64,000 nucleotides of DNA from Lichina pygmaea (taxonomy: Eukaryota; Ascomycota; Lichinomycetes; Lichinales; Lichinaceae): NCBI GenBank assembly GCA_963422465.1, contig OY730174.1, forward strand, positions 3,622,914 through 3,686,913. Reading direction: 5' to 3'. A program made the translations under genes and the position numbers. Below, piece by piece: positions 1 through 64,000 of this stretch (position 1 is its first letter; each line of letters opens with the position of its first letter). Below the pieces are notes generated by a model. It was given only the letters and a program-made list of their open reading frames with translations, searched no databases and had not been told where the DNA came from.

Positions 1-372
1 GTTCCTAAATGTGAGTACTCCTGTCTTCCAGTTAACAACTGGGTTGTGCTTCTTTAGCCAAGGCATCCCCAAATAGATATCCTGAGTGGCTAACTCAACA
101 ATATCAAGGTGGATCCTTTCAGCATAGTGTCCAGTAACTATTTCCATTGACTGTGTCTCATGGCAGACTAGCTCTGTCTGTCTATTTGCCATCGCAAGCT
201 GATAGGGCTGCTGCTTGCGTCTCCTTCCAGTGCTGAGGGTATCGTAAAGTTGTCTCAAGATGTAGTTTCCACTGGCTCCAGAGTCAACAAGTGCGTATGT
301 CTGTACTGGCGTGTTGGCGTGTAGTGACACAGGCAATCGCAGGTGCTTTGTGTTGCTAGGGGTCATGTTGTT
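1..372 (-). pseudogene. pol: Gypsy-A1 protease region (start of pol)
   Basis: Aspartic protease part of pol, with the active-site context VDSGASGNY in minus-strand translation near 270-290. It aligns with 25253-25801 of the full-length copy. The rest of pol lies outside the window. Confidence 0.8.
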
Positions 373-404
373 GAGCTCCTGATGTCACCCCTTGACAAGG
401 GAGT

Positions 405-1904
405 TCAGTCTTTTCCTGATCGAAGTGTCTTACCACTGACTGGGCAATAGGTCCAGCCATTCCCATCAGTTCTGAGGAATCTGTTCATGAATTTGTCTTG
501 CTGATGCTTGTCACATCCAGGCTTGAGGCAGTACTGCCAATTGTCAACGTAGCAGTTGTAGTTGTTGCCTTGCTGTAGGAACATGAGGTGTTCGTGCCAA
601 TCATGTGTGTGCCCGGGGAATGTGGTGTGTTGGTGTTTATCCCAAAGATGGATCTCACACGCATCCTTCTCGCAATTGACCCAATGCTTGTGGCAGCTGG
701 CGTGGTAGGGTGAATGTCCTCTGTACCTTCGTAGTTGTTCGTGGTAGGTGCAGTAGTGCTTTGTGCAAAACCTCCACTGTAGTTCGCCATGCCGTAGATT
801 TTGTGGGTCCATGCTGTAAGCATAGCTTCCTTGTGGTATTTCTTCTTTGATAGACGTGGGTTTGTCTCAGTCCCCATCAGAGGTGGTTAAGAGCTCCTGT
901 CCCTTGTCCTGACCTGTCTGTTCTGGTAGGTCCTTGCCTCCTGATGTTGCCAGTTGGTGGGCTGCTTCCAATGTCTGATCGTAGTTGTCCTATTGTTCAA
1001 GGGATAGCTGAGCCTCTCCTGGTGGGTCCTCTAGCTTGATGACATTCCAGTCTCTGTCAAGCGTATTAAGTTGCTGTCAGTGCACCTTGTTCTTTGAACA
1101 ACAGTCTTTCGCCATGTGGCCTAGCTTGCCACAGGCATAGCACTTCAGTGCTTTCCTCTTTTTGTTGTTCCTTCCCTTTGTGAACCTTCCCTTGTGGTGG
1201 ACTGCATCCAGTTCCATGGGTGCATAGCCATATGGGTCATGTGGCGGTGCCTTGTTAGGCAGCTTGTAGTGGTTGCTCACATGCCATGCGGGGTGGCTGT
1301 ATCCTCTGTCATGGTGTTTCTCCATCGCTCACTTGAATAGCTTGTCATCGATGTCGATTGCTTGTGTGATGAGTTTGTCCAGTGTGTCAACTGCTTGTCT
1401 GTCAAAGGTGATCTCATCCTTCATGTTTTCCTTGAGTCCACATCGGTACATGACCATCAGGGTGTTGTTGTCCCAGTCAGTCAGTACTGAGTATTGTTTG
1501 AACTGCGTGGTGTACTCTGCGGCTGAGCGTTGTTGTTTGATGTGCTGGATCATTCGTATAGCCACTTTGTCTTTGTTAGATAGTCCAAGGATCCTTTTGA
1601 TCTTGTCCTTAAATTGTGTCTATTTCGTCATCCATTCTGTTGTGCTGTTGTGGTCTCTGTTTCCTGAGAGATGTTTGTTGACGTAGGGCTTGATCCATCA
1701 ATAAGTATTGCCTCTCATGTAAGTGGTTGCGAAGAGGGGCCACTTCTCCTTAGGCAGCTTTGTCTCTGGTTGGAATTGAAAGTAGACTTGGAGTTGCATG
1801 AGCCAGTCGTCAACCTTGTTCCTTTCACTGTAGAACAGGTCTGGCTTGGCAACGCTAATCTTTCCATCTGGGAAGTTGGGGTTGGTTGCTCCTGAGGTAC
1901 TCAT
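405..1904 (-). pseudogene. gag: Gypsy-A1 gag region
   Basis: Capsid/nucleocapsid region of the Gypsy-A1 copy. The Gag N-terminus begins with MSTSGATNPN about 18 nt after the LTR. A CCHC zinc knuckle (CYACGKLGHMAKDC type) is visible near 1100-1150. It is followed by an unusual second Cys/His-rich stretch at about 405-800 before the protease. The region is broken in this copy. The same order is seen in the three other Gypsy-A copies. Confidence 0.85.
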
Positions 1905-1922
1905 CCTTGAGGGTCTTCAAAG

Positions 1923-2466
1923 TGTTGCAGTCTGTACTGTACTGTCCTATCCGAGTATAGGATTAGGGCGAGAGGTGGAAGGTGGGTTGGTTCTCGCAGG
2001 AGAGGAGTGTCAAGGAGTGCGAAGGGGTTTGGTGGAATGTGGTGGTGGTGACACCTGATCAATGGCTTTGTACAAAAGGATTGTATTGAAGTAGATCTAG
2101 TTGTCTGGATCACAACATGAGTTGAAGATGATTGTTCTATAGGGGAACTATCACCAGACTATATAGTGCCCAGTTCGTGAGCAGAGTGAGCTCTGCTCAC
2201 TTTGCTCACTTTTCATGCACACTGCAGTGAGCTGGGTGAGCTCTGCTCACTTTGCTCACTTTTCATGCACACTGTGGCAAGCTGGGTGAGCTCTGCTCAC
2301 TTTGCTCACTTGTTCGTGCATATGCATGCTGTGGCGAGCACCCCCTGGTTTGTCTTGCCGGTCATGTGACTGGTTCCCGTGTCACGCTGTCTGGTACTTC
2401 TGTCCAGTATCCTGTCTGCTGCTTTCTGTGAGTATATAAAGACTGTGTTCCTCCTGGGTCGTAACA
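1923..2466 (-). repeat. Gypsy-A1 5' LTR (544 bp)
   Basis: Runs from TGTTGCAG to CGTAACA (plus strand), the same length as both LTRs of the copy at 21503-27931. It contains three tandem blocks built on GTGAGCTCTGCTCAC, and a TATATAAAG box near the end that faces the plus strand. Confidence 0.92.
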
Positions 2467-4330
2467 CAAGTGGCCTTCCAGAAGTTGAAGAAGAAATTCA
2501 TCTCCACAACTATTTTGGCATTATTTGACTCTGAGAAAAGGATCATTTTGGAGACTGATGCCTCAGACCAAGTATTGGGATCCTGCTTGTGTCAACCAGA
2601 CACTGACAACCACTTACACCCTGTCGCGTACTGATCAAGAAAGTTCTCTGGCCCAGAACTGAGGTACAATGTTCACAACAAAGAATTGTTAGCAATCATC
2701 AACGTATTCCAAGAATAGAGGCCTTACTTGGAGAGAGCAAAATACACAGTGGACATGTACTCAGACCACAAGAACTTAGCTTACTTGACAACAACAAAGA
2801 AGCTAAACTGACAACAAGTTTGATGGGCAGAGTTGTTAGCATCATACAACTTCCAAATCCTCTACTGGAAGGGCACTGAAAATACTTGAGTGGACACACT
2901 CAGCAGGTGACCAGACCTGATGGACAAAAAAACAACAGAGGAACACCCAATCCTAACAACAAAAGGATGAACTCTGGTCTATGCTCAACCCCAACTGGCG
3001 ACAACTAAAACAAAGAGTCCACTCCTTACCCTTGGCCACAAGGCAGCAAACAAAAAGGAAATTGTGCCAGAAAGAGCACAAGAGGAGGTGATCCAGAGGC
3101 ACCATGATGGACTTTTGCACAGACACCCCGGGTGAGATAAAACCTTGGAAAAAATCCAAAGGAACTACCACTTCAACAGAATGAAGCACAAGGTGACAGA
3201 GTTCATTCGCAACTGTGAACAGTGTGTGAAGAACAAACCATCGAGACATAAGCCCTACAGGCAGGCACAGCAAATAGACCTACCCAAGGTACCATAGGAA
3301 ACTATCATGATGGATTTTGTGGTCAAGTTGCCAAAGTCAACAGAGCCAGTAACAAAAGTGGTATACAATAGTATTTTGGTGGTTGTTGACAAGCTCACCA
3401 AATACGCCCACCTGGTCCCATGGAAAGAGTCAGGAACTGTGAACAAACTTGCGAGTGTCCTACTCAAAGAGTTGGTAAGCCACTGAGGGCTACCAAAAAC
3501 AATTATCTCAGATCAAGACAAACTCTTCACCTTGAAATTCTGGAACATGTGGACAAGGCAACTTGGTATTGATACAAGGATATCAACAGCCTACCACCCA
3601 CAGACCAACAGACAAACTGAGCAGACAAACCAGACAATAGAGCAGTATCTACAGTACTACATCAACCACCAGCAAGACAACTGGGTGGAACTGCTACCAA
3701 TAGCACAGTTTGTGTACAACAACCAGCAACACAGCATGACAGGGACAACACTGTTCTTTGCGAACTACAGAAGAAATCCCTGATGGCAGGCAACAGCAGG
3801 AGGCAATATTGTCAATGTTAATAAACTTGCTGCTATGCACAAGATGATGAAAACAACAATCAACTGTGCCCAGAACACTACCACCCACTGACTGCATGAC
3901 AAAAGGTTGAAGGGACCAACCCTGGAAAGGGGAGATAAGGTCTACCTATCAACAAAAAACCTGTGCTTGAAGTGACTGAGCAAAAAGCTGGACCACATAC
4001 AAATCAGACTATTCAAAATCAAGAAGTGCACTGGGAAGGTCAACTACTGACTGAGACTACCACAAAAAGCAAGGATACACCAAGTATTCCACGTCTCACT
4101 GCTTGAACCAGCACTCAGCGATGCAGAGATTGAAACAGAATGGAACTTCAAGGATGATAAAGAGGAGTATGACATTGAAAGGATCCTGGATAGCTGAAGA
4201 AACAGATGGAAAATCAAGTACCTGGTGAAGTGGTTAGAATTTGACAGAGGAGAATTTGTGGGAACCAACCAAGAACTTCAGCCCTGCGATAAACCAGAAG
4301 CTGGTGGATTACCACCAAGCAAACCCGCAG
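2467..4330 (+). pseudogene. pol: Gypsy-C pol 3' region: RNase H, integrase, chromodomain
   Basis: Plus-strand translation shows RNase H blocks (TDASDQ near 2560, NKELLAI near 2690), the integrase zinc-binding and catalytic region (about 3090-3780, with AYHPQTNRQTE), and a C-terminal chromodomain near 4160-4260 (KIKYLVKW). These parts define a chromovirus. The region is broken and should be treated as a fossil. Confidence 0.88.
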
Positions 4331-4850
4331 TGACCAGGTCTAACAGTGACAACAGCTCAAGAGGAGCCAAAGTCTCTGAGGAGAAGACATCCTCAAAGGA
4401 TGGAGGAGCAGCAGTCTGACTGGCCTCCTGTTTGTGAATAACATGGAGAGCCTTCTGCTCCTGAGCATCAAGGGACTCTTGATCCTTGATGGCTGACAGC
4501 TCACAACAGATGGCATCAGCCTCTTTCTGAGAGAGACAACCCAGCTGCTGGCAAAGGCAGATCTGCTGGGGAAGCAACTTCGACAATTGGTCATCAGTCT
4601 CTCGCAGCTGAGCCTCAAGCTGCTCACACTCAAGTTCCATCTTCTTCTATTCTGATTCCAAGAGATGAAGGTCACAGCAACAACCTTTCTCAACACACCG
4701 ATAACAAAAAGATGATGCAGAGCTTATGACACACTTGGCATAGTCATGACAATAAGCACCGCATGTGATTTTTGATTCCTTGCCTATTTTGCTAATACAA
4801 CAAGAAAGAAAACTGCGACAACAAGTTCAAGTTGTCTGGTCTCAGTTCAT
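4278..4850 (-). pseudogene. Gypsy-C antisense Zn2Cys6/coiled-coil gene, degraded copy
   Basis: Lies between the pol end and the 3' LTR on the strand opposite to gag-pol, overlapping the chromodomain end tail to tail. It aligns with 15524-16096 and 62234-62804. The C-terminal 120 residues (MELECEQLEAQLRETDDQL onward) are open and rich in Leu/Glu/Gln heptads, predicting a coiled coil. The upstream part holds the cysteine cluster discussed for the better copies. This copy has a few breaks. Confidence 0.7.
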
Positions 4851-4911
4851 GACAAAAGAGGAGTAGGAACAAAAAGGATCTGGGGACAGAACTCTTGGAG
4901 GGAGGGGATAG

Positions 4912-5336
4912 TGTTAAGGCCTAGGCTGGAACAGCCTAGGTAAGCGAGGGAGGAATGTTAGTCATGCGGAACAACATCCGACTGATCCAGTGGACAAGCA
5001 GGAGCTAAGTGAGAAGCTTGTCTGGTGGACAAGCAGTCCCTAAGCGAGAAGCTTGTCTGGTGGACAAGCAGTCCCTAAGCGAGAAGCTCGTCCACGCAAA
5101 AGGATGATACCCCTCAAGGAGACCCCCCCCCTCGGGGCATCTGTATAAAGACCCCCCAAAGGGCCTGGAGAGATTAGCTCTCCAGGCTGAACACCAATGC
5201 ACACATCGTACTGAGACAATAGCACAGGAGAGTTACCCCACCTGTCTATTCCTCTACCGAGTCCCTGTCTAGAACTCGCCCTGCGAAGCAGCAAGACTGA
5301 ACTGCCTTCTTTGTGAACTCGGCCCAGCCTTTAACA
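4912..5336 (+). repeat. Gypsy-C 3' LTR (425 bp, 3 tandem units)
   Basis: Starts TGTTAAGGCC and ends CTTTAACA. It holds three copies of a ~35-bp tandem unit (about 4990-5095), a sense TATAAAG near 5145, and a perfect CGG-N8-CCG inverted triplet at 4967-4980. LINE sequence continues directly at 5337. Confidence 0.92.
4967..4980. promoter_or_regulatory. CGG-N8-CCG inverted triplet in Gypsy-C LTR
   Basis: CGGAACAACATCCG. Inverted CGG triplets with fixed spacing are the classic target type of Zn2Cys6 proteins. The same site with the same spacing occurs at 21104-21117, and a related one in the Gypsy-A1 LTR at 21939-21952. Function is inferred only. Confidence 0.45.
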
Positions 5337-5883
5337 GTGTGAAAGGTGCTATTGCCAGCTCTAGTCCTTGATCATCTGTGAGTTCTTTGAACTTAGTAGC
5401 TAGTTCAGAGTAGAGTTGGGAGGATTTTGACCAGGATGGGTGGTGGAGGTTTGAGTCAGTCAGAAGAATATGTTCTCCTTCTTTCTCCAGTGCCTGGGCC
5501 AGTACATCCAGTAGAGCTTCTGCTGATACTCTGTAGTTTTCCTGGCTTGTGGGTGTGAAGTACAGGTTATGTACCCAAAACACTTTTGCTTGCACTCTTA
5601 TCTCCAGTGATGTTAAATCCTTGCTCCAGAACACAGGGGTTATAGCTGACCTCTGTATTCTTCTGTTGATTAGAAGCAGAGTTCTCCCGAACACTTGGTC
5701 TTGAAGAGGGTAGAAGGCTGAGAAGACTGTTGAGGTACTTGTTTTCTTGTATGGATTTCTCCAAGGTTCTTGAAGTGCAATCAGATCCACTTCCTGGAGT
5801 CTGGGGTTAGCTAGTAGAAGATCTTGGCATGTCTGGCTTTTCTGCACATTATACTGAAGAAGGTTGAGAGTTGGTGTACTCAT
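5337..5883 (-). pseudogene. LINE-a ORF2, N-terminal endonuclease fragment
   Basis: Begins at ATG 5883, which overlaps the ORF1 stop in the string TGATG, an arrangement suited to termination-reinitiation. Translation starts MSTPTLNLLQYNVQKSQ, and QYNV, ALQEPW and LTDSNLHHPSW are the Asn, Glu and Asp/His blocks of an APE-type endonuclease. It stays open until the Gypsy-C insertion removes the rest (SDH motif, reverse transcriptase). An annotation starting slightly upstream would use a TTG; ATG 5883 is the better start. Confidence 0.85.
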
Positions 5884-7337
5884 CAAACCTCTGGGTTAGA
5901 ATCTACAAGTATCTCAAAAGAGTTTTGTTTTGGAAGATTAGTGGTAGTCTTCAGGTTTTGCAGAGAGGTTGCTTGAGAGCTAAGTCTTGCACTTGATCTA
6001 GTTCTCACCAGCTCTCTCTGTTTTCTTTTCTTCCCATCCTCTCTATCAGATAGATTAGGGCCACTTCCAGTATTAGTGGTCTGGCTTGGAGAGAAGATAA
6101 AAGTGGAAGAGATGTTTTCTGGAGTGGTGTATCTTCCAGGTCTGGTGAGCCAGGATTCTCTAGCTTTCTGTGTAGCTTCCTGCTTTTTAGGGCAGGCTTT
6201 TTCCCAAGCAGAGTGCTTCCCTCCACAGTTAGCACATTTGGGAACTAGCTTTTCTTGAGGAATTAGGCAATCTCTTCTGGCATGTTTTCCTCCACATGCC
6301 AGGCACTGTGCTTGAGCTTGGCAGATTCTTGCCTGGTGTCCAAACTTTGAGCATTTGTAGCATTGGACCACTGATGTATCCAGAAGTGCTGGTTCTACTT
6401 CATGGATCATGTGGCCAAGTACAACTCCTCTCTTGATTAGTAGATTAGCTTGCTCAGGTGTTGCAAGATCTATGTGCAGAGATGTCACAGATTTCTTAAG
6501 AAGTTTGGACTTTCTGGTCCAGTAGGTTCTCAGGATTTTGACCTGGTTTTCCATACCAGGGTTTTGTCTGAAGATAGTCTTAGTTGTCTCTTCCAGGTTA
6601 TCTGAGTTAAAGTCCTTTGTTTGAACTCCATGAACCATGACTGGGAAGATTCTGGAAGAGATCTTAGCTTCTTCAGAGAACACTGCAGAGATCCAGTCTT
6701 TGTTCTGTTCTAGTTGGGTCTTGGCTGAGGGAGATTCCAGAGAGATGATAATATCACCAGAAGGAAGCTTTCTGACTGCTCTGATATCTTTCTGGCAAGA
6801 TATAGGGACTTTGTTCTTGATAGCCTGCACAAGCTGGGAAGGTGTTCTGTTTCCTGTCTGTGCTATTTGGACTCCAGGTCTGATAGTAATCTCACTGAAG
6901 ATTCTCTGGGGAACTGGAATTTCCTGAACTGTAGCTTTCTGGACTGCTTGGGCATAGAAGAGATTAGATACTAGTGCTTGCATATTTTTCTCAATTCTGT
7001 CCAGTCTCTGGAGAATTTTCTGAATCTCTTGTCCAGTGGTGGAAGGTGTAGCTATATGGCTTGCTAGCTGGGTGGTGATTTTCTTCCATGCTGCCTGTAC
7101 CTTTGGGGGAGCTTTAGACTGGTTTAGCCAGACTTCAACAATCTGGGATACTGGCAGTGTGTTTTCTCCAGCTTGTTGGTCTGGTGTTGCCAGAGAGGCA
7201 TCTTGTTGGCTTGGCTCTGGGGGAATAGATAAAGAAGAAGAGCTGGATTGGATGTTGGGGGATCTGGGAGCCAGTATAGAGGTTGGTACTCTAGAGTTGT
7301 ATTGGGGATGACTGGGTTTTTTCTTTTTTGAGGCCAT
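5883..7337 (-). CDS. LINE-a ORF1 protein (Gag-like, zinc knuckles)
   Basis: Complete 484-residue open frame starting MASKKKKPSHPQ. ORF1 of Tad1/I-type LINEs encodes an RNA-binding protein that packages the element RNA. The N-terminal ~120 residues are Ser/Pro/Gln-rich and low in complexity. The central part (about 150-320) is a folded, RRM-like domain by position only. The C-terminal part holds three Cys/His clusters: CYKCSKFGHQARIC, then CLACGGKHARRDC, then CANCGGKHSAWEKAC. It ends in TGA overlapping the ORF2 ATG. It is homologous to LINE-b ORF1 (9073-10428), and is one of the few undamaged element frames in the window. Confidence 0.88.
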   Translation of the reverse strand: MASKKKKPSHPQYNSRVPTSILAPRSPNIQSSSSSLSIPPEPSQQDASLATPDQQAGENTLPVSQIVEVWLNQSKAPPKVQAAWKKITTQLASHIATPSTTGQEIQKILQRLDRIEKNMQALVSNLFYAQAVQKATVQEIPVPQRIFSEITIRPGVQIAQTGNRTPSQLVQAIKNKVPISCQKDIRAVRKLPSGDIIISLESPSAKTQLEQNKDWISAVFSEEAKISSRIFPVMVHGVQTKDFNSDNLEETTKTIFRQNPGMENQVKILRTYWTRKSKLLKKSVTSLHIDLATPEQANLLIKRGVVLGHMIHEVEPALLDTSVVQCYKCSKFGHQARICQAQAQCLACGGKHARRDCLIPQEKLVPKCANCGGKHSAWEKACPKKQEATQKARESWLTRPGRYTTPENISSTFIFSPSQTTNTGSGPNLSDREDGKKRKQRELVRTRSSARLSSQATSLQNLKTTTNLPKQNSFEILVDSNPEV

Positions 7338-7911
7338 AGCTCTGGGTTTCCAGTAGTGATACCTTTAGAGAGTTGAGAGAGTTGAGGGAAAGAGAAGAGT
7401 ACCCTGACTTCCCAGCAGTAGTGATCTAGCCCTGAGTCCAGACCTCAGAGCTAGACTTTCCTGGGCAGCTTCTTCCTTCTAAGCTCTGGGTTAGGTCTGG
7501 GAGTATTCACCTAGACTAGGGACCAGACCCCCTATCTAGACTTTCCTTGAATTCTTAGATTCTGCCAGCCAAGAGTAGAGCTCAAGTTATTCCACTTTTC
7601 CACTCTCTGTTTTCCTCTTGAACTGGAAGTACTTACTCAATCCTGGGACCACACCCCAAGACTGAGTGTTCCTAGGTAATTGGGGCCTGTCCCCAGTCTT
7701 TCAGAATCCCACTAGCCACTCTCTGCCTTGTTATAGATAGTCTGTTGGTTGTTGAAGTTGAAGATCGAAGATTCAGAGATCACAACTTTTGACAAACAGG
7801 CTGGGTTACCCAAAGTGATAGGTTTTCACCTTAAGGTTTTGGTGGTTTAAGGGTGGAACTCGGCTGGTTTCCAGGACTTCTGACAAAATGCGGTGATTGT
7901 CAGAAGTGATG
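7338..7911 (-). promoter_or_regulatory. LINE-a 5' UTR
   Basis: Non-coding leader shared, in inverted form, with LINE-b and, in part, with 21173-21502 and 45705-46038. It contains degenerate repeats of a module with CCTAGG followed by TGGGACCACACCCC. LINEs carry an internal promoter in this region; the element boundaries, not promoter activity, are what the sequence shows. Confidence 0.65.
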
Positions 7912-8442
7912 GAATTTCTCAAATACATCATAGGGATTGAAGGGATCAAGATTAACCCTGAGAAGATCAAAGTGATTCAGCAATAGCTAACACTGACATC
8001 AGTTAAGGAAGTACAAACCTTCCTAGGATTTACCAACTTTAATCAACAGTTTATCAAGAACTACTCACAGATAGCAACACCACTGACAGAACTCACAAAG
8101 AAGAACATGGAGTACTGGTAGATGGAGAGATAACAAAAAGTATTCCAGCAGCTCAAGGACACTTACACCAAGGAACCAGTTCTCCTCAACTTCAAGACAG
8201 GCCAGCCAACACAAATTAAAACAGACACTTCAGACCAAGCAGTGGGAGCATGCCTATGCCAGCAAGCAGACAGCAAGTAGCACCCAGTTACCTACTAGTC
8301 ACGCAAAATATTATAAGTGGAACAAAACTATAATATCCATGACAAAGAGCTACTGGCAGTTGTCAACACACTTAAACATTAGAGAGTGTACATGGAAAGC
8401 AGTTCTGAACTTACTATTCTCACAGACTACAAGAATCTGACA
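7912..8442 (+). mobile_element. Gypsy-A pol fragment
   Basis: About 530 bp of Gypsy-A pol in plus orientation, from the end of the reverse transcriptase to RNase H (translation includes LGF-like, NYSQ, TDTSDQ and HDKELLAVV blocks). It aligns with about 58230-58760. No LTR is attached, and it is bounded on both sides by LINE 5' ends. Broken fossil fragment. Confidence 0.85.
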
Positions 8443-9072
8443 CAACTTCTCCCAGTACCACTACGTTCAAGGACCATCACTTCTGATATTCACCTGACTT
8501 TGTAAGAAGTTCTGGAAACAAAGCGAGTATCTGTTGGGAACCACCAAAACCTTAAGGTGAAAACCTATCACTTTGGGTAACCCAGCCTGTTTATCAAAAG
8601 TTGTGATCTCTGAATCTTTGATCTTCAACTTCAACAACCAACAGACTATCTATAACAAGGCAGAGAGTGGCCAGTGGGATTCTGAAAGACTGGGGACAGG
8701 CCCCAATTACCTAGGAACACTCAGTCTTGGGGTGTGGTCCCAGGATTGAGCAAGTACTCCCAGTCAGACAGAGATAACAGCTTGAACTTCTCTTAAGAGA
8801 AACATCTAGCATCAAGGAGATCAGGGCTCCCAGGATAAGAGAAATAGTTTAGAGCTTGCCTCTAGTGCTGGTAGAGTTGAAAAACTCTAGGAAAGCTCAG
8901 GCAGGGGGTGTGGTCTCCAGCTTGAGTTAATACAGCCAGATTTCCCTAGAGTCTAGTTGGAAAAGACTGCCCAGGAAAGTACAGTCTTGGGGAGTGGTCC
9001 CAGGATTGTGCAATTACTGCTAGGAACCAGGTGACCCTTTGTGAACAACCCACTGTGCAGGTTACCTACCCT
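8443..9072 (+). promoter_or_regulatory. LINE-b 5' UTR with degenerate monomers
   Basis: Three related modules at about 8711-8757, 8887-8932 and 8970-9018 share AGGAA, CAG, then GGGG(T/A)GTGGTC and CCAG. The architecture resembles the monomer promoters of some vertebrate and insect LINEs, but promoter function is inferred. Confidence 0.5.
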
Positions 9073-10428
9073 ATGCCTGTCAAAAAGAAGAAACCAGACT
9101 CCTCCCAGAACACTACCAGAAAAACAACACCTTCTCCAACAATGCCAGCTCCCAGTTCTGCTAGTACTCAGCCTAGTTCTTCTACCCTCTATCCAGCTCT
9201 CCAGAATGACTACAACCTACTGGACTTATGGCTCAAGACTCAAGCTACCCCAGAATCTGTACTGAAAAGCTGGGAGAATATTAAGAAAAACTCTTGTACT
9301 AATGAAGCCCAGTCCACCAAAACCCAGTCTCTCCCCACTGGTCTGACCAACAAGATTTTCCAGGAGCTGGAGAATATTAACAAGCGGCTAGACAAGCAAG
9401 AATCTAAGCCATCATATGCCCAGGCTGTTCAGAAACATATCCCAGCTCAAATCCCTCTAGCTCCAAGAATTCTGAAGGAAGTTCTTGTCCACCCTGGTAA
9501 CCAGACACCTGATATAGCCAACAGGACCCACATCCAGCTTTTTCAAGCTCTCCAAGACAGACTCCCCAGTCCCTATAATAAACAAGTCAGAGCAGTGAGA
9601 AAACTTCCCTCAGAGGACATTCTTATTAACACTGAAACCCAAGAGACTAAGAGTTTTCTGGAGAAAGACTCTGCCTGGATAACAGCTATTTTTACCAAGG
9701 AAGCAACTATCCAACCCAAGAGATTCCCAGTGTTGATTCATGGAGTCAGAACCACAGACATCCAGCCAGAAAACCTGGAAAAAACTCGCCAGACTATCCA
9801 GAACAGCAACCCATCCCTGAGCAAGCAAATCACTATTCTAAGAGCCTACTGGTCAAAGAAGGCTATAGCTCAAAAGAAACCAGTTACTTCACTTCACCTG
9901 GATCTGGCCACTCCGGAACAGGCCAATCTTCTAATTGAGAGTGGAGTAGTGCTGGGCCACAGATTGCATGAGGCAGAGCCTTTTCTGGCTAACACAGTGG
10001 TGGCACAATGCTTCAAGTGCTTTGGGTATGGACACCAAGCTCGCCTGTGCAGGAATCAAGCTGTATGTGGTGCCTGTGGAGGCCAGTATGAAAGAAGAAC
10101 CTGCCAAATCCCTGAGCAACTGCTAAAGCCAAAATGCAGCAACTGCAAAGGAGCTCACCCAGCCTGGGCTAGCACATGCCCAGTAAACCAAGAAGCAGTC
10201 AAGAAGGCAAGAGAGGTATGGATTTCCCACCCAGGGAAGTATGAGATCTCCACTGCTACCACTGTCCCAGTCACACAGTCTCCAGTTACTTTCCCCTTCA
10301 TACAGACTCTTCCAGGGGGAAAAAGACGGAAAACCACAGAGCCAACTAGAAGCTCAGAGAGACTCAGAGGAGAGTCTCCAGAAGTGCAAATCCTGTCTAC
10401 AAGATCAACAAACACAGGGAGAAAGTAG
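9073..10428 (+). CDS. LINE-b ORF1 protein (Gag-like, zinc knuckles)
   Basis: 451-residue open frame starting MPVKKKKPDSSQ. The frame extends 14 codons upstream to an in-frame ATG at 9031, but alignment to LINE-a ORF1 (MASKKKKPSHPQ) favours ATG 9073. The N-terminal ~100 residues are Ser/Thr/Pro-rich, a conserved central domain follows (PQRIF/APRIL... to PEQANLLI), and cysteine clusters start near residues 313 (CFKCFGYGHQARLC, CCHC), 332 (degenerate) and 355 (CSNCKGAHPAWASTC). Expected role is nucleic-acid binding and RNP assembly. ORF2 follows after about 40 nt in another frame. Confidence 0.9.
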   Translation: MPVKKKKPDSSQNTTRKTTPSPTMPAPSSASTQPSSSTLYPALQNDYNLLDLWLKTQATPESVLKSWENIKKNSCTNEAQSTKTQSLPTGLTNKIFQELENINKRLDKQESKPSYAQAVQKHIPAQIPLAPRILKEVLVHPGNQTPDIANRTHIQLFQALQDRLPSPYNKQVRAVRKLPSEDILINTETQETKSFLEKDSAWITAIFTKEATIQPKRFPVLIHGVRTTDIQPENLEKTRQTIQNSNPSLSKQITILRAYWSKKAIAQKKPVTSLHLDLATPEQANLLIESGVVLGHRLHEAEPFLANTVVAQCFKCFGYGHQARLCRNQAVCGACGGQYERRTCQIPEQLLKPKCSNCKGAHPAWASTCPVNQEAVKKAREVWISHPGKYEISTATTVPVTQSPVTFPFIQTLPGGKRRKTTEPTRSSERLRGESPEVQILSTRSTNTGRK

Positions 10429-10469
10429 TCAGTCAACCCCTTCAAGATCTTTGAAGATGAAATGTCTAC

Positions 10470-13400
10470 ATGAAGAATACAAAGTTCACACTTCTTCAAT
10501 ACAATGTGCAGAAAAGCCAATCAGTCCAAGAGCTACTTCTAGCAACCCCAACTCTTCAAGAAGTAGATATTATTGCACTTCAAGAACCCTGGAAGAATCC
10601 TCACCTTCAAACCAGCACCTCAACTGTTTTTTCTTCTTTTCTTCCTTTATATTCTCCAGAGATTGGCAGAACTCTTTTTCTTATTAACAAAAACCTGAAA
10701 CTGTCATCTCTCCACCCTACTTTCTGGAGTAAAGACTTTGTTTCTCTTGAAATTCATCTGGAAAACACCTCTACTTCTCTGTGGGTGTATAATCTATACT
10801 TCACTCCCTCAAGTCAAGAGAACTACCTACAAGCATCAGAAGCTCTTCTCTGTCTACTCCAAAATGCTTTACAAGCAAAAGGGCAGCATATTCTTCTTAC
10901 AGACTCAAATCTTCACCACCCTGACTGGTCAAAGAAAAGAAGACTATATTCTGACACTGCACACAAGTTCCAAACTCTAATGAAAAACTCAAATCTGGAG
11001 TTAGCTATTGCACCTTTTACACTCACAAGAGCTAGATCTCTTTCCCACAAACCCTGTTCACCTATTGATCTTTCCTTTATATCTTCTTCTCTTTCTAACT
11101 CTAATCTTTTCTAAAATTGCTTTGCAGTTCTTTCATGGGTCTGACCACAGACCTGTGCTAACTAGCCTGGACCTGGACTCACCAAGAAAAACCTGGAAGC
11201 CAGAAAGGAACTGGAAAACACTGGACACAAATCTGGCAAAACAAGAGTGTAATAATTTGCAGCTGCCCTTCCACTTTCAAGATAAACATGAAGTGGATGA
11301 GTACTTGGAATATCTTAACCACTTTCTCCAAGAAATAGCAGACAGATGCACAGAACTCCAGAAGCAATCTAGCCACTCAGTCCCCTGGTGGAACCAAGAG
11401 ATCCAAACTAAAGTTAAGCAGGAAAGAAGAATAAGACAAGTGCTCAGAGGATAGGCAAGCCAAGAAGAGCTAGAAGAAGCAACTAAGCTCAAGAAGAAAG
11501 CTGTCAGAGAAGGCAAACAGAACACCTTCAGAAAACAAGTTCATGAGCTAGCCAGTTCCTCAAAATTCTGGAAGCTTGCAAAGTGGGGAAAATCAAAAGC
11601 TAACAAGACCCCTGATCTTCCTCTGGTCCCTGATCTGGAGACTCAAGAAGGACTAGCCAAAAGCTTTGAGGAGAAGACAAAATCTTTCTCAGCTCAATTC
11701 TTTCCAGAAGCACGTGTTCCAGAACCAAGTACAGAAAGTCGCCAGAGTACCCCAGATATCCAGCTTTCTCAGGAGGTTACCACTGAAGAAGTGGAGCAAA
11801 TTCTGAACAAGAAGAAACCTTTTACAGCAGGAGGAAAAGACAAGCTGCCAAATAGATTTCTGAAAGCTCTGGGTCCCAAGTTCTGCCAAGCTATAGCTGT
11901 TCTCACATCAACATGCTGGAGACTGGAATACTTTCCAGAGAGATTCAAGAATGCCAAAACAGTCTGTCTAAGAAAACCTGGCAAGAGAATCTATAACCAA
12001 GCTAAAGCCTGGCACCCTATAGCTCTGCTAAACACAACTGGCAAGCTGATGGAAGCTATTACAGTAGCCAGACTAAGCAAGGTAGCAGAAGAGGCTAAAC
12101 TCTTGCCAGAAATCCAGATGGGGTTCAGGAAAGGCAGATCAACTGAATCAGCACTTTTCCTTCTAACTTCCCAAGTGGAAAAAGTCTGGAAAGAAGGCAT
12201 GGTTGCATCTCTACTTTCTCTGGACATCTCAGGAGTATATGACAGAGTTCTTCCAGAGATTCTTCAAAAGATTCTGGAGAGAAAAGAAATCCCTCTGGCT
12301 AACTTCTTAGATCTTCTCTTTCTGTACCAGATGTACCACCACTCTAGTTTTTGATGACTCTGAGTCCTCTTCTATTCCTATTCACTGTGGAGTCCCCCAA
12401 GGTTCTCCTTTGTTTTCTATTCTTTTTCTATTCTATATTTCTGAACTTCATAAGACTGTAGATTCTCCTACTACTGGTGTTTCTGCTCTGGGATTTGCAG
12501 ATGATACAAATCTGCTTGCATTTGGACACTCTCTTAAAAGCAACCTTCTGAAGTTGAAGAATACACATCTTAAATATCTATCTTGGGCTGCAAGACATGG
12601 AATGGTCTTCTCTTCTGAGAAATATGAAATACTTCATTTTTCCAGAAGAAGATCAGACAATCTGCAGCTCAAGCTTAGACTTGGGAATGTGATTCTAAAA
12701 CCAAAAGAAGAAGTGCGAGTATTGGGAGTGTACCTGGATGCCAAACTCCACTGGCACAAACACCAGAGAATTATTCTTCAAAAAGCACAAAAAGCACTAT
12801 CTTCTCTTTCTAGAACCTCTTACTCCACCTGGGGCTTTCCAGTTCTCACAGCACGCCTTGTGTACACTGCAATACTCAGATCTGTACTGAGCTATGCAGT
12901 GGGAATTTGGTTCAACCCACTCAGAAAATCCTCTAATATTTCCTCTCTTATCATATTCCAAAACAAATGTCTGAGACTTATTGGGGGTGCTTTCAAAGCC
13001 ACTCCTTCTTTTCTATTAGAGAGTGAGCTTTTTCTTTTACCTCTAGATCTCTATTTTAAATTTCGCACAGCTTGTTTTCTATCTTCTATCCAAACCTCCT
13101 CTCTGAAAGACTTTCTTGACAGTACCTTTTCTACTATTTCTTCCTATACTTCTTCACTGAGGAAACCTTTAAAGAAATCCTCAACTATCTCTCCTAATTG
13201 GAAGTTCACTTGGTTAAGTCAAATAACTACTAACCAGGCTAGTTCAAAGAAAGAACTACAAATACTCTTTACTAAAGAGTGGGAAAACCAATGGGAGGAG
13301 AAGAAAAGAAAAGGCTATGCTGGATAGCAGGTGTTTTGCCAAAAACCTCACTACAACAACCTAAAGCTCTACAAAGAGCTACAGAAAGCTGAGGCAAATC

Positions 13401-13705
13401 TACTACTGCAAACCAGAACTGGGAGAATTGGTCTAGTAAGTTTTCTTTTCAGAGCTGGAGTCCCTGACTTTCCTACCCCCCTATGCATGTGTGGTCAAGC
13501 AGAAGAGACTGTAAAGCATATTACCTCTTCATGCTCTCTCTACTCAAGTCAAAGACAACATACTCTCTTTAACCCCCAAGATTTCACTACTATTATTTCA
13601 AACCCAGAGCTTCTACAGAAGTTTCTGTACTGGTTTATGTCTTTGAAAAGACTAAACCAATTTAATCTGGCTTTCAAACTTCACTATTCACACTCCAACA
13701 TCTAG
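10470..13705 (+). pseudogene. LINE-b ORF2: endonuclease-reverse transcriptase
   Basis: Starts MKNTKFTLLQYNVQKSQ. Endonuclease blocks: QYNV, ALQEPW, LTDSNLHHPDW and SDHRPV. Reverse transcriptase blocks: HPIALLNTTGKL, GFRKGRSTES, SLDISGVYDR, GVPQGSPL and the catalytic GFADDTN near 12495. The C-terminus carries a CMCGQAEETVKHITSSC Cys/His motif (about 13480). No RNase H domain is visible between the reverse transcriptase and that motif. The frame shifts near 11110 and again between 12354 and 12410, with stops at about 11452 and 13325, so this copy cannot make the protein. The family needs it for target-primed reverse transcription. Confidence 0.9.
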
Positions 13706-13871
13706 AAGCTTTTCCTACCAGACACTACAAGATTTCCTTTTGCTACACTTTCTAGTCACCTCCCTGTCTTCAGTTTTTATTCCTTTAAAGGTTTTCTGAA
13801 GAAGTTCACTATTAGCTGGAAGATCTGCATGGCTGTAAAGCTACAAACAGTGTAAGAATCAAATCAAAAAA
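13706..13871 (+). other. LINE-b 3' UTR and tail
   Basis: Ends with AAGATCTGCATGGCTGTAAA, a spacer and GTGTAAGAATCAAATCAAAA. The same terminal ~50 bp occurs in LINE-d (37585-37640), LINE-f (47580-47636) and, inverted, in the SINE (27950-28005). It is probably the recognition site for the LINE reverse transcriptase. Confidence 0.75.
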
Positions 13872-14967
13872 TTGTACAATAACTGTGTTTGCCAGAAAGA
13901 GCTCTACTTCATGTAGCCTATGTCCCAGCACTAGTCTATTCTTAATAAGAAGGTTAGCCTGTTGGGGAGTAGAGAGATCCAGGTGAAGAGAGGTGACCTG
14001 TTTTTTTAAGCTATAGATTTCTCAGACTAATATACTCTCAGAATAGTGATCTGTTTACCAAGAGAAGAGTTGCTAGTCTGGATTTTTTTGTAGGTGTCCT
14101 CCAGATTCTCTGGCTGGATATCTGCTGTTCTGACTTCATGAACCAGAACTGGGAATCTCTTGGGCTGAACTGTTACTTTTATGTTGAAGATAGCTGTAGT
14201 CCAGGAGGAATCCTTTTCCAGAAAAAGCTTGGTTTCCTGGCTCTCTGTGTGAATAAGAATATTCCCTGATAGGAGTTTTCTCACTACTCTAATCTGTTTG
14301 TTATAAGAGCTTGGGAGTCTGTCTTGGAGAGCTTGGAAGAGCTGGACATGGGTTCTGTTGGCTATGTCTGGAGTCTGGTGTCCAGGGTATACCAGAACTT
14401 TTTTGAGAATTCTGGAAGCTAGTGGAATTTGAGTAGAGGAAGTTTTTACAGCTGCCTGTGCATAAGATGGTTTTACCTCTTGTCTATCTAGATGTTTGTT
14501 GAGGTTTTCAAACTTCTGGATAATCTTGTTGGTAATGCCAGAGGGTAGAGGTTAGACAGTGCTAGTCTGCAGCTCTGCAGAGAGTTTTTACTTAAGGTTC
14601 TCCCAGCTTTTTCTGACTAGTTCTGGAACTGTTTGGGTTTTCAGCCAGGAGTTAAGAAGTTCCCAGTCTTTCTGTATAGTACTTTCAGTGGTGGGAGGAC
14701 TGGCTTAAGTGTTAGAGAGACTGGAAGCTGGTGTAGCTAGTGGTGCTCTGGGATTGGTTTCTAAAGAAGTGGGTTTTTTCTTTTTTAGTGTTATGGTAGA
14801 GCTTGCTTGGCACAGGTTAACTGTTTCCAGTCTGTGAAGTAGTGCCAGAGAGAGATAAGTCACCTGGTTTCCCAGCAGTAATAATCTAGTCCTGGGACCA
14901 GACCCCAAGACTAGACTTTCCTAGGCAGCTTATTCCAACTAAGCTCTGGGTAAAGCTAGGAGTATTT
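13872..14967 (-). mobile_element. LINE-c, ORF1/5' UTR part (left of Gypsy-C)
   Basis: Minus-strand LINE copy beginning within ORF1 directly after the LINE-b tail (the ORF1 zinc-knuckle half is absent) and running through ORF1 (KKKKPTS start near 14790) into the 5' UTR. It is interrupted at 14967 by Gypsy-C and resumes at 21173. ORF1 carries several stops; about 85 codons (14027-14284) stay open, with KRFPVLVHEVRT and KQITILR matching LINE-b ORF1. Confidence 0.85.
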
Positions 14968-15462
14968 TGTTAAAGGCCGGGCCGGGTTCACACAGAAGGC
15001 AGTTCAGTCTTGCTGCTTCGCAGGGTGGGTTCTAGACAGGGACTCAGTAGAGGAATAGACAGGTGGGGTAACTCTCCTGTGCTATTGTCTCAGTACAATG
15101 TGTGCATTAGTGTTCAGCCTGGAGAGCTAATCTCTCCGGGCCCTTTGGGGGGTCTTTATACAGATGCCCTGAGGGGGGGGGTCTCCTCGAGGGGTATCAT
15201 CCTTTTGCGTGGACAAGCTCCTCGCTTAGAGACTGCTTGTCCACCAGATAAGCTCCTCACTTAGGGACTGCTTGTCCACTGGACGAGCTCCTCACTTAGG
15301 GACTGCTTGTCCACCAGACAAGCTCCTCACTTAGCTCCTGCTTGTCCACCAGACAAGCTCCTCGCTTAGCTCCTGCTTGTCCACCAGATTGGTCGGATGT
15401 TGTTCTGCATGACTAACATTCCTCCCTTGCTTACCTGGGCTGTTCTGGCCTAGGCCTTAACA
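14968..15462 (-). repeat. Gypsy-C 3' LTR (495 bp, 5 tandem units)
   Basis: TGTTAAAGGC to CCTTAACA. It has five ~35-bp tandem units at about 15210-15385. The CGG-N8-CCG site of the other LTR is present here only in an imperfect form. Confidence 0.93.
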
Positions 15463-15523
15463 CTATCCTCTCCCTCCAAGGGTTCTGTCCCCAGATCCTT
15501 TTTGTTCCTGCTCCTCTTTTGTC

Positions 15524-16096
15524 ATGAACCAAGACCAGACAACTCAAACTTGTTGTCACAGTTTTCTTTCTTGTTGTATTGGCAAAATAGGCAAGGAATC
15601 AAAAATCACATGCAGTGCTTGTTGTCATGACCACACCAAGTGTGTCGTGAGCTCCGCATCATCTTTTTGTCGTTGTTGTGTTGAGAAGGGTTGTTGCTGC
15701 AACCTTCATCTCTCAGAATCAGAATAGAAGAAGATGGAACTTGAGTGTGAGCAGCTCAAGGCTCAGCTGCGAGAGACTGATGACCAATTGTCAAAGTTAC
15801 TTCCCTAGCAGATCTGTCTTCACCAGCAGCTGGGTTGTCTCTCTCAGAAAGAGGCTGATGCCATCTGTCGTGAGCTGTCAGCCATCAAGGATCAAGAGTC
15901 TCTTGATGCTCAGGAGCAGAAGGCTCTCCATGTTATTCGTGAACGGGAGGCCAGTCAGGCTGCTGCTCCTCTGTTCTTTGAGGACATCTTCTCCTCAGAG
16001 ACTTTGGCTCCTCTCAAGCTGTTGTCACTGTCAGACCTGGTCACTGCGGGTTTGCTTGGTGGTAATCCACCAGCTTCTGGTTCATCGCAGGGCTGA
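15524..16096 (+). pseudogene. Gypsy-C antisense Zn2Cys6/coiled-coil gene
   Basis: Starts ATG 62 nt inside the LTR and reads opposite to gag-pol. Translation begins MNQDQTTQTCC and holds CSACCHDHTKC and, eight residues on, a second cysteine group, giving C-x2-C-x6-C-x8-C-x2-C-x6-C, the Zn2Cys6 spacing. A Leu/Glu/Gln-rich helix follows (QLKAQLRETDDQLSKL). The 3' end overlaps the chromodomain end. The copy has a few breaks; 62234-62804 is better preserved. Confidence 0.7.
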
Positions 16097-19000
16097 AGTT
16101 CTTGGTTGGTTCCCACGAATTCTCCTCTTTGTCAAATCCAAACCACTTCACCAGGTACTTGATTTTCTGTCTGTTTCTTTGGCTATCCAGGATTCTTTCA
16201 ACATTGTACTCTTCTTCATCATCCTTGAAGTTCCATTCTGTTTCAATCTCTGCGTCACTGAGTGCTGGTTCGAGCAGCAAGACATGGAATACTCAGTGTA
16301 TCCTTGCTTTTCGTGGTAGTCTCAGTCGGTAGTTGACCTTCCCAGTGTGCTTCTTGATTTTGAATAGTCTGATTTGTACATAGTCCAGCTTTTTGCTTGG
16401 TCACTTCAAGCGCAGGTTTTTTGTTGATAGGTAGACCTTATCTCCCCTTTCCAGGGTTGGTCCCTTCAACCTTTTGTTGTGCAGTTGGTGGGCGGTAGTG
16501 TTCTGGGTACAGTCAATTGTTGTTTTCATCATCTTGTGCATAGCAGCGAGTTTATCAACATTGACAATATTGCCTCCTGCTGTTGCCTGCCATCAGGAGT
16601 TTCTTCCGTAGTTTGCAAAGAATAGTGTTGTCCCTGTCACACTGTGTTACTGGTTGTTGTACACAAACTGTGCTATTGGTAGCAGTTCCACTCAGTTATC
16701 TTGCTGGTGGTTGATGTAGTGTTGTAGATACTACTCCATTGTCTGGTTTGTCCGCTCAGTTTGTCTGTCAGTCTGTGGGTGGTAGGCTGTTGACATTCTT
16801 GTATCAATGCCAAGTTGCCTTGTCCACGTGTTCCAGAATTTCAAGGTGAAGAGTTTGTCTTGATCTGAGATAATTGTTTTTGGTAGCCCTTGGTGGCTTA
16901 CCAACTCTTTGAGTAGGACACTCGCAAGTTTGTTCGTGGTTCCTGACTCTTTCCATGGGACCAGGTGGGTGTATTTGGTGAGCTTGTCAACAACCACCAA
17001 AATACTATTGTATACCACCTTTGTTACTGGGTCTGTTGACTTTGGCAACTTGACCACAAAATCCATCGTGATAGTTTCCCATGGTACCTCAGGTAGGTCC
17101 ATTTGCTGTGCCTGCCTGTAGGGCTTATGTCTTGATGGTTTGTTCTTCGCACACTGTTTGCAGTTGTGAATGAACTCTGTCACCTTGCACTTCATTCCAT
17201 CAAAGTGGTAGTTCCTTTGGATTTTTTCTAAGGTTTTATCTTACCCGGGGTGTCTGTGCAAAGGTCCATCATGGTGCCTCTGGATCACCTCCTCTTGTGC
17301 TCTTTCTGGCACAATTTCCTTTTTGTTTACCATCTTGTGGCTAAGGGTAAGGAGTGGACTCTTTGTTTCAGTTGTCACCAGTTGGGGTTAGGCATAGACC
17401 AGAGTTTGTCCTTTCGTTGTTAGGATTGGGTGTTCCTCTGTTGTTTTTTCATCCATCAGGTCTGGTCACCTGCTGAGTGCGTCTGCTTGAGTATTTTCAG
17501 TGCTCTTCCAGTAGAGGATTTGGAAGTTGTATAATGCTAACGACTCTGCCTATCGAACTTGTTGTCAGTTTAGCTTCTTTGTTGTTATGAAGTAAGCTAA
17601 GTTCTTGTGGTCTGAGTACACGTCCACCATGTATTTTACCCTCTCCAAGTAAGGCCTCTATTCTTGGAATACGTTGACAATTGCTAACAATTCTTTGTCG
17701 TGAACATCGTACCTCAGTTCTAGGCCAGAGAACTTTCTTGATCAGTACACAACAGGGTGTAAGTGGTTGTCAGCGTCTGGTTGACACAAGCAGGATCCCA
17801 ATGCTTGGTCTGAGGTATCAGTCTCTAAAATGATCCTCTTCTCAGAGTCAAATAATGCCAAAATAGGTGTGGAGATGAATTTCTTCTTCAACTCCTGGAA
17901 GGCCACTTGTTAGCTCTCCCCCCACCTAAAAGATTTGTTCTTTCTGGTTAACTCTGTCAAGACTGCTGCTGTTCTCAAGTAGTCCTTGATGAATTGTCGG
18001 TAGAAGTTTGCAAATCCTAGGAAGGATTGTACTTCTTTGAGGTTTTTGGGTGTTGGCCAGTCTTGTACTACTGCTGTCTTTGTGTTGTCCATTCAGATTC
18101 CTTCTGTTGTTAGGATTGACCCCAAATATTCTACTTCTTTCGTGTGGAAAACACTCTTATCAAGGTGTAACCTTATGCCAGCTTTCTGGAGTATATGTAG
18201 GATCTTCTTGACATGCTGTTTATGCTTCTCCAGGGTTCCATTAGTGTATACCAAGATGTTGTCAATGTAGGCAGTGACAAATATGTCCAGGTATTATCAG
18301 AGGACAGTGTTAATAAGTGATTAGAATGTTGCCGGTGTATTTGTAAGGCTGAATGGCATCATAGTATACTTGTAGTGCCTGTACCTTGTACGAAAGGCTG
18401 TCTTCTATTCTTCACCATCTTTCATCCTAACCAGGTTGAAAGTACCTCGAATATCAAACTTGGTAAACTATTTGGCTCCTTGGATCTGGTCTTGGATTTC
18501 TGATATCAATGGCAGCAGGTAACAGTTTTTCACTGTGATTATATTTAGCCACTGATAATCAACACACAGTCAAAGTTTGCTATCTTTCTTTGGCACAAAC
18601 AATATCAGGTATCCAGCTGGTGATGTTGAAGGTCTTATGAACTCTTTTGCTAGGTTCTTGTCCAGGTAGTCTCTCAGGGCCTCAAGCTCTTTCACTGACA
18701 GAGTGTAGATAGGGCTGTGTGTGGGCTTCTTTCTGTCTTCCAGCAGAATCTTGTGGTCCCACTCCTGATGTTCTGGTAGTGTCGTGATCACTGTTTCTTT
18801 GAACATCTCCTGGTATTCTTTATACTCACTTGGCAACTGTGGTGCCTGAGTCTCACCCACAGTGTCTTGCGTGGTGCAAAGTTGTTGTGTTTGGGGTTTC
18901 ATCCAGGCCACACAGGCCTCCCCACACTGGTGGTGTTTCTTCCACTGTGTTAGTGAGATTTCTTTAATCATCACTCCTGGTTCTGACTTGACCAGTGTCT

Positions 19001-19505
19001 TATCCAGAAAGACTAGTTGCCTTCTTTTCCAGTCAATCCTTGGGTTTTGTTTTTCTAACCACGGAAGTCCTAATATAACTTCATGTGGTATCTGGACCAA
19101 GTCGAATTTCTCTGTTCTGATCGTTGTGCCATGGACACTCAGTCTCAGGCTCTTGGTCTCCTTTGTCACTTGTCCTTCATCTTTGGAGAGTGGTGTTCTG
19201 TCCACTACTGTCAACTGGTAAGAGTCTTTCTTGCCTTGGACTGGAACCTTGTTTCTTCTGGCAAAGCTTTCTGACATGAAGTTGCCAGTCACACTAGAGT
19301 TGATCATGGCCTTAGCCAACCACCCATTGACTCTGATCTTGATGTGAAAGTGCAGGCTGCAGGCTGTCACGTCAAGGTTCAGCTTGACTCCTTCCTCCTG
19401 GGGTGTTGTCTTGCCTGCTCTTCCAACCCCAGTTTTGAAAAGTGCTGCTAGTTTTTTGAGCCACCCAGGCCCTGGGCCTGACACTCTACCATGTGTTGTT
19501 TGCAT
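16041..19505 (-). pseudogene. pol: Gypsy-C pol region
   Basis: Minus-strand pol in order protease (about 19200-19400), reverse transcriptase (about 18300-18700), RNase H (about 17650-17900), integrase (about 16600-17200, with AYHPQTDRQTE and MDFVVKLPKS) and chromodomain (near 16041-16220, KIKYLVKW). The chromodomain places it among chromoviruses, whose integrases are steered to chromatin marks. Broken fossil. Confidence 0.9.
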
Positions 19506-19519
19506 TGTGTGGTGGTGTC

Positions 19520-20776
19520 TTTGACCTGTGTGACACTGAGAGTATCATCAACCTATCATGGCACTTGCATCTCCCCTATTTCTGATAGGGTTGTGTCCTG
19601 TTGTCAAAGGACAGGTTTGTCGGGGACTGGTGGTGGCTGGGCTTTCTCGTCGTCAACCTGTTCCTCCATGTAGCCAGTTGTGTCAAACTCGGAGATCAGG
19701 TCATCCTCCCAGTAGATTCCATCAACCTTCCTTCAGACCTTGTCAAGGTGGTCCAAGGTTTCTTGGAGCATGGTCTTGAGTTTTTCAGTGTATTGTCAGA
19801 GGTCATCCTCCTCTCTGAGGAGTGCTGCCTCAGGGTGATTGTAGGGCAGTGTGTCTTGGGGAGCTCTCTGGGGCTCCTCCATCTCTCTGCCTTTCCAGGC
19901 GCTTGTGGCATTCAACTGCTTCCCTCTGCCCTTATTGTTCTTCTTCTTACTCCTGCAGTTCACTGCAAGGTGGCCCACTTTCTAACAGTTGTAACACTTC
20001 CATGTCTCCTTCTTTTGTGGTTCTGCCACATCAATTTCCATAGGTACCAAGCTGTAGTTATTTTTGGTAGGTGTTGGGTTTTTCTTCACCCATGGTTTTG
20101 TCTGCTTGCCTCACTTCTCAAGCTCTCTCTTGAACTGTCAGTCATTGATGTGAGCTGCAGTCTTGATCATTTCGTAGAGCTTGGTTGGTCAGTCTCCTCA
20201 CATGATATCATCCTTGACTTGTTCCTTGAGGCCTTGGTAGAACAGCACTGTTAGTGCACTGTCCCCCCACTGAGTCCTCACCACTAGTTGTTGGAACTTC
20301 GCCGTGAATTCTGATGCTGATCCTGTTTGCCGCAGTACTTGGAGCTTTTGTTCCATGTCTCTTTCCTTGTCAAGGATCCCAAACATCTTCCTCATGGCTG
20401 TCTTAAAGTTCTTCAGGCTTCCCATAACCTGTCAGGTATTGTCTTCTTGCTTCTTGGGGTCTGCCTGATTATCTAGGTAATCCCTTAAGTAGATGTTGAA
20501 CCAAGCGAAGGCTGGTCCTTCCAGGTAGAAGGCTGTGAATAGCACCTTCTCCTGGTCTGTCAGGAACTGGGCTGTGTTGAACCTATAGTAAAGCTCCAGT
20601 TGTGAGAAGAACAACTCCAGTTCTTCTCTGGATCTATCATACCTCTTCAGGGCACCTACCTTCAAGGGCTTTGGGGGTAGATTAACAATAGGTGCCGCCT
20701 GGACAGCCTGGGCCTGAGCCGCCTGAGCAGCTTGGGCTTGAGCTGACTGAGAAGGGGTAGGGCTTTGTGGATCCAC
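19520..20776 (-). pseudogene. gag: Gypsy-C gag region
   Basis: Starts near 20776 (DPQSPTPSQSAQ, an Ala/Gln-rich N-terminus) with a typical Ty3 Gag core (ELELFFSQLELYYRF, AFAWFNIYLRDYL, EFTAKFQQLVVRTQW) and a zinc knuckle remnant (KVGHLAVNC) near 19960. Broken. Confidence 0.85.
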
Positions 20777-20805
20777 TATCGTATCAAGTCAGTGTTCTGT
20801 ATGTT

Positions 20806-20815
20806 CAAGACTGAA
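20806..20815 (-). other. Gypsy-C candidate self-priming primer-binding site
   Basis: Plus-strand CAAGACTGAA lies 2 nt inside the 5' LTR, and its complement TTCAGTCTTG occurs in the same LTR at 20853-20862. Tf1/sushi-type elements prime reverse transcription with the 5' end of their own RNA folded on such a site. Pairing length is 10 nt. Confidence 0.55.
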
Positions 20816-20817
20816 AC

Positions 20818-21172
20818 TGTTAAAGGCTGGGCCGGGTTCACACAGAAGGTAGTTCAGTCTTGCTGCTTTGCAGGGTGGGTTCTAGACAGAGACTCAGTAG
20901 AGGAATAGACAGGTGGGGTAACTCTCCTGTGCTATTGTCTCAGTACGATGTGTGCATTGGTGTTCAGCCTGGAGAGCTAATCTCTCCGGGCTCTTTGGGG
21001 GGTTTTTATAAAGATGCCCCAAGGGGGGGGGTCTCCTCAAGGGGTATCATCCTTTTGCGTGGACAAGCTCCTCGCTTAGCTCCTGCTTGTCCACCGGATC
21101 GGTCGGATGTTGTTCCGCATAACTAACATTCCTCCCTCACTTACCTGGGCTGTTCTGGCCTAGGCCTTAACA
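20818..21172 (-). repeat. Gypsy-C 5' LTR (355 bp, 1 tandem unit)
   Basis: TGTTAAAGGC to CCTTAACA. It has only one 35-bp unit (about 21058-21095), against five in the partner LTR. It contains a sense TATAAA near 21005 and a perfect CGG-N8-CCG at 21104-21117. Confidence 0.93.
21104..21117. promoter_or_regulatory. CGG-N8-CCG inverted triplet in Gypsy-C 5' LTR
   Basis: CGGATGTTGTTCCG, the same site as 4967-4980 in inverted reading. It is imperfect in the other two C LTRs by a single transition. A possible target for the element's own Zn2Cys6 product; inference. Confidence 0.45.
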
Positions 21173-21502
21173 TATTTGTCTAGACTAGAGACCAGACCCC
21201 CTATCTAGACTTTCCTTGAGTCAAGGACTCTGCTAGCTCCAGAGTCAGTCAGACTAACTATTCTTCTTATCCTGAGACTCTCTCTCTGGTTGTGGCTGGA
21301 TTGCTGGTTGTTGAAGAAACAGATCATAGATTCCAAGATCACAACTTTTGACAATCAGGTGTGATTCTCAAAGGTGATGGGTTTTCACCTTAAAGTTTGG
21401 GTGGGTCAGGACAGGATGTCAGCTGTTTTCCAGAACATATGACAAATTGCTGTCTTTACCAAAAGTGATAGTCCTTGAACAGTGTGGTTCTGGGAAGAGT
21501 TG
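21173..21502 (-). mobile_element. LINE-c, 5' end (right of Gypsy-C)
   Basis: Continuation of the LINE-c 5' UTR. It aligns with 45705-46038 and, inverted, with 8443-8760. Its last five bases (AGTTG, the LINE 5' terminus inverted) are the target duplication of the adjoining Gypsy-A1, so the Gypsy landed exactly at the LINE border. Confidence 0.85.
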
Positions 21503-21938
21503 TGTTGCGGTCTGTACCGTACTGTCCTATCCGAGTATAGGATTAGGGCGAGAGGCGGAAGGCGGGTTGGTTCTCGCAGGAGAGGAGTGTCAAGGAGTGC
21601 GAAGGGGTTTGGTGGAACGTGGTGGTGGTGACACCTGATCAACGGCTTCGTACAAAAGGATTGTATTGAAGTAGATCTAGTTGTCTGGATCACAACATGA
21701 GTTGAAGACGATCATTCCATAGGGGAACTATCGCCTGGCTATATAGTGCCCAGTTCGTGAGCAGAGTGAGCTCTGCTCACTTTGCTCACTTTTCATGCAC
21801 GCTGCAGTGAGCAGGGTGAGCTCTGCTCACTTTGCTCACTTTTCATGCACGCTGCGGCGAGCTGGGTGAGCTCTGCTCACTTTGCTCACTTGTTCGTGCA
21901 TATGCATGCTGCGGCAAGCACCCCCTGGTTTGTCTCGC

Positions 21939-21952
21939 CGGTCACGTGACCG
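21939..21952. promoter_or_regulatory. CGG-N8-CCG inverted triplet around CACGTG, Gypsy-A1 LTR
   Basis: CGGTCACGTGACCG is a perfect palindrome. The CACGTG core (an E-box, bHLH type) is kept in the A2 LTRs as well, whereas the flanking CGG/CCG is perfect only here and has transitions in the other two A1 LTRs. Binding factor not shown. Confidence 0.45.
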
Positions 21953-22012
21953 GTTCCCGTGTCACACTGTCTGGTACTTCTGTCCAGTATCCTGTCTGCT
22001 GCTTTCTGTGAG

Positions 22013-22021
22013 TATATAAAG
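22013..22021 (+). promoter_or_regulatory. Antisense-facing TATA box in Gypsy-A1 LTR
   Basis: TATATAAAG, 69-77 bp before the ATG of the antisense gene (22090) and reading towards it. A TATA box at the matching place exists in the differently built A2 LTR (48151-48158), which supports a dedicated promoter for the antisense gene. Confidence 0.55.
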
Positions 22022-22089
22022 ACTGTGTTCCTCCTGGGTCGTAACACTATCCTCCTCTCCATCTTTCATCATCTTGATGAAATCTGGTC

Positions 22090-22590
22090 ATGCCTCCAAA
22101 GTCACGTGCGACTATTAGCCGAACTCAGCTGGCTGCTCAAATCCGCGATCGGGGTTTTGTTTCGCGTACACCCTGCGACTTTTGTGTTCTCCGTGGTCGT
22201 CCGTGCTTCCAGATGCTGGGAGAAGACGATAAGTTGAAATGTGCTGCGTGCACTCGGCGTGGAAGGTCTTGTGTCTCTGTGTCCTGGGAATCTTTGAACA
22301 TGTCCCGGGACAACCTCCGTGAGGATGTTGCCACTGACGAGGCAACACGTGATGCACTCTTTGAACAACTTGCCACAGTGCAGGCTTGTCTGTCTCGGAA
22401 GTGAAAGGTGTTGGAGGGCACCGAGGTCTGTACAAGGCAGAAGCTTCAGTGCTTGGTGAAAGAGATGGAGTCGGATGGCGAGGATTTGACTTGATCAGTC
22501 ATTGACGTGTCCCTCCTGCAGGCCGAGCTGTTCAGTCCTGCTCCTGCCGAAACTGTCGCAGAAGAAGCTGGCAGTTCGCGAGGTTCTTGA
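22090..22590 (+). pseudogene. Gypsy-A1 antisense Zn2Cys6/coiled-coil gene
   Basis: Opposite strand to gag-pol, 43 nt inside the 3' LTR. The N-terminal 105 codons are open: MPPKSRATISRTQLAAQI, then cysteines in the pattern C-x2-C-x6-C-x11-C-x2-C-x6-C, with CAACTRRGRSC closely resembling the second half of fungal Zn2Cys6 domains. A helical stretch with leucine heptads follows. The 3' end overlaps the chromodomain end tail to tail by about 60 bp. A few breaks in this copy. Confidence 0.75.
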
Positions 22591-25500
22591 GTGGTTCCCA
22601 GGTATTTTCTGAGTCTGGGTATCCTTTCCACTTGACGAGGTATTGCTGACCTTTCCTAGCCAGGATCTGTTCAACCTCAAACTCTTGTTCTTCTTCGGGT
22701 TGGTAATGGAATGTTTCCTGCAAGGGTGTGCTCTGGTCGGCTGGTTCAATCATTGATATATGAAAGTTTGGATGGACTCTGGCATCCCTTGGTAGTCGCA
22801 GTCTGATGTTGACTGGTCCAGTTCTTTCTTCGACTGAAAATGGTCCGACCTTAACATGGTCCAGTTTCTTTGTTCTTGGTTTCTTCGTTTTCCAATTTCT
22901 TGTGAGGAGGTAGACTTTATCCCCCTTCTTTAGCTGAGGTGCCATTTTCGATTTCTTGTCCATCTGACATTGTATTTTTTCTGAGGTCTCTTGAAGGTAG
23001 TGCCTCATCATCATGTGCGTTTGTCGTAGGAGCTTGTCATGTTGGAGTGCTTTCTCCACGTTTGGTGAAGCTCTGCTTGGCATCCTGATGTTTGCATGTT
23101 GTCCAAAATTGGCAAAAAATGGTGATTCCTTTGTTGAGTCTGATCTGTGCTGGTTGATTGCCAGCTGTGCCACCGGTAATAACTGTACCCAATTGCTGTG
23201 GGTTTTGTTGATGTAATGCTGTAGGTAAGTCTCCAGGACTTGGTTCGCTCGCTCTGTCTGGCTGTCAGTTCGTGGGTGATAGGCCGTAGACATTTTGGGT
23301 TTTGTTCCCATAGCTGCACTGATTGTCTTCCAGTAGTTGGATGTGAAGAGTTTATCTCTGTCTGTAATGATCGTGATTGGAACTCTGTGGTCTCTGACTA
23401 GTCTGTCCAGTAAGAGGTGTCCTAACTATTCTGCTGTGTGGGTATCCTTGAATGGTACTGTTATTAGATATTTTGTGAATCTGTCCACTATCACCATAAT
23501 CAAGTCGTAGGTGATTCCTGTGACTGGGTCTTTGGACTTGGGTAGCTTTGTGATAAAGTCCATTGACACGTCTTCCCACAGGCCTCTCGGTATCGTGTTC
23601 GGGTGTCCTTCTCCGTATGGCTTGTGTCTCCCATATTTGTTTTTCTGGCATAGTAGACACTTGCTGATGTAGTTTGTAACATGTTGTCGGAGGTTAATGA
23701 CATTGTTCCCTGCCCGTTGGATAAGGTCTGTGGTTTTGGAGATTCCTGGGTGACCATGTGCTGGATTGTCGTGGTAGTTCCTTATTAGTTCTTCAGTGTC
23801 TTCTGCCGTGAGCTTGTTGATCTGTGGCTGGGGCACCAGGTTTCCTTGCTGGTCCTGCTGTAAGATCATTCCTTGGCGTTCATCATCTTCCATGTGGTCT
23901 TTTCGTCGGCTTAGTGTGTCTGCTCTCCCATTGTCTTGTCCAGGGGTGTACAAGATCTTGAACTTGTATTGCCCTAGGAGTTCAGCCCATCTGACTTGCC
24001 GTCTGTTCAGCTTCTTGGTTGTTGTGAACATTGTCAGATTCTTGTGGTCTGTGAGAATAGTGAGTTCAGAACTGCTTTCCGCATACACTCTCCAGTGTTC
24101 GAGTGCGTTGACAACTGCCAGTAGCTCTTTATCGTGGATATCATAGTTTTGTTCCGCTTGTGTCATCTTTCGTGAGTAGTAGGCAACTGGGTGCCACTTG
24201 CCATCTGCCTGTTGGCATAGACATGCTCCCACTGCTTGATCTGAAGCGTCTGTCTTGATTCGTGTCGGCTGGCCTGTCTTGAAGTTGAGGAGAACTGGTT
24301 CCTTGGCGCAAGTGTCCTTGAGCTGTTGGAATGCTTTTTGTTGTCTCTCTGTCCACCAGTACTCCACATCCTTCTTTGTGAGTTCTGTCAGTGGTGTTGC
24401 CATCTGTGAGTAGTTCTTGATGAACTGTCGGTTGAAGTTGGCAAATCCCAGGAAGGCTTGTACTTCCTTAACTGATGTCGGTGTTGGCCATTGCTGAATC
24501 ACTTTGATTTTCTCAGGGTCAATCTTGATCCCTTCAATCTCTATGATGTATCCAAGGAATTCAACTTCTGGTTTGTTGAACTCGCATTTCTTCGGGTTGA
24601 GCTTGAGCCCTGCCTCTTGTAGGCATCGTAGAACATCCTTCACATGTTTGGTATGTTCTTGTTGCGTGTTCGAGTAGACAAGAATGTTGTCCAGGTAGGT
24701 GATAGCTGTTTGGTCCAGGTGTGCTCTGATGACGTTGTTGATCAATGCTTGACATGTTGCTGGTGCGTTTGTGAGTCTGAATGGCATAACCAGATACTTG
24801 TAGTGTCCGTATCGGGTTCTGAAGGCTGTCTTCCATTCTTCTCCTTCTTTCATGCGTATCAGGTTGTATGCTCCTTTCAAGTCCAGCTTGGTAAAGATTG
24901 TAGCTTGGCTGATCCTGTCTCGCAATTTGTTCGCATTTGGCAACGGATATCAGTTCTTGATGGTAATGTTGTTGAGTTTCCTGTAGTCCACACAAAGTCG
25001 AAGACTTCCGTCTTTCTTTGGTGCAAATAGTATCGGGTATCCTGCTGGTGATTGAGATTCTCGAATGAAACCCCTTTTCAGGTTTTCCTCCAGGTACTCG
25101 CAAAGTACTTGGAGCTCTTTCTCTGATAACTGGTAAATTAGTCCAAATCCTGGCTCCATCCCTGGTTGCAACTTGATCTCATGATCCCAAGGTTGGTGCT
25201 TAGGCAACACTGCTGTCGTTGTCTCTTCCTGAAAGAGGTTATCATACCCAGGTCAGTACTCTTCAGGGATCTCCAGAGGGTTAACAACTTCCTCTCTCTT
25301 CATCTCTGACTGTTTGGCCACCTGGTTCCGGGGTGTGCCTGTCAAGGTGGACCTCTTCTTTTGAGAGTTGTCCTTTCTGTCGGTGAGGTTCCACTGAGGA
25401 CTCCTTCCCTCATCTGTCCACGCCTTCTGCGGCTGGTAACAGGTCCGAGCTGTGTTGTTAGTGCAGTTCCTAAACATGAGTACTCCTGTCTTCCAGTTAA

Positions 25501-25801
25501 CAACTGGGTTGTGCTTCTTTAGCCAAGGCATCCCCAAGTAGATATCCTGAGTGGCCAACTCGACGATATCAAGGTGGATCCTTTCAGCATGGTGTCCGGT
25601 AACCATTTCCATTGGCTGCGTCTCATGGCAGACTAGCTCTGTCTGTCCATTTGCCATCGCAAGCTGATAGGGCTGCTGCTTGCGTCTCCTTCCAGTGCTG
25701 AGGGTATCGTAAAGTTGTCTTGAAATGTAGTTCCCACTGGCTCCAGAGTCAACAAGTGCGTATGTCCGTATCGGCGTGTTGGCGTATAGTGACACAGGCA
25801 A
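22532..25801 (-). pseudogene. pol: Gypsy-A1 pol region
   Basis: Order in minus-strand sense: protease (VDSGASGNY near 25740), reverse transcriptase (VDYRKLN near 24970; the catalytic YLDD motif reads YLDN near 24690 here and in the other A copies), RNase H (TDASDQ near 24240, HDKELLAVV near 24130), integrase (zinc region near 23650-23780, MDFITKLPKS near 23540, YHPRTDSQTER near 23260) and chromodomain (EVEQIL to [17 protein letters not shown] near 22590-22690). The long frames still readable make this the reference for the A family. Broken in a few places. Confidence 0.9.
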
Positions 25802-25869
25802 TCACAGGTGCTTTGCGTTGCTAGGGGTCATGTTGTTGAGCTCCCGATGTCGCCCCTTGACAAGGGAGT

Positions 25870-27369
25870 TCAGTCTTTTCCTGATCGAAGTGTCTTACCA
25901 CTGACTGGGCAATAGGTCCAGCCATTCCCATCAGTTCTGAGGAATCCGTTCATGAATTTGTCTTGCTGATGCTTGTCACATCCAGGCTTGAGGCAGTACT
26001 GCCAATTGTCGACGTAGCAGTTGTAGTTGTTGCCTTGCTGTAGGAACATAAGGTGTTCGTGCCAATCATGTGTGTGCCCGGGGAATGCAGTGTGTTGGTG
26101 TTTGTCCCAAAGATAGATCTCACACGCATCCTTCTCGCAATTGACCCAATGCTTGTGGCAGGTGGCGTGGTAGGGTGAATGTCCTCCATACCTTTGTAGT
26201 TGTTCGTGGTAGGTGCAGTAGTGCCTCGTGCAAAACATCCACTGTAGTTCACCGTGCTGTAGATTTCGTGGGTCCATGCTGTAAGCATAGCTTCCTCGTG
26301 GTATTTCTTCTTTGATAGACTCGGGTTTGTCTCAGTCCCCATCAGAGGTGGTTAAGAGCTCCTGTCCCTTGTCCTGACCTGTTAGTTCTGGTAGGTCCTT
26401 GCCTCCTGATGTTGCCAGTTGGTGGGCTGCTTCCAATGTCTGATCGTAGTCGTCCTATTGTTCGAGGGATAGCTGAGCCTCTCCTGGTGGGTCCTCTGGC
26501 TTGATGACATTCCAGTCTCTGTCGAGCGTATTAAGTTGCTGTCGGTGCACCTTGTTCTTTGAACGACAGTCTTTCGCCATGTGGCCTAGCTTGCCACAGG
26601 CATAGCACTTCAGTGCTTTCCCCTTTTTGTTGTTCCTTCCCTTCGTGAACCTTCCCTTGTGGTGGACTGCATCCAGTTCCATGGGTGCATAGCCATATGG
26701 GTCATGTGGTGGTGCCTTGTTAGGCAGCTTGTAGTGGTTGCTCACATGCCATGCGGGGTGGCTGTATCCTCCATCGTGGCGTTTCTCCATCACTCGCTCG
26801 AATAGTTTGTCATCAATGTTGATTGCTTGTGTGATGAGTTCGTCCAGTGTGTCGACTGCTCGTCTGTCAAAGGTGATTTCATCCTTCACGTTTTCCTTGA
26901 GTCCACGTCGGTACATGACCATCAGGGCGTTGTTGTCCCAGTCAGTCAGTACTGAGTATTGTTTGAACTGTGTGGTGTACTCTGCGGCTGAGCGTTGTTG
27001 TTTGATGTGCTGGATCATTCGTATAGCCACTTTGTCTTCATTAGATGGTCCAAGGATCCTTTTGATCTTGTCCTTGAATCGCGTCCATTTCGTCATCCAT
27101 TCTGTTGTGCTGTTGTGGTCTCCGTTTCCTGAGAGATGTTTGTTGATGTAGGGCTTGATCCATCGATAGGCATTACCTCTCATGTAAGTGGTTGCGAAGA
27201 GGGGCCACTTTTCCTTAGGCAGCTTCGTCTCTGGTTGGAATTGAAAGTAGACTTGGAGTTGCATGAGCCAGTCGTCGACCTTGTTTCTTTCACTGTAGAA
27301 CAGGTCTGGCTTGGCGACGCTGATCTTTCCATCTGGGAAGTTGGGGTTGGTTGCTCCTGAGGTACTCAT
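25870..27369 (-). pseudogene. gag: Gypsy-A1 gag region with Cys/His-rich tail
   Basis: Gag frame of 304 residues from ATG 27369 (MSTSGATNPN), with Ty3-type core, basic linker and zinc knuckle CYACGKLGHMAKDC near residues 260-275. Downstream, before protease, lies a second Cys/His-rich stretch (25870-26277) with CTRHYC, HATCHKHWVNC and CDKHQQ motifs, conserved in all four A copies. I do not recognise it as a named domain; a second nucleic-acid-binding module is plausible. Confidence 0.85.
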
Positions 27370-27377
27370 CCTTGAGG

Positions 27378-27385
27378 GTCTTCAA
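27378..27385 (-). other. Gypsy-A1 candidate self-priming primer-binding site
   Basis: Plus-strand GTCTTCAA, 2 nt inside the 5' LTR, is complementary to TTGAAGAC at 27597-27604 in the same LTR. The latter lies about 30 nt downstream (element sense) of a TATATA box, where the transcript should begin. Gag starts only 18 nt from the LTR, leaving little room for a tRNA site. Confidence 0.65.
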
Positions 27386-27387
27386 AG

Positions 27388-27931
27388 TGTTGCAGTCCGT
27401 ACCGTACTGTCCTATCCGAGTATAGGATTAGGGCGAGAGGTGGAAGGCGGGTTGGTTCTCGCAGGAGAGGAGTGTCAAGGAGCGCGAAGGGGTTTGGTGG
27501 AACGTGGTGGTGGTGACACCTGATCAACGGCTTCGTACAAAAGGATTGTATTGAAGTAGATCTAGTTGTCTGGATCACAACATGAGTTGAAGACGATCAT
27601 TCCATAGGGGAACTATCGCCTGGCTATATAGTGCCCAGTTCGTGAGCAGAGTGAGCTCTGCTCACTTTGCTCACTTTTCATGCACGCTGCAGTGAGCAGG
27701 GTGAGCTCTGCTCACTTTGCTCACTTTTCATGCACGCTGTGGCGAGCTGGGTGAGCTCTGCTCACTTTGCTCACTTGTTCGTGCATATGCATGCTGCGGC
27801 AAGCACCCCCTGGTTTGTCTCGCCGGTCACGTGACTGGTTCCCGTGTCACGCTGTCTGGTACTTCTGTCCAGTATCCTGTCTGCTGCTTTCTGTGAGTAT
27901 ATAAAGACTGTGTTCCTCCTGGGTCGTAACA
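27388..27931 (-). repeat. Gypsy-A1 5' LTR (544 bp)
   Basis: TGTTGCAG to CGTAACA, same length as the partner LTR and same internal tandem blocks. It is followed by the AGTTG duplication at 27932-27936. Confidence 0.95.
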
Positions 27932-27949
27932 AGTTGAGAGGACTGGGTT

Positions 27950-28386
27950 TTTTTGATTTGATTTGATTCTTACACTGATTCGGCTGTTAAGCCATGCAGA
28001 AGTTCTTGAAGAAATTTTTGTCTCTGGTAGACTTGACTCAGGAGCCTCACGTATTTACCATACACCCCGTGGTTTGTAGTGTACGTACTGTGGGAAAACC
28101 CCAAACCCTGTAGGGGAAATAGGAAAACCACAGTAATGAGGGTTTGTGGATCTTGACAGATATTGGGTGAGCTATTTCTTGAGGGCTTTCATACATCTTG
28201 CGAGGAGTACATCTTAGACAAGTTCTATGAATCTCAGGGGTTTTTTGTGGCAGAATGTGGGGTGGGTCAGATTCAAACTGATGACTAGTTTAGTCAGGTT
28301 CTCCAGGCCTGACACCACTAGTTCCAGGTCATGGGTGCCACGTAGTGGGAAACTCTCACCAGCTTCCCACTACACCATGCCGCCCC
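27950..28386 (-). mobile_element. tRNA-related SINE
   Basis: 437-bp element on the minus strand flanked by a 14-bp target duplication GAGAGGACTGGGTT (27936-27949 and 28387-28400). The 5' end (28386 downward) begins GGGGCGGCATGGTGTAGTGG, which has a good RNA polymerase III A box (28367-28377); a B-box-like GTTTGAATC lies at 28270-28278 on the same strand. The A-B distance is longer than in a normal tRNA. The 3' end is GTGTAAGAATCAAAT followed by an A-rich tail, shared with the LINEs here, which marks the LINE as its likely mobilising partner. No coding capacity. I see no second copy in the window. Confidence 0.85.
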
Positions 28387-28429
28387 GAGAGGACTGGGTT
28401 ATCCAGTAGGCTAACAGGTGTAACCAAGA

Positions 28430-28703
28430 TTCCACAGGTGACAGTGGACCAAGAAGAACTTTTTCCTACTTGGTTAGTAGACTGGAAAGACAGCTCTGCA
28501 GGTGCTGGCATAGTCTGCAGAGTCTGTAAGACCTGCAAGGCATAGTCAGCTTTTGTACAAGAGATCTGCAAAGATAACACAAAACAGTTAACAACTGTGA
28601 GGTGTGGTATATAATAGTAGTGACAGAGGTAGAGCCTGGGCCTACTACAAGACTGTCTATATAGTCTGAGAGAATAGATGCACATGCCAGTTTGTACAGA
28701 GTG
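28430..28703. repeat. Unclassified repeat R, first part
   Basis: Aligns with 61239-61515 from TTCCACAGGTGACAGTG onward. Split by Gypsy-B and continued at 34021. No reading frame or terminal repeat was recognised; it may be an eroded piece of another retroelement. Confidence 0.7.
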
Positions 28704-28977
28704 TGTCACGGTTCTGGCCCAGTTGCATATCTGGCACAAGTCACGCACCTTGCCGGGAAGTTCCATCTGCACTGTTGCCTGTTTGCTCCGCCGTTGCCTG
28801 ATCCCCTGCCTATAAGAACTTCTCCTGCTCCCCCAGCTTCTTCTCTTCCTTTCTCTTTTTCTTCCTTCCTCGTCTTTCGTCTTGTACATCAATCCAAGTC
28901 TCAAGTCTCAAGCCAAGTCAGGTCAAGGTTACCGAATCAGTTAGGCTTGAGTTCTGCTCTGCCATTGCCTTGTCACA
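28704..28977 (+). repeat. Gypsy-B 5' LTR (274 bp)
   Basis: TGTCACGG to TGTCACA. A TATAAG at 28811-28816 is the likely core promoter. It has one extra 7-bp AGTCTCA unit relative to the 3' LTR. Confidence 0.96.
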
Positions 28978-28979
28978 CT

Positions 28980-28988
28980 ACGAAAGAC
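28980..28988 (+). other. Gypsy-B candidate self-priming primer-binding site
   Basis: ACGAAAGAC starts 2 nt after the LTR and is complementary to GTCTTTCGT at 28872-28880, about 55 nt downstream of the TATA box. Same geometry as in Gypsy-A and Gypsy-C. Confidence 0.6.
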
Positions 28989-29035
28989 CAACCCAACCAT
29001 AACACACTTCACCAAGCCACGTTCACGTCCTTGTC

Positions 29036-29990
29036 ATGTCTCAACAACCAGACCAAGCCATGCCAGTTGCTGGAAATGACGAGTTCCTTCGCAACATGTT
29101 TGCAGAGTTCATGCGAATTCAAGCTACTAACACTACTCCCAAGTCCAAGTCCGAACGCACTGCTGACCCAGAGATCTTCAGTGGTGATGGCGGAAACACG
29201 GAAATCACGCATGAGAAGCTTGAGAGCTTCATCACGTCACTGTCACTCAAGATGACGCTCAACGCTGACCGGTACCCCACGGAAACATCGCGGATTGCGT
29301 ACGTCTTTTCACGCACGACTGGCACTGCGCAGTCCTACATCTCAGCTAAGATCACGGCTGGCCAGTACATTGACTGGCACGACATCGTCCAAGATCTCCG
29401 GAACGCCTTCTCCGACCCAGACCCAGAGTTCCTAGCTCAGAGGAAGCTCATCACCTTACGTCAGGCCAACCGTTCCTTTGCCGAGTTCTTCACAGAGTTC
29501 AATCAGTATGCTCCACGCACAGGCTTCAACGACAAGGCCTTGAAGTGCCATCTTCGATGCGCTGTCTCTGAAGAGCTTGCCAAGCAGCTTGTCAGCATCA
29601 ACCTCAAGGACATCAGCTATCAGAAGCTTGTTGAGGAATGCCAGCTGCAGGACAACCAGTTGCGTGCCACTTCTGCCAACTCTCGCCGTCCACGTCAAGC
29701 ACCTCCCACCCAAGCCTCAGTTCCACGGTCAGGAGCTTCAGTTCTGCGTCCAGGGTTCATCAAGCCAGCCTTCACGCCACAGCCACCAAGTCCTACCATG
29801 GATCTCAGCCGCTCTAAGCTGACGCCAGAAGAGCGAGAACGTCACTGAAGCAAAGGCCTCTGCTTCTACTGTGGGAACCAGGGTCACGTCTCAACCTTCT
29901 GTCCAGCGAAAAGCATGCCTGTTGTTGCCACCACCACAACCACCACCAAGTCTGCCACTGTTGAGACTACTCCAGAGTCGGAAAACAAGT
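29036..29990 (+). pseudogene. gag: Gypsy-B gag region
   Basis: Starts MSQQPDQAMPVAGNDEF. A Ty3-type capsid core covers about residues 40-200 (FVTSLSLKM-like helices, RTTGTAQSYI, FAEFFTEFNQYAPRTGF), then a Pro/Ser/Arg-rich linker. A CCHC zinc-knuckle motif (CFYCGNQGHVSTFC) is seen near 29865-29910. The region has about one break. Pol lies in another frame and overlaps the end, consistent with the frameshift expression known in the group. Confidence 0.88.
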
Positions 29991-30063
29991 AGTCCTTGGT
30001 CATCGTCGCGCCCAAGGACATGAAAAGGATCTCCATGTTGGCTATCTGTCTCCAGACCAGCGA

Positions 30064-33000
30064 TTGGACAGCAAGTGCTTGTTTCTTCCTTGTATCCTAG
30101 ATGGGAAATTCAAGTGCAATACTCTTATTGACTCTGGCTGTTCAGCATTTGGCTGCATTGGTGCTTCCTTTGCGCAATCTCTTCACCAAGAACCTCTCCC
30201 CTACCCACGCACATTGCGATCGTTCGATGGCAAGATGTCACAAACCACGCATCTCGCCAAGACAATCATGACCACAGCACATGGCGTGCACCAGGAGGAA
30301 GTCCCTCTCTTTGTGTCTCCTGGTCTTCACTATGATGTGATTCTGGGGATGCCATGGCTCCAGAAGCACAGGCCACACATTGATTGGACAAACACCTCAA
30401 TCATGTTCAAGTCAGATCACTGCCGATCCGCATGCCTCAAGTCAAACAATGGCTATCCAATCTCTTTGGATCTTGAAGCCAAGACGTCTGCTGGAAAGCC
30501 TCAGGATCCCAAGCCCCTTTCTGCCACGCCAATCCCCATCAATGCTGCCGCATTTTCTCTCCTTGCTGCCAAGCCAGATCACCAGGTGTTCAGTGTTTCT
30601 CTGAGAGACATTGAGCAGGCGTTGAAGCCAAAGAAGTGTGTGGATCCTGCCACACTTCTCCCTGCTCAGTACCACAAGTTCCTGGACGTCTTCAGCAAGG
30701 ATGACGCTGACAAGCTTCCTCCTCTACGCCCAGGAGTTGACCACGAGATCAAGATGGAACCAGGAACCCAGGCACCCTCTGGACCTCTGTACGGCATGAG
30801 CAGAGAAGAACTTGAAGTTCTCAAGAAGTACCTGACAGAGAACCTGAACAAGGGCTTTATTCAAGCATCTTCATCACCTGCTGCTGCACCAGTCCTCTTT
30901 GTCAAGAAGCCAGGAGGTGGATTGCGTTTCTGTGTAGACTACAGAGCACTCAACGCCATCACCATCAAGAACTGTTACCCCCTACCACTGATCCGGGAGA
31001 TGTTGGACCAGCTTTGCAAAGCTGTGTGGTACACCAAGCTTGACATTGTTGGTGCCTTCAACCGTATCCGGATGAAGGAAGGTGAAGAATGGAAGACTGC
31101 GTTCCGCACACGCTCAGGCCTCTACGAATACCTTGTCATGCCCTTTGGTCTTGCCAATGCTCCAAGCACGTTCCAGAACTACATCAATGATGTTTTGGGA
31201 CCTGACATCCTTGACATCTTTGGCACTGCCTATGTGGATGACATCCTTGTCTACAGTCAGACACTCAAGGAACACCGGAAGCACGTCAAGCTTGTTCTCA
31301 GTCGACTACGAGACGCAAGCCTGCAAGTTGACATCTCCAAGTGTGACTTTGAAGTGCATCAAGTCAAGTACCTTGGCCTCATCATTCAGTCTGCCACTGA
31401 AGATGGCCGACCCGGATCTGTGAGCATGGACCCAGCCAAGACTGACGCCATCAAGGAGTGGAATCCTCCTGCCAGTCTCAAGGAAGTGCAGAGCTTCATT
31501 GCCTTTGCAAACTTCTACCGCCGGTTCATCAAAGACTTTGCCAAGCTTGCATCCCCGCTCACAGCTCTGACCAAGAAGAATGTTACCTTCAAGTGGGAAA
31601 CCCCAGAGCAGCGCTCGTTCGAAAGCATCAAGAAGGCGTTCAGCACTGCACCCATCCTGCAGCACTTTGATCCGGAGAAGGAGTGTGTTGTTGAGACTGA
31701 CACTTCTGACTACGTCTCTGGTGCTGTCCTGTCACAGCCAGATCATGAAGCAGTTCTACGCCCTGTTGCCTTCTTGTCACGCCGCCACCTGCCGGCAGAA
31801 TGCAACTACGAGATCTACGACAAAGAGTTGCTGGCAATTGTCCGTGCCTTTGAAGAATGGCGAGCAGAGCTTGAAGGATCTCCAGAACCTGTCAAAGTGA
31901 TCTCTGATCACAAGAACTTGGAGTACTTCATGTCGTCAAAACGCCTTTCCCGCCGTCAAGCCTGTTGGAGCAAGTTCTTGTCACACTTCAATTTCAAGAT
32001 CAGCTACCGTCCAGGCAGTCAGTGCAAGGCTGACGCCCTCACTCGACATTCCCAAGACCTCCTGTCAGACAGTGATCCCTGTCAAGACTTCAGGGAGCAA
32101 GTCGTCCTCAAGCCCAAGAATCTTGCACATTCAGAGGTTCAAGTCAAGCCCATCCAGATCCTGAGACGTTCAGAAGCTGCACCAGTTGACACTGAACCTG
32201 ATGCTACACCTCTTTCAGACATCATCCAAGCTGCCTATAACAACCTTGCTGAAAGTGATCCAGTGGCAACAGTGTCACAGATGCTAAGGGATGGTGTCAG
32301 GCACAGTCGAGAAGTGTCTCTCTCAGACTGCAGCTTGGAAAATGACTGTCTCTTCTACAAGAACCGACTCTGGATCCCTGAGAACAATGAGCTACGCCTA
32401 CGCCTGTTCCAAGAAGCCCATGACCAAGCAATGGCTGGCCACACTGGGATTGCCAAGACCCACAATCTTCTGTCTCGTTGGTACTATTGGCCAAAGATGG
32501 TGAACATCATACGGCAGTACATCAGGAATTGTCATGTCTGCTCTCGAGCAAAGCCTGCCCGTGATCGCCAAGGAGAGCTGCTGTCTCTTCCTGTGCCTCA
32601 GCAACGTTGGCAGGATCTGGCTATGGATTTTATTACTGACTTGCCCAAGTCAAGAGATACCTGCTTCCCTGGTGCCAAGCACATCTGGGTCATCACTGAC
32701 TGTCTCACCAAAGAACGCCACTTTGTGCCATGTGCTGAGATGACAACCTCGCATCTTGTCCGGATGTTCATCCAGTTTGTTGTCCGTACCCATGGCTTAC
32801 CCAGGAGCATTGTCTCAGACAGAGGAGGTCAGTTTGTCAGCTTATTCTGGAAAGCACTCTGTGCCCATCTTGATGTCATGCTACGACTATCCTCAGGACA
32901 CCACCCAGAGACAGATGGTCAGACAGAACAAGAGAATCAGGAGCTTGAACGCTACCTGAGATCCTATGTCAACTATCTCCAAGATGACTGGGTCCAATGG

Positions 33001-33753
33001 ATTCCTCTGGCAGAGTTCACGCAGAACAACTCCCAGTCTGATTCCTCTGGCATGTCACCGTTCTTTGCCAACAAAGGGTTCCATCCACGGCTCAGCATCA
33101 CACCCACGAGTGAAGCCTGCAACCAAGATGCTATGGAAATCTCTGGAGAAATGACGCAGATTCTGGAACAGTTGCAAGCAGAACTCCGACTATCCCAGGA
33201 AGCTCAAGCTCACACTGCCAATTTGCATCGAGTCCCGTCACCGTCCTATCAAACTGGAGATCTTGTTTGGCTGAATACCAAGAACATCAGGACACGCCGC
33301 CCATGCAAAATGCTTGACGACAAGTGGATTGGACCATTCAAGGTGTTGAAGACAGTCGGAAGCCGTGCCTGCCATCTGGAGCTTCCACACACTCTCAAGA
33401 TCCACCCTGTCTTTCATGTTTCCCTTCTACGTCTGACACCTGCTAATCCTATCCCTGGCCAATCAAATGAACACCCTGGCCCTGTCATTGGTCAAGACAC
33501 AGATGAAGAGTTCCAGGTTGAAGAAATCCTTGACTCCAAGCCAGCAACGTCTCGACAGAAGTTCAAGTACCTGGTCAAATGGTCTGGATGGCCAATTGAA
33601 GATGCCACTGAAGAGCCTATTGAGCATCTTGACAACGCCAAAGACGCTATCTACAACTTCCATGAGAAATACCCAAGGAAACCACGGCCACGGAACTACG
33701 CCCACGAGCGGCCTGAGGCTCACAGGAGTTCGCGATGTGAAGGAGGGGGGTAA
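30064..33753 (+). CDS. pol: Gypsy-B Pol polyprotein
   Basis: Uninterrupted 1229-codon frame. Approximate residue positions: aspartic protease IDSG at 22-25; reverse transcriptase VDY at 290 and catalytic YVDD at 390-393; RNase H TDTSDY at 540 and YDKELLA at 583; integrase H-H-C-C zinc region 786-830, catalytic MDFITD near 855, SDRGGQF near 918 and the Glu region GQTEQEN near 953; chromodomain 1148-1205 (EFQVEEIL to YLVKWSGWP). The frame is open upstream of 30064, so the true N-terminus depends on how it is joined to gag. It ends at the LTR edge, after the purine-rich GAAGGAGGGGGG that serves as polypurine tract. Confidence 0.93.
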   Translation: MDSKCLFLPCILDGKFKCNTLIDSGCSAFGCIGASFAQSLHQEPLPYPRTLRSFDGKMSQTTHLAKTIMTTAHGVHQEEVPLFVSPGLHYDVILGMPWLQKHRPHIDWTNTSIMFKSDHCRSACLKSNNGYPISLDLEAKTSAGKPQDPKPLSATPIPINAAAFSLLAAKPDHQVFSVSLRDIEQALKPKKCVDPATLLPAQYHKFLDVFSKDDADKLPPLRPGVDHEIKMEPGTQAPSGPLYGMSREELEVLKKYLTENLNKGFIQASSSPAAAPVLFVKKPGGGLRFCVDYRALNAITIKNCYPLPLIREMLDQLCKAVWYTKLDIVGAFNRIRMKEGEEWKTAFRTRSGLYEYLVMPFGLANAPSTFQNYINDVLGPDILDIFGTAYVDDILVYSQTLKEHRKHVKLVLSRLRDASLQVDISKCDFEVHQVKYLGLIIQSATEDGRPGSVSMDPAKTDAIKEWNPPASLKEVQSFIAFANFYRRFIKDFAKLASPLTALTKKNVTFKWETPEQRSFESIKKAFSTAPILQHFDPEKECVVETDTSDYVSGAVLSQPDHEAVLRPVAFLSRRHLPAECNYEIYDKELLAIVRAFEEWRAELEGSPEPVKVISDHKNLEYFMSSKRLSRRQACWSKFLSHFNFKISYRPGSQCKADALTRHSQDLLSDSDPCQDFREQVVLKPKNLAHSEVQVKPIQILRRSEAAPVDTEPDATPLSDIIQAAYNNLAESDPVATVSQMLRDGVRHSREVSLSDCSLENDCLFYKNRLWIPENNELRLRLFQEAHDQAMAGHTGIAKTHNLLSRWYYWPKMVNIIRQYIRNCHVCSRAKPARDRQGELLSLPVPQQRWQDLAMDFITDLPKSRDTCFPGAKHIWVITDCLTKERHFVPCAEMTTSHLVRMFIQFVVRTHGLPRSIVSDRGGQFVSLFWKALCAHLDVMLRLSSGHHPETDGQTEQENQELERYLRSYVNYLQDDWVQWIPLAEFTQNNSQSDSSGMSPFFANKGFHPRLSITPTSEACNQDAMEISGEMTQILEQLQAELRLSQEAQAHTANLHRVPSPSYQTGDLVWLNTKNIRTRRPCKMLDDKWIGPFKVLKTVGSRACHLELPHTLKIHPVFHVSLLRLTPANPIPGQSNEHPGPVIGQDTDEEFQVEEILDSKPATSRQKFKYLVKWSGWPIEDATEEPIEHLDNAKDAIYNFHEKYPRKPRPRNYAHERPEAHRSSRCEGGG

Positions 33754-34020
33754 TGTCACGGTTCTGGCCCAGTTGCATATCTGGCACAAGTCACGCACCT
33801 TGCCGGGAAGTTCCATCTGCACTGTTGCCTGTTTGCTCCGCCGTTGCCTGATCCCCTGCCTATAAGAACTTCTCCTGCTCCCCCAGCTTCTTCTCTTCCT
33901 TTCTCTTTTTCTTCCTTCCTCGTCTTTCGTCTTGTACATCAATCCAAGTCTCAAGCCAAGTCAGGTCAAGGTTACCGAATCAGTTAGGCTTGAGTTCTGC
34001 TCTGCCATTGCCTCGTCACA
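33754..34020 (+). repeat. Gypsy-B 3' LTR (267 bp)
   Basis: TGTCACGG to CGTCACA; same length as the solo LTR at 36295-36561. Confidence 0.96.
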
Positions 34021-34232
34021 GAGTGCAGGCTTAGGCTGCAAACAACAAGCTCAGAAAGCAAACTACAGTTGGAGTGTGGACTCTGGACTGGTGACCCAGT
34101 GCTCCAAAGCAGGATCCCAGAGGTGAGCATGTACAGCAGAGTGCAAGAGACTTCAGGACTGTGGGAAAGTGTGGTAGAGATCTTGTGGCAAGGTGCCAAC
34201 TATACACTATATTCTGGCATAGTATGACTGTG
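34021..34232. repeat. Unclassified repeat R, second part
   Basis: Continues the repeat interrupted at 28703 and aligns with about 61505-61711 up to CTGGCATAGTATG. LINE-d begins directly after it. Confidence 0.7.
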
Positions 34233-34239
34233 GCTTGAA

Positions 34240-37200
34240 ATTCATCTGGAAAACATCTCTACTTCTCTGTGGGTGCATAATCTATACTTCATTCCCTCAA
34301 GTCAAGAGAACTACCCACAAATATCAGAAGCTCTTCTCTGTCTACTCCAAAATACTTTACAAGCAAAAAAGCAGTATATTCTTCTTACAGACTTAAATCT
34401 TCATCACCCTGACTAGTCAAAGAAAAGAAGACTATATTCTGACACTGCACACAAGTTCCAAACTCTAATAAAAAACTTAAACCTGGAGTTAGCTATTACA
34501 TCTTTTACATCTACAAGAGCTAGATCTCTTTCCCATAAACTTTGTTCACCTATTGATCTTTTCTTTATATCTTCTTCTTTTTCTAACTCTCTAATCTTTT
34601 CTAAAATTACTTTGCAGTTCTTTCATAAGTCTGACTATAGACCTGTGCTAACTAGCCTAGACCTGGACTCACCAAGAAAAACCTGGAAACCAGAAAGGAA
34701 CTGGCAAACACTAGACACAAACTTGGCAAAACAAGAGTGTAATGATTTGCAGCTGCTCTTCCACTTTCAAGATAAACATAAAGTAGATAAGTACTTGGAA
34801 TATCTTAACCACTTTCTCCAAAGAATAGTAGATAGATGTACAGAACTCCAGAAGTAATCTAGCCACTCAGTCCTCTGGTGGAACCAAGAGATCCAAACTA
34901 AAGTTAAGCAGAAAAGAAGAATAAAAGGACAAGTGCTCAGAGGACAGGCAAGCCAAGAAGAGCTAGAAGAAGTAACTAAGCTCAAGAAGAAAGCTGTCAG
35001 AGAAGGTAAACAGAACACCTTCAGAAAACAAATTCATAAGCTAGCCAGTTCCTTAAAATTCTGGAAGCTTACAAAGTGGAGAAAATCAAAAGCTAACAAG
35101 ATCTCTGATCTTCCTCTGGTCTCTGATCTGGAGACTTAAGAAGAACTAGCCAAAAGGTTTGAGGAGAAGACAAAATCTTTCTCAGCTCAATTCTTTCCAG
35201 AAGCACTTGTTCCAGAACTAAGTACAGAAAGTCACCAGAGTACTCCAGAGATCTAGCTTTCTCAGAAGGTTACCACTGAAGAAGTGGAGTAAATTCTGAA
35301 CAAGAAGAAACTTTTTACAGCAGGAGGAAAAGACAAGCTACCAAATAGATTTCTGAAAGCTCTGGGTCTCAAATTCTGCCAAGCTATAGCTGTTCTCACA
35401 TCAACATGCTGGAGACTGGAATACTTTCCAGAGAGATTCAAGAATGCCAAAACAGTCTGTCTAAGAAAACCTGGCAAGAGAATCTATAACCAAGCTAAAG
35501 CCTGGCACCCTATAGCTCTGCTAAACACAACTGGCAAGCTGATGGAAGCTATTACAGTAGCCAGACTAAGCAAGGTAGCAGAAGAGGCTAAACTCTTGCC
35601 AGAAATCCAGATGGGGTTCAGGAAAGGCAGATCAACTGAATCAGCACTTTTCCTTCTAACTTCCCAAGTGGAAAAAGTCTGGAAAGAAGGCATGGTTGCA
35701 TCTCTACTTTCTCTGGACATCTCAGGAGTATATGACAGAGTTCTTCCAGAGATTCTTCAAAAGATTCTGGAGAGAAAAGAAATCCCTCTGGCTAACTTCT
35801 TAGATCTTCTCTTTCTGTACCAGATGTACCACCACTCTAGTTTTTGATGACTCTGAGTCCTCTTCTATTCCTATTCACTGTGGAGTCCCCCAAGGTTCTC
35901 CTTTGTTTTCTATTCTTTTTCTATTCTATATTTCTGAACTTCATAAGACTGTAGATTCTCCTACTACTGGTGTTTCTGCTCTGGGATTTGCAGATGATAC
36001 AAATCTACTTGCATTTGGATACTCTCTTAAAAGCAACCTTCTGAAATTGAAGAATACACATCTTAAATATCTATCTTGGGCTGCAAGACATGGAATAGTC
36101 TTCTCTTCTGAGAAATATAAAATGCTTTATTTTTCTAGAAGAAGATCAGACAATCTACAGCTCAAGCTTAGACTTGGGAATATGATTCTAAAACTAAAAG
36201 AAGAAGTGTGAGTATTAGATGTGTACCTAGATACCAAACTCCACTGGCACAAACACCAGAGAATTATTCTTCAAAAAGTACAAAAAGCGCTATCTGTGAC
36301 AAGGCAATAGCAGAGCAGAACTCGAGCCTATCTGATTCGGTAACTTTGACCTGACTTGGCTTGAGACTTGAGACTTGGATTGATGTACAAGACGAAAGAC
36401 AAGGAAGGAAAAGAGAAAAGAAGAAGAGAAGAAGCTGGGGGAGCAGGAGAAGTTCTTATAGGCAGGGGATACAGCAGAGCAAACAGGCAACAGTGCAGAT
36501 GGAACTTCCCGGCAAGGTGCGTGACTTGTGCCAGATATGCAACTGGGCCAGAACCGTGACACTATCTTCTCTTTCTAGAACCTCTTACTCCACCTGGAGC
36601 TTTCCAGTTCTCACAGCACATCTTGTGTACACTGCAATACTCAGATCTGTACTGAGCTATACAGTGGGAATTTGGTTCAACCCACTCAGAAAATTCTCTA
36701 ATATTTTCTCTCTTATCATATTCTAAAACAAATGTCTGAGACTTATTGAGGGTGCTTTCAAAGCTACTTCTTCTTTTCTATTAGAGAGTGAGCTTTTTCT
36801 TTTACCCCTAGATCTCTATTTTAAATTTTGCATAGCTTGTTTTCTATCTTCTATCTAAACCTCCTCTCTGAAAGACTTTCTTGACAGTATCTTTTCTACT
36901 ATTTCTTCCTATACTTCTTCACTGAGAAAATCTTTAAAAAAATCCTTAACTATCTTTTCTAATTGGAAGTTCACTTGGTTAAGTCAAATAACTACTAACC
37001 AGGCTAGTTCAAAGAAAGAACTACAAATACACTTTACTAAAGAGTAGGAAAACCAATAGGAGGAGAAGGAAAGAAGAAGCTATGCTGGATGGTAGGTGTT
37101 TTGCCAAAAACCTTACTACAACAACCTGAAGCTCTACAAAGAGCTACAGAAAGCTGAGGTAAGTCTACTACTGTAAACCAGAACTGGGAGAATGAGTCTA

Positions 37201-37470
37201 GCAAGTTTTTTTTTCAGAGCTGGAGTCCCTGATTTTCCTACCTCGCTATGCATGTGTGGTCAAGCAGAAGAGATAGTAAAGTATATTACCTCTTCATGCT
37301 TTCTCTACTCAAGTCAAAGACAACATACTCTCTTTAACCCCTAAGATTTCACTACTATTATTTTAAACCCAGAGCTTCTACAGAAGTTTCTGTACTGGTT
37401 TATGTCTTTGAAAAGACTAAACTAATTTAATCTGGCTTTCAAACTTCACTATTCACACTCCAATATCTAG
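34240..37470 (+). pseudogene. LINE-d ORF2 remnant
   Basis: Endonuclease C-terminus, reverse transcriptase and C-terminal Cys/His motif in several frames with many stops. Open pieces at 35542-35847 (GFRKGRSTES, SLDISGVYDR) and 35903-36211 (GFADDTN) are identical or near identical to LINE-b, including its shared frameshift near the start of the second piece. Non-functional. Confidence 0.85.
36295..36561 (-). repeat. Solo Gypsy-B LTR
   Basis: 267 bp, TGTGACA to CGTGACA in plus reading, flanked by the 5-bp duplication CTATC (36290-36294 and 36562-36566). It is the product of LTR-LTR recombination after an insertion in LINE-d. It is more diverged than the LTRs of 28704-34020, so from an older wave. 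Confidence 0.95.
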
Positions 37471-37770
37471 AAGCTTTTCCTACCAGACACTACAAGTTTT
37501 TCTTTTACTACACTTTCTAGTCACCTCTCTGTCTTCAGTTTTTATTCCTTTAAAGGTTTTCTGAAGAAGTTCACTATTAGCTGGAAGATCTGCATGGCTG
37601 TAAAGCTACAAACAGTGTAAGAATCAAATTAAAAAAATGAATAGACTTTATAGCAAAGCTTTAGACAAAACCATCAAGCCAGCACTTTGGCTATCACACA
37701 GCTCTTAGGCACTGGAGTGGTGATGTCTTCTTATACAACCACTCTTCTTCTTTAACAGGTAGTCTCTGTT

Positions 37771-38205
37771 TGATTAACAATACTGCTGTGCCAAGGCCAC
37801 TCCTCCCCTAGCAGATCCTCACATGTTAGCTGGAGACTGCTAGGAGGGTGATGTGACAAGAACTCCTCTTGACTACTCCAGAGGTGCTCTATCAGACACC
37901 TAGACTTCACATCCACCAGCTGTGGGGCTGGCTTCAGGCTGTAGTGTACACAGTAGTTGTCTGTCAGGTGGTTTTCATCTCCCAAGCTTGGTCGCAGTCC
38001 TGTTCTACTGTAGCTGTTTTACAGGGGTGTCCAGAGTGCCTGTGTGACACCTCCAGTGGCCTGTCACTCCACAACACCAGCAGCTTGACTGGTGACTTGA
38101 TTAGCTCTTGGTGCAGTGACTACAAGCAGCCTGGGAAGCCACCCGCCATCGACTGCCCCGAGGTTCCCAGCCTACACCACATGGAGGTTCAAGTTGTTGC
38201 AGGCC
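37771..38205. repeat. Direct repeat, copy 1
   Basis: About 435 bp from TGATTAACAATAC to GCAGGCC, repeated imperfectly at 38560-38967 (shared blocks include CCTAGACTTCACATCCACC and CGACACCTCC-like strings). No credible reading frame. Unclassified; a candidate non-autonomous element or LTR pair. 37641-37770 before it holds nothing I recognise. Confidence 0.65.
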
Positions 38206-38537
38206 ACAGAACAACCATAGTCCAAACAGAAGAACCTTTGGACTGGTTGCTCTGTTCAATCTGCTTGACCTGCTTGACCTGACCAAACAGAGTAGGTAGA
38301 GCAGTCAGAGCAAGCAGAGCACAATACCTCTCTGTGGAGAACCCCCTCTCCCAGAGACTTCTGTATATAAGAGCACCCAGACATCCGGGGAGAATAGCTC
38401 TCCAGGCTGAACAACATATAGTAACAACAATAGCAAGAGAGTTACCTATCTTGCTATTCATCTATTGAGTCCCTGTCCTCCTTACCCAGACATGTGGACC
38501 AACCACATTCTGTGTGAACATGGCCTGGCCCTTAACA
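38206..38537 (+). repeat. Diverged Gypsy-C-like LTR
   Basis: The right half matches the Gypsy-C LTR in sense orientation: TATATAAG (38364-38371), GAGAATAGCTCTCCAGGCTGA, ACAATAGC...GAGAGTTACC, TGAGTCCCTGTC and a final CCCTTAACA. The left half is unique. A solo LTR of a related but distinct family is the best reading; the left border and any target duplication are unclear. Confidence 0.6.
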
Positions 38538-38559
38538 CTAGAGTTCTCCCTAACACTTT

Positions 38560-38967
38560 TGATTAACAATACCACAGTGCAGATGTCGCTCCCCTTCTAG
38601 AACAAGATTCTTGACACATTAGCTGCTGGAGACTCTGCTAGAAGGGGGGTGTACGATGAGAACTCCTCTCAACTACTCCAGAGGTGTCCTGTCAGATGCC
38701 TAGACTTCACATCCACCAGCTGCAGAGCTGGTTTTCATCTCCCAGTTTTGGTCGCAGCCCTCTGTTCTGCTGACACTGCTTCACGGGAGTGTCCAGGGTG
38801 CCTGCGCGACACCTCCGGTGGCTTGTCGCTCCGCTAGTGCCAGCAGCTCGACTGGTGACTCAATTAGCTCTCAGTGCAACAACAGCAAGCAGCTTGGGAG
38901 ACTGCCTGCCATCGCTACCCCGAGGTTTCCAGCCTGCACCGTGTGGAGGTTTGAGTCGTCGCAGGCC
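38560..38967. repeat. Direct repeat, copy 2
   Basis: Second copy of 37771-38205, about 70-80% similar by eye. It lies 22 bp after the C-like LTR. Confidence 0.65.
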
Positions 38968-39327
38968 TGTCCAGAGTTATAGTCGTGTGTAGTTGATTTT
39001 GTCGAGAGGTGTTCATAGAGGTGTTGTGTTCATTGGGCTGACCAACACACCTCTGGGGGACGGGGTGTGGGGCACGGGTAGTGAGCCCTGATGACGTACA
39101 GTAATAAGTTTCATGATCGATGATCAGCAGGCCTGTCGAGCGTCTGAGAATAGAACAAGACTGCTGCGCCATAGAATGTGACGATGGATTCAGGTCGGAG
39201 GAGTGGCCTTCACCACCTCATCTGGCGGCCGAAACAGACCATCGTGGTGGTGTCTCCTTCAGATCCACTACGAGTATTTTGCGTACGTGCGAGTAATACA
39301 AGGAGGTACGTACAATACGGACATGAC

Positions 39328-39345
39328 TGTACGAGTACTCGTACA
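39328..39345. promoter_or_regulatory. 18-bp perfect palindrome upstream of the patatin-like gene
   Basis: TGTACGAGTACTCGTACA is fully self-complementary and lies about 220 bp before the start codon at 39562, amid further TACGTAC/GTACG strings. A dimeric factor site is possible. The rest of 38968-39561 shows no gene; it is promoter and unique spacer. Confidence 0.4.
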
Positions 39346-39561
39346 AGCTGTTTCTTGCGCCGCGCTAGGTTTCGGCGCATGCGCCTCAACTATCACCGGC
39401 ACGATGAATCAGCTGGTTCGATCTGGTCTCTGACACTGCCCCTGACAAACCTGTCAGCACCGGAGTGCATGTTGTTCTCCTCCTGTCCACTGGATTGCTT
39501 GTCGCGCAAACCGTCCACAAAACCTCCATACTTTGCGCCGTCGTTGCGCTGATCTCGCAAG

Positions 39562-41652
39562 ATGGAGGCCTCGCTCTTGCGTCGTAAAGATACTACCAAA
39601 GGCCCGCCACTCCGGATATTGTCCCTCGGTATGTGCCTCACTTCCCCGGGATGATCGAGTGGGCCAGAGGGCCCAAGCTGACTGGATCTCCATGCGCGCC
39701 CAGATGGCGGAGGTGTTCGGGGCTACTCGGTCTTGATCATCCTTCAAGAGATCATGTACAAGACCTACGTCGAGATGAAGGGCGAGGCACCACGGAGGGA
39801 ACAGATCCCGAAGCCGTGTGAGCACTTTGATCTCATCGCCGGCACCGGCACCGGCGGCTTGCTGGCCCTCATGCTGGGTCGGCTTCGAATGGACATCGAG
39901 ACGTGCAAGGAGGTGTACATCCGCATGACACGATACGTGTTCGAGACCGACAAGACCATCGCCGGCATTCCGTACCGCTCCACCCTGTTCAAGGCGTCCA
40001 AGCTGGAGGAGGCCATCCGACAGTGTGTTGCCGACCATACCATTCGTGATGCCGAGGGGAACGACGGGTCCGCCTCCCAGGCGTTGATGAGCCCACTGAG
40101 TCCGCGGTCCCCGGCGAGCGCCTACGGCGGCGCCGTCTCGCCACGGCGAACGTTGAGTCGTGCCAGCGTGGCGAGTAGCGGCATGAGCGGGCCCGGATAC
40201 CGCAATTCGGCTTACTTGCCCTCGCGACGAGGAAATCCAAACGCGCTGCTGTACGACTCGAGAGAGAACAGGACGAAGACGTAAGTGCCGGGTTGGATGC
40301 GAGCCCATCGATATCGTGATCGAAGAGTCGCGTGGACTGACGCCTTCAGCAGCGCCGTGACGGCGATATACAGAGGGACACCCAAGAACGGGCAACCCGT
40401 GCTCCTGCGGTCCTACGATTCCCGGCGGGAGCCTCCACCGGACTTCAACTGCACGATATGGCAAGCGGGCCGGGCGACCTGTGCCACGGGCTTGGCCTTC
40501 AAGCCCATTCAGATCGGTCAGTCCGTGTTCATCGACGAAGGTGCCGGAAAATACAACCCGTCACCGCAGGTACTCGATGAGGCGACGGTCAACGAATGGC
40601 CCGGCAGAGACGTTGGCACCTTCATCAGCATCGGAACGGGAAAGCGACCGCCTGGGACCAACATGCAGCAGCATCTGTGGTGGGAAGGCTTCGTGTCGAG
40701 CCCGATGGGCGACTTCGCCGAGGCGCGACGCCGGCTCATCTCGAAGATCGAAGGATGCGAGGAGACCCACGTCAACATGTGCCGGGAGCACCTGTCGAAG
40801 CGCGGCGTCAACGCGGAAAATTACTATCGCCTTAATGTCGAGGTCGGCGTCGGCGAGTTCGGCATGAATGAGTGGAACCGTCTGGTCGACATCAGCACCA
40901 ACACTCATCGCTACCTCGCGAGGACCGAGGTGCAGACACAGATCACGAGCGCGGCTACGAAGATGGCCAAGATCCACAACGCTCACATGAGACTCTCAGG
41001 CCGAGTGGCCGGCATGGAGTTTGAACCGGGCGACGACCAAAGGTTCCAGATCGCCCATCCACTCGCGGTTGAGTTGCCCGGAGCCGAGATCGATCTGCCA
41101 AGGGATTACAACCAGCCACAGCAGCCTTCGTTGATGACTCCGGCCTTCTCGTTCCAGCGACCCCAAGCCTCGGATCAAGATAAATACATAGTCGTATCCC
41201 CCAGCGGATCCGAGGCGCCCGAGGTGCTTTCTCAGACTCAGCCGCTGCCGCCACCGCCGCCGCCGCCGCCTCCACCACATTTCCCAGTGCCACCGGCAAG
41301 ACGATCTGGCGAACTTCCCCGCATCGGTGATGGCCGTCGCAGTAACGAGGCCTATTCGATGCCGCCTCGGTCGTCCATGGGGTCCCTAACGCCCTCGCCA
41401 CGACGAAGTTCCGAGCATCCCGACCCCGCGGCACCAGCTTCGTCTGTGTCGAACATTGTCCCACCTGTGCCTCCGAAGACGCCTCTCCCGTACCCAGACA
41501 ATGAAGCCGGCAGCGAGCGTCGGCCACAGCAACAACTCTCGCAGCCGCCGGCCCGGTTTACGAACGGTCGTGCGGGCCTGCCCTACCCAGATCTGGACGG
41601 ACCTCCACCGCCGATCAATCTCGCGAGGAAACCCGAGTACCGATCTTCTTGA
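39562..41652 (+). CDS. Patatin-like phospholipase domain protein
   Basis: Host gene, three exons by my reading: 39562-39628, 39704-40280, 40350-41652. Introns are 75 and 69 bp with GT...AG ends and CTGAC branch-like strings; the spliced frame is 648 codons. Splicing the first intron creates the oxyanion motif DGGGVRG (residues 23-29), which supports the model, and an in-frame TGA precedes ATG 39562. The nucleophile elbow reads GTGTGG (69-74), where lipases have GTSTGG, so Gly71 replaces the usual Ser. The second catalytic residue is kept (D277 in DEGAGKYNPS). A Ser/Pro-rich insert covers about 140-205, and the last ~200 residues are disordered and proline-rich, with ten consecutive prolines. 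Patatins cleave acyl chains from lipids, but this one may lack hydrolase activity. It converges with the NIPA gene. Confidence 0.85.
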
Positions 41653-42682
41653 GTGAGGGCGACCGTGCATTACAACCTAATGGTGCGACGAACAGACTCT
41701 TTCTTATCCCGACTTGTCATAGGCCTGCCTACTCCATCCTCTTGGCAGAGTACACCTTTTGTCCTCATCCCTTTGTGCTTGTCTTTGATTTCTCACTCCA
41801 TGGATGCCCAGACAACAGGTGGTAATGGTGACAACGACGACAACGACACAAGAAGTCCAAAGTCTTCTATAATAACGAGGGTACGTGGCGCGTGGTTCAA
41901 GGCGTTAGTGATTTTTGATGGGGTTGGCCAGTGCTAAGCCACAGGGATTGGGATGTTCTGCCTTGCTAATGTAGAGCCTCGTGTGGATATACCCTCTTTC
42001 TGCTACACTGCTGGAATCGATGTTGCTAGCCCTGCAGACCTAAGCTGACGGCGTTGTATTTCGAGAGAAAAATATGCCAAATATCTTCCTCTTGAACACC
42101 TCTGTGACTTAGGGAGAGGAATGCAACTTCACTGGAAGAGAGCTAGAAACAGGGATGTTGATGTATCCATCTTGTTCTGTGTCAGCTACACTACAAAGTC
42201 ATAAGTGTTCAACACATCAATGCTGAGACGACCATGGTCTAGAGAGAAAAATTCTCAGTTTGACATACACAGAAGGCAAGAGACTTGAGTCTGCAGATAT
42301 CGACAGGTAGGATAATCCTTGGAAGGATGCAAGTGGAATTCACCAACACCAGGCTGAACGGTTTTTGTAAGGGCAGGGCGCTGAATTCAGAGAAATGTGA
42401 ACAGATTGATGACAGATCCTCCTAATACAAATCTTGTCTATCGATGTAGTCTCTTTATACGTCCTTCTTCCAGGGTGGTTGCAATCACCTATATAGCCAA
42501 GGTAGGTATGTAACATAGGTGTGGGCTCAGCGGCTGACTGGCCGGGCTTGGTGATCTGGTTGCTAAATGACCATGACAGCCTTTGACAACACATATATTA
42601 GATCAAGCTTATCAAGAGGGTCATTGACCTAGGCTATACTAATATTTATTCGTGCAAGCGAAAAAGCCAAGTCGTAATTGTA
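41653..42682. other. Intergenic region between convergent host genes
   Basis: About 1 kb containing the two 3' ends. Short open frames (for example 41653-41937) have no recognisable similarity and probably do not code. No repeat shared with the rest of the window was noticed. Confidence 0.6.
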
Positions 42683-45382
42683 TCAGATGAACGCTCCTTT
42701 GCTCTGAGGGTAGCCCCCTACATCTCCTGATGGGCCTCCTCCATCGCCTTGTCGACCTCCGTGCCAACCTCGGCCTGAGCCACCAGTCCGGCTGTCGTGC
42801 TCTCTGGACAGCAGTTCTCCGGGCTTCTCCTCATTGTTGTCATCGCTCTCCTCTGCGTCCTCGTCTTCGGCATTGCTGCTGTGTTTAGGTGTCGATGTGG
42901 TGGTCACAGTCGACGAGGATGACGACATCAAGGATGATGAAGGTGTGTGGAACTTGTCTTTACCTTGTCTATCTTGCTGCGGTAGAGGTGGGTCGTAGTA
43001 GTACCGGCTATCATCGTCGTGGAAAGCGCCACACTTCTCCCGGCTGTCGACTTCTTTGTTCGAGGCTCGGCCTCCTTGAAGATTGTCTGAATCATCCGAT
43101 GTGGATGAGTGTGGCGGTGAGGGAGAACAGACCACTGCGGGCCTGATTGTCGATGATAGAGCTTTCTCTTGCATCCAATTACGCTCTCGGTCGTGCTCGT
43201 CCGACTCATCATCCGAAGCATAGTCGGGCAGATGTAGTTTGCTAGACGAGTCGCCTTTGACAAGACCTACTCTCTCCTCTTCTGTGGCAGCCTTCAAGCT
43301 CGCAGCGTCTTTGTGACTGCTCTGTCGCGAACCTAGGCCGAGCCTAGATCGTGGCCGTGATCGATCGTCATGACGGCTGGAATCGCCATCAGCAGCACCA
43401 TCGAGTGTCTGTGGTCGGTCATCCCTTGGTCGATGGAAGATATTCTGAAACGAGAACTTCCGTTTCGCCGTATGCGGGGGCGGCGGTGGCGGCGGCGGTG
43501 AGGATGACCTGGGCACATCGCTGAGCTCGACTCTGACGTCTGGGGCCCATCGCAGCGATGCGCCTCTTGAGCGCCCTGACAAGTCGTCGCTCAAGGATGA
43601 TGCCGGCGGCGGTGGTGCAGCTAGCCCTCGGTATCTGCCGTCTGGTCCGGGCGAGGTCGTCGACCAGTTTCGGCCGGAACGGTCCGCTCCATCAACATAT
43701 GGCGGGAAATCCGAGACGCCGTCACTTCGTGTCGATGGCGGAACGGGCATCTCGGTAAGCGCGACCGGGTGACCAGTTTCCTCAGCCATCGGCCGGCCTT
43801 GATCAGGTCCCTGTGGCGGCCCCTTCCGCCAAATGCTTGGGGCCCGGCTTCGGATGAAATTGAGCAACCTATGCACGCCCGCTTCCTCGCCGACGCGGCC
43901 GCTCCCATCGCGGTTGTCGTTCTCGATGTGCGGCGGGATATGGCTCATGCCAAGTGGCGGGCGGACGGTTCTGGGACGGTGCACGCTACCGGAGGTGGCC
44001 GACCGGCTTGATATCGTACGTCTCCTCCTGATACCATCCCATTCATACTGCTCCCCTTCTCGAACAGGCTCCAGATCCCGCATGCGCTCCTCCTGCAGCC
44101 GCCTAGCCTCTTCGACCTCCATCTTCTGCCGCGAGACGGAGAACCTTCGGATGATCGCGGCCGTTCCTCGAATTGCGTCGGCCTTTGGCTCCGTCTCAGG
44201 CTGCTCCTGCTGCGCTACCGTGCGCACCTGGTCTAGGTCGCCCGTAAAGACAGCTGTATCTGGTACATCCTTAGCTGACTTTGACAGCTGTAATAAGATG
44301 ACGCCAGCACAGATCTGTAGAAAGCCCATCACGAGACTGGACATCTTTAGCGGTCTCGTCCAATTCAAAGCACTGACAGCGACATTCGGAAGAATCGAGA
44401 CTTACGTGATGATTGCTGTCGGCTTGCCCTTGAAACCTCGGAAAAGGATAGCAGACGTCATAATAGTACAGCTAGTGAAGTAGACGTAGTACGTTGGCGT
44501 GACAAGAGCGGCATTGTAGATATTCAATGCTTTCTGTGCGCTCGAAAAGTTATCAGTCTCGGATGCTGCTCTCTCTGCGACAAGCCGGTGGTGTGCGCTC
44601 ACATTCAGATAGATGATCTCCACCAGTAGTGTGGCGATGACAAACACCAACAAAACGTACAGAAACCACTGGTTAAATTGAGGTGTGCCCGACGCCTGGG
44701 TGACGATGGCTGCGCCCAGGCCCTGAGTCGCGACGACGCTCAAGCCACCGGTCCAGCTGCAGACGGTCAGATAGACCATCATCGTCTTCTTCCCATAGCG
44801 GGGCCCGGCCCAGATGGCGACAAAGGCACAGCCGACAATAACAATGCCGGCGTAGGAAAGAAAGCCAGGTGCGATGACGAAGTCCTTCATCTGTTGGATC
44901 GTCGCAGCGGATGACTGCTCGGGCGCGTTGATGGCGATGACCACGGAACCGATGATGCAAACGAAGCACCCGACTTTGCCGACGAAGCTCAATCGTTCCT
45001 TGAGGAAGATGGCTGAGAGGATGGTGGTCACAACAACGGCAAGCGCGCCTAACGGAGTGACCAGAATCGCGTCGACAAAAGCGTAGGCAGCGAAATTACA
45101 GATCTCGCCGATGACCATCAAGATCATGCCTAGCCACCAATAAAGATTCTTCAGGTACCCGTAGCCTTCGCCGGCTTCCTCATTGTACTTGACATTTGCC
45201 CTGAGCAAGCCCACCTTCTTTAGAACGAATGACGTTCCGATGAACAAGCCCGACGCGATGGCCAAGCAAAGGCCAACAACTTTGTAGACTGGTGGACGCG
45301 ATGCATGGTCCGGATTCGAAGCCCCTCCGGCACGGGGATACAGCGCATGCGCCTCAGCAGCTCCATCCAACCAGGACTGCAT
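42683..45382 (-). CDS. NIPA-type magnesium transporter (DUF803 family)
   Basis: Host gene, two exons: 45382-44406 and 44336-42683, with a 69-bp intron (44405-44337, GTAAGT...CAG) joining ...PTAIIT to LVMGFLQICAG in frame; 876 codons. The N-terminal ~350 residues hold about eight or nine hydrophobic helices, with family blocks FIGTSFVLKKVGL, YLKNLYWWLG, GEICNFAAYAF, LVTPLGALAVV and SAIFLKERL, as in NIPA/DUF803 proteins, which transport Mg2+ across plasma or endosomal membranes. After LSKSAKDVPDTAVF comes a ~500-residue hydrophilic tail, rich in Ser, Arg and Pro, with a KFSFQNIFHR motif, typical of filamentous-fungal members. ATG 45382 is the first Met before the membrane domain. Higher GC than the flanking repeats. 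Transport substrate is family knowledge, not shown here. Confidence 0.88.
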
Positions 45383-45704
45383 CTTGACCGACGAAAATGT
45401 CTGTCTGCAAGGCGAGTTTGGGGTCGTCAGTCAAGAAGGCCCACCACTGTCAAGTTGGTAGTTCCAGCGACGTGGATTGTTAGCACTTCCAGGTTGCGTG
45501 AATTGAAGGATCATCAAGTCTTCGTCTATCAGATGATCACAGACTGGAGAACACACAGCAGAAGATGCCGGTTTGCAGTCCAAAAGTAGCACAGCTGTTA
45601 TAGCTTTTAGTATTCTGCTATAGCGATAACATGTACAAAAAAAAGAGTGATAGTGTATGAGTAGGAGTGGTCAAACTTCATCTCAGAGTGTTGACTTTTT
45701 TTAG
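45383..45704. other. Upstream region of the NIPA gene
   Basis: About 320 bp between the transporter start and the LINE-e fragment; probable promoter. Contains A-rich runs near 45636. No distinct element recognised, so the repeat boundary sits close to this gene. Confidence 0.5.
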
Positions 45705-46038
45705 AAGTATTCACCTAGACTAGAGACTAGACTCTCTATCTAGACTTTCCTTGAGTCAAGGACTCTGCTAGCTCCAGAGTCACTCAGACTCTAACTATTC
45801 CTCTTATCCTAAGACTCTCTCTCTCTGGTTGTAGATGGATTACTGGTTGTTGAGGAAGAAGATCATAGATCCCAGAATCACAACTTTTGACAAACAGGTG
45901 TGATCCTCAAAGGTGATGGGCTTTCACCTTAAGGTTTGGGTAGGTTGAGACAGAATGTCAGCTGTTTTCCAGAATATATGACAAATTCCAGTGTTTGCCA
46001 AAAGTGATAGTTCTTGAACAGCGTGGTTCTGGGAAGAG
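45705..46038 (-). mobile_element. LINE-e 5' UTR fragment
   Basis: Aligns with 21173-21502 over its whole length, from the CACCTAGACTAGAGAC block to the LINE 5' end (inverted) at AGAGTTG. The coding part is missing on the left. A dead relic. Confidence 0.8.
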
Positions 46039-46175
46039 TTGGCCAAGTCATATAGCCATGTGGCAAGTCAGCTGACTTCACCTGTCTGTGCTGCATTTCT
46101 CTTCTGCAGCTTTACTTTCTTGTACAATAGGAATCTATTGATTGTCATCAATATCTAGCTCTTGACAGAGAAAGA

Positions 46176-46515
46176 TGTAAGGCCTGTTTCAACACAGGCT
46201 TACAACAGAGACTTGCAAAGTGATCACCTGACCCGGCACAGCACAAGAGCTGCCTAAAGCTGCACACAGACCTTCAAAGACTGTTGTGTGCTACTGATTG
46301 GCCAGATAAGAGCTGCACCATGATAGCTGACTGATATCAACTCAACTCCTGAACAGAAGGCCAAAGCACAGGAAGAAGGCTTATAGCTGTAGTTGGGGAC
46401 ATCAGCTAGAGCTATAAAAGAGAGGTAGCTGGCCTCTCTAGAAGGCCAGCAAACAATTCAATCATTGTTAAAACATTCATCTTGACATACTGCTGGAGCA
46501 AGACCTACCCTTACA
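46176..46515 (+). repeat. Candidate Gypsy-D 5' LTR
   Basis: About 340 bp starting TGTAAGGCC and ending CTTACA, with TATAAAAG at 46413-46420 and a gag-like sequence downstream. No second copy is present to confirm the borders. 46039-46175 before it holds nothing recognised. Confidence 0.5.
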
Positions 46516-46516
46516 G

Positions 46517-47175
46517 TCTTGTTCACTCACTTTTTGTTATAAGGAGCAGTCTGTCAAAGACGACCACAGGTGCAGTTGAACCACCAGCCAATTCAGACCA
46601 AGAACTGACAAACACTGTTGAAGGTGCAGAAGAACCTGGAAGTGTGATAGCAGAGAACCAGCTACACAAAAACATGGATGTTGACAAGAGACCAGCTGAC
46701 AAGCCTGCTGATACTATGGAGAACAAGACCTTAGACCTTGAAAAGCAAGAACAGGAACTGTGAAAGAAGCTGGACATTATCAAGTGGTGTGAGCACATCA
46801 AGACTCTACACTGCAAAGTCAAGAAAGTAGTGGATCAAGCTGTTAACCAGAGTTTCCATCAAGAACACACTGATACATTGTCAAGCACCAGCTTCAGAAC
46901 AGACACAACCTATCAGAAGCTGACTGAACATTAGAAAACAAAGAATTCTCTGGAGTATAGTGGTAAGAGCATGAACCAGCTGCACAGCTACCTCCAGAGA
47001 TGCAACAACATCTTTAAGCTCTAACCAACAAAGTTCAAGAGTGACAAAGTCAAGATCTGTTAGGTGGTGCAGTACCTAACAGAGGATGTGGCAAATCAGT
47101 GGGACTGCAAGAAAACAGAGGTCAATCTGGCCACATGGACATAGGCTGAGTTCACTAAAACAATGTGAGATAAGT
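46517..47175 (+). pseudogene. gag: Gypsy-D gag region, first part
   Basis: An acidic N-terminal segment is readable (about 46590-46760: ELTNTVEGAEEPGS, MDVDKRPADKPADT), followed by a capsid-like stretch with NQLHSYLQRCNNIF and VQYLTEDVANQWD. Broken; family assignment rests on this and the downstream protease. Confidence 0.6.
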
Positions 47176-47185
47176 ATATACACTT

Positions 47186-47636
47186 GTGGCCTGGCAAGTT
47201 TTCTATTCAGAGCTGGAGTTCCAGATTTTCCTACCTCTTTATGTGTCTGTGGTCAAGCAGAAAAGACAGTGAAACATATCACCTCTTCATACTCTCTTTA
47301 TTCAAGTCAAAGACAGCAAGCTTCTTTTAATTCTCAAGATTTCACTTCTATTATTTCAAACCCAGAGCTTCTACAGAAGTTTCTATACTGGTTCATGTCT
47401 TTGAAAAGACTGAACCAGTTTAATCTGGCTTTCAAACTCCACTATTCACACTCTAATATCTAGAAGTTTTCTTTCTACCAGTCACTACAAGATTTTCTTT
47501 TACTACATTCTCTAGTCACCTCCATTCTTCAGTTTTTATTTCTCTAAAGGTTTTCTGAAGAAAATCACTCTTAGCTAGAAGATCTGCATGGCTGAAAAGC
47601 TACTATCAGTGTAAGAATCAAATAAAAATAAAAAAA
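47186..47636 (+). mobile_element. LINE-f: 5'-truncated LINE 3' end
   Basis: 451 bp corresponding to the last 450 bp of LINE-b: the ORF2 C-terminus (VCGQAEKTVKHIT Cys/His motif, open at 47185-47463) and the 3' tail. Flanked by a 10-bp target duplication ATATACACTT (47176-47185 and 47637-47646), with an A-rich tail. A textbook target-primed insertion, in Gypsy-D gag. Confidence 0.93.
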
Positions 47637-47692
47637 ATATACACTTTTATATCTGCACAAACAACACTCTTGAAAAATACCACACCACCAGA

Positions 47693-48186
47693 TGTTGCGG
47701 TCTGTACTGTACCGTCCTATCCGAGTATAGGATTAGGGCGAGAGGTGGAAGGCGGGTTGGTTCTCGCAGGAGAGGAGTGTCAAGGAGTGTGAAGGGGTTT
47801 GGTAGAACATGGTGGTGGTGACACCTGATCAACAGCTTCGTACAAAGGATTGTATTGAAGTAGATCTAGTTGTCTGGATCACAACATGAGTTGAAGATGA
47901 TCATTCCATAAGGGAACTATCACCGGACTATATAGTGCTGGCCTGTGGAGACAATCAAGATTGTCTTGACAGTCTCGACATCAAGATGGGTGAGATTGTC
48001 TTGATGCTTCATGCATCCTGTGTCGAGACTCCCGTGTGTGTCTCAACAGTCACGTGACCCCTTGTTGGTTGGTCACTTGACTTCCATGGTGTCCTCTTGC
48101 CTGGCCTGACTTCCATGGTGTCCTCTTGCCTGGCCCGCGGCCTGATTGCCTATAAATAAGTGGCTCCCATCCCCTGGGTCGTAACA
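47693..48186 (-). repeat. Gypsy-A2 3' LTR (494 bp)
   Basis: TGTTGCGG to CGTAACA. Identical in layout to A1 up to the TATATAGTGC box, then a different block with GATTGTCTTGA and CATGCATCC motifs, a CACGTG core, and a duplicated 28-bp CTTCCATGGTGTCC unit. Confidence 0.94.
48151..48158 (+). promoter_or_regulatory. Antisense-facing TATA box in Gypsy-A2 LTR
   Basis: TATAAATA, 73-80 bp before the antisense ATG (48231). The surrounding U3 is unrelated to that of A1, yet the box is in the same place. Confidence 0.55.
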
Positions 48187-48230
48187 CTACCCTCCTCTCC
48201 TTCATTCATTGTCCTGATGAATTCTTGAGT

Positions 48231-48731
48231 ATGTCTGCAAAATCACGTGCCTCTGCTTACCGAAACCAACTGGCAGCCCAGATCTGTGATCATAACTTTG
48301 TGTCACTTGCTCCGTGTGACTTCTGTGTTTTGAACCACAAGCCCTGCTTCCGAATGTCTGACGACAACGATAAGTTGAAGTGCGCTGAATGCACTTATCA
48401 TGGGAAGTCCTGTGTGTCACTTTCTTGGGAGTTGCTGAACATGACTCAGGATAACCTTCACAAGGATTTGGCTGTTGATGAGGCCAAGCGGGATGCTCTT
48501 GTTGAGCAGCTTGCCAAGCTGCAGGCTTGTGTGTCCCAAAAGCGAAAGGTTCTTGAGGGTGCTGAGGGTCGAGCAAAGAAGAAGCTCCAGTGCCTTGTTG
48601 CTGAAATAGAGGTGGATGGTGAAGACTTGTCGGCGATAGTCATTGACACATCCGCGCTGCAGGCTGAGCTGTTCAGTCCTGCTTCTGCCGGAACTGCTGC
48701 AGGAGGAGCTGGCAGTTCGCGAGGTTCCTGA
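48231..48731 (+). CDS. Gypsy-A2 antisense gene: Zn2Cys6 zinc cluster plus coiled coil
   Basis: Open 166-codon frame on the strand opposite to gag-pol, starting 45 nt inside the 3' LTR; ATG 48231 is chosen because the only upstream in-frame start is a TTG. Residues about 25-60 carry six cysteines spaced C-x2-C-x6-C-x11-C-x2-C-x6-C (CDFC, KPC, CAEC, GKSC), matching the Zn2Cys6 consensus. Residues about 65-125 are Leu/Lys/Glu/Gln-rich heptads (LVEQLAKLQACVSQKRKVL), consistent with a dimerising coiled coil as in Gal4-type factors. The C-terminus is acidic, then Ala/Gly-rich. The end overlaps the chromodomain end of pol tail to tail by 59 bp. Expected to be nuclear and DNA-binding if made. I do not know a named family; a retroelement regulator is inference. 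Confidence 0.78.
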   Translation: MSAKSRASAYRNQLAAQICDHNFVSLAPCDFCVLNHKPCFRMSDDNDKLKCAECTYHGKSCVSLSWELLNMTQDNLHKDLAVDEAKRDALVEQLAKLQACVSQKRKVLEGAEGRAKKKLQCLVAEIEVDGEDLSAIVIDTSALQAELFSPASAGTAAGGAGSSRGS

Positions 48732-51700
48732 GTGGCTCCCAGGTATTTTCCGAGTCTGGGTAGTTTTTCCACTTGACAAGGTATTGCTGATCTTTTCTCT
48801 TCAGGATCTGTTCAGCCTCAAATTCCTGTTCTTTCTCTGGTTGGTAATGAAATGTTTCCTGCAAGGGTGTGCTCTGGTCAGCTAATTTAGTCATTGAGAT
48901 GTGAAAGTTTGGGTGTACCTGAGCGTCTCTTGGTAGTCGCAGTCTGATGTTGACTGGTCCAGTTTTTTCTTCGACTGAAAATAGTCTGACCTTAACATAG
49001 TCCAGTTTCTTTGTTCTTGGTTTCTTTGTTCTCCAATTTCTTGTGAGGAGGTAGACTTTATCCCCCTTCTTTAGCTGAGGTGCCATTTTCAATTTCTTGT
49101 CTATTTGATGTTGCATTCTTTCTGAGGTGTCTTGAAGGTAGTGCCTCATCATTGTGTGTGTTTGTCGTAGGAGCTTGTCGTGTTGGAGTGCTTTCTCCGT
49201 GTCTGGTGAAGCTCTGCTTGGCATCCTGATGTTTGCATGTTGTCCAAAATTGGCAAAAAATAGTGATTCCTTTGTTGAGTCTGATCTGTGCTGGTTGATT
49301 GCCAGCTGTGCCACCGGTAATAACTGTACCCAATTGCTGTGGGTCTTGTTGATGTAATGCCGTAAGTAAGTCTCCAGGACTTGGTTCACTCGCTCTGTCT
49401 GGCTGTCAGTTCGTGGGTGATAGACTGTAGACATTTTGGGTTTTGTTCCCATGGCTGCACTGATTGTCTTCCAGTAGTTGGATGTGAAGAGTTTATCTCT
49501 GTCTGTAATGATCATGATTGGAACTCCGTGGTCTCTGACCAATCTGTCCAGTAAGAGGTGTCCCAACTGTTCTGCTGTGTGGGTCTCCTTGAATAGTACC
49601 ACTATTAGATATTTTGTGAATCTGTCCACTATCACTATAATCAAGTCGTAGGTGATTCCTGTGACTGGGTCTTTGGACTTGGGTAGCTTTATGATGAAGT
49701 CCATTGACACGTCTTCCCACAGGCCTCTCGGTATTGTGTTCGGGTGTCCTTCTCCGTATGGCTTATGTCTTCCATGTTTGTTTTTCTGGCATAGTAGACA
49801 CTTGCTGATGTAGTTTGTGACATGTTGTCAGAGGTTAATGACATTGTTCCCTGCCTGTTGGATAAGGTCTGTGGTCTTGGAGATTCCTGGGTGACTATGT
49901 GCTGGATTATCATGGTAGTTCCTTATTAGTTCTTCAGTGTCTTCTGCCGTGAGCTTGTTGATCTGTGGTTGAGGCACCAGGTTTCCTTGCTGGTCCTGCT
50001 GTAAGATTGTTCCTTGGCGTTCATCATCTTCCATGTGGTCTTTTCATCAGCTTAGTACGTCTGCTCTCCTATTGTCTTGTCCAGGGGTGTACAAGATCTT
50101 GAACTTGTGTTGCCCTAGGAGTTCAGCCTATCTGACTTGCTGTCTGTTCAGCTTCTTGGTTGTCGTGAATGTTGTCAGATTCTTGTGGTCTGTGAGAATG
50201 GTGAGTTCAGAACTACTTTCCGTGTACACTCTCCAGTGTTCGAGTGCGTTGACAACTGCCAGTAGCTCTTTATCGTGGATATCATAGTTTTGTTCTGCTT
50301 GTGTCATTTTTCGTGAGTAGTAGGCAACTGGGTACCACTTGCTGTCTGCCTGTTGGCATAGACATACTCCCACTACCTGATCTGAAGCGTCTGTCTTGAT
50401 TTGTGTCAGTTGGCCTGTCTTGAAGTTGAGAAGAACTGGTTCCTTGGCACAAGTGTCCTTGAGCTGTTGGAATGCTTTTTGTTGTCTCTCCGTCCACCAG
50501 TACTCCACATCCTTCTTTGTGAGTTCTGTCAGTGGTGTTGCTATCTGTGAGTAGTTCTTGATGAACTGTCAGTTGAAGTTGGCAAATCCTAGGAAGGCTT
50601 GTACTTCCTTAACTGATATCAGTGTTGGCCATTGCTGAATCACTTTGATTTTCTCAGGGTCAATCTTGATCCCTTCGATCCCTATGATGTATCTGAGGAA
50701 TTCAACTTCCGGTTTGTTGAACTCGCATTTCTTTAGGTTGAGCTTGAGCCCTGCCTCTTGTAGGCATCGTAGAACATCCTTCACATGTTTGGTATGTTCT
50801 TGTTGCGTGTTCGAGTAGACAAGAATGTTGTCCAGGTAGGCGATAGCTGTTTGGTCCAGGTGTGCTCTGATGATGTTGTTGATCAATGCTTGACATGTTG
50901 CTGGTGCGTTTGTGAGTCTGAATGGCATAACCAGATACTTGTAGTGTCTGTATCGGGTTCTGAAGGCTGTCTTCTATTCTTCTCCTTCTTTCATGTGTAT
51001 CAGGTTGTATGCTCCTTTCAAGTCCAGCTTGGTAAAGATTGTAGCTTGGCTGATCCTGTCTCGCAATTTGTTCGCATTTGGCAATGGATATCAGTTCTTG
51101 ATGGTAATGTCGTTGAGTTTCCTGTAATCCACACAAAGTTGAAGACTTCTGTCTTTCTTTGGTGCAAATAGTATTGGGTATCCTGCTGGTGATTGAGATT
51201 CTTGAATGAAACTCTTTTTCAGGTTTTCCTCCAGGTACTCGCGAAGTACTTGGAGCTCTTTCTCTGATAACTGGTAAATTGGTCCAAATCCTGGCTCCAT
51301 CCCTGGTTGCAACTTGATCTCATGATCCCAAGATTGGTGCTTAGGCAACACTGCTGTTGTTGTCTCTTCCTGAAAGAGGTTATCATACCCAGGTCAGTAC
51401 TCTTCAGGGATCTCCAGAGGGTTAACAACTTCCTCTCTCTTCATCTCTGACTGTTTGGCCACCTGGTTCCGGGGTGTGCCTGTCAAGGTGGACCTCTTCT
51501 CTTGAGAGTTGTCCTTTCTATCAGTGAGGTTCCACTGAGAACTCCTTCCCTCATCTGTCCACACCTTCTGCGGCTGGTAACAGGTCTGAGCTGTGTTGTT
51601 AGTGCAGTTCCTAAACATGAGTACTCCTGTCTTCCAGTTAACAACTGGGTTGTGCTTCTTTAGCCAAGGCATCCCCAAATAGATATTCTGAGTGGCCAAC

Positions 51701-51972
51701 TCGACAATATCAAGGTGGATCCTTTCAGCATGGTGTCCGGTAACTATTTCCATTGGCTGCGTCTCATGGCAGACTAGCTCTGTCTGTCCATTTGCCATCG
51801 TGAGCTGATAGGGCTGCTGCTTGCGTCTCCTTCCAGTGCTGAGGGTGTCGTAAAGTTGTCTTGAAATGTAGTTTCCACTGGCTCCAGAGTCAACAAGTGC
51901 ATATGTCTGTACTGGCGTGTTGGCGTGTAGTGACACAGGCAATCGCAGGTGCTTTGTGTTGCTAGGGGTCAT
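48673..51972 (-). pseudogene. pol: Gypsy-A2 pol region
   Basis: Protease (VDSGASGNY near 51890), reverse transcriptase (about 50570-51350), RNase H (about 50130-50500) and an integrase-chromodomain part still readable over 345 codons (MDFIIKLPKS to [17 protein letters not shown]). Same architecture as A1. Broken. Confidence 0.9.
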
Positions 51973-52009
51973 GTTGTTGAGCTCCCGATGTCACCCCTTG
52001 ACAAGGGAG

Positions 52010-53510
52010 TTCAGTCTTTTCCTGATTGAAGTGTCTTTCCACTGACTGGGCAATAGGTCCAGCCATTCCCATCAGTCCTGAGGAATCTGTTCATGAATTT
52101 GTCTTGCTGATGCTTGTCACATCCAGGCTTGAGGCAGTACTGCCAATTGTTGACGTAGCAGTTGTGGTTGTTGCCTTACTGTAGGAACATGAGGTGTTTG
52201 TGCCAATCATGTGTGTGCCTGGGGAATGCAGTGTGTTGGTGTTTGTCCCAAAGATGGATCTCACACGCATCCTTCTTGCAATTGACCCAATGCTTATGGC
52301 AGGTGGCGTGGTAGGGTGAATGTCCTCTGTACCTTCGTAGTTGTTCGTGGTAGGTGCAGTAGTGCTTCGTGCAAAACCTCCACTGTAGTTCGCTGTGCTG
52401 TAGATTTCGTGGGTCCATGCTGTAAGCATAGCTTCCTTGTAGTATTTCTTCTTTGATAGACGCGGGTTCGTCTTGGTCCCCATCAGAGGTGGTTAAGGGC
52501 TCCTGTCCCTTGTCCTGACCTGTCAGTTCTGGTAGGTCCTTGCCTCCTGATGTTGCCAGTTGGTGGGCTGCTTCCAATATCTGATCGTAGTTGTCCTATT
52601 GTTCAAGGGATAGCTGAGCCTCTCCTGGTGGGTCCTCTGGCTTGATGACATTCCAGTCTCTGTCGAGCGTATTAAGTTGCTGTCAGTGCACCTTGTTCTT
52701 TGAACGACAGTCTTTCGCTATGTGGCCTAGCTTGCCACAGGCATAGCACTTCAGTGCTTTCCCCTTTTTGTTGTTCCTTCCCTTCGTGAACCTTCCCTTG
52801 TGGTGGACTGCATCCAGTTCCATGGGTGCATAGCCATATGGGTCATGTGGCGGTGCCTTGTTAGGCAGCTTGTAGTGGTTGCTCACATGCCATGCGGGGT
52901 GGCTGTATCCTCTGTTGTGGTGTTTCTCCATCGCTCACTCGAATAGTTTGTCATCGATGTTGATTGCTTGTGTGATGAGTTCGTCCAGTGTGTTGACCGC
53001 TTGTCTGTTGAAGGTGATTTCATCCTTCACGTTTTCCTTGAGTCCACGTCAGTACATGACCATCAGGGCGTCGTTGTCCCAGTCAGTCAGTACTGAGTAT
53101 TGTTTGAACTGCGTGGTGTACTCTGCGGCTGAGTGTTGTTGTTTGATGTGCTGGATCATTCGTATAGCCACTTTGTCTTTGTTAGATAGTCCAAGGATCC
53201 TTTTGATCTTGTCCTTGAATCACGTCCATTTCATCATCCATTCTGTTGTGCTGTTGTGGTCTCTGTTTCCTGAGAGGTGTTTGTTGACGTAGGGCTTGAT
53301 CCATCAATAAGCATTGCCTCTCATGTAAGTGGTTGCAAAGAGGGGCCACTTTTCCTTAGGCAGCTTCGTCTCTGGTTGGAATTGAAAGTAGACTTGGAGT
53401 TGCATGAGCCAGTCGTCAACCTTGTTTCTTTCACTGTAGAACAGGTCTGGCTTGGCAACACTAATCTTTCCATCTGGGAAGTTGGGGTTGGTTGCTCCTG
53501 AGGTACTCAT
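52010..53510 (-). pseudogene. gag: Gypsy-A2 gag region
   Basis: MSTSGATNPN start at 53510, zinc knuckle CYACGKLGHIAKDC near 52710-52750, then the Cys/His-rich tail (about 52030-52440). In this copy the spacer and Cys/His tail are readable together from about 52577 downward. Broken elsewhere. Confidence 0.86.
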
Positions 53511-53528
53511 CCTTGAGGGTCTTCAAAG

Positions 53529-54022
53529 TGTTGCAGTCTGTACCGTACTGTCCTATCCGAGTATAGGATTAGGGCGAGAGGTGGAAGGCAGGTTGGTTCT
53601 TGCAGGAGAGGAGTGTCAAGGAGTGCAAAGGGGTTTGGTGGAACATGGTGGTGGTGACACCTGATCAACGGCTTTGTACAAAGGATTGTATTGAAGTAGA
53701 TCTAGTTGTCTGGATCACAACATAAGTTGAAGACGATTGTTCCATAAGGGAACTATCGCCAGACTATATAGTGCTGGCCTGTCAAGACAATCAAGATTGT
53801 CTTGACAGTCTCGACGTCAAGACAGGTGAGATTGTCTCGATGCTTCATGCATCCTGTGTCAAGACTCCCGTGTGTGTCTCGACAGTCACGTGACCCCTTG
53901 TTGGTTGGTCACTTGACTTCCATGGTGTCCTCTTGCCTGGCCTGACTTCCATGGTGTCCTCTTGCCTGGCCCGCGGCCTGATTGCCTATAAATGAGTGGC
54001 TCCCATCCCCTGGGTCGTAACA
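53529..54022 (-). repeat. Gypsy-A2 5' LTR (494 bp)
   Basis: TGTTGCAG to CGTAACA, same length as the partner. The 2-nt spacer and GTCTTCAA primer-site arrangement of A1 is kept at 53519-53526. Confidence 0.94.
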
Positions 54023-54803
54023 CCAGACAGCTACCAGAGCAAACAGTAGGACAATTTGTGGTGTACTTAGACTACCTGGCTGAAGACCTCCCACCAAAAC
54101 CAGACAAAATACAGAGAATCAACCTGCAGCTCTGAATGTGAAAGAAGTTAAAGGATGTTAACTTTACTTATCTGGAACAACCACACACCCAAGCCCAGCT
54201 GATCACACTAGTGTCAAAAATTGAAGACTGAACCACAAAGAAGTGTGGCTATAAAGAAGACAGCAAGGGTAAGAACAGTAAGAAGTTGTTATATACTGGG
54301 AGTGGGAAGGACAGAGACTGGAAGAAGTAGAAGCTGAACCAGAAGAACAACAGCCAGAAGAAGCTTAGTCCAGAGAAGAAAGAACAGTGATTCCAACAGA
54401 AACTCTGCTTCAAATATACCTCACCTGATCACTAAGCAACTGACTGCCCAGAGAAGTAGAAGTGCAACAAGAAGCTCTGAAAGAACACCAACCTGGTGGC
54501 TGTGATAGCTGGGTGTGCCAAGGATTCAGTGCACTCAATAGTGATCACAATAACCACCTTGGGTGAACAAGACTCAGTGATAATAACTATGTTGGTGGAC
54601 TCTGGGGTGGAGGACAATTTCATTTTACAATATGTAGTCAAGGAACTGGACTTGGTTTCTTATAGATACACTAGAGTGTGGACTCTGGACAGCCACAAGA
54701 TAGCCATGTACAGTAACTATACTGTAAGGTCCTGTCACAATAACTACTTACAATAGCCCACATCTGGCAGTCCTGCATCTGTTGATCACATGATGCAGCT
54801 CTA
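54023..54803 (+). pseudogene. Gypsy-D gag end and protease
   Basis: Resumes D after the A2 insertion. Gag C-terminus with knuckle-like cysteines near 54410-54470, then a protease-like frame (54496-54756) with the active-site string LVDSGVEDNFI. The sequence stops at the next Gypsy-A2 LTR. Confidence 0.65.
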
Positions 54804-55401
54804 TGTTACGACCCAGGGGATGGGAGCCACTCATTTATAGGCAATCAGGCTGTGGGCCAGGCAAGAGGACACCATGGAAGTCAAGTGACCAACCAACAAG
54901 GGGTCACGTGACTGTCGAGACACACAGGAGTCTTGACGCAGGATGCATGAAGCATCAAGACAATCTCACCAGTCTTGACGCAGGATGCATGAAGCATCAA
55001 GACAATCTCACCAGTCTTGACACAGGATGCATGAAGCATCAAGACAATCTCACCAGTCTTGACGCAGGGTGCATAACATGGTGGGACTGTCAAGACAATC
55101 TCACCTGTCTTGACGTCAAGACTGTCAAGACAATCTTGATCATCTCGACAGGCCAGCACTATATAGTCCGGTGATAGTTCCCTTATAGAATGATCGTCTT
55201 CAACTCATGTTGTGATCCAGACAACTAGATCTACTTCAATACAATCCTTTGTACAAAGCTGTTGATCAGGTGTCACCACCACCACATTCCACCAAACCCC
55301 TTCGCACTCCTTGACACTCCTCTCCTGCGAGAACTAACCTGCCTTCCACCTCTCGCCCTAATCCTATACTCAGATAGGATAGTACAGTACAGACCGCAAC
55401 A
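54804..55401 (+). repeat. Gypsy-A2 5' LTR, expanded (598 bp)
   Basis: TGTTACGACC to CCGCAACA. It contains about four copies of a ~42-bp GGATGCATGAAGCATCAAGA unit (54935-55110), against one in the partner LTR, and lacks one of the two CCATGGAAGTC units. Confidence 0.93.
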
Positions 55402-55419
55402 CTTTGAAGACCCTCAAGG

Positions 55420-56920
55420 ATGAGTACCTCAGGAGCAACCAACCCCAACTTCCCAGATGGAAAGATTAGCATCGCCAAGCCAGACCTGTTCTACAGTGAA
55501 AGAAACAAGGTTGATGACTGGCTCATGCAACTCCAAGTCTACTTTCAATTCCAACCAGAGACAAAGCTGCCTAAGGAAAAGTGGCCCCTCTTTGCAACCA
55601 CTTACATGAGAGGTAATGCTTATCGATGGATCAAGCCCTACGTCAACAAACACCTCTCAGGAAACAGAGACCACAACAGCACAACAGAATGGATGATGAA
55701 ATAGACATGATTCAAGGACAAGATCAAAAAGATCCTTGGACTATCTAACAAAGACAAAGTGGCTATACGAATGATCCAGCACATCAAACAACAACGCTCA
55801 GCCGCAGAGTACACCACGCAGTTCAAACAATACTCAGTACTGACTGACTGGGACAACAACGCCCTGATGGTCATGTACTGACGTGGACTCAAGGAAAACG
55901 TGAAGGATGAAATCACCTTTGACGGACAAGTGGTCGACACACTGGACAAACTCATCGCACAAGCAATCAACATCAATAACAAACTATTTGAGTGAGCGAT
56001 GGAGAAACACCATGACAGAGGATACAGCCACCCCACATGGCATGTGAGCAACCACTACAAGCTGCCTAACAAAGCACCACCACATGATCCATATGGCTAT
56101 ACACCCATGGAACTGGATGCAGTCCACCACAAGGGAAGATTCACGAAGGGAAGGAACAACAAAAAGAGGAAAGCACTGAAGTGCTATGCCTGTGGCAAGC
56201 TAGGCCACATGGCGAAAGACTATCGTTCAAAGAACAAGGTGCACTGACAGCAACTTAATACGCTTGACAGAGACTGGAATGTCATCAAGCCAGAGGACCC
56301 ACCAGGAGAGGCTCAGCTATCCCTTGAACAATAGGACAACTATAATCAGACATTGGAAGCAGCCCACCAACTGGCAACATCAGGAGGCAAGGACCTACCA
56401 GAACTGACAGGTCAGGACAAGGGACAGGAGCCCTTAACCACCTCTGATGGGGACTGAGACAAACCCGCGTCTATCAAAGAAGAAATACCACAAGGAAGCT
56501 ATGCTTACAGCATGGACCCACGAAATCTACGGCACAGCGAACTACAGTGGAGGTTTTGCACAAAGCACTACTGCACCTACCACGAACAACTACGAAGGTA
56601 CAGAGGACATTCACCCTACCACGCCACCTGCCACAAGCATTGGGTCAATTGCGAGAAGGATGCGTGTGAGATCTATCTTTGAGACAAACACCAACACACT
56701 GCATTCCCTGGGCACACACATGATTGGCACAAACACCTCATGTTCCTACAGCAAGGCAACAACCACAACTGCTACGTCAACAATTGGCAGTACTGCCTCA
56801 AGCCTGGATGTGACAAGTATCAGCAAGACAAATTCATGAACAGATTCCTCAGAACTGATGGGAATGGCTGGACTCATTGCCCAGTCAGTGGAAAGACACT
56901 TCAATCAGGAAAAGACTGAA
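55420..56920 (+). pseudogene. gag: Gypsy-A2 second copy, gag region
   Basis: MSTSGATNPN start 18 nt after the LTR; core, zinc knuckle near 56180-56220 and Cys/His-rich tail to about 56920. Broken. Confidence 0.86.
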
Positions 56921-56957
56921 CTCTCTTGTCAAGGGGTGACATCAGGAGCTCAACAAC

Positions 56958-59900
56958 ATGACCCCTAGCAACACAAAGCACCTGCGATTGCCTGTGTCAC
57001 TACACGCCAACACGCCAGTACGGACATACACACTTGTTGACTCTGGAGCCAGTGGAAACTACATTTCAAGACAACTTTACAACACCCTCGGCACTGGAAG
57101 GAGACGCAAGCAGCAGCCCTATCAGCTCACGATGGCAAATGGACAGACAGAGCTAGTCTGCCATGAGACACAGCCAATAGAAATGGTTACCGGACACCAT
57201 GCTGAAAGGATCCACCTTGATATTGTCGAGTTGGCCACTCAGGATATCTATTTGGGGATATCTTGGCTAAAGAAGCACAACCCAGTTGTTAACTGGAAGA
57301 CAGGAGTACTCATGTTTAGGAACTGCACTAACAACACAGCTCAGACCTGTTACCAGCCGCAGAAGATGTGGACAGATGAGGGAAGAAGTCCTCAGTGGAA
57401 CCTCACCGACAGAAAGGACAACTCTCAAGAGAAGAGGTCTACCTTGACAGGCATACCCCGGAACCAGGTGGCCAAACAGTCAGAGATGAAGAGAGAGGAA
57501 GTTGTTAACCCTCTGGAGATCCCTGAAGAGTACTGACCTGGGTATGATAACCTCTTTCAGGAAGAGACAACAATAGCAGTGTTGCCTAAGCACCAACCTT
57601 GGGATCATGAGATCAAGTTGCAACCAGGGACAGAGCCAGGATTTGGACCAATTTACCAGTTATCAGAGAAAGAGCTCCAAGTACTTCGCGAGTACCTGGA
57701 GGAAAACCTGAAAAAGGGTTTCATTCGAGAATCTCAATCACCAGCAGGATACCCAATACTATTTGCACCAAAGAAAGACAGAAGTCTTCAACTTTGTGTG
57801 GATTACAGGAAACTCAACAACATTACCATCAAGAACTGATATCTGTTGCCAAATGCGAACAAATTGCGAGACAGGATCAGCCAAGCTACAATCTTTACCA
57901 AGCTGGACTTGAAAGGAGCATACAACCTGATACACATGAAAGAAGGAGAAGAATGGAAGACAGCCTTCAGAACCTGATGCAGACACTACAAGTATCTGGT
58001 TATGCTATTCGGACTCACAAACACACCAGCAACATGTCAAGCATTGATTAACAACATCATCAGAGCACACCTGGACCAAACAGCTATCGCCTACCTGGAC
58101 AACATTCTTGTCTACTCGAACATGCAACAAGAACATACCAAACATGTGAAGGATGTTCTACGATGCCTACAAGAGGTAGGGCTCAAGCTCAACCTAAAGA
58201 AATGTGAGTTCAACAAACTGGAAGTTGAATTCCTCAGATACATCATAGGGATCAAAGGGATCAAGATTGACCCTGAGAAAATCAAAGCGATTCAGCAATG
58301 GCCAACACCGACATCAGTTAAGGAAGTACAAGCCTTCCTAGAATTTGCCAACTTCAACCGACAGTTCATCAAGAACTACTCACAGATGGCAACACCACTG
58401 ACAGAACTCACAAAGAAGGATGTGGAGTACTGGTGGACGGAGAGATAACAAAAAGCATTCCAACAGCTCAAGGACACTTGCGCCAAGGAACCAGTTCTTC
58501 TCAACTTCAAGACAGGCCAACCGACACGAATCAAGACAGACGCTTCAGATCAGGCAGTGGGAGCATGTCTATGCCAACAGGCAGACAGCAAGTGGCACCC
58601 AGTTGCCTACTACTCACAAAAAATGACACAAGCAGAACGAAACTATGATATCCACAATAAAGAGCTACTGGCAGTTGTCAACGCACTCGAACACTGGAGA
58701 GTGTACGCGGAAAGCAGTTCTGAACTCACTATTCTCACAGACCACAAGAATCTGACAACGTTCACGACAACCAAGAAGCTGAACAGACAGTAAGTCAGAT
58801 AGGCTGAACTCCTAGGGCAACACAAGTTCAAGATCTTGTACACCCCTGGACAAGACAATAGGAGAGCAGACGCACTAAGCTGACGAAAAGACCACATAGA
58901 AGATGATGAACACCAAGGAACAATCTTACAGCAGGACCAGCAAGGAAACCTGGTACCTCAACCACAGATCAACAATCTCACAGCAGAAGACACTGAAGAA
59001 CTAATAAGGAACTACCATGATAATCCAGCACATGGTCACCCAGGAATCTCCAAGACCACAGACCTTATCCAACAGGCAGGGAACAATGTCATTAACCTCT
59101 GACAACATATCACAAACTACATCAGCAAGTGTCTACTATGCCAGAAAAACAAACATAGAAGATATAAGCCATACAGCGAAGGACACCCGAACATGATACC
59201 AAGAGGCCTGTGGGAAGACATGTCAATGGACTTCATCACAAAGCTACCCAAGTCCAAAGACCCAGTCACAGGAATCACCTACAACTTGATTATGGTGATA
59301 GTGGACAGATTCACAAAATATCTAATAGTGGTACTATTCAAAGAGACCCACACAGCAGAACAGTTGGGACAACTCTTACTGGACAGATTGGTCAGAGACC
59401 ACGGAGTTCTGATCACGATCATTACAGACAGAGATAAACTCTTCACATCCAACTACTGGAAGACAATCAGTGCAGCCATGGGAACAAAACCCAAAATGTC
59501 TACAGCCTATCACCCACGAACTGACAGCCAGACAGAGCGAGTGAACCAAGTCCTGGAGACTTACTTACAGCATTACATCAACAAGACCCACAGCAATTGG
59601 GTACAGTTATTACTGGTGGCACAGCTGGCAATCAACCAGCACAGATCAGACTCAACAAAGGAATCACTATTTTTTGCCAATTTTGGACAACATGCAAACA
59701 TCAGGATGCCAAGCAGAGCTTCACCAAACACAGAGAAAGCACTCCAACATGACAAGCTCCTACGACAAACACACACAATGATGAGGCACTACCTTCAAGA
59801 GACCTCAGAAAGAATGCAACATCAAATGGACAGGAAATCAAAAATGGCACCTCAGCTAAAGAAGGGGGATAAAGTCTACCTTCTCACAAGAAATTGGAGA

Positions 59901-60258
59901 ACGAAGAAACCAAGAACAAAGAAACTGGACCATGTTAAGGTCGGACTATTTTCAGTCGAAGAAAAAACTGGACCAGTCAACGTCAGACTGCGACTACCGA
60001 GAGACGCTCAGGTACACCCAAAACTTTCACATCTCAATGATCGAATTAGCCGACCAGAGCACACCCTTGCAGGAAACATTTTATTACCAACCAGAGGAAG
60101 AATAGGAATTCAAGGCTGAACAGATCCTGAAGAGAAAAGGTCAGTGATACCTTGTCAAGTGGAAAAACTACCCAGACTCGGAAAATACCTGGGAGCCACT
60201 CAGGAACCTTGCGAACTGCCAGCTCCTTCTGCAGCAGTTCTGGCAGAAGCAGGACTGA
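56958..60258 (+). pseudogene. pol: Gypsy-A2 second copy, pol region
   Basis: Protease readable over 192 codons (MTPSNTKHLRLP, VDSGASGNY), then reverse transcriptase, RNase H, an integrase stretch readable over about 300 codons (MDFITKLPKS, YHPRTDSQTER) and a chromodomain near 60130-60230. Broken. Confidence 0.9.
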
Positions 60259-60700
60259 ACAGCTCAGCCTGCAGCACAGACGTGTCAATGACTGTCGCCG
60301 ACAAGTCTTCACCATCCACCTCCATTTCAGCAACAAGGCACTGGAGCTTCTTCTTTACTCAACCCTCAGCACCCTCAAGAACCTTTCACTTTCAGGACAC
60401 ACAAGCCTGCAGCTCGGCAAGCTGCTCAACAAGAGCATCCCGCTTGGCCTCATCAACAGCCAAATCCTCACAAAGGTTATCCCAAGTCATGTTCAGCGAC
60501 TCCCAAGAAAGTGACACACAGGACTTCCCACGACAAGTGCATTCAGCGTACTTCAACTTATTGTTGTTGTCAGACATTCGGAAGCAGGGCTTGTGGTTCA
60601 AAACACAGAAGTCACACAGAGCAAGTGACACAAAGTTATGATCACAGATCTGGGCTGCCAGTTGGTTTCAGTAAGCAGAGGCACGTGATTTTGCAGACAT
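60200..60700 (-). pseudogene. Gypsy-A2 second copy, antisense Zn2Cys6 gene
   Basis: Counterpart of 48231-48731 on the minus strand (element is plus). The cysteine cluster and helix are recognisable at 60392-60631. A few breaks. Confidence 0.72.
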
Positions 60701-60744
60701 ACTCAAGAATTCATCAGGACAATGAATGAAGGAGAGGAGAGTAG

Positions 60745-61238
60745 TGTTACGACCCAGGGGATGGGAGCCACTTATTTATAGGCAATCAGGCCACAGGCCA
60801 GGCAAGAGGACACCATGGAAGTCAGGCCAGGCAAGAGGACACCATGGAAGTCAAGTGACCAACCAACAAGAGGTCACGTGACTGTCGAGACACACACGGG
60901 AGTCTTGACACAGGATGCATGAAGCATCAAGACAATCTCACCTATCTTGACGTCAAGACTGTCAAGACAATCTTGATTGTCTTGACAGGCCAGCACTATA
61001 TAGTCTGGTGATAGTTCCCTTATGGAATGATCGTCTTCAACTCATGTTGTGATCCAGACAACTAGATCTACTTCAATACAATCCTTTGTACAAAGCTGTT
61101 GATCAGGTGTCACCACCACCACGTTCCACCAAACCCCTTCATGCTCCTTGACACTCCTCTCCTGCGAGAACCAACCTGCCTTCCACCTCTCACCCTAATC
61201 CTATACTCAGATAGGACAGTACGGTACAGACCGCAACA
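60745..61238 (+). repeat. Gypsy-A2 3' LTR (494 bp)
   Basis: TGTTACGACC to CCGCAACA; same layout and length as the LTRs of 47693-54022. Confidence 0.94.
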
Positions 61239-61711
61239 TTCCACAGGTGACAGTGAACCAAGGAGAACTTCTTCCAACTTGGTTAGTAGACAGGAAAGAC
61301 AGCTCTGCAGGTGCTGGTATAGCCTGCAGAGTCTCTAAGACCTGCAAGACATAGTCAGTCTTTGTACAAGAGATCTGTGAAGGTAACACAAAACAGTTAA
61401 CAACTGTGAGGTGTGGTATATAATAGCAGTGACAGAGGTAGAGTCTGGGTCTACTACAAGACTGTCTATATAGCCTGAGAGAACAGATGTGCATACTGGT
61501 TTGTATGGAGTGTAGACTTAGACTGCAAACAACAAGCTCAGAAAGCAAACTACAGTTGGAGTATAGGCTCTAGACTGGTGACCCAGTGCTCCAAAGTAGA
61601 ATCTCAGGGGTGAGCATGTACAGCAGAGTGCAAGAGACCTTGAGACTATTGGAAAGTGTGGTAGAGACTCTGTGGGGGGATGCCAACTCTACACTATGTT
61701 CTGGCATAGTA
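61239..61711. repeat. Unclassified repeat R, uninterrupted copy
   Basis: 473 bp aligning with 28430-28703 plus 34021-34232. Bounded left by a Gypsy-A2 LTR and right by a Gypsy-C LTR. No coding sequence recognised. Confidence 0.7.
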
Positions 61712-62172
61712 TGTTAAAGGCCGGGCCGGGTTCACACAGAAACCGGTACAGTCTGTTGCTTTGTAGGGCGGATTCTAGACAGGGACTCGGTAGAGGAATA
61801 GACAGGTGGGGTAACTCTCCTGTGCTATTGTCTCAGTATGATGGATTTGTATTGTGTGTTCAGCCTGGAGAGCTAATCCCTCCAGGCTCTTTGGGAGTCT
61901 TTATACAGATGCCCCAAGGGGGGGGGTCTCTTCGAGGGGTATCATCCTTTTGCGTGGACAAGCTCCTCACTTAGCTCTTGCTTGTCCACTGGACAAGCTT
62001 CTTGCTTAGCTCCTGCTCGTCCACCGGACAAGCTCCTCGCTTAGCTCCTGCTTGTCCACCAGACAAGCTCCTCGCTTAGCTCTTGCTTATCCACTGGATC
62101 AGTCGGATGTTGTTCTGTATGACTAACACTCCTCCCTCACTTACCTGGGCTGTTCCAGCCTAGGCCTTAACA
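61712..62172 (-). repeat. Gypsy-C 3' LTR (461 bp, 4 tandem units)
   Basis: TGTTAAAGGC to CCTTAACA, four ~35-bp units at about 61955-62098. The CGG-N8-CCG site is present in imperfect form. Confidence 0.93.
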
Positions 62173-62233
62173 CTATCCCCTCCCTCCAAGGGTTCTGTCT
62201 CCAGATCCTTTTTGTTCCTGCTCCTCTTTTGTC

Positions 62234-62804
62234 ATGAACCAAAGCCAGACAACTCGAACTTGTTGTTGTGGTTTTCTCTTGTTGTATTGGCAAAATAGGC
62301 AAGGAATCAAAAATCACATGCGGTGCTTGTCATCGTGACCACGCCAAGTGTGTCATGAGTTCTGCATCATCTTTTTGTTGTCGGTGCATCAAGAAGGGTT
62401 GTCGCTGCGACCTTCATCTCTCGGAATCAGAATGGAAGAAGATGGAACTTGAGCGCAAGCAGCTCAAGGCTCAGCTGCGGGAGACTGATAACCAATTGTC
62501 AAAGTTGCTTCCCCAGCAGATCTGCCTCCACCGGCAGCTGGGTCATCTCTCACAGAAGAAGGCTGATGCCATCTGTCGTGAGCTGTCAGCCATCAAGGAT
62601 CAAGAGTCTCTTGATGCTCAGGAACAAGAGGCCCTCTGTGTTATCCGCGAACAGGAGGCCTGTCAGGCTGCTGCTCTGCCGTCCTTTGAGGACGTCTTCT
62701 CTTCAGAGACTTTGGCTTCTCTCAAGCTGTTGTCTCTGTCAGACCTGGTCGCTGCGGGTTTGCTTGGTGGTAATCCACCAGCTTCTGGTTCATCGCAGAG
62801 CTGA
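62234..62804 (+). pseudogene. Gypsy-C antisense Zn2Cys6/coiled-coil gene, best C copy
   Basis: Opposite to gag-pol. Readable without interruption for 178 codons from 62268 to 62804. The cysteines CGAC, AKC, CCRC and the following group fit C-x2-C-x6-C-x8-C-x2-C-x6-C, with CIKKGCRC like the second half of Zn2Cys6 domains. The helix that follows (ELERKQLKAQLRETDNQLSKL) has clear leucine heptads and a long Glu/Gln-rich tail. Its sequence is otherwise unlike the A-family protein, so the shared position and motif are the link. About one break at the start. Confidence 0.72.
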
Positions 62805-62849
62805 AGTTCTCGGTTGGTTCCCACGAATTCTCCTCTTCGTCAAATTCTA

Positions 62850-64000
62850 ACCACTTCACCAGGTACTCAGTTTTCCGTCTGTTTCTTCGACTATCCAGGA
62901 TCCTTTCAACATCGTACTCTTCTTTGTCATCCTCAAAGTTCCATTCTGTTTCGATCTCTGCATCGCTGGGTGCTGGTTTGAGCAGCGAGACATGGAATAC
63001 TCAGTGTATCCTTGCTTTTCGTGGCAGTCTCAGTTGATAGTTGACTTTCCCAGTGCGCTTCTTGATTTCGAATAGTCTGATTCGTACATGGTCCAGCTTT
63101 TTGCTCAGTCACTTCGAGTGCAGGTTTTTTGTTGATAGGTAGACCTTATCCCCCCTTTCCAGGGTTGGTCCCTTCAACCTTTTATTGTGTAATCAGTGGG
63201 CAGTGGTGTTCTGGGCACGGTTGATTGTTGTTTTCATCATCTCGTGCATAGCAGCGAGTTTGCTAACATTGACAATGTTGCCTCCTGCTGTTGCCTGCCA
63301 TCAGGGGTTTCTTCCGTAGTTCGCAAAGAACAGTGTTGTCCCTGTCACGCTGTGTTGCTGGTCGTTGTACACAAACTGGACTATTGGTAGCAGTTCCACC
63401 CAGTTATCCTGCTGGTGGTTGACGTAGTGTTGTAGATACTGCTCTATTGTCTGGTTTGTCCACTCAGTTTGTCTGTCAGTTTGTGGGTGGTAGGCTGTTG
63501 ACATCCTTGTATCAATGCCAAGTTGCCTTGTCCACGTGTTCCAGAATTTCAAGGTGAAGAGTTTGTCTTGATCTGAGATGATTGTCTTTGGTAGCCCTCG
63601 GTGGCTTACCAGCTCTTTGAGTAGGACGCTCGCAAGTTTGTTCACAGTTCCTGACTCTTTCCACAGGACCAGGTGGGTGTATTTGGTGAGCTTGTCAACA
63701 ACCACCAAAATGCTATTGTATACCACCTTTGTTGCTGGGTCTGTTGACTTTGGCAACTTGACCACGAAATCCATCATGATAGTTTCCCATGGTGCCTCGG
63801 GTAGGTCCATTTGCTGTGCCTGCCTGTAGGGCTTATGCCTTGATGGTTTGTTCTTCACGCACTGTTCGCAGTTGCAGATGAACTCTGTCACCTTGCGCTT
63901 CATTCTGTCAAAGCGGTAGTTCCTTTGGATTTTCTCCAAGGTTTTATCTTGCCCGGGGTGTCTGTGCAAAGGCCTGTCATGGTGCCTCCGGATCACCTCC
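62850..64000 (-). pseudogene. pol: Gypsy-C pol: integrase and chromodomain
   Basis: Integrase readable over 231 codons (63301-63996): zinc region HRHPGQDKT to CNCEQC, catalytic MDFVVKLPKS, SDQDKLF and YHPQTDRQTE. The chromodomain region follows at about 62850-62960. Broken in the C-terminal part. Confidence 0.9.

What the first reader, a model, noticed from the sequence alone, without database searches (positions are those of the whole stretch)
48231..48731. Antisense Zn2Cys6 gene carried by a Gypsy retrotransposon
Seen: an open 166-codon frame opposite to gag-pol, between the chromodomain and the 3' LTR, with six cysteines spaced C-x2-C-x6-C-x11-C-x2-C-x6-C, followed by leucine heptads. Known: this spacing is the fungal binuclear zinc cluster of Gal4-type regulators (Pfam Zn_clus), normally followed by a dimerising coiled coil. 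Inference: the element has taken up a transcription-factor-like gene that may control LTR activity or counter silencing. Counterparts exist in every A and C copy whose 3' end is in the window.
Basis: partly seen in the sequence, partly recalled or inferred. Interest (0 to 1): 0.88.

Follow-up and report, generated by a model that had tools for sequence, protein, structure and literature searches.

The report
Swappable antisense regulator gene in retrotransposon
Families of fungal jumping genes carry, written backwards next to their own switch region, a small protein-coding gene that looks like a DNA-binding regulator, and gene and switch seem to pass between elements as one cassette.

Summary
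The frame is real: 48231-48731 (+), 166 codons, opposite to a chromovirus gag-pol, six cysteines spaced as stated, then a long coiled coil. It is a gene: A- and C-type copies differ in it mostly at third codon positions (26/19/63), dN/dS is 0.11 in this frame and 1.2-1.9 in four of five others, and relatives exist elsewhere. The cysteine domain is zinc-cluster-like but below the Pfam Zn_clus cut-off; profile support is modest, so membership is not established. The surprise: in 40 A and 40 C copies, 750 sites of pol show no fixed difference, and R/U5 hardly any, yet from the chromodomain end through the antisense gene to the end of U3 (47939-48931) the two types are deeply diverged or unalignable. 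Gene type and U3 type agree in 80 of 80. Both U3 types carry an antisense TATA about 80 bases before the ATG and the palindrome GTCACGTGAC, four with one changed base in A, one in C. Best reading: an LTR-driven self-regulator that travels with its control region, like a phage immunity cassette. Antisense genes at this place are known (brtn, Grande, Retand); transcription and binding were not testable here.

The parts
48231..48731 (+). Antisense gene, 166 codons, A type (window copy open)
48315..48413 (+). Six-cysteine, zinc-cluster-like domain
   Evidence: pattern; profile comparisons
48426..48614 (+). Coiled-coil helix, residues 66-128
   Evidence: AlphaFold2
48615..48728 (+). C-terminal tail with acidic stretch (possible activation region, inferred)
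   Evidence: sequence; no test
48151..48158 (+). Antisense TATAAATA inside the 3' LTR, candidate promoter
   Evidence: TATAWA at -78 to -83 in 40 of 40 A copies and at -77/-75 in 40 of 40 C copies
48049..48058 (.). Palindrome GTCACGTGAC in U3
   Evidence: core found in 40 of 40 A and 40 of 40 C copies, one base step allowed
47939..48187 (-). U3 part of the 3' LTR that belongs to the cassette
   Evidence: abrupt A/C boundary at 47938/47939; type matches gene type in 80 of 80 copies
47693..47938 (-). R/U5 part of the 3' LTR, nearly shared by A and C
47929..47934 (-). TATATA, candidate TATA of the sense promoter, just outside the cassette (inferred)
   Evidence: sequence; a TWTATA in that stretch in 32 of 40 A and 35 of 40 C copies
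48682..48813 (-). Chromodomain of pol, inside the cassette
   Evidence: Pfam PF00385; differences up to 48931
47939..48931 (.). Exchanged cassette: U3, antisense gene, chromodomain end of pol
53529..54023 (-). 5' LTR of the element
60200..60700 (-). Counterpart in the second A copy, decayed
22090..22590 (+). Counterpart in the C copy, decayed
62238..62804 (+). B-family counterpart, open frame with six-cysteine domain at 62319-62408
15611..15700 (+). Six-cysteine domain of another B copy, frame decayed

Best explanation
The element carries an antisense accessory gene. Shown: it is protein coding and under purifying selection; it has a six-cysteine domain followed by a coiled coil; gene type always goes with one U3 type; the cassette U3-gene-chromodomain end has been exchanged between elements whose pol and R/U5 form one pool. 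Inferred: its RNA starts from the TATA box inside the 3' LTR; the product is a small dimeric, zinc-cluster-like DNA-binding protein; it binds sites in the U3 it travels with and sets the activity of the sense promoter of the 5' LTR and of its own antisense promoter. I lean to an activator because of the acidic tail, with an HBZ-like repressor close behind. As gene and target are neighbours in the RNA, one template switch in pol during reverse transcription moves both together, and strand transfer puts the new U3 into both LTRs.
For: Codon-position excess 26/19/63 and dN/dS 0.11; 80 of 80 genes without indel (copies were chosen by similarity); gene type = U3 type in 40 of 40 A and 40 of 40 C; 0 of 750 fixed differences in pol against 108 of 442 in the gene; sharp limits at 48931 and 47938/47939; mosaic copies; antisense TATA in 80 of 80 and palindrome core in 80 of 80 although the U3 types do not align; Zn_clus profile match of both A and B domains at 72% and 69% probability, 3 of 150 cysteine-preserving shuffles as high in each; coiled coil.
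Against: No Pfam Zn_clus score over cut-off. With the first, narrower alignments the Zn_clus probability was only 16% (A) and 6% (B) and DUF3716 scored higher than Zn_clus for A (40%). The basic loop of Gal4-type proteins is missing in A. AlphaFold2 gives no confident cysteine domain. Linkage of gene and U3 is expected from nearness alone. 35 of 40 C genes hold stops, one stop being shared by 33 of 40, so C elements may spread without an intact product. B copies: the frame test does not separate frames and no antisense TATAWA was found in the one B stretch examined. No transcript or binding data.
Confidence: 0.5

Rival explanations
1. Protein-coding accessory gene, but not a transcription regulator: the cysteine domain binds RNA, Gag or chromatin and the protein helps nuclear entry, packaging or target choice, perhaps with the chromodomain that sits in the same cassette.
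For: Zn_clus score below cut-off; missing basic loop in A; chromodomain end of pol lies inside the cassette.
Against: Linkage of gene and U3 type, conserved antisense TATA and palindrome in otherwise unalignable U3s, profile match to Zn_clus in two diverged families.
Confidence: 0.27
2. A Gal4-type host transcription factor captured by the element.
For: Spacing of the cysteines and domain order; GAL4 chains are the only PDB matches confined to the cysteine domain, at E 1.4 and 3.1.
Against: Below the Pfam cut-off; 27 Zn_clus matches in the genome do not include the antisense genes; old and widespread in the elements, so any capture is not recent; GAL4 not found with the A1 or B profiles.
Confidence: 0.13
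3. The antisense RNA, not the protein, matters (double-stranded RNA or transcription interference).
For: Antisense promoter-like TATA in 80 of 80 copies; many copies have stops.
Against: Third-position excess and dN/dS 0.11 in this frame; protein conserved in relatives.
Confidence: 0.07
4. Chance open frame on the back of the element.
For: Overlapping or opposite frames are often open.
Against: 442 of 501 bases do not overlap pol; selection, indel-free copies and relatives; pattern 4 against 0.03 expected.
Confidence: 0.02

Closest known systems
brtn, antisense gene of Boty-like Gypsy elements of Botrytis cinerea (Zhao et al. 2011, Virology 417:248)
   [quoted passage not shown]).
   Different: No cassette exchange is mentioned in those passages.
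Antisense ORFs of plant elements: Grande gene23, RIRE2, Retand TRP28 genes
   Same: Same place and orientation, in most copies, with suggested nuclear or DNA-binding role; Retand also has tandem repeats nearby (passages).
   Different: Other protein families (TRP28 and others); not fungal.
HBZ of HTLV-1
   Same: Antisense gene driven from the 3' LTR whose product has a DNA-binding/coiled-coil (bZIP) build and regulates the virus (partly recalled; named in passages).
   Different: bZIP and not cysteine cluster; no common descent implied.
Zn2Cys6 regulators (Gal4 type, Pfam Zn_clus)
   Same: Six-cysteine spacing followed by coiled coil; weak profile match.
   Different: Below the family cut-off, no basic loop in A, no further domain, 166 residues only.
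DUF3716 (PF12511), fungal cysteine domain
   Same: Similar six-cysteine make-up; scored better than Zn_clus with the first A alignment.
   Different: With the wider alignment and the domain alone 9% (A) and 1% (B) against 72% and 69% for Zn_clus.
Immunity regions of lambdoid phages
   Same: Regulator and control region exchanged as one block between otherwise shared genomes (working analogy, recalled).
   Different: No binding or immunity shown here; transfer would be by template switching.

Membership tests
Zn2Cys6 / Pfam Zn_clus PF00172 | Six cysteines in two C-x2-C-x6-C halves | tested here: met
   A; B
Zn2Cys6 / Pfam Zn_clus PF00172 | Score over the curated Pfam cut-off (21 bits) | tested here: not met
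   window protein no match; 6 of 20 proteins of A1 match, best E 0.13; of 9 proteins the best is P0085 with 14.2 bits
Zn2Cys6 / Pfam Zn_clus PF00172 | Profile similarity beyond the cysteines | tested here: inconclusive
   hhalign probability 16% and 6%, 34% and 37% with wider alignments, 72% and 69% for the domain alone, 3 of 150 shuffles as high in each case
Zn2Cys6 / Pfam Zn_clus PF00172 | Basic loop between second and third cysteine (CRxRKxKC) | tested here: not met
   A: CVLNHKPC, C: CVLRGRPC; B nearer with CRRDHAKC
Zn2Cys6 / Pfam Zn_clus PF00172 | Coiled coil after the cluster | tested here: met
   helix 66-128
Zn2Cys6 / Pfam Zn_clus PF00172 | Binds two zinc ions and DNA | not testable with these tools
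   needs protein
Antisense accessory ORF between pol and 3' LTR (aORF-3R) | Position and orientation | tested here: met
Antisense accessory ORF between pol and 3' LTR (aORF-3R) | Present across copies and conserved as protein | tested here: met
Antisense accessory ORF between pol and 3' LTR (aORF-3R) | Transcribed from an antisense promoter | not testable with these tools
   only a conserved TATA
brtn of Boty-like elements | Sequence homology to BRTN | not tested
   sequence not available; paper not held
Ty3/Gypsy chromovirus | Protease, RNase H, integrase, chromodomain in pol, LTRs | tested here: met
Phage-immunity-like specificity cassette (analogy) | Regulator and control region exchanged together | tested here: met
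   exchange at least once, several times likely but a single C clade not rejected
Phage-immunity-like specificity cassette (analogy) | Type-specific action of the regulator | not testable with these tools
   needs binding or reporter data

The most novel reading that the evidence does not exclude
LTR retrotransposons of this fungus evolve like lambdoid phages: a pool of mixed gag-pol carries alternative specificity cassettes, each made of an antisense DNA-binding regulator and the U3 it recognises. Elements of one type regulate their own kind and not the other, so a new cassette lets an element escape the control that resident copies impose, and diverged cassettes are kept side by side.
Probability: 0.25. 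Interest if true: 0.87.

Novelty: new variant of a known kind. Interest (0 to 1): 0.62.

Why it matters
Antisense genes near the 3' LTR have been noted in plant and fungal elements; the review and the Retand paper of which I saw passages call their function unknown. Here there is measured purifying selection, a candidate DNA-binding domain, a candidate promoter, and two natural alternative cassettes in one genome. That makes the old question of what such genes do directly testable: does each protein act on its own U3 and not on the other? If yes, a retrotransposon has a regulator-operator system with type specificity.

Tried and rejected
Pfam and NCBIfam: no significant family for the product. 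Several unrelated families gave better E-values than Zn_clus (zf-PHD-like 0.0018, Apolipoprotein 0.002, ADIP 0.0036, DDE_Tnp_ISL3 0.011); those whose scores were shown lie below their cut-offs, and most lie on the coiled coil. NCBIfam gave nothing near cut-off for three proteins. PDB sequence search: mainly coiled coils; GAL4 only with profile A5, not with A1 or the B profile A6. AlphaFold2 of both families: coil confident in A, cysteine domains too poor, so no fold search was run. IMG/VR scan: 65 pattern matches, none confirmed. Gal4-type CGG half-sites in U3: C has CGG-N8-CCG around the palindrome in 20 of 40 copies, A has no such pair there, so no Zn2Cys6-type site is claimed. The tandem repeat of U3 as binding array: real in C (3-6 cores per LTR) but in A the 29-bp duplication is in 1 of 40 copies only. 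One C clade on the pol tree is not rejected; 2 of 80 rows (L025, L091) were dropped there because they made very long branches. B-family selection test does not separate frames. Papers: searches found 0 papers that join zinc cluster or Zn2Cys6 with antisense and retrotransposon terms; listings seen, none fits by title or start of abstract apart from those cited; passages searched in PMC3248453, PMC4427930 and PMC2864245 hold no 'antisense'. Most subscription papers are not in that library.

Full report
What is there. The finding sits in a Ty3/Gypsy chromovirus on the minus strand with LTRs 47693-48187 and 53529-54023; Pfam finds protease, RNase H, integrase core, SH3_Tf2-1 and Chromo domains in three open frames tested. 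On the plus strand an ATG at 48231 opens 166 codons up to a stop at 48731. Pol ends at 48673, so the last 59 bases overlap tail to tail and 442 bases are free of pol. In the whole window the six-cysteine pattern occurs four times in six frames, against a mean of 0.03 in shuffles; all four sites are this gene or its counterparts in families A, C and B.

It is a gene. Searches list 150 A-type protein matches (150 of 511 candidates scored), 40 C-type DNA matches (40 of 481) and 150 B-type protein matches (150 of 275). I fetched 40 of the 150 A places, spread over the list, and all 40 listed C places. All 80 genes are exactly 501 bases long; matches were chosen by similarity, which favours this. 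Twenty-four of 40 A and 5 of 40 C genes are free of stops; 89 of 92 stops are TGA, of a CpG-decay kind, and one stop is shared by 33 of 40 C copies. Between A and C, sites with at least 80% majority in each type differ at 108 of 442 positions: 26, 19 and 63 at codon positions 1, 2 and 3 (chi-square p 1.6e-7). Over 24 x 5 stop-free pairs dN is 0.21 and dS 1.99 (near saturation), ratio 0.11; the other frames give 1.42, 1.54, 1.88, 1.18 and, for the mirror frame that shares the wobble position, 0.21. Within types the ratio is 0.36 (A-A) and 0.51 (C-C), as expected for decaying copies. For seven B copies, five of them stop-free, the ratio is 0.34, but two other frames give 0.37 and 0.42, so that test is neutral. 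Outside this genome's window 54 proteins match (437 candidates), 133 with a wider profile (8000 candidates scored, 120 listed) and 75 for B (8000 scored); the only name given is a Watsoniomyces obsoletus MAG. Some relatives of 193 residues have, in frame before the methionine, a leader (R-N-T) consistent with the same LTR end, which suggests that there too the gene abuts an LTR (inference).

What the protein looks like. A-type: short N-terminus, six-cysteine domain, one long helix predicted with high confidence, acidic tail. B-type has the same order, with a C-x2-C-x6-C-x8-C-x2-C-x6-C domain. A and B profiles align over 102 columns through cysteine domain and coil (E 0.0016 for this single comparison, probability 16%). 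The window protein has no Zn_clus match in Pfam. Of 20 proteins in A1, 6 match Zn_clus, best E 0.13, while some unrelated families score better though below cut-off; the best Zn_clus score seen is 14.2 bits for P0085, cut-off 21. Profile comparison with 12 Zn_clus domains of the same genome aligns all six cysteines: 16% (A) and 6% (B) with the first alignments, 34% and 37% with wider ones, 72% and 69% for the domains alone, where 3 of 150 shuffles that keep the cysteine columns score as high in each case. DUF3716 did better than Zn_clus in the first A comparison (40%) but not for the domains alone (9% and 1%). The only PDB matches confined to the cysteine domain are two GAL4 chains at E 1.4 and 3.1; they are absent with two other profiles. 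AlphaFold2 gives low confidence there. Verdict: zinc-cluster-like, membership not established.

The cassette. A and C elements do not differ evenly. From 48961 to 49710 in pol there is no fixed difference in 750 sites, and distances within and between types are alike over 49011-50220 (0.065 and 0.068); 6 of 1239 columns differ in frequency by more than 0.4. The last clear difference on the pol side is at 48931. From there through the chromodomain end (28 of 285 sites), the gene (108 of 442) and U3 (not alignable) the types are separate. At 47938/47939 this ends abruptly, and R/U5 is nearly shared (0.044 and 0.051), with one near-fixed difference at 47911. U3 type and gene type agree in 80 of 80 copies; the C stretch L091 also holds an A-type LTR match more than 1 kb from its own, in a neighbouring piece. 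flags five mosaics: one A copy (L055) that is C-like from 48728 on, that is from the last codons of the antisense gene into pol, and four C copies with an A-like patch at 48913-48928 or to 48931; a sixth (C) copy shows the same patch with one undetermined site. So there are at least three breakpoint places, all at or beyond the pol-side end of the gene; only sites from 48590 on were typed this way. The pol tree of 78 rows needs 6 type changes (5-7 in bootstraps, 4 forced by starred branches), but a single C clade is not rejected (AU p 0.137), and types cluster by nearest neighbour in pol (76-88% same type) and in R/U5 (91%; permutation p 0.001). Exchange is thus clear at least once and likely several times. 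The simple mechanism, from established retroelement biology, is one template switch in pol during minus-strand synthesis: gene and U3 then come from the other RNA, and strand transfer puts the new U3 into both LTRs.

Control signals. Both U3 types, though unalignable, have TATAWA on the antisense strand 75-83 bases before the ATG in 40 of 40 A and 40 of 40 C copies (background 0.14 per 150 bases). The palindrome GTCACGTGAC is intact about 150 bases before the ATG in 36 of 40 A and 39 of 40 C copies, and its core with one changed base is in the other five (background 0.002 per 340 bases). C has 50-bp repeats in varying number (3-6 cores); the 29-bp duplication of the window's A copy is in 1 of 40 A copies; a B LTR has a 35-bp array. 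A TATATA in the sense direction lies at 47929-47934, just outside the cassette. U3 thus looks like a two-way control region between two TATA boxes. The one B stretch examined has no antisense TATAWA.

How it most likely works. Shown: coding, selection, domain order, cassette, linkage. Inferred: transcription from the 3' LTR, zinc and DNA binding, U3 as target, sign of control. The acidic tail (also in B) makes me lean to activation, with an HBZ-like repressor as near alternative. Linkage alone does not prove function, because gene and U3 are neighbours.

Prior work. [quoted passage not shown] 2011, seen only through passages in PMC7264820, PMC8365987, PMC4227169 and PMC5987419), and Grande, RIRE2 and Retand in plants (passages of PMC7264820 and PMC11963269). 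[quoted passage not shown] I found no paper that joins zinc clusters with such genes in a library that lacks most subscription journals. I therefore rate it a new variant of a known kind.

Noticed in passing
window 47693-54023 and other copies: CpG observed/expected is 0.34-0.52 in the A element (LTR, gag-pol, antisense gene) against 0.92 in the genic stretch 38000-46000, and stops in the copies are mostly TGA: points to CpG-directed decay of repeats, not classical CpA-type RIP.
   Followed up: partly
C-type copies (L059-L098): One stop near the end of the antisense gene is shared by 33 of 40 C copies: C elements may have spread with a product lacking its acidic tail, or the site decays easily.
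   Followed up: partly
window 7607-8780: A stretch 88% identical to pol parts of A and C elements (7912-8442) lies between inverted repeats 7622-7847 and 8539-8764, 98% complementary: looks like a piece of pol inside another repeat.
   Followed up: no
G000 matches (L099-L103): DUF3716 has 9 matches in the genome, 4 of them with stops inside: some may be decayed mobile genes, so DUF3716 and these antisense genes deserve a joint look.
   Followed up: no
window 21757-21900, C-type U3: 50-bp tandem repeat with inner 9-bp repeats, copy number varying between copies.
   Followed up: partly
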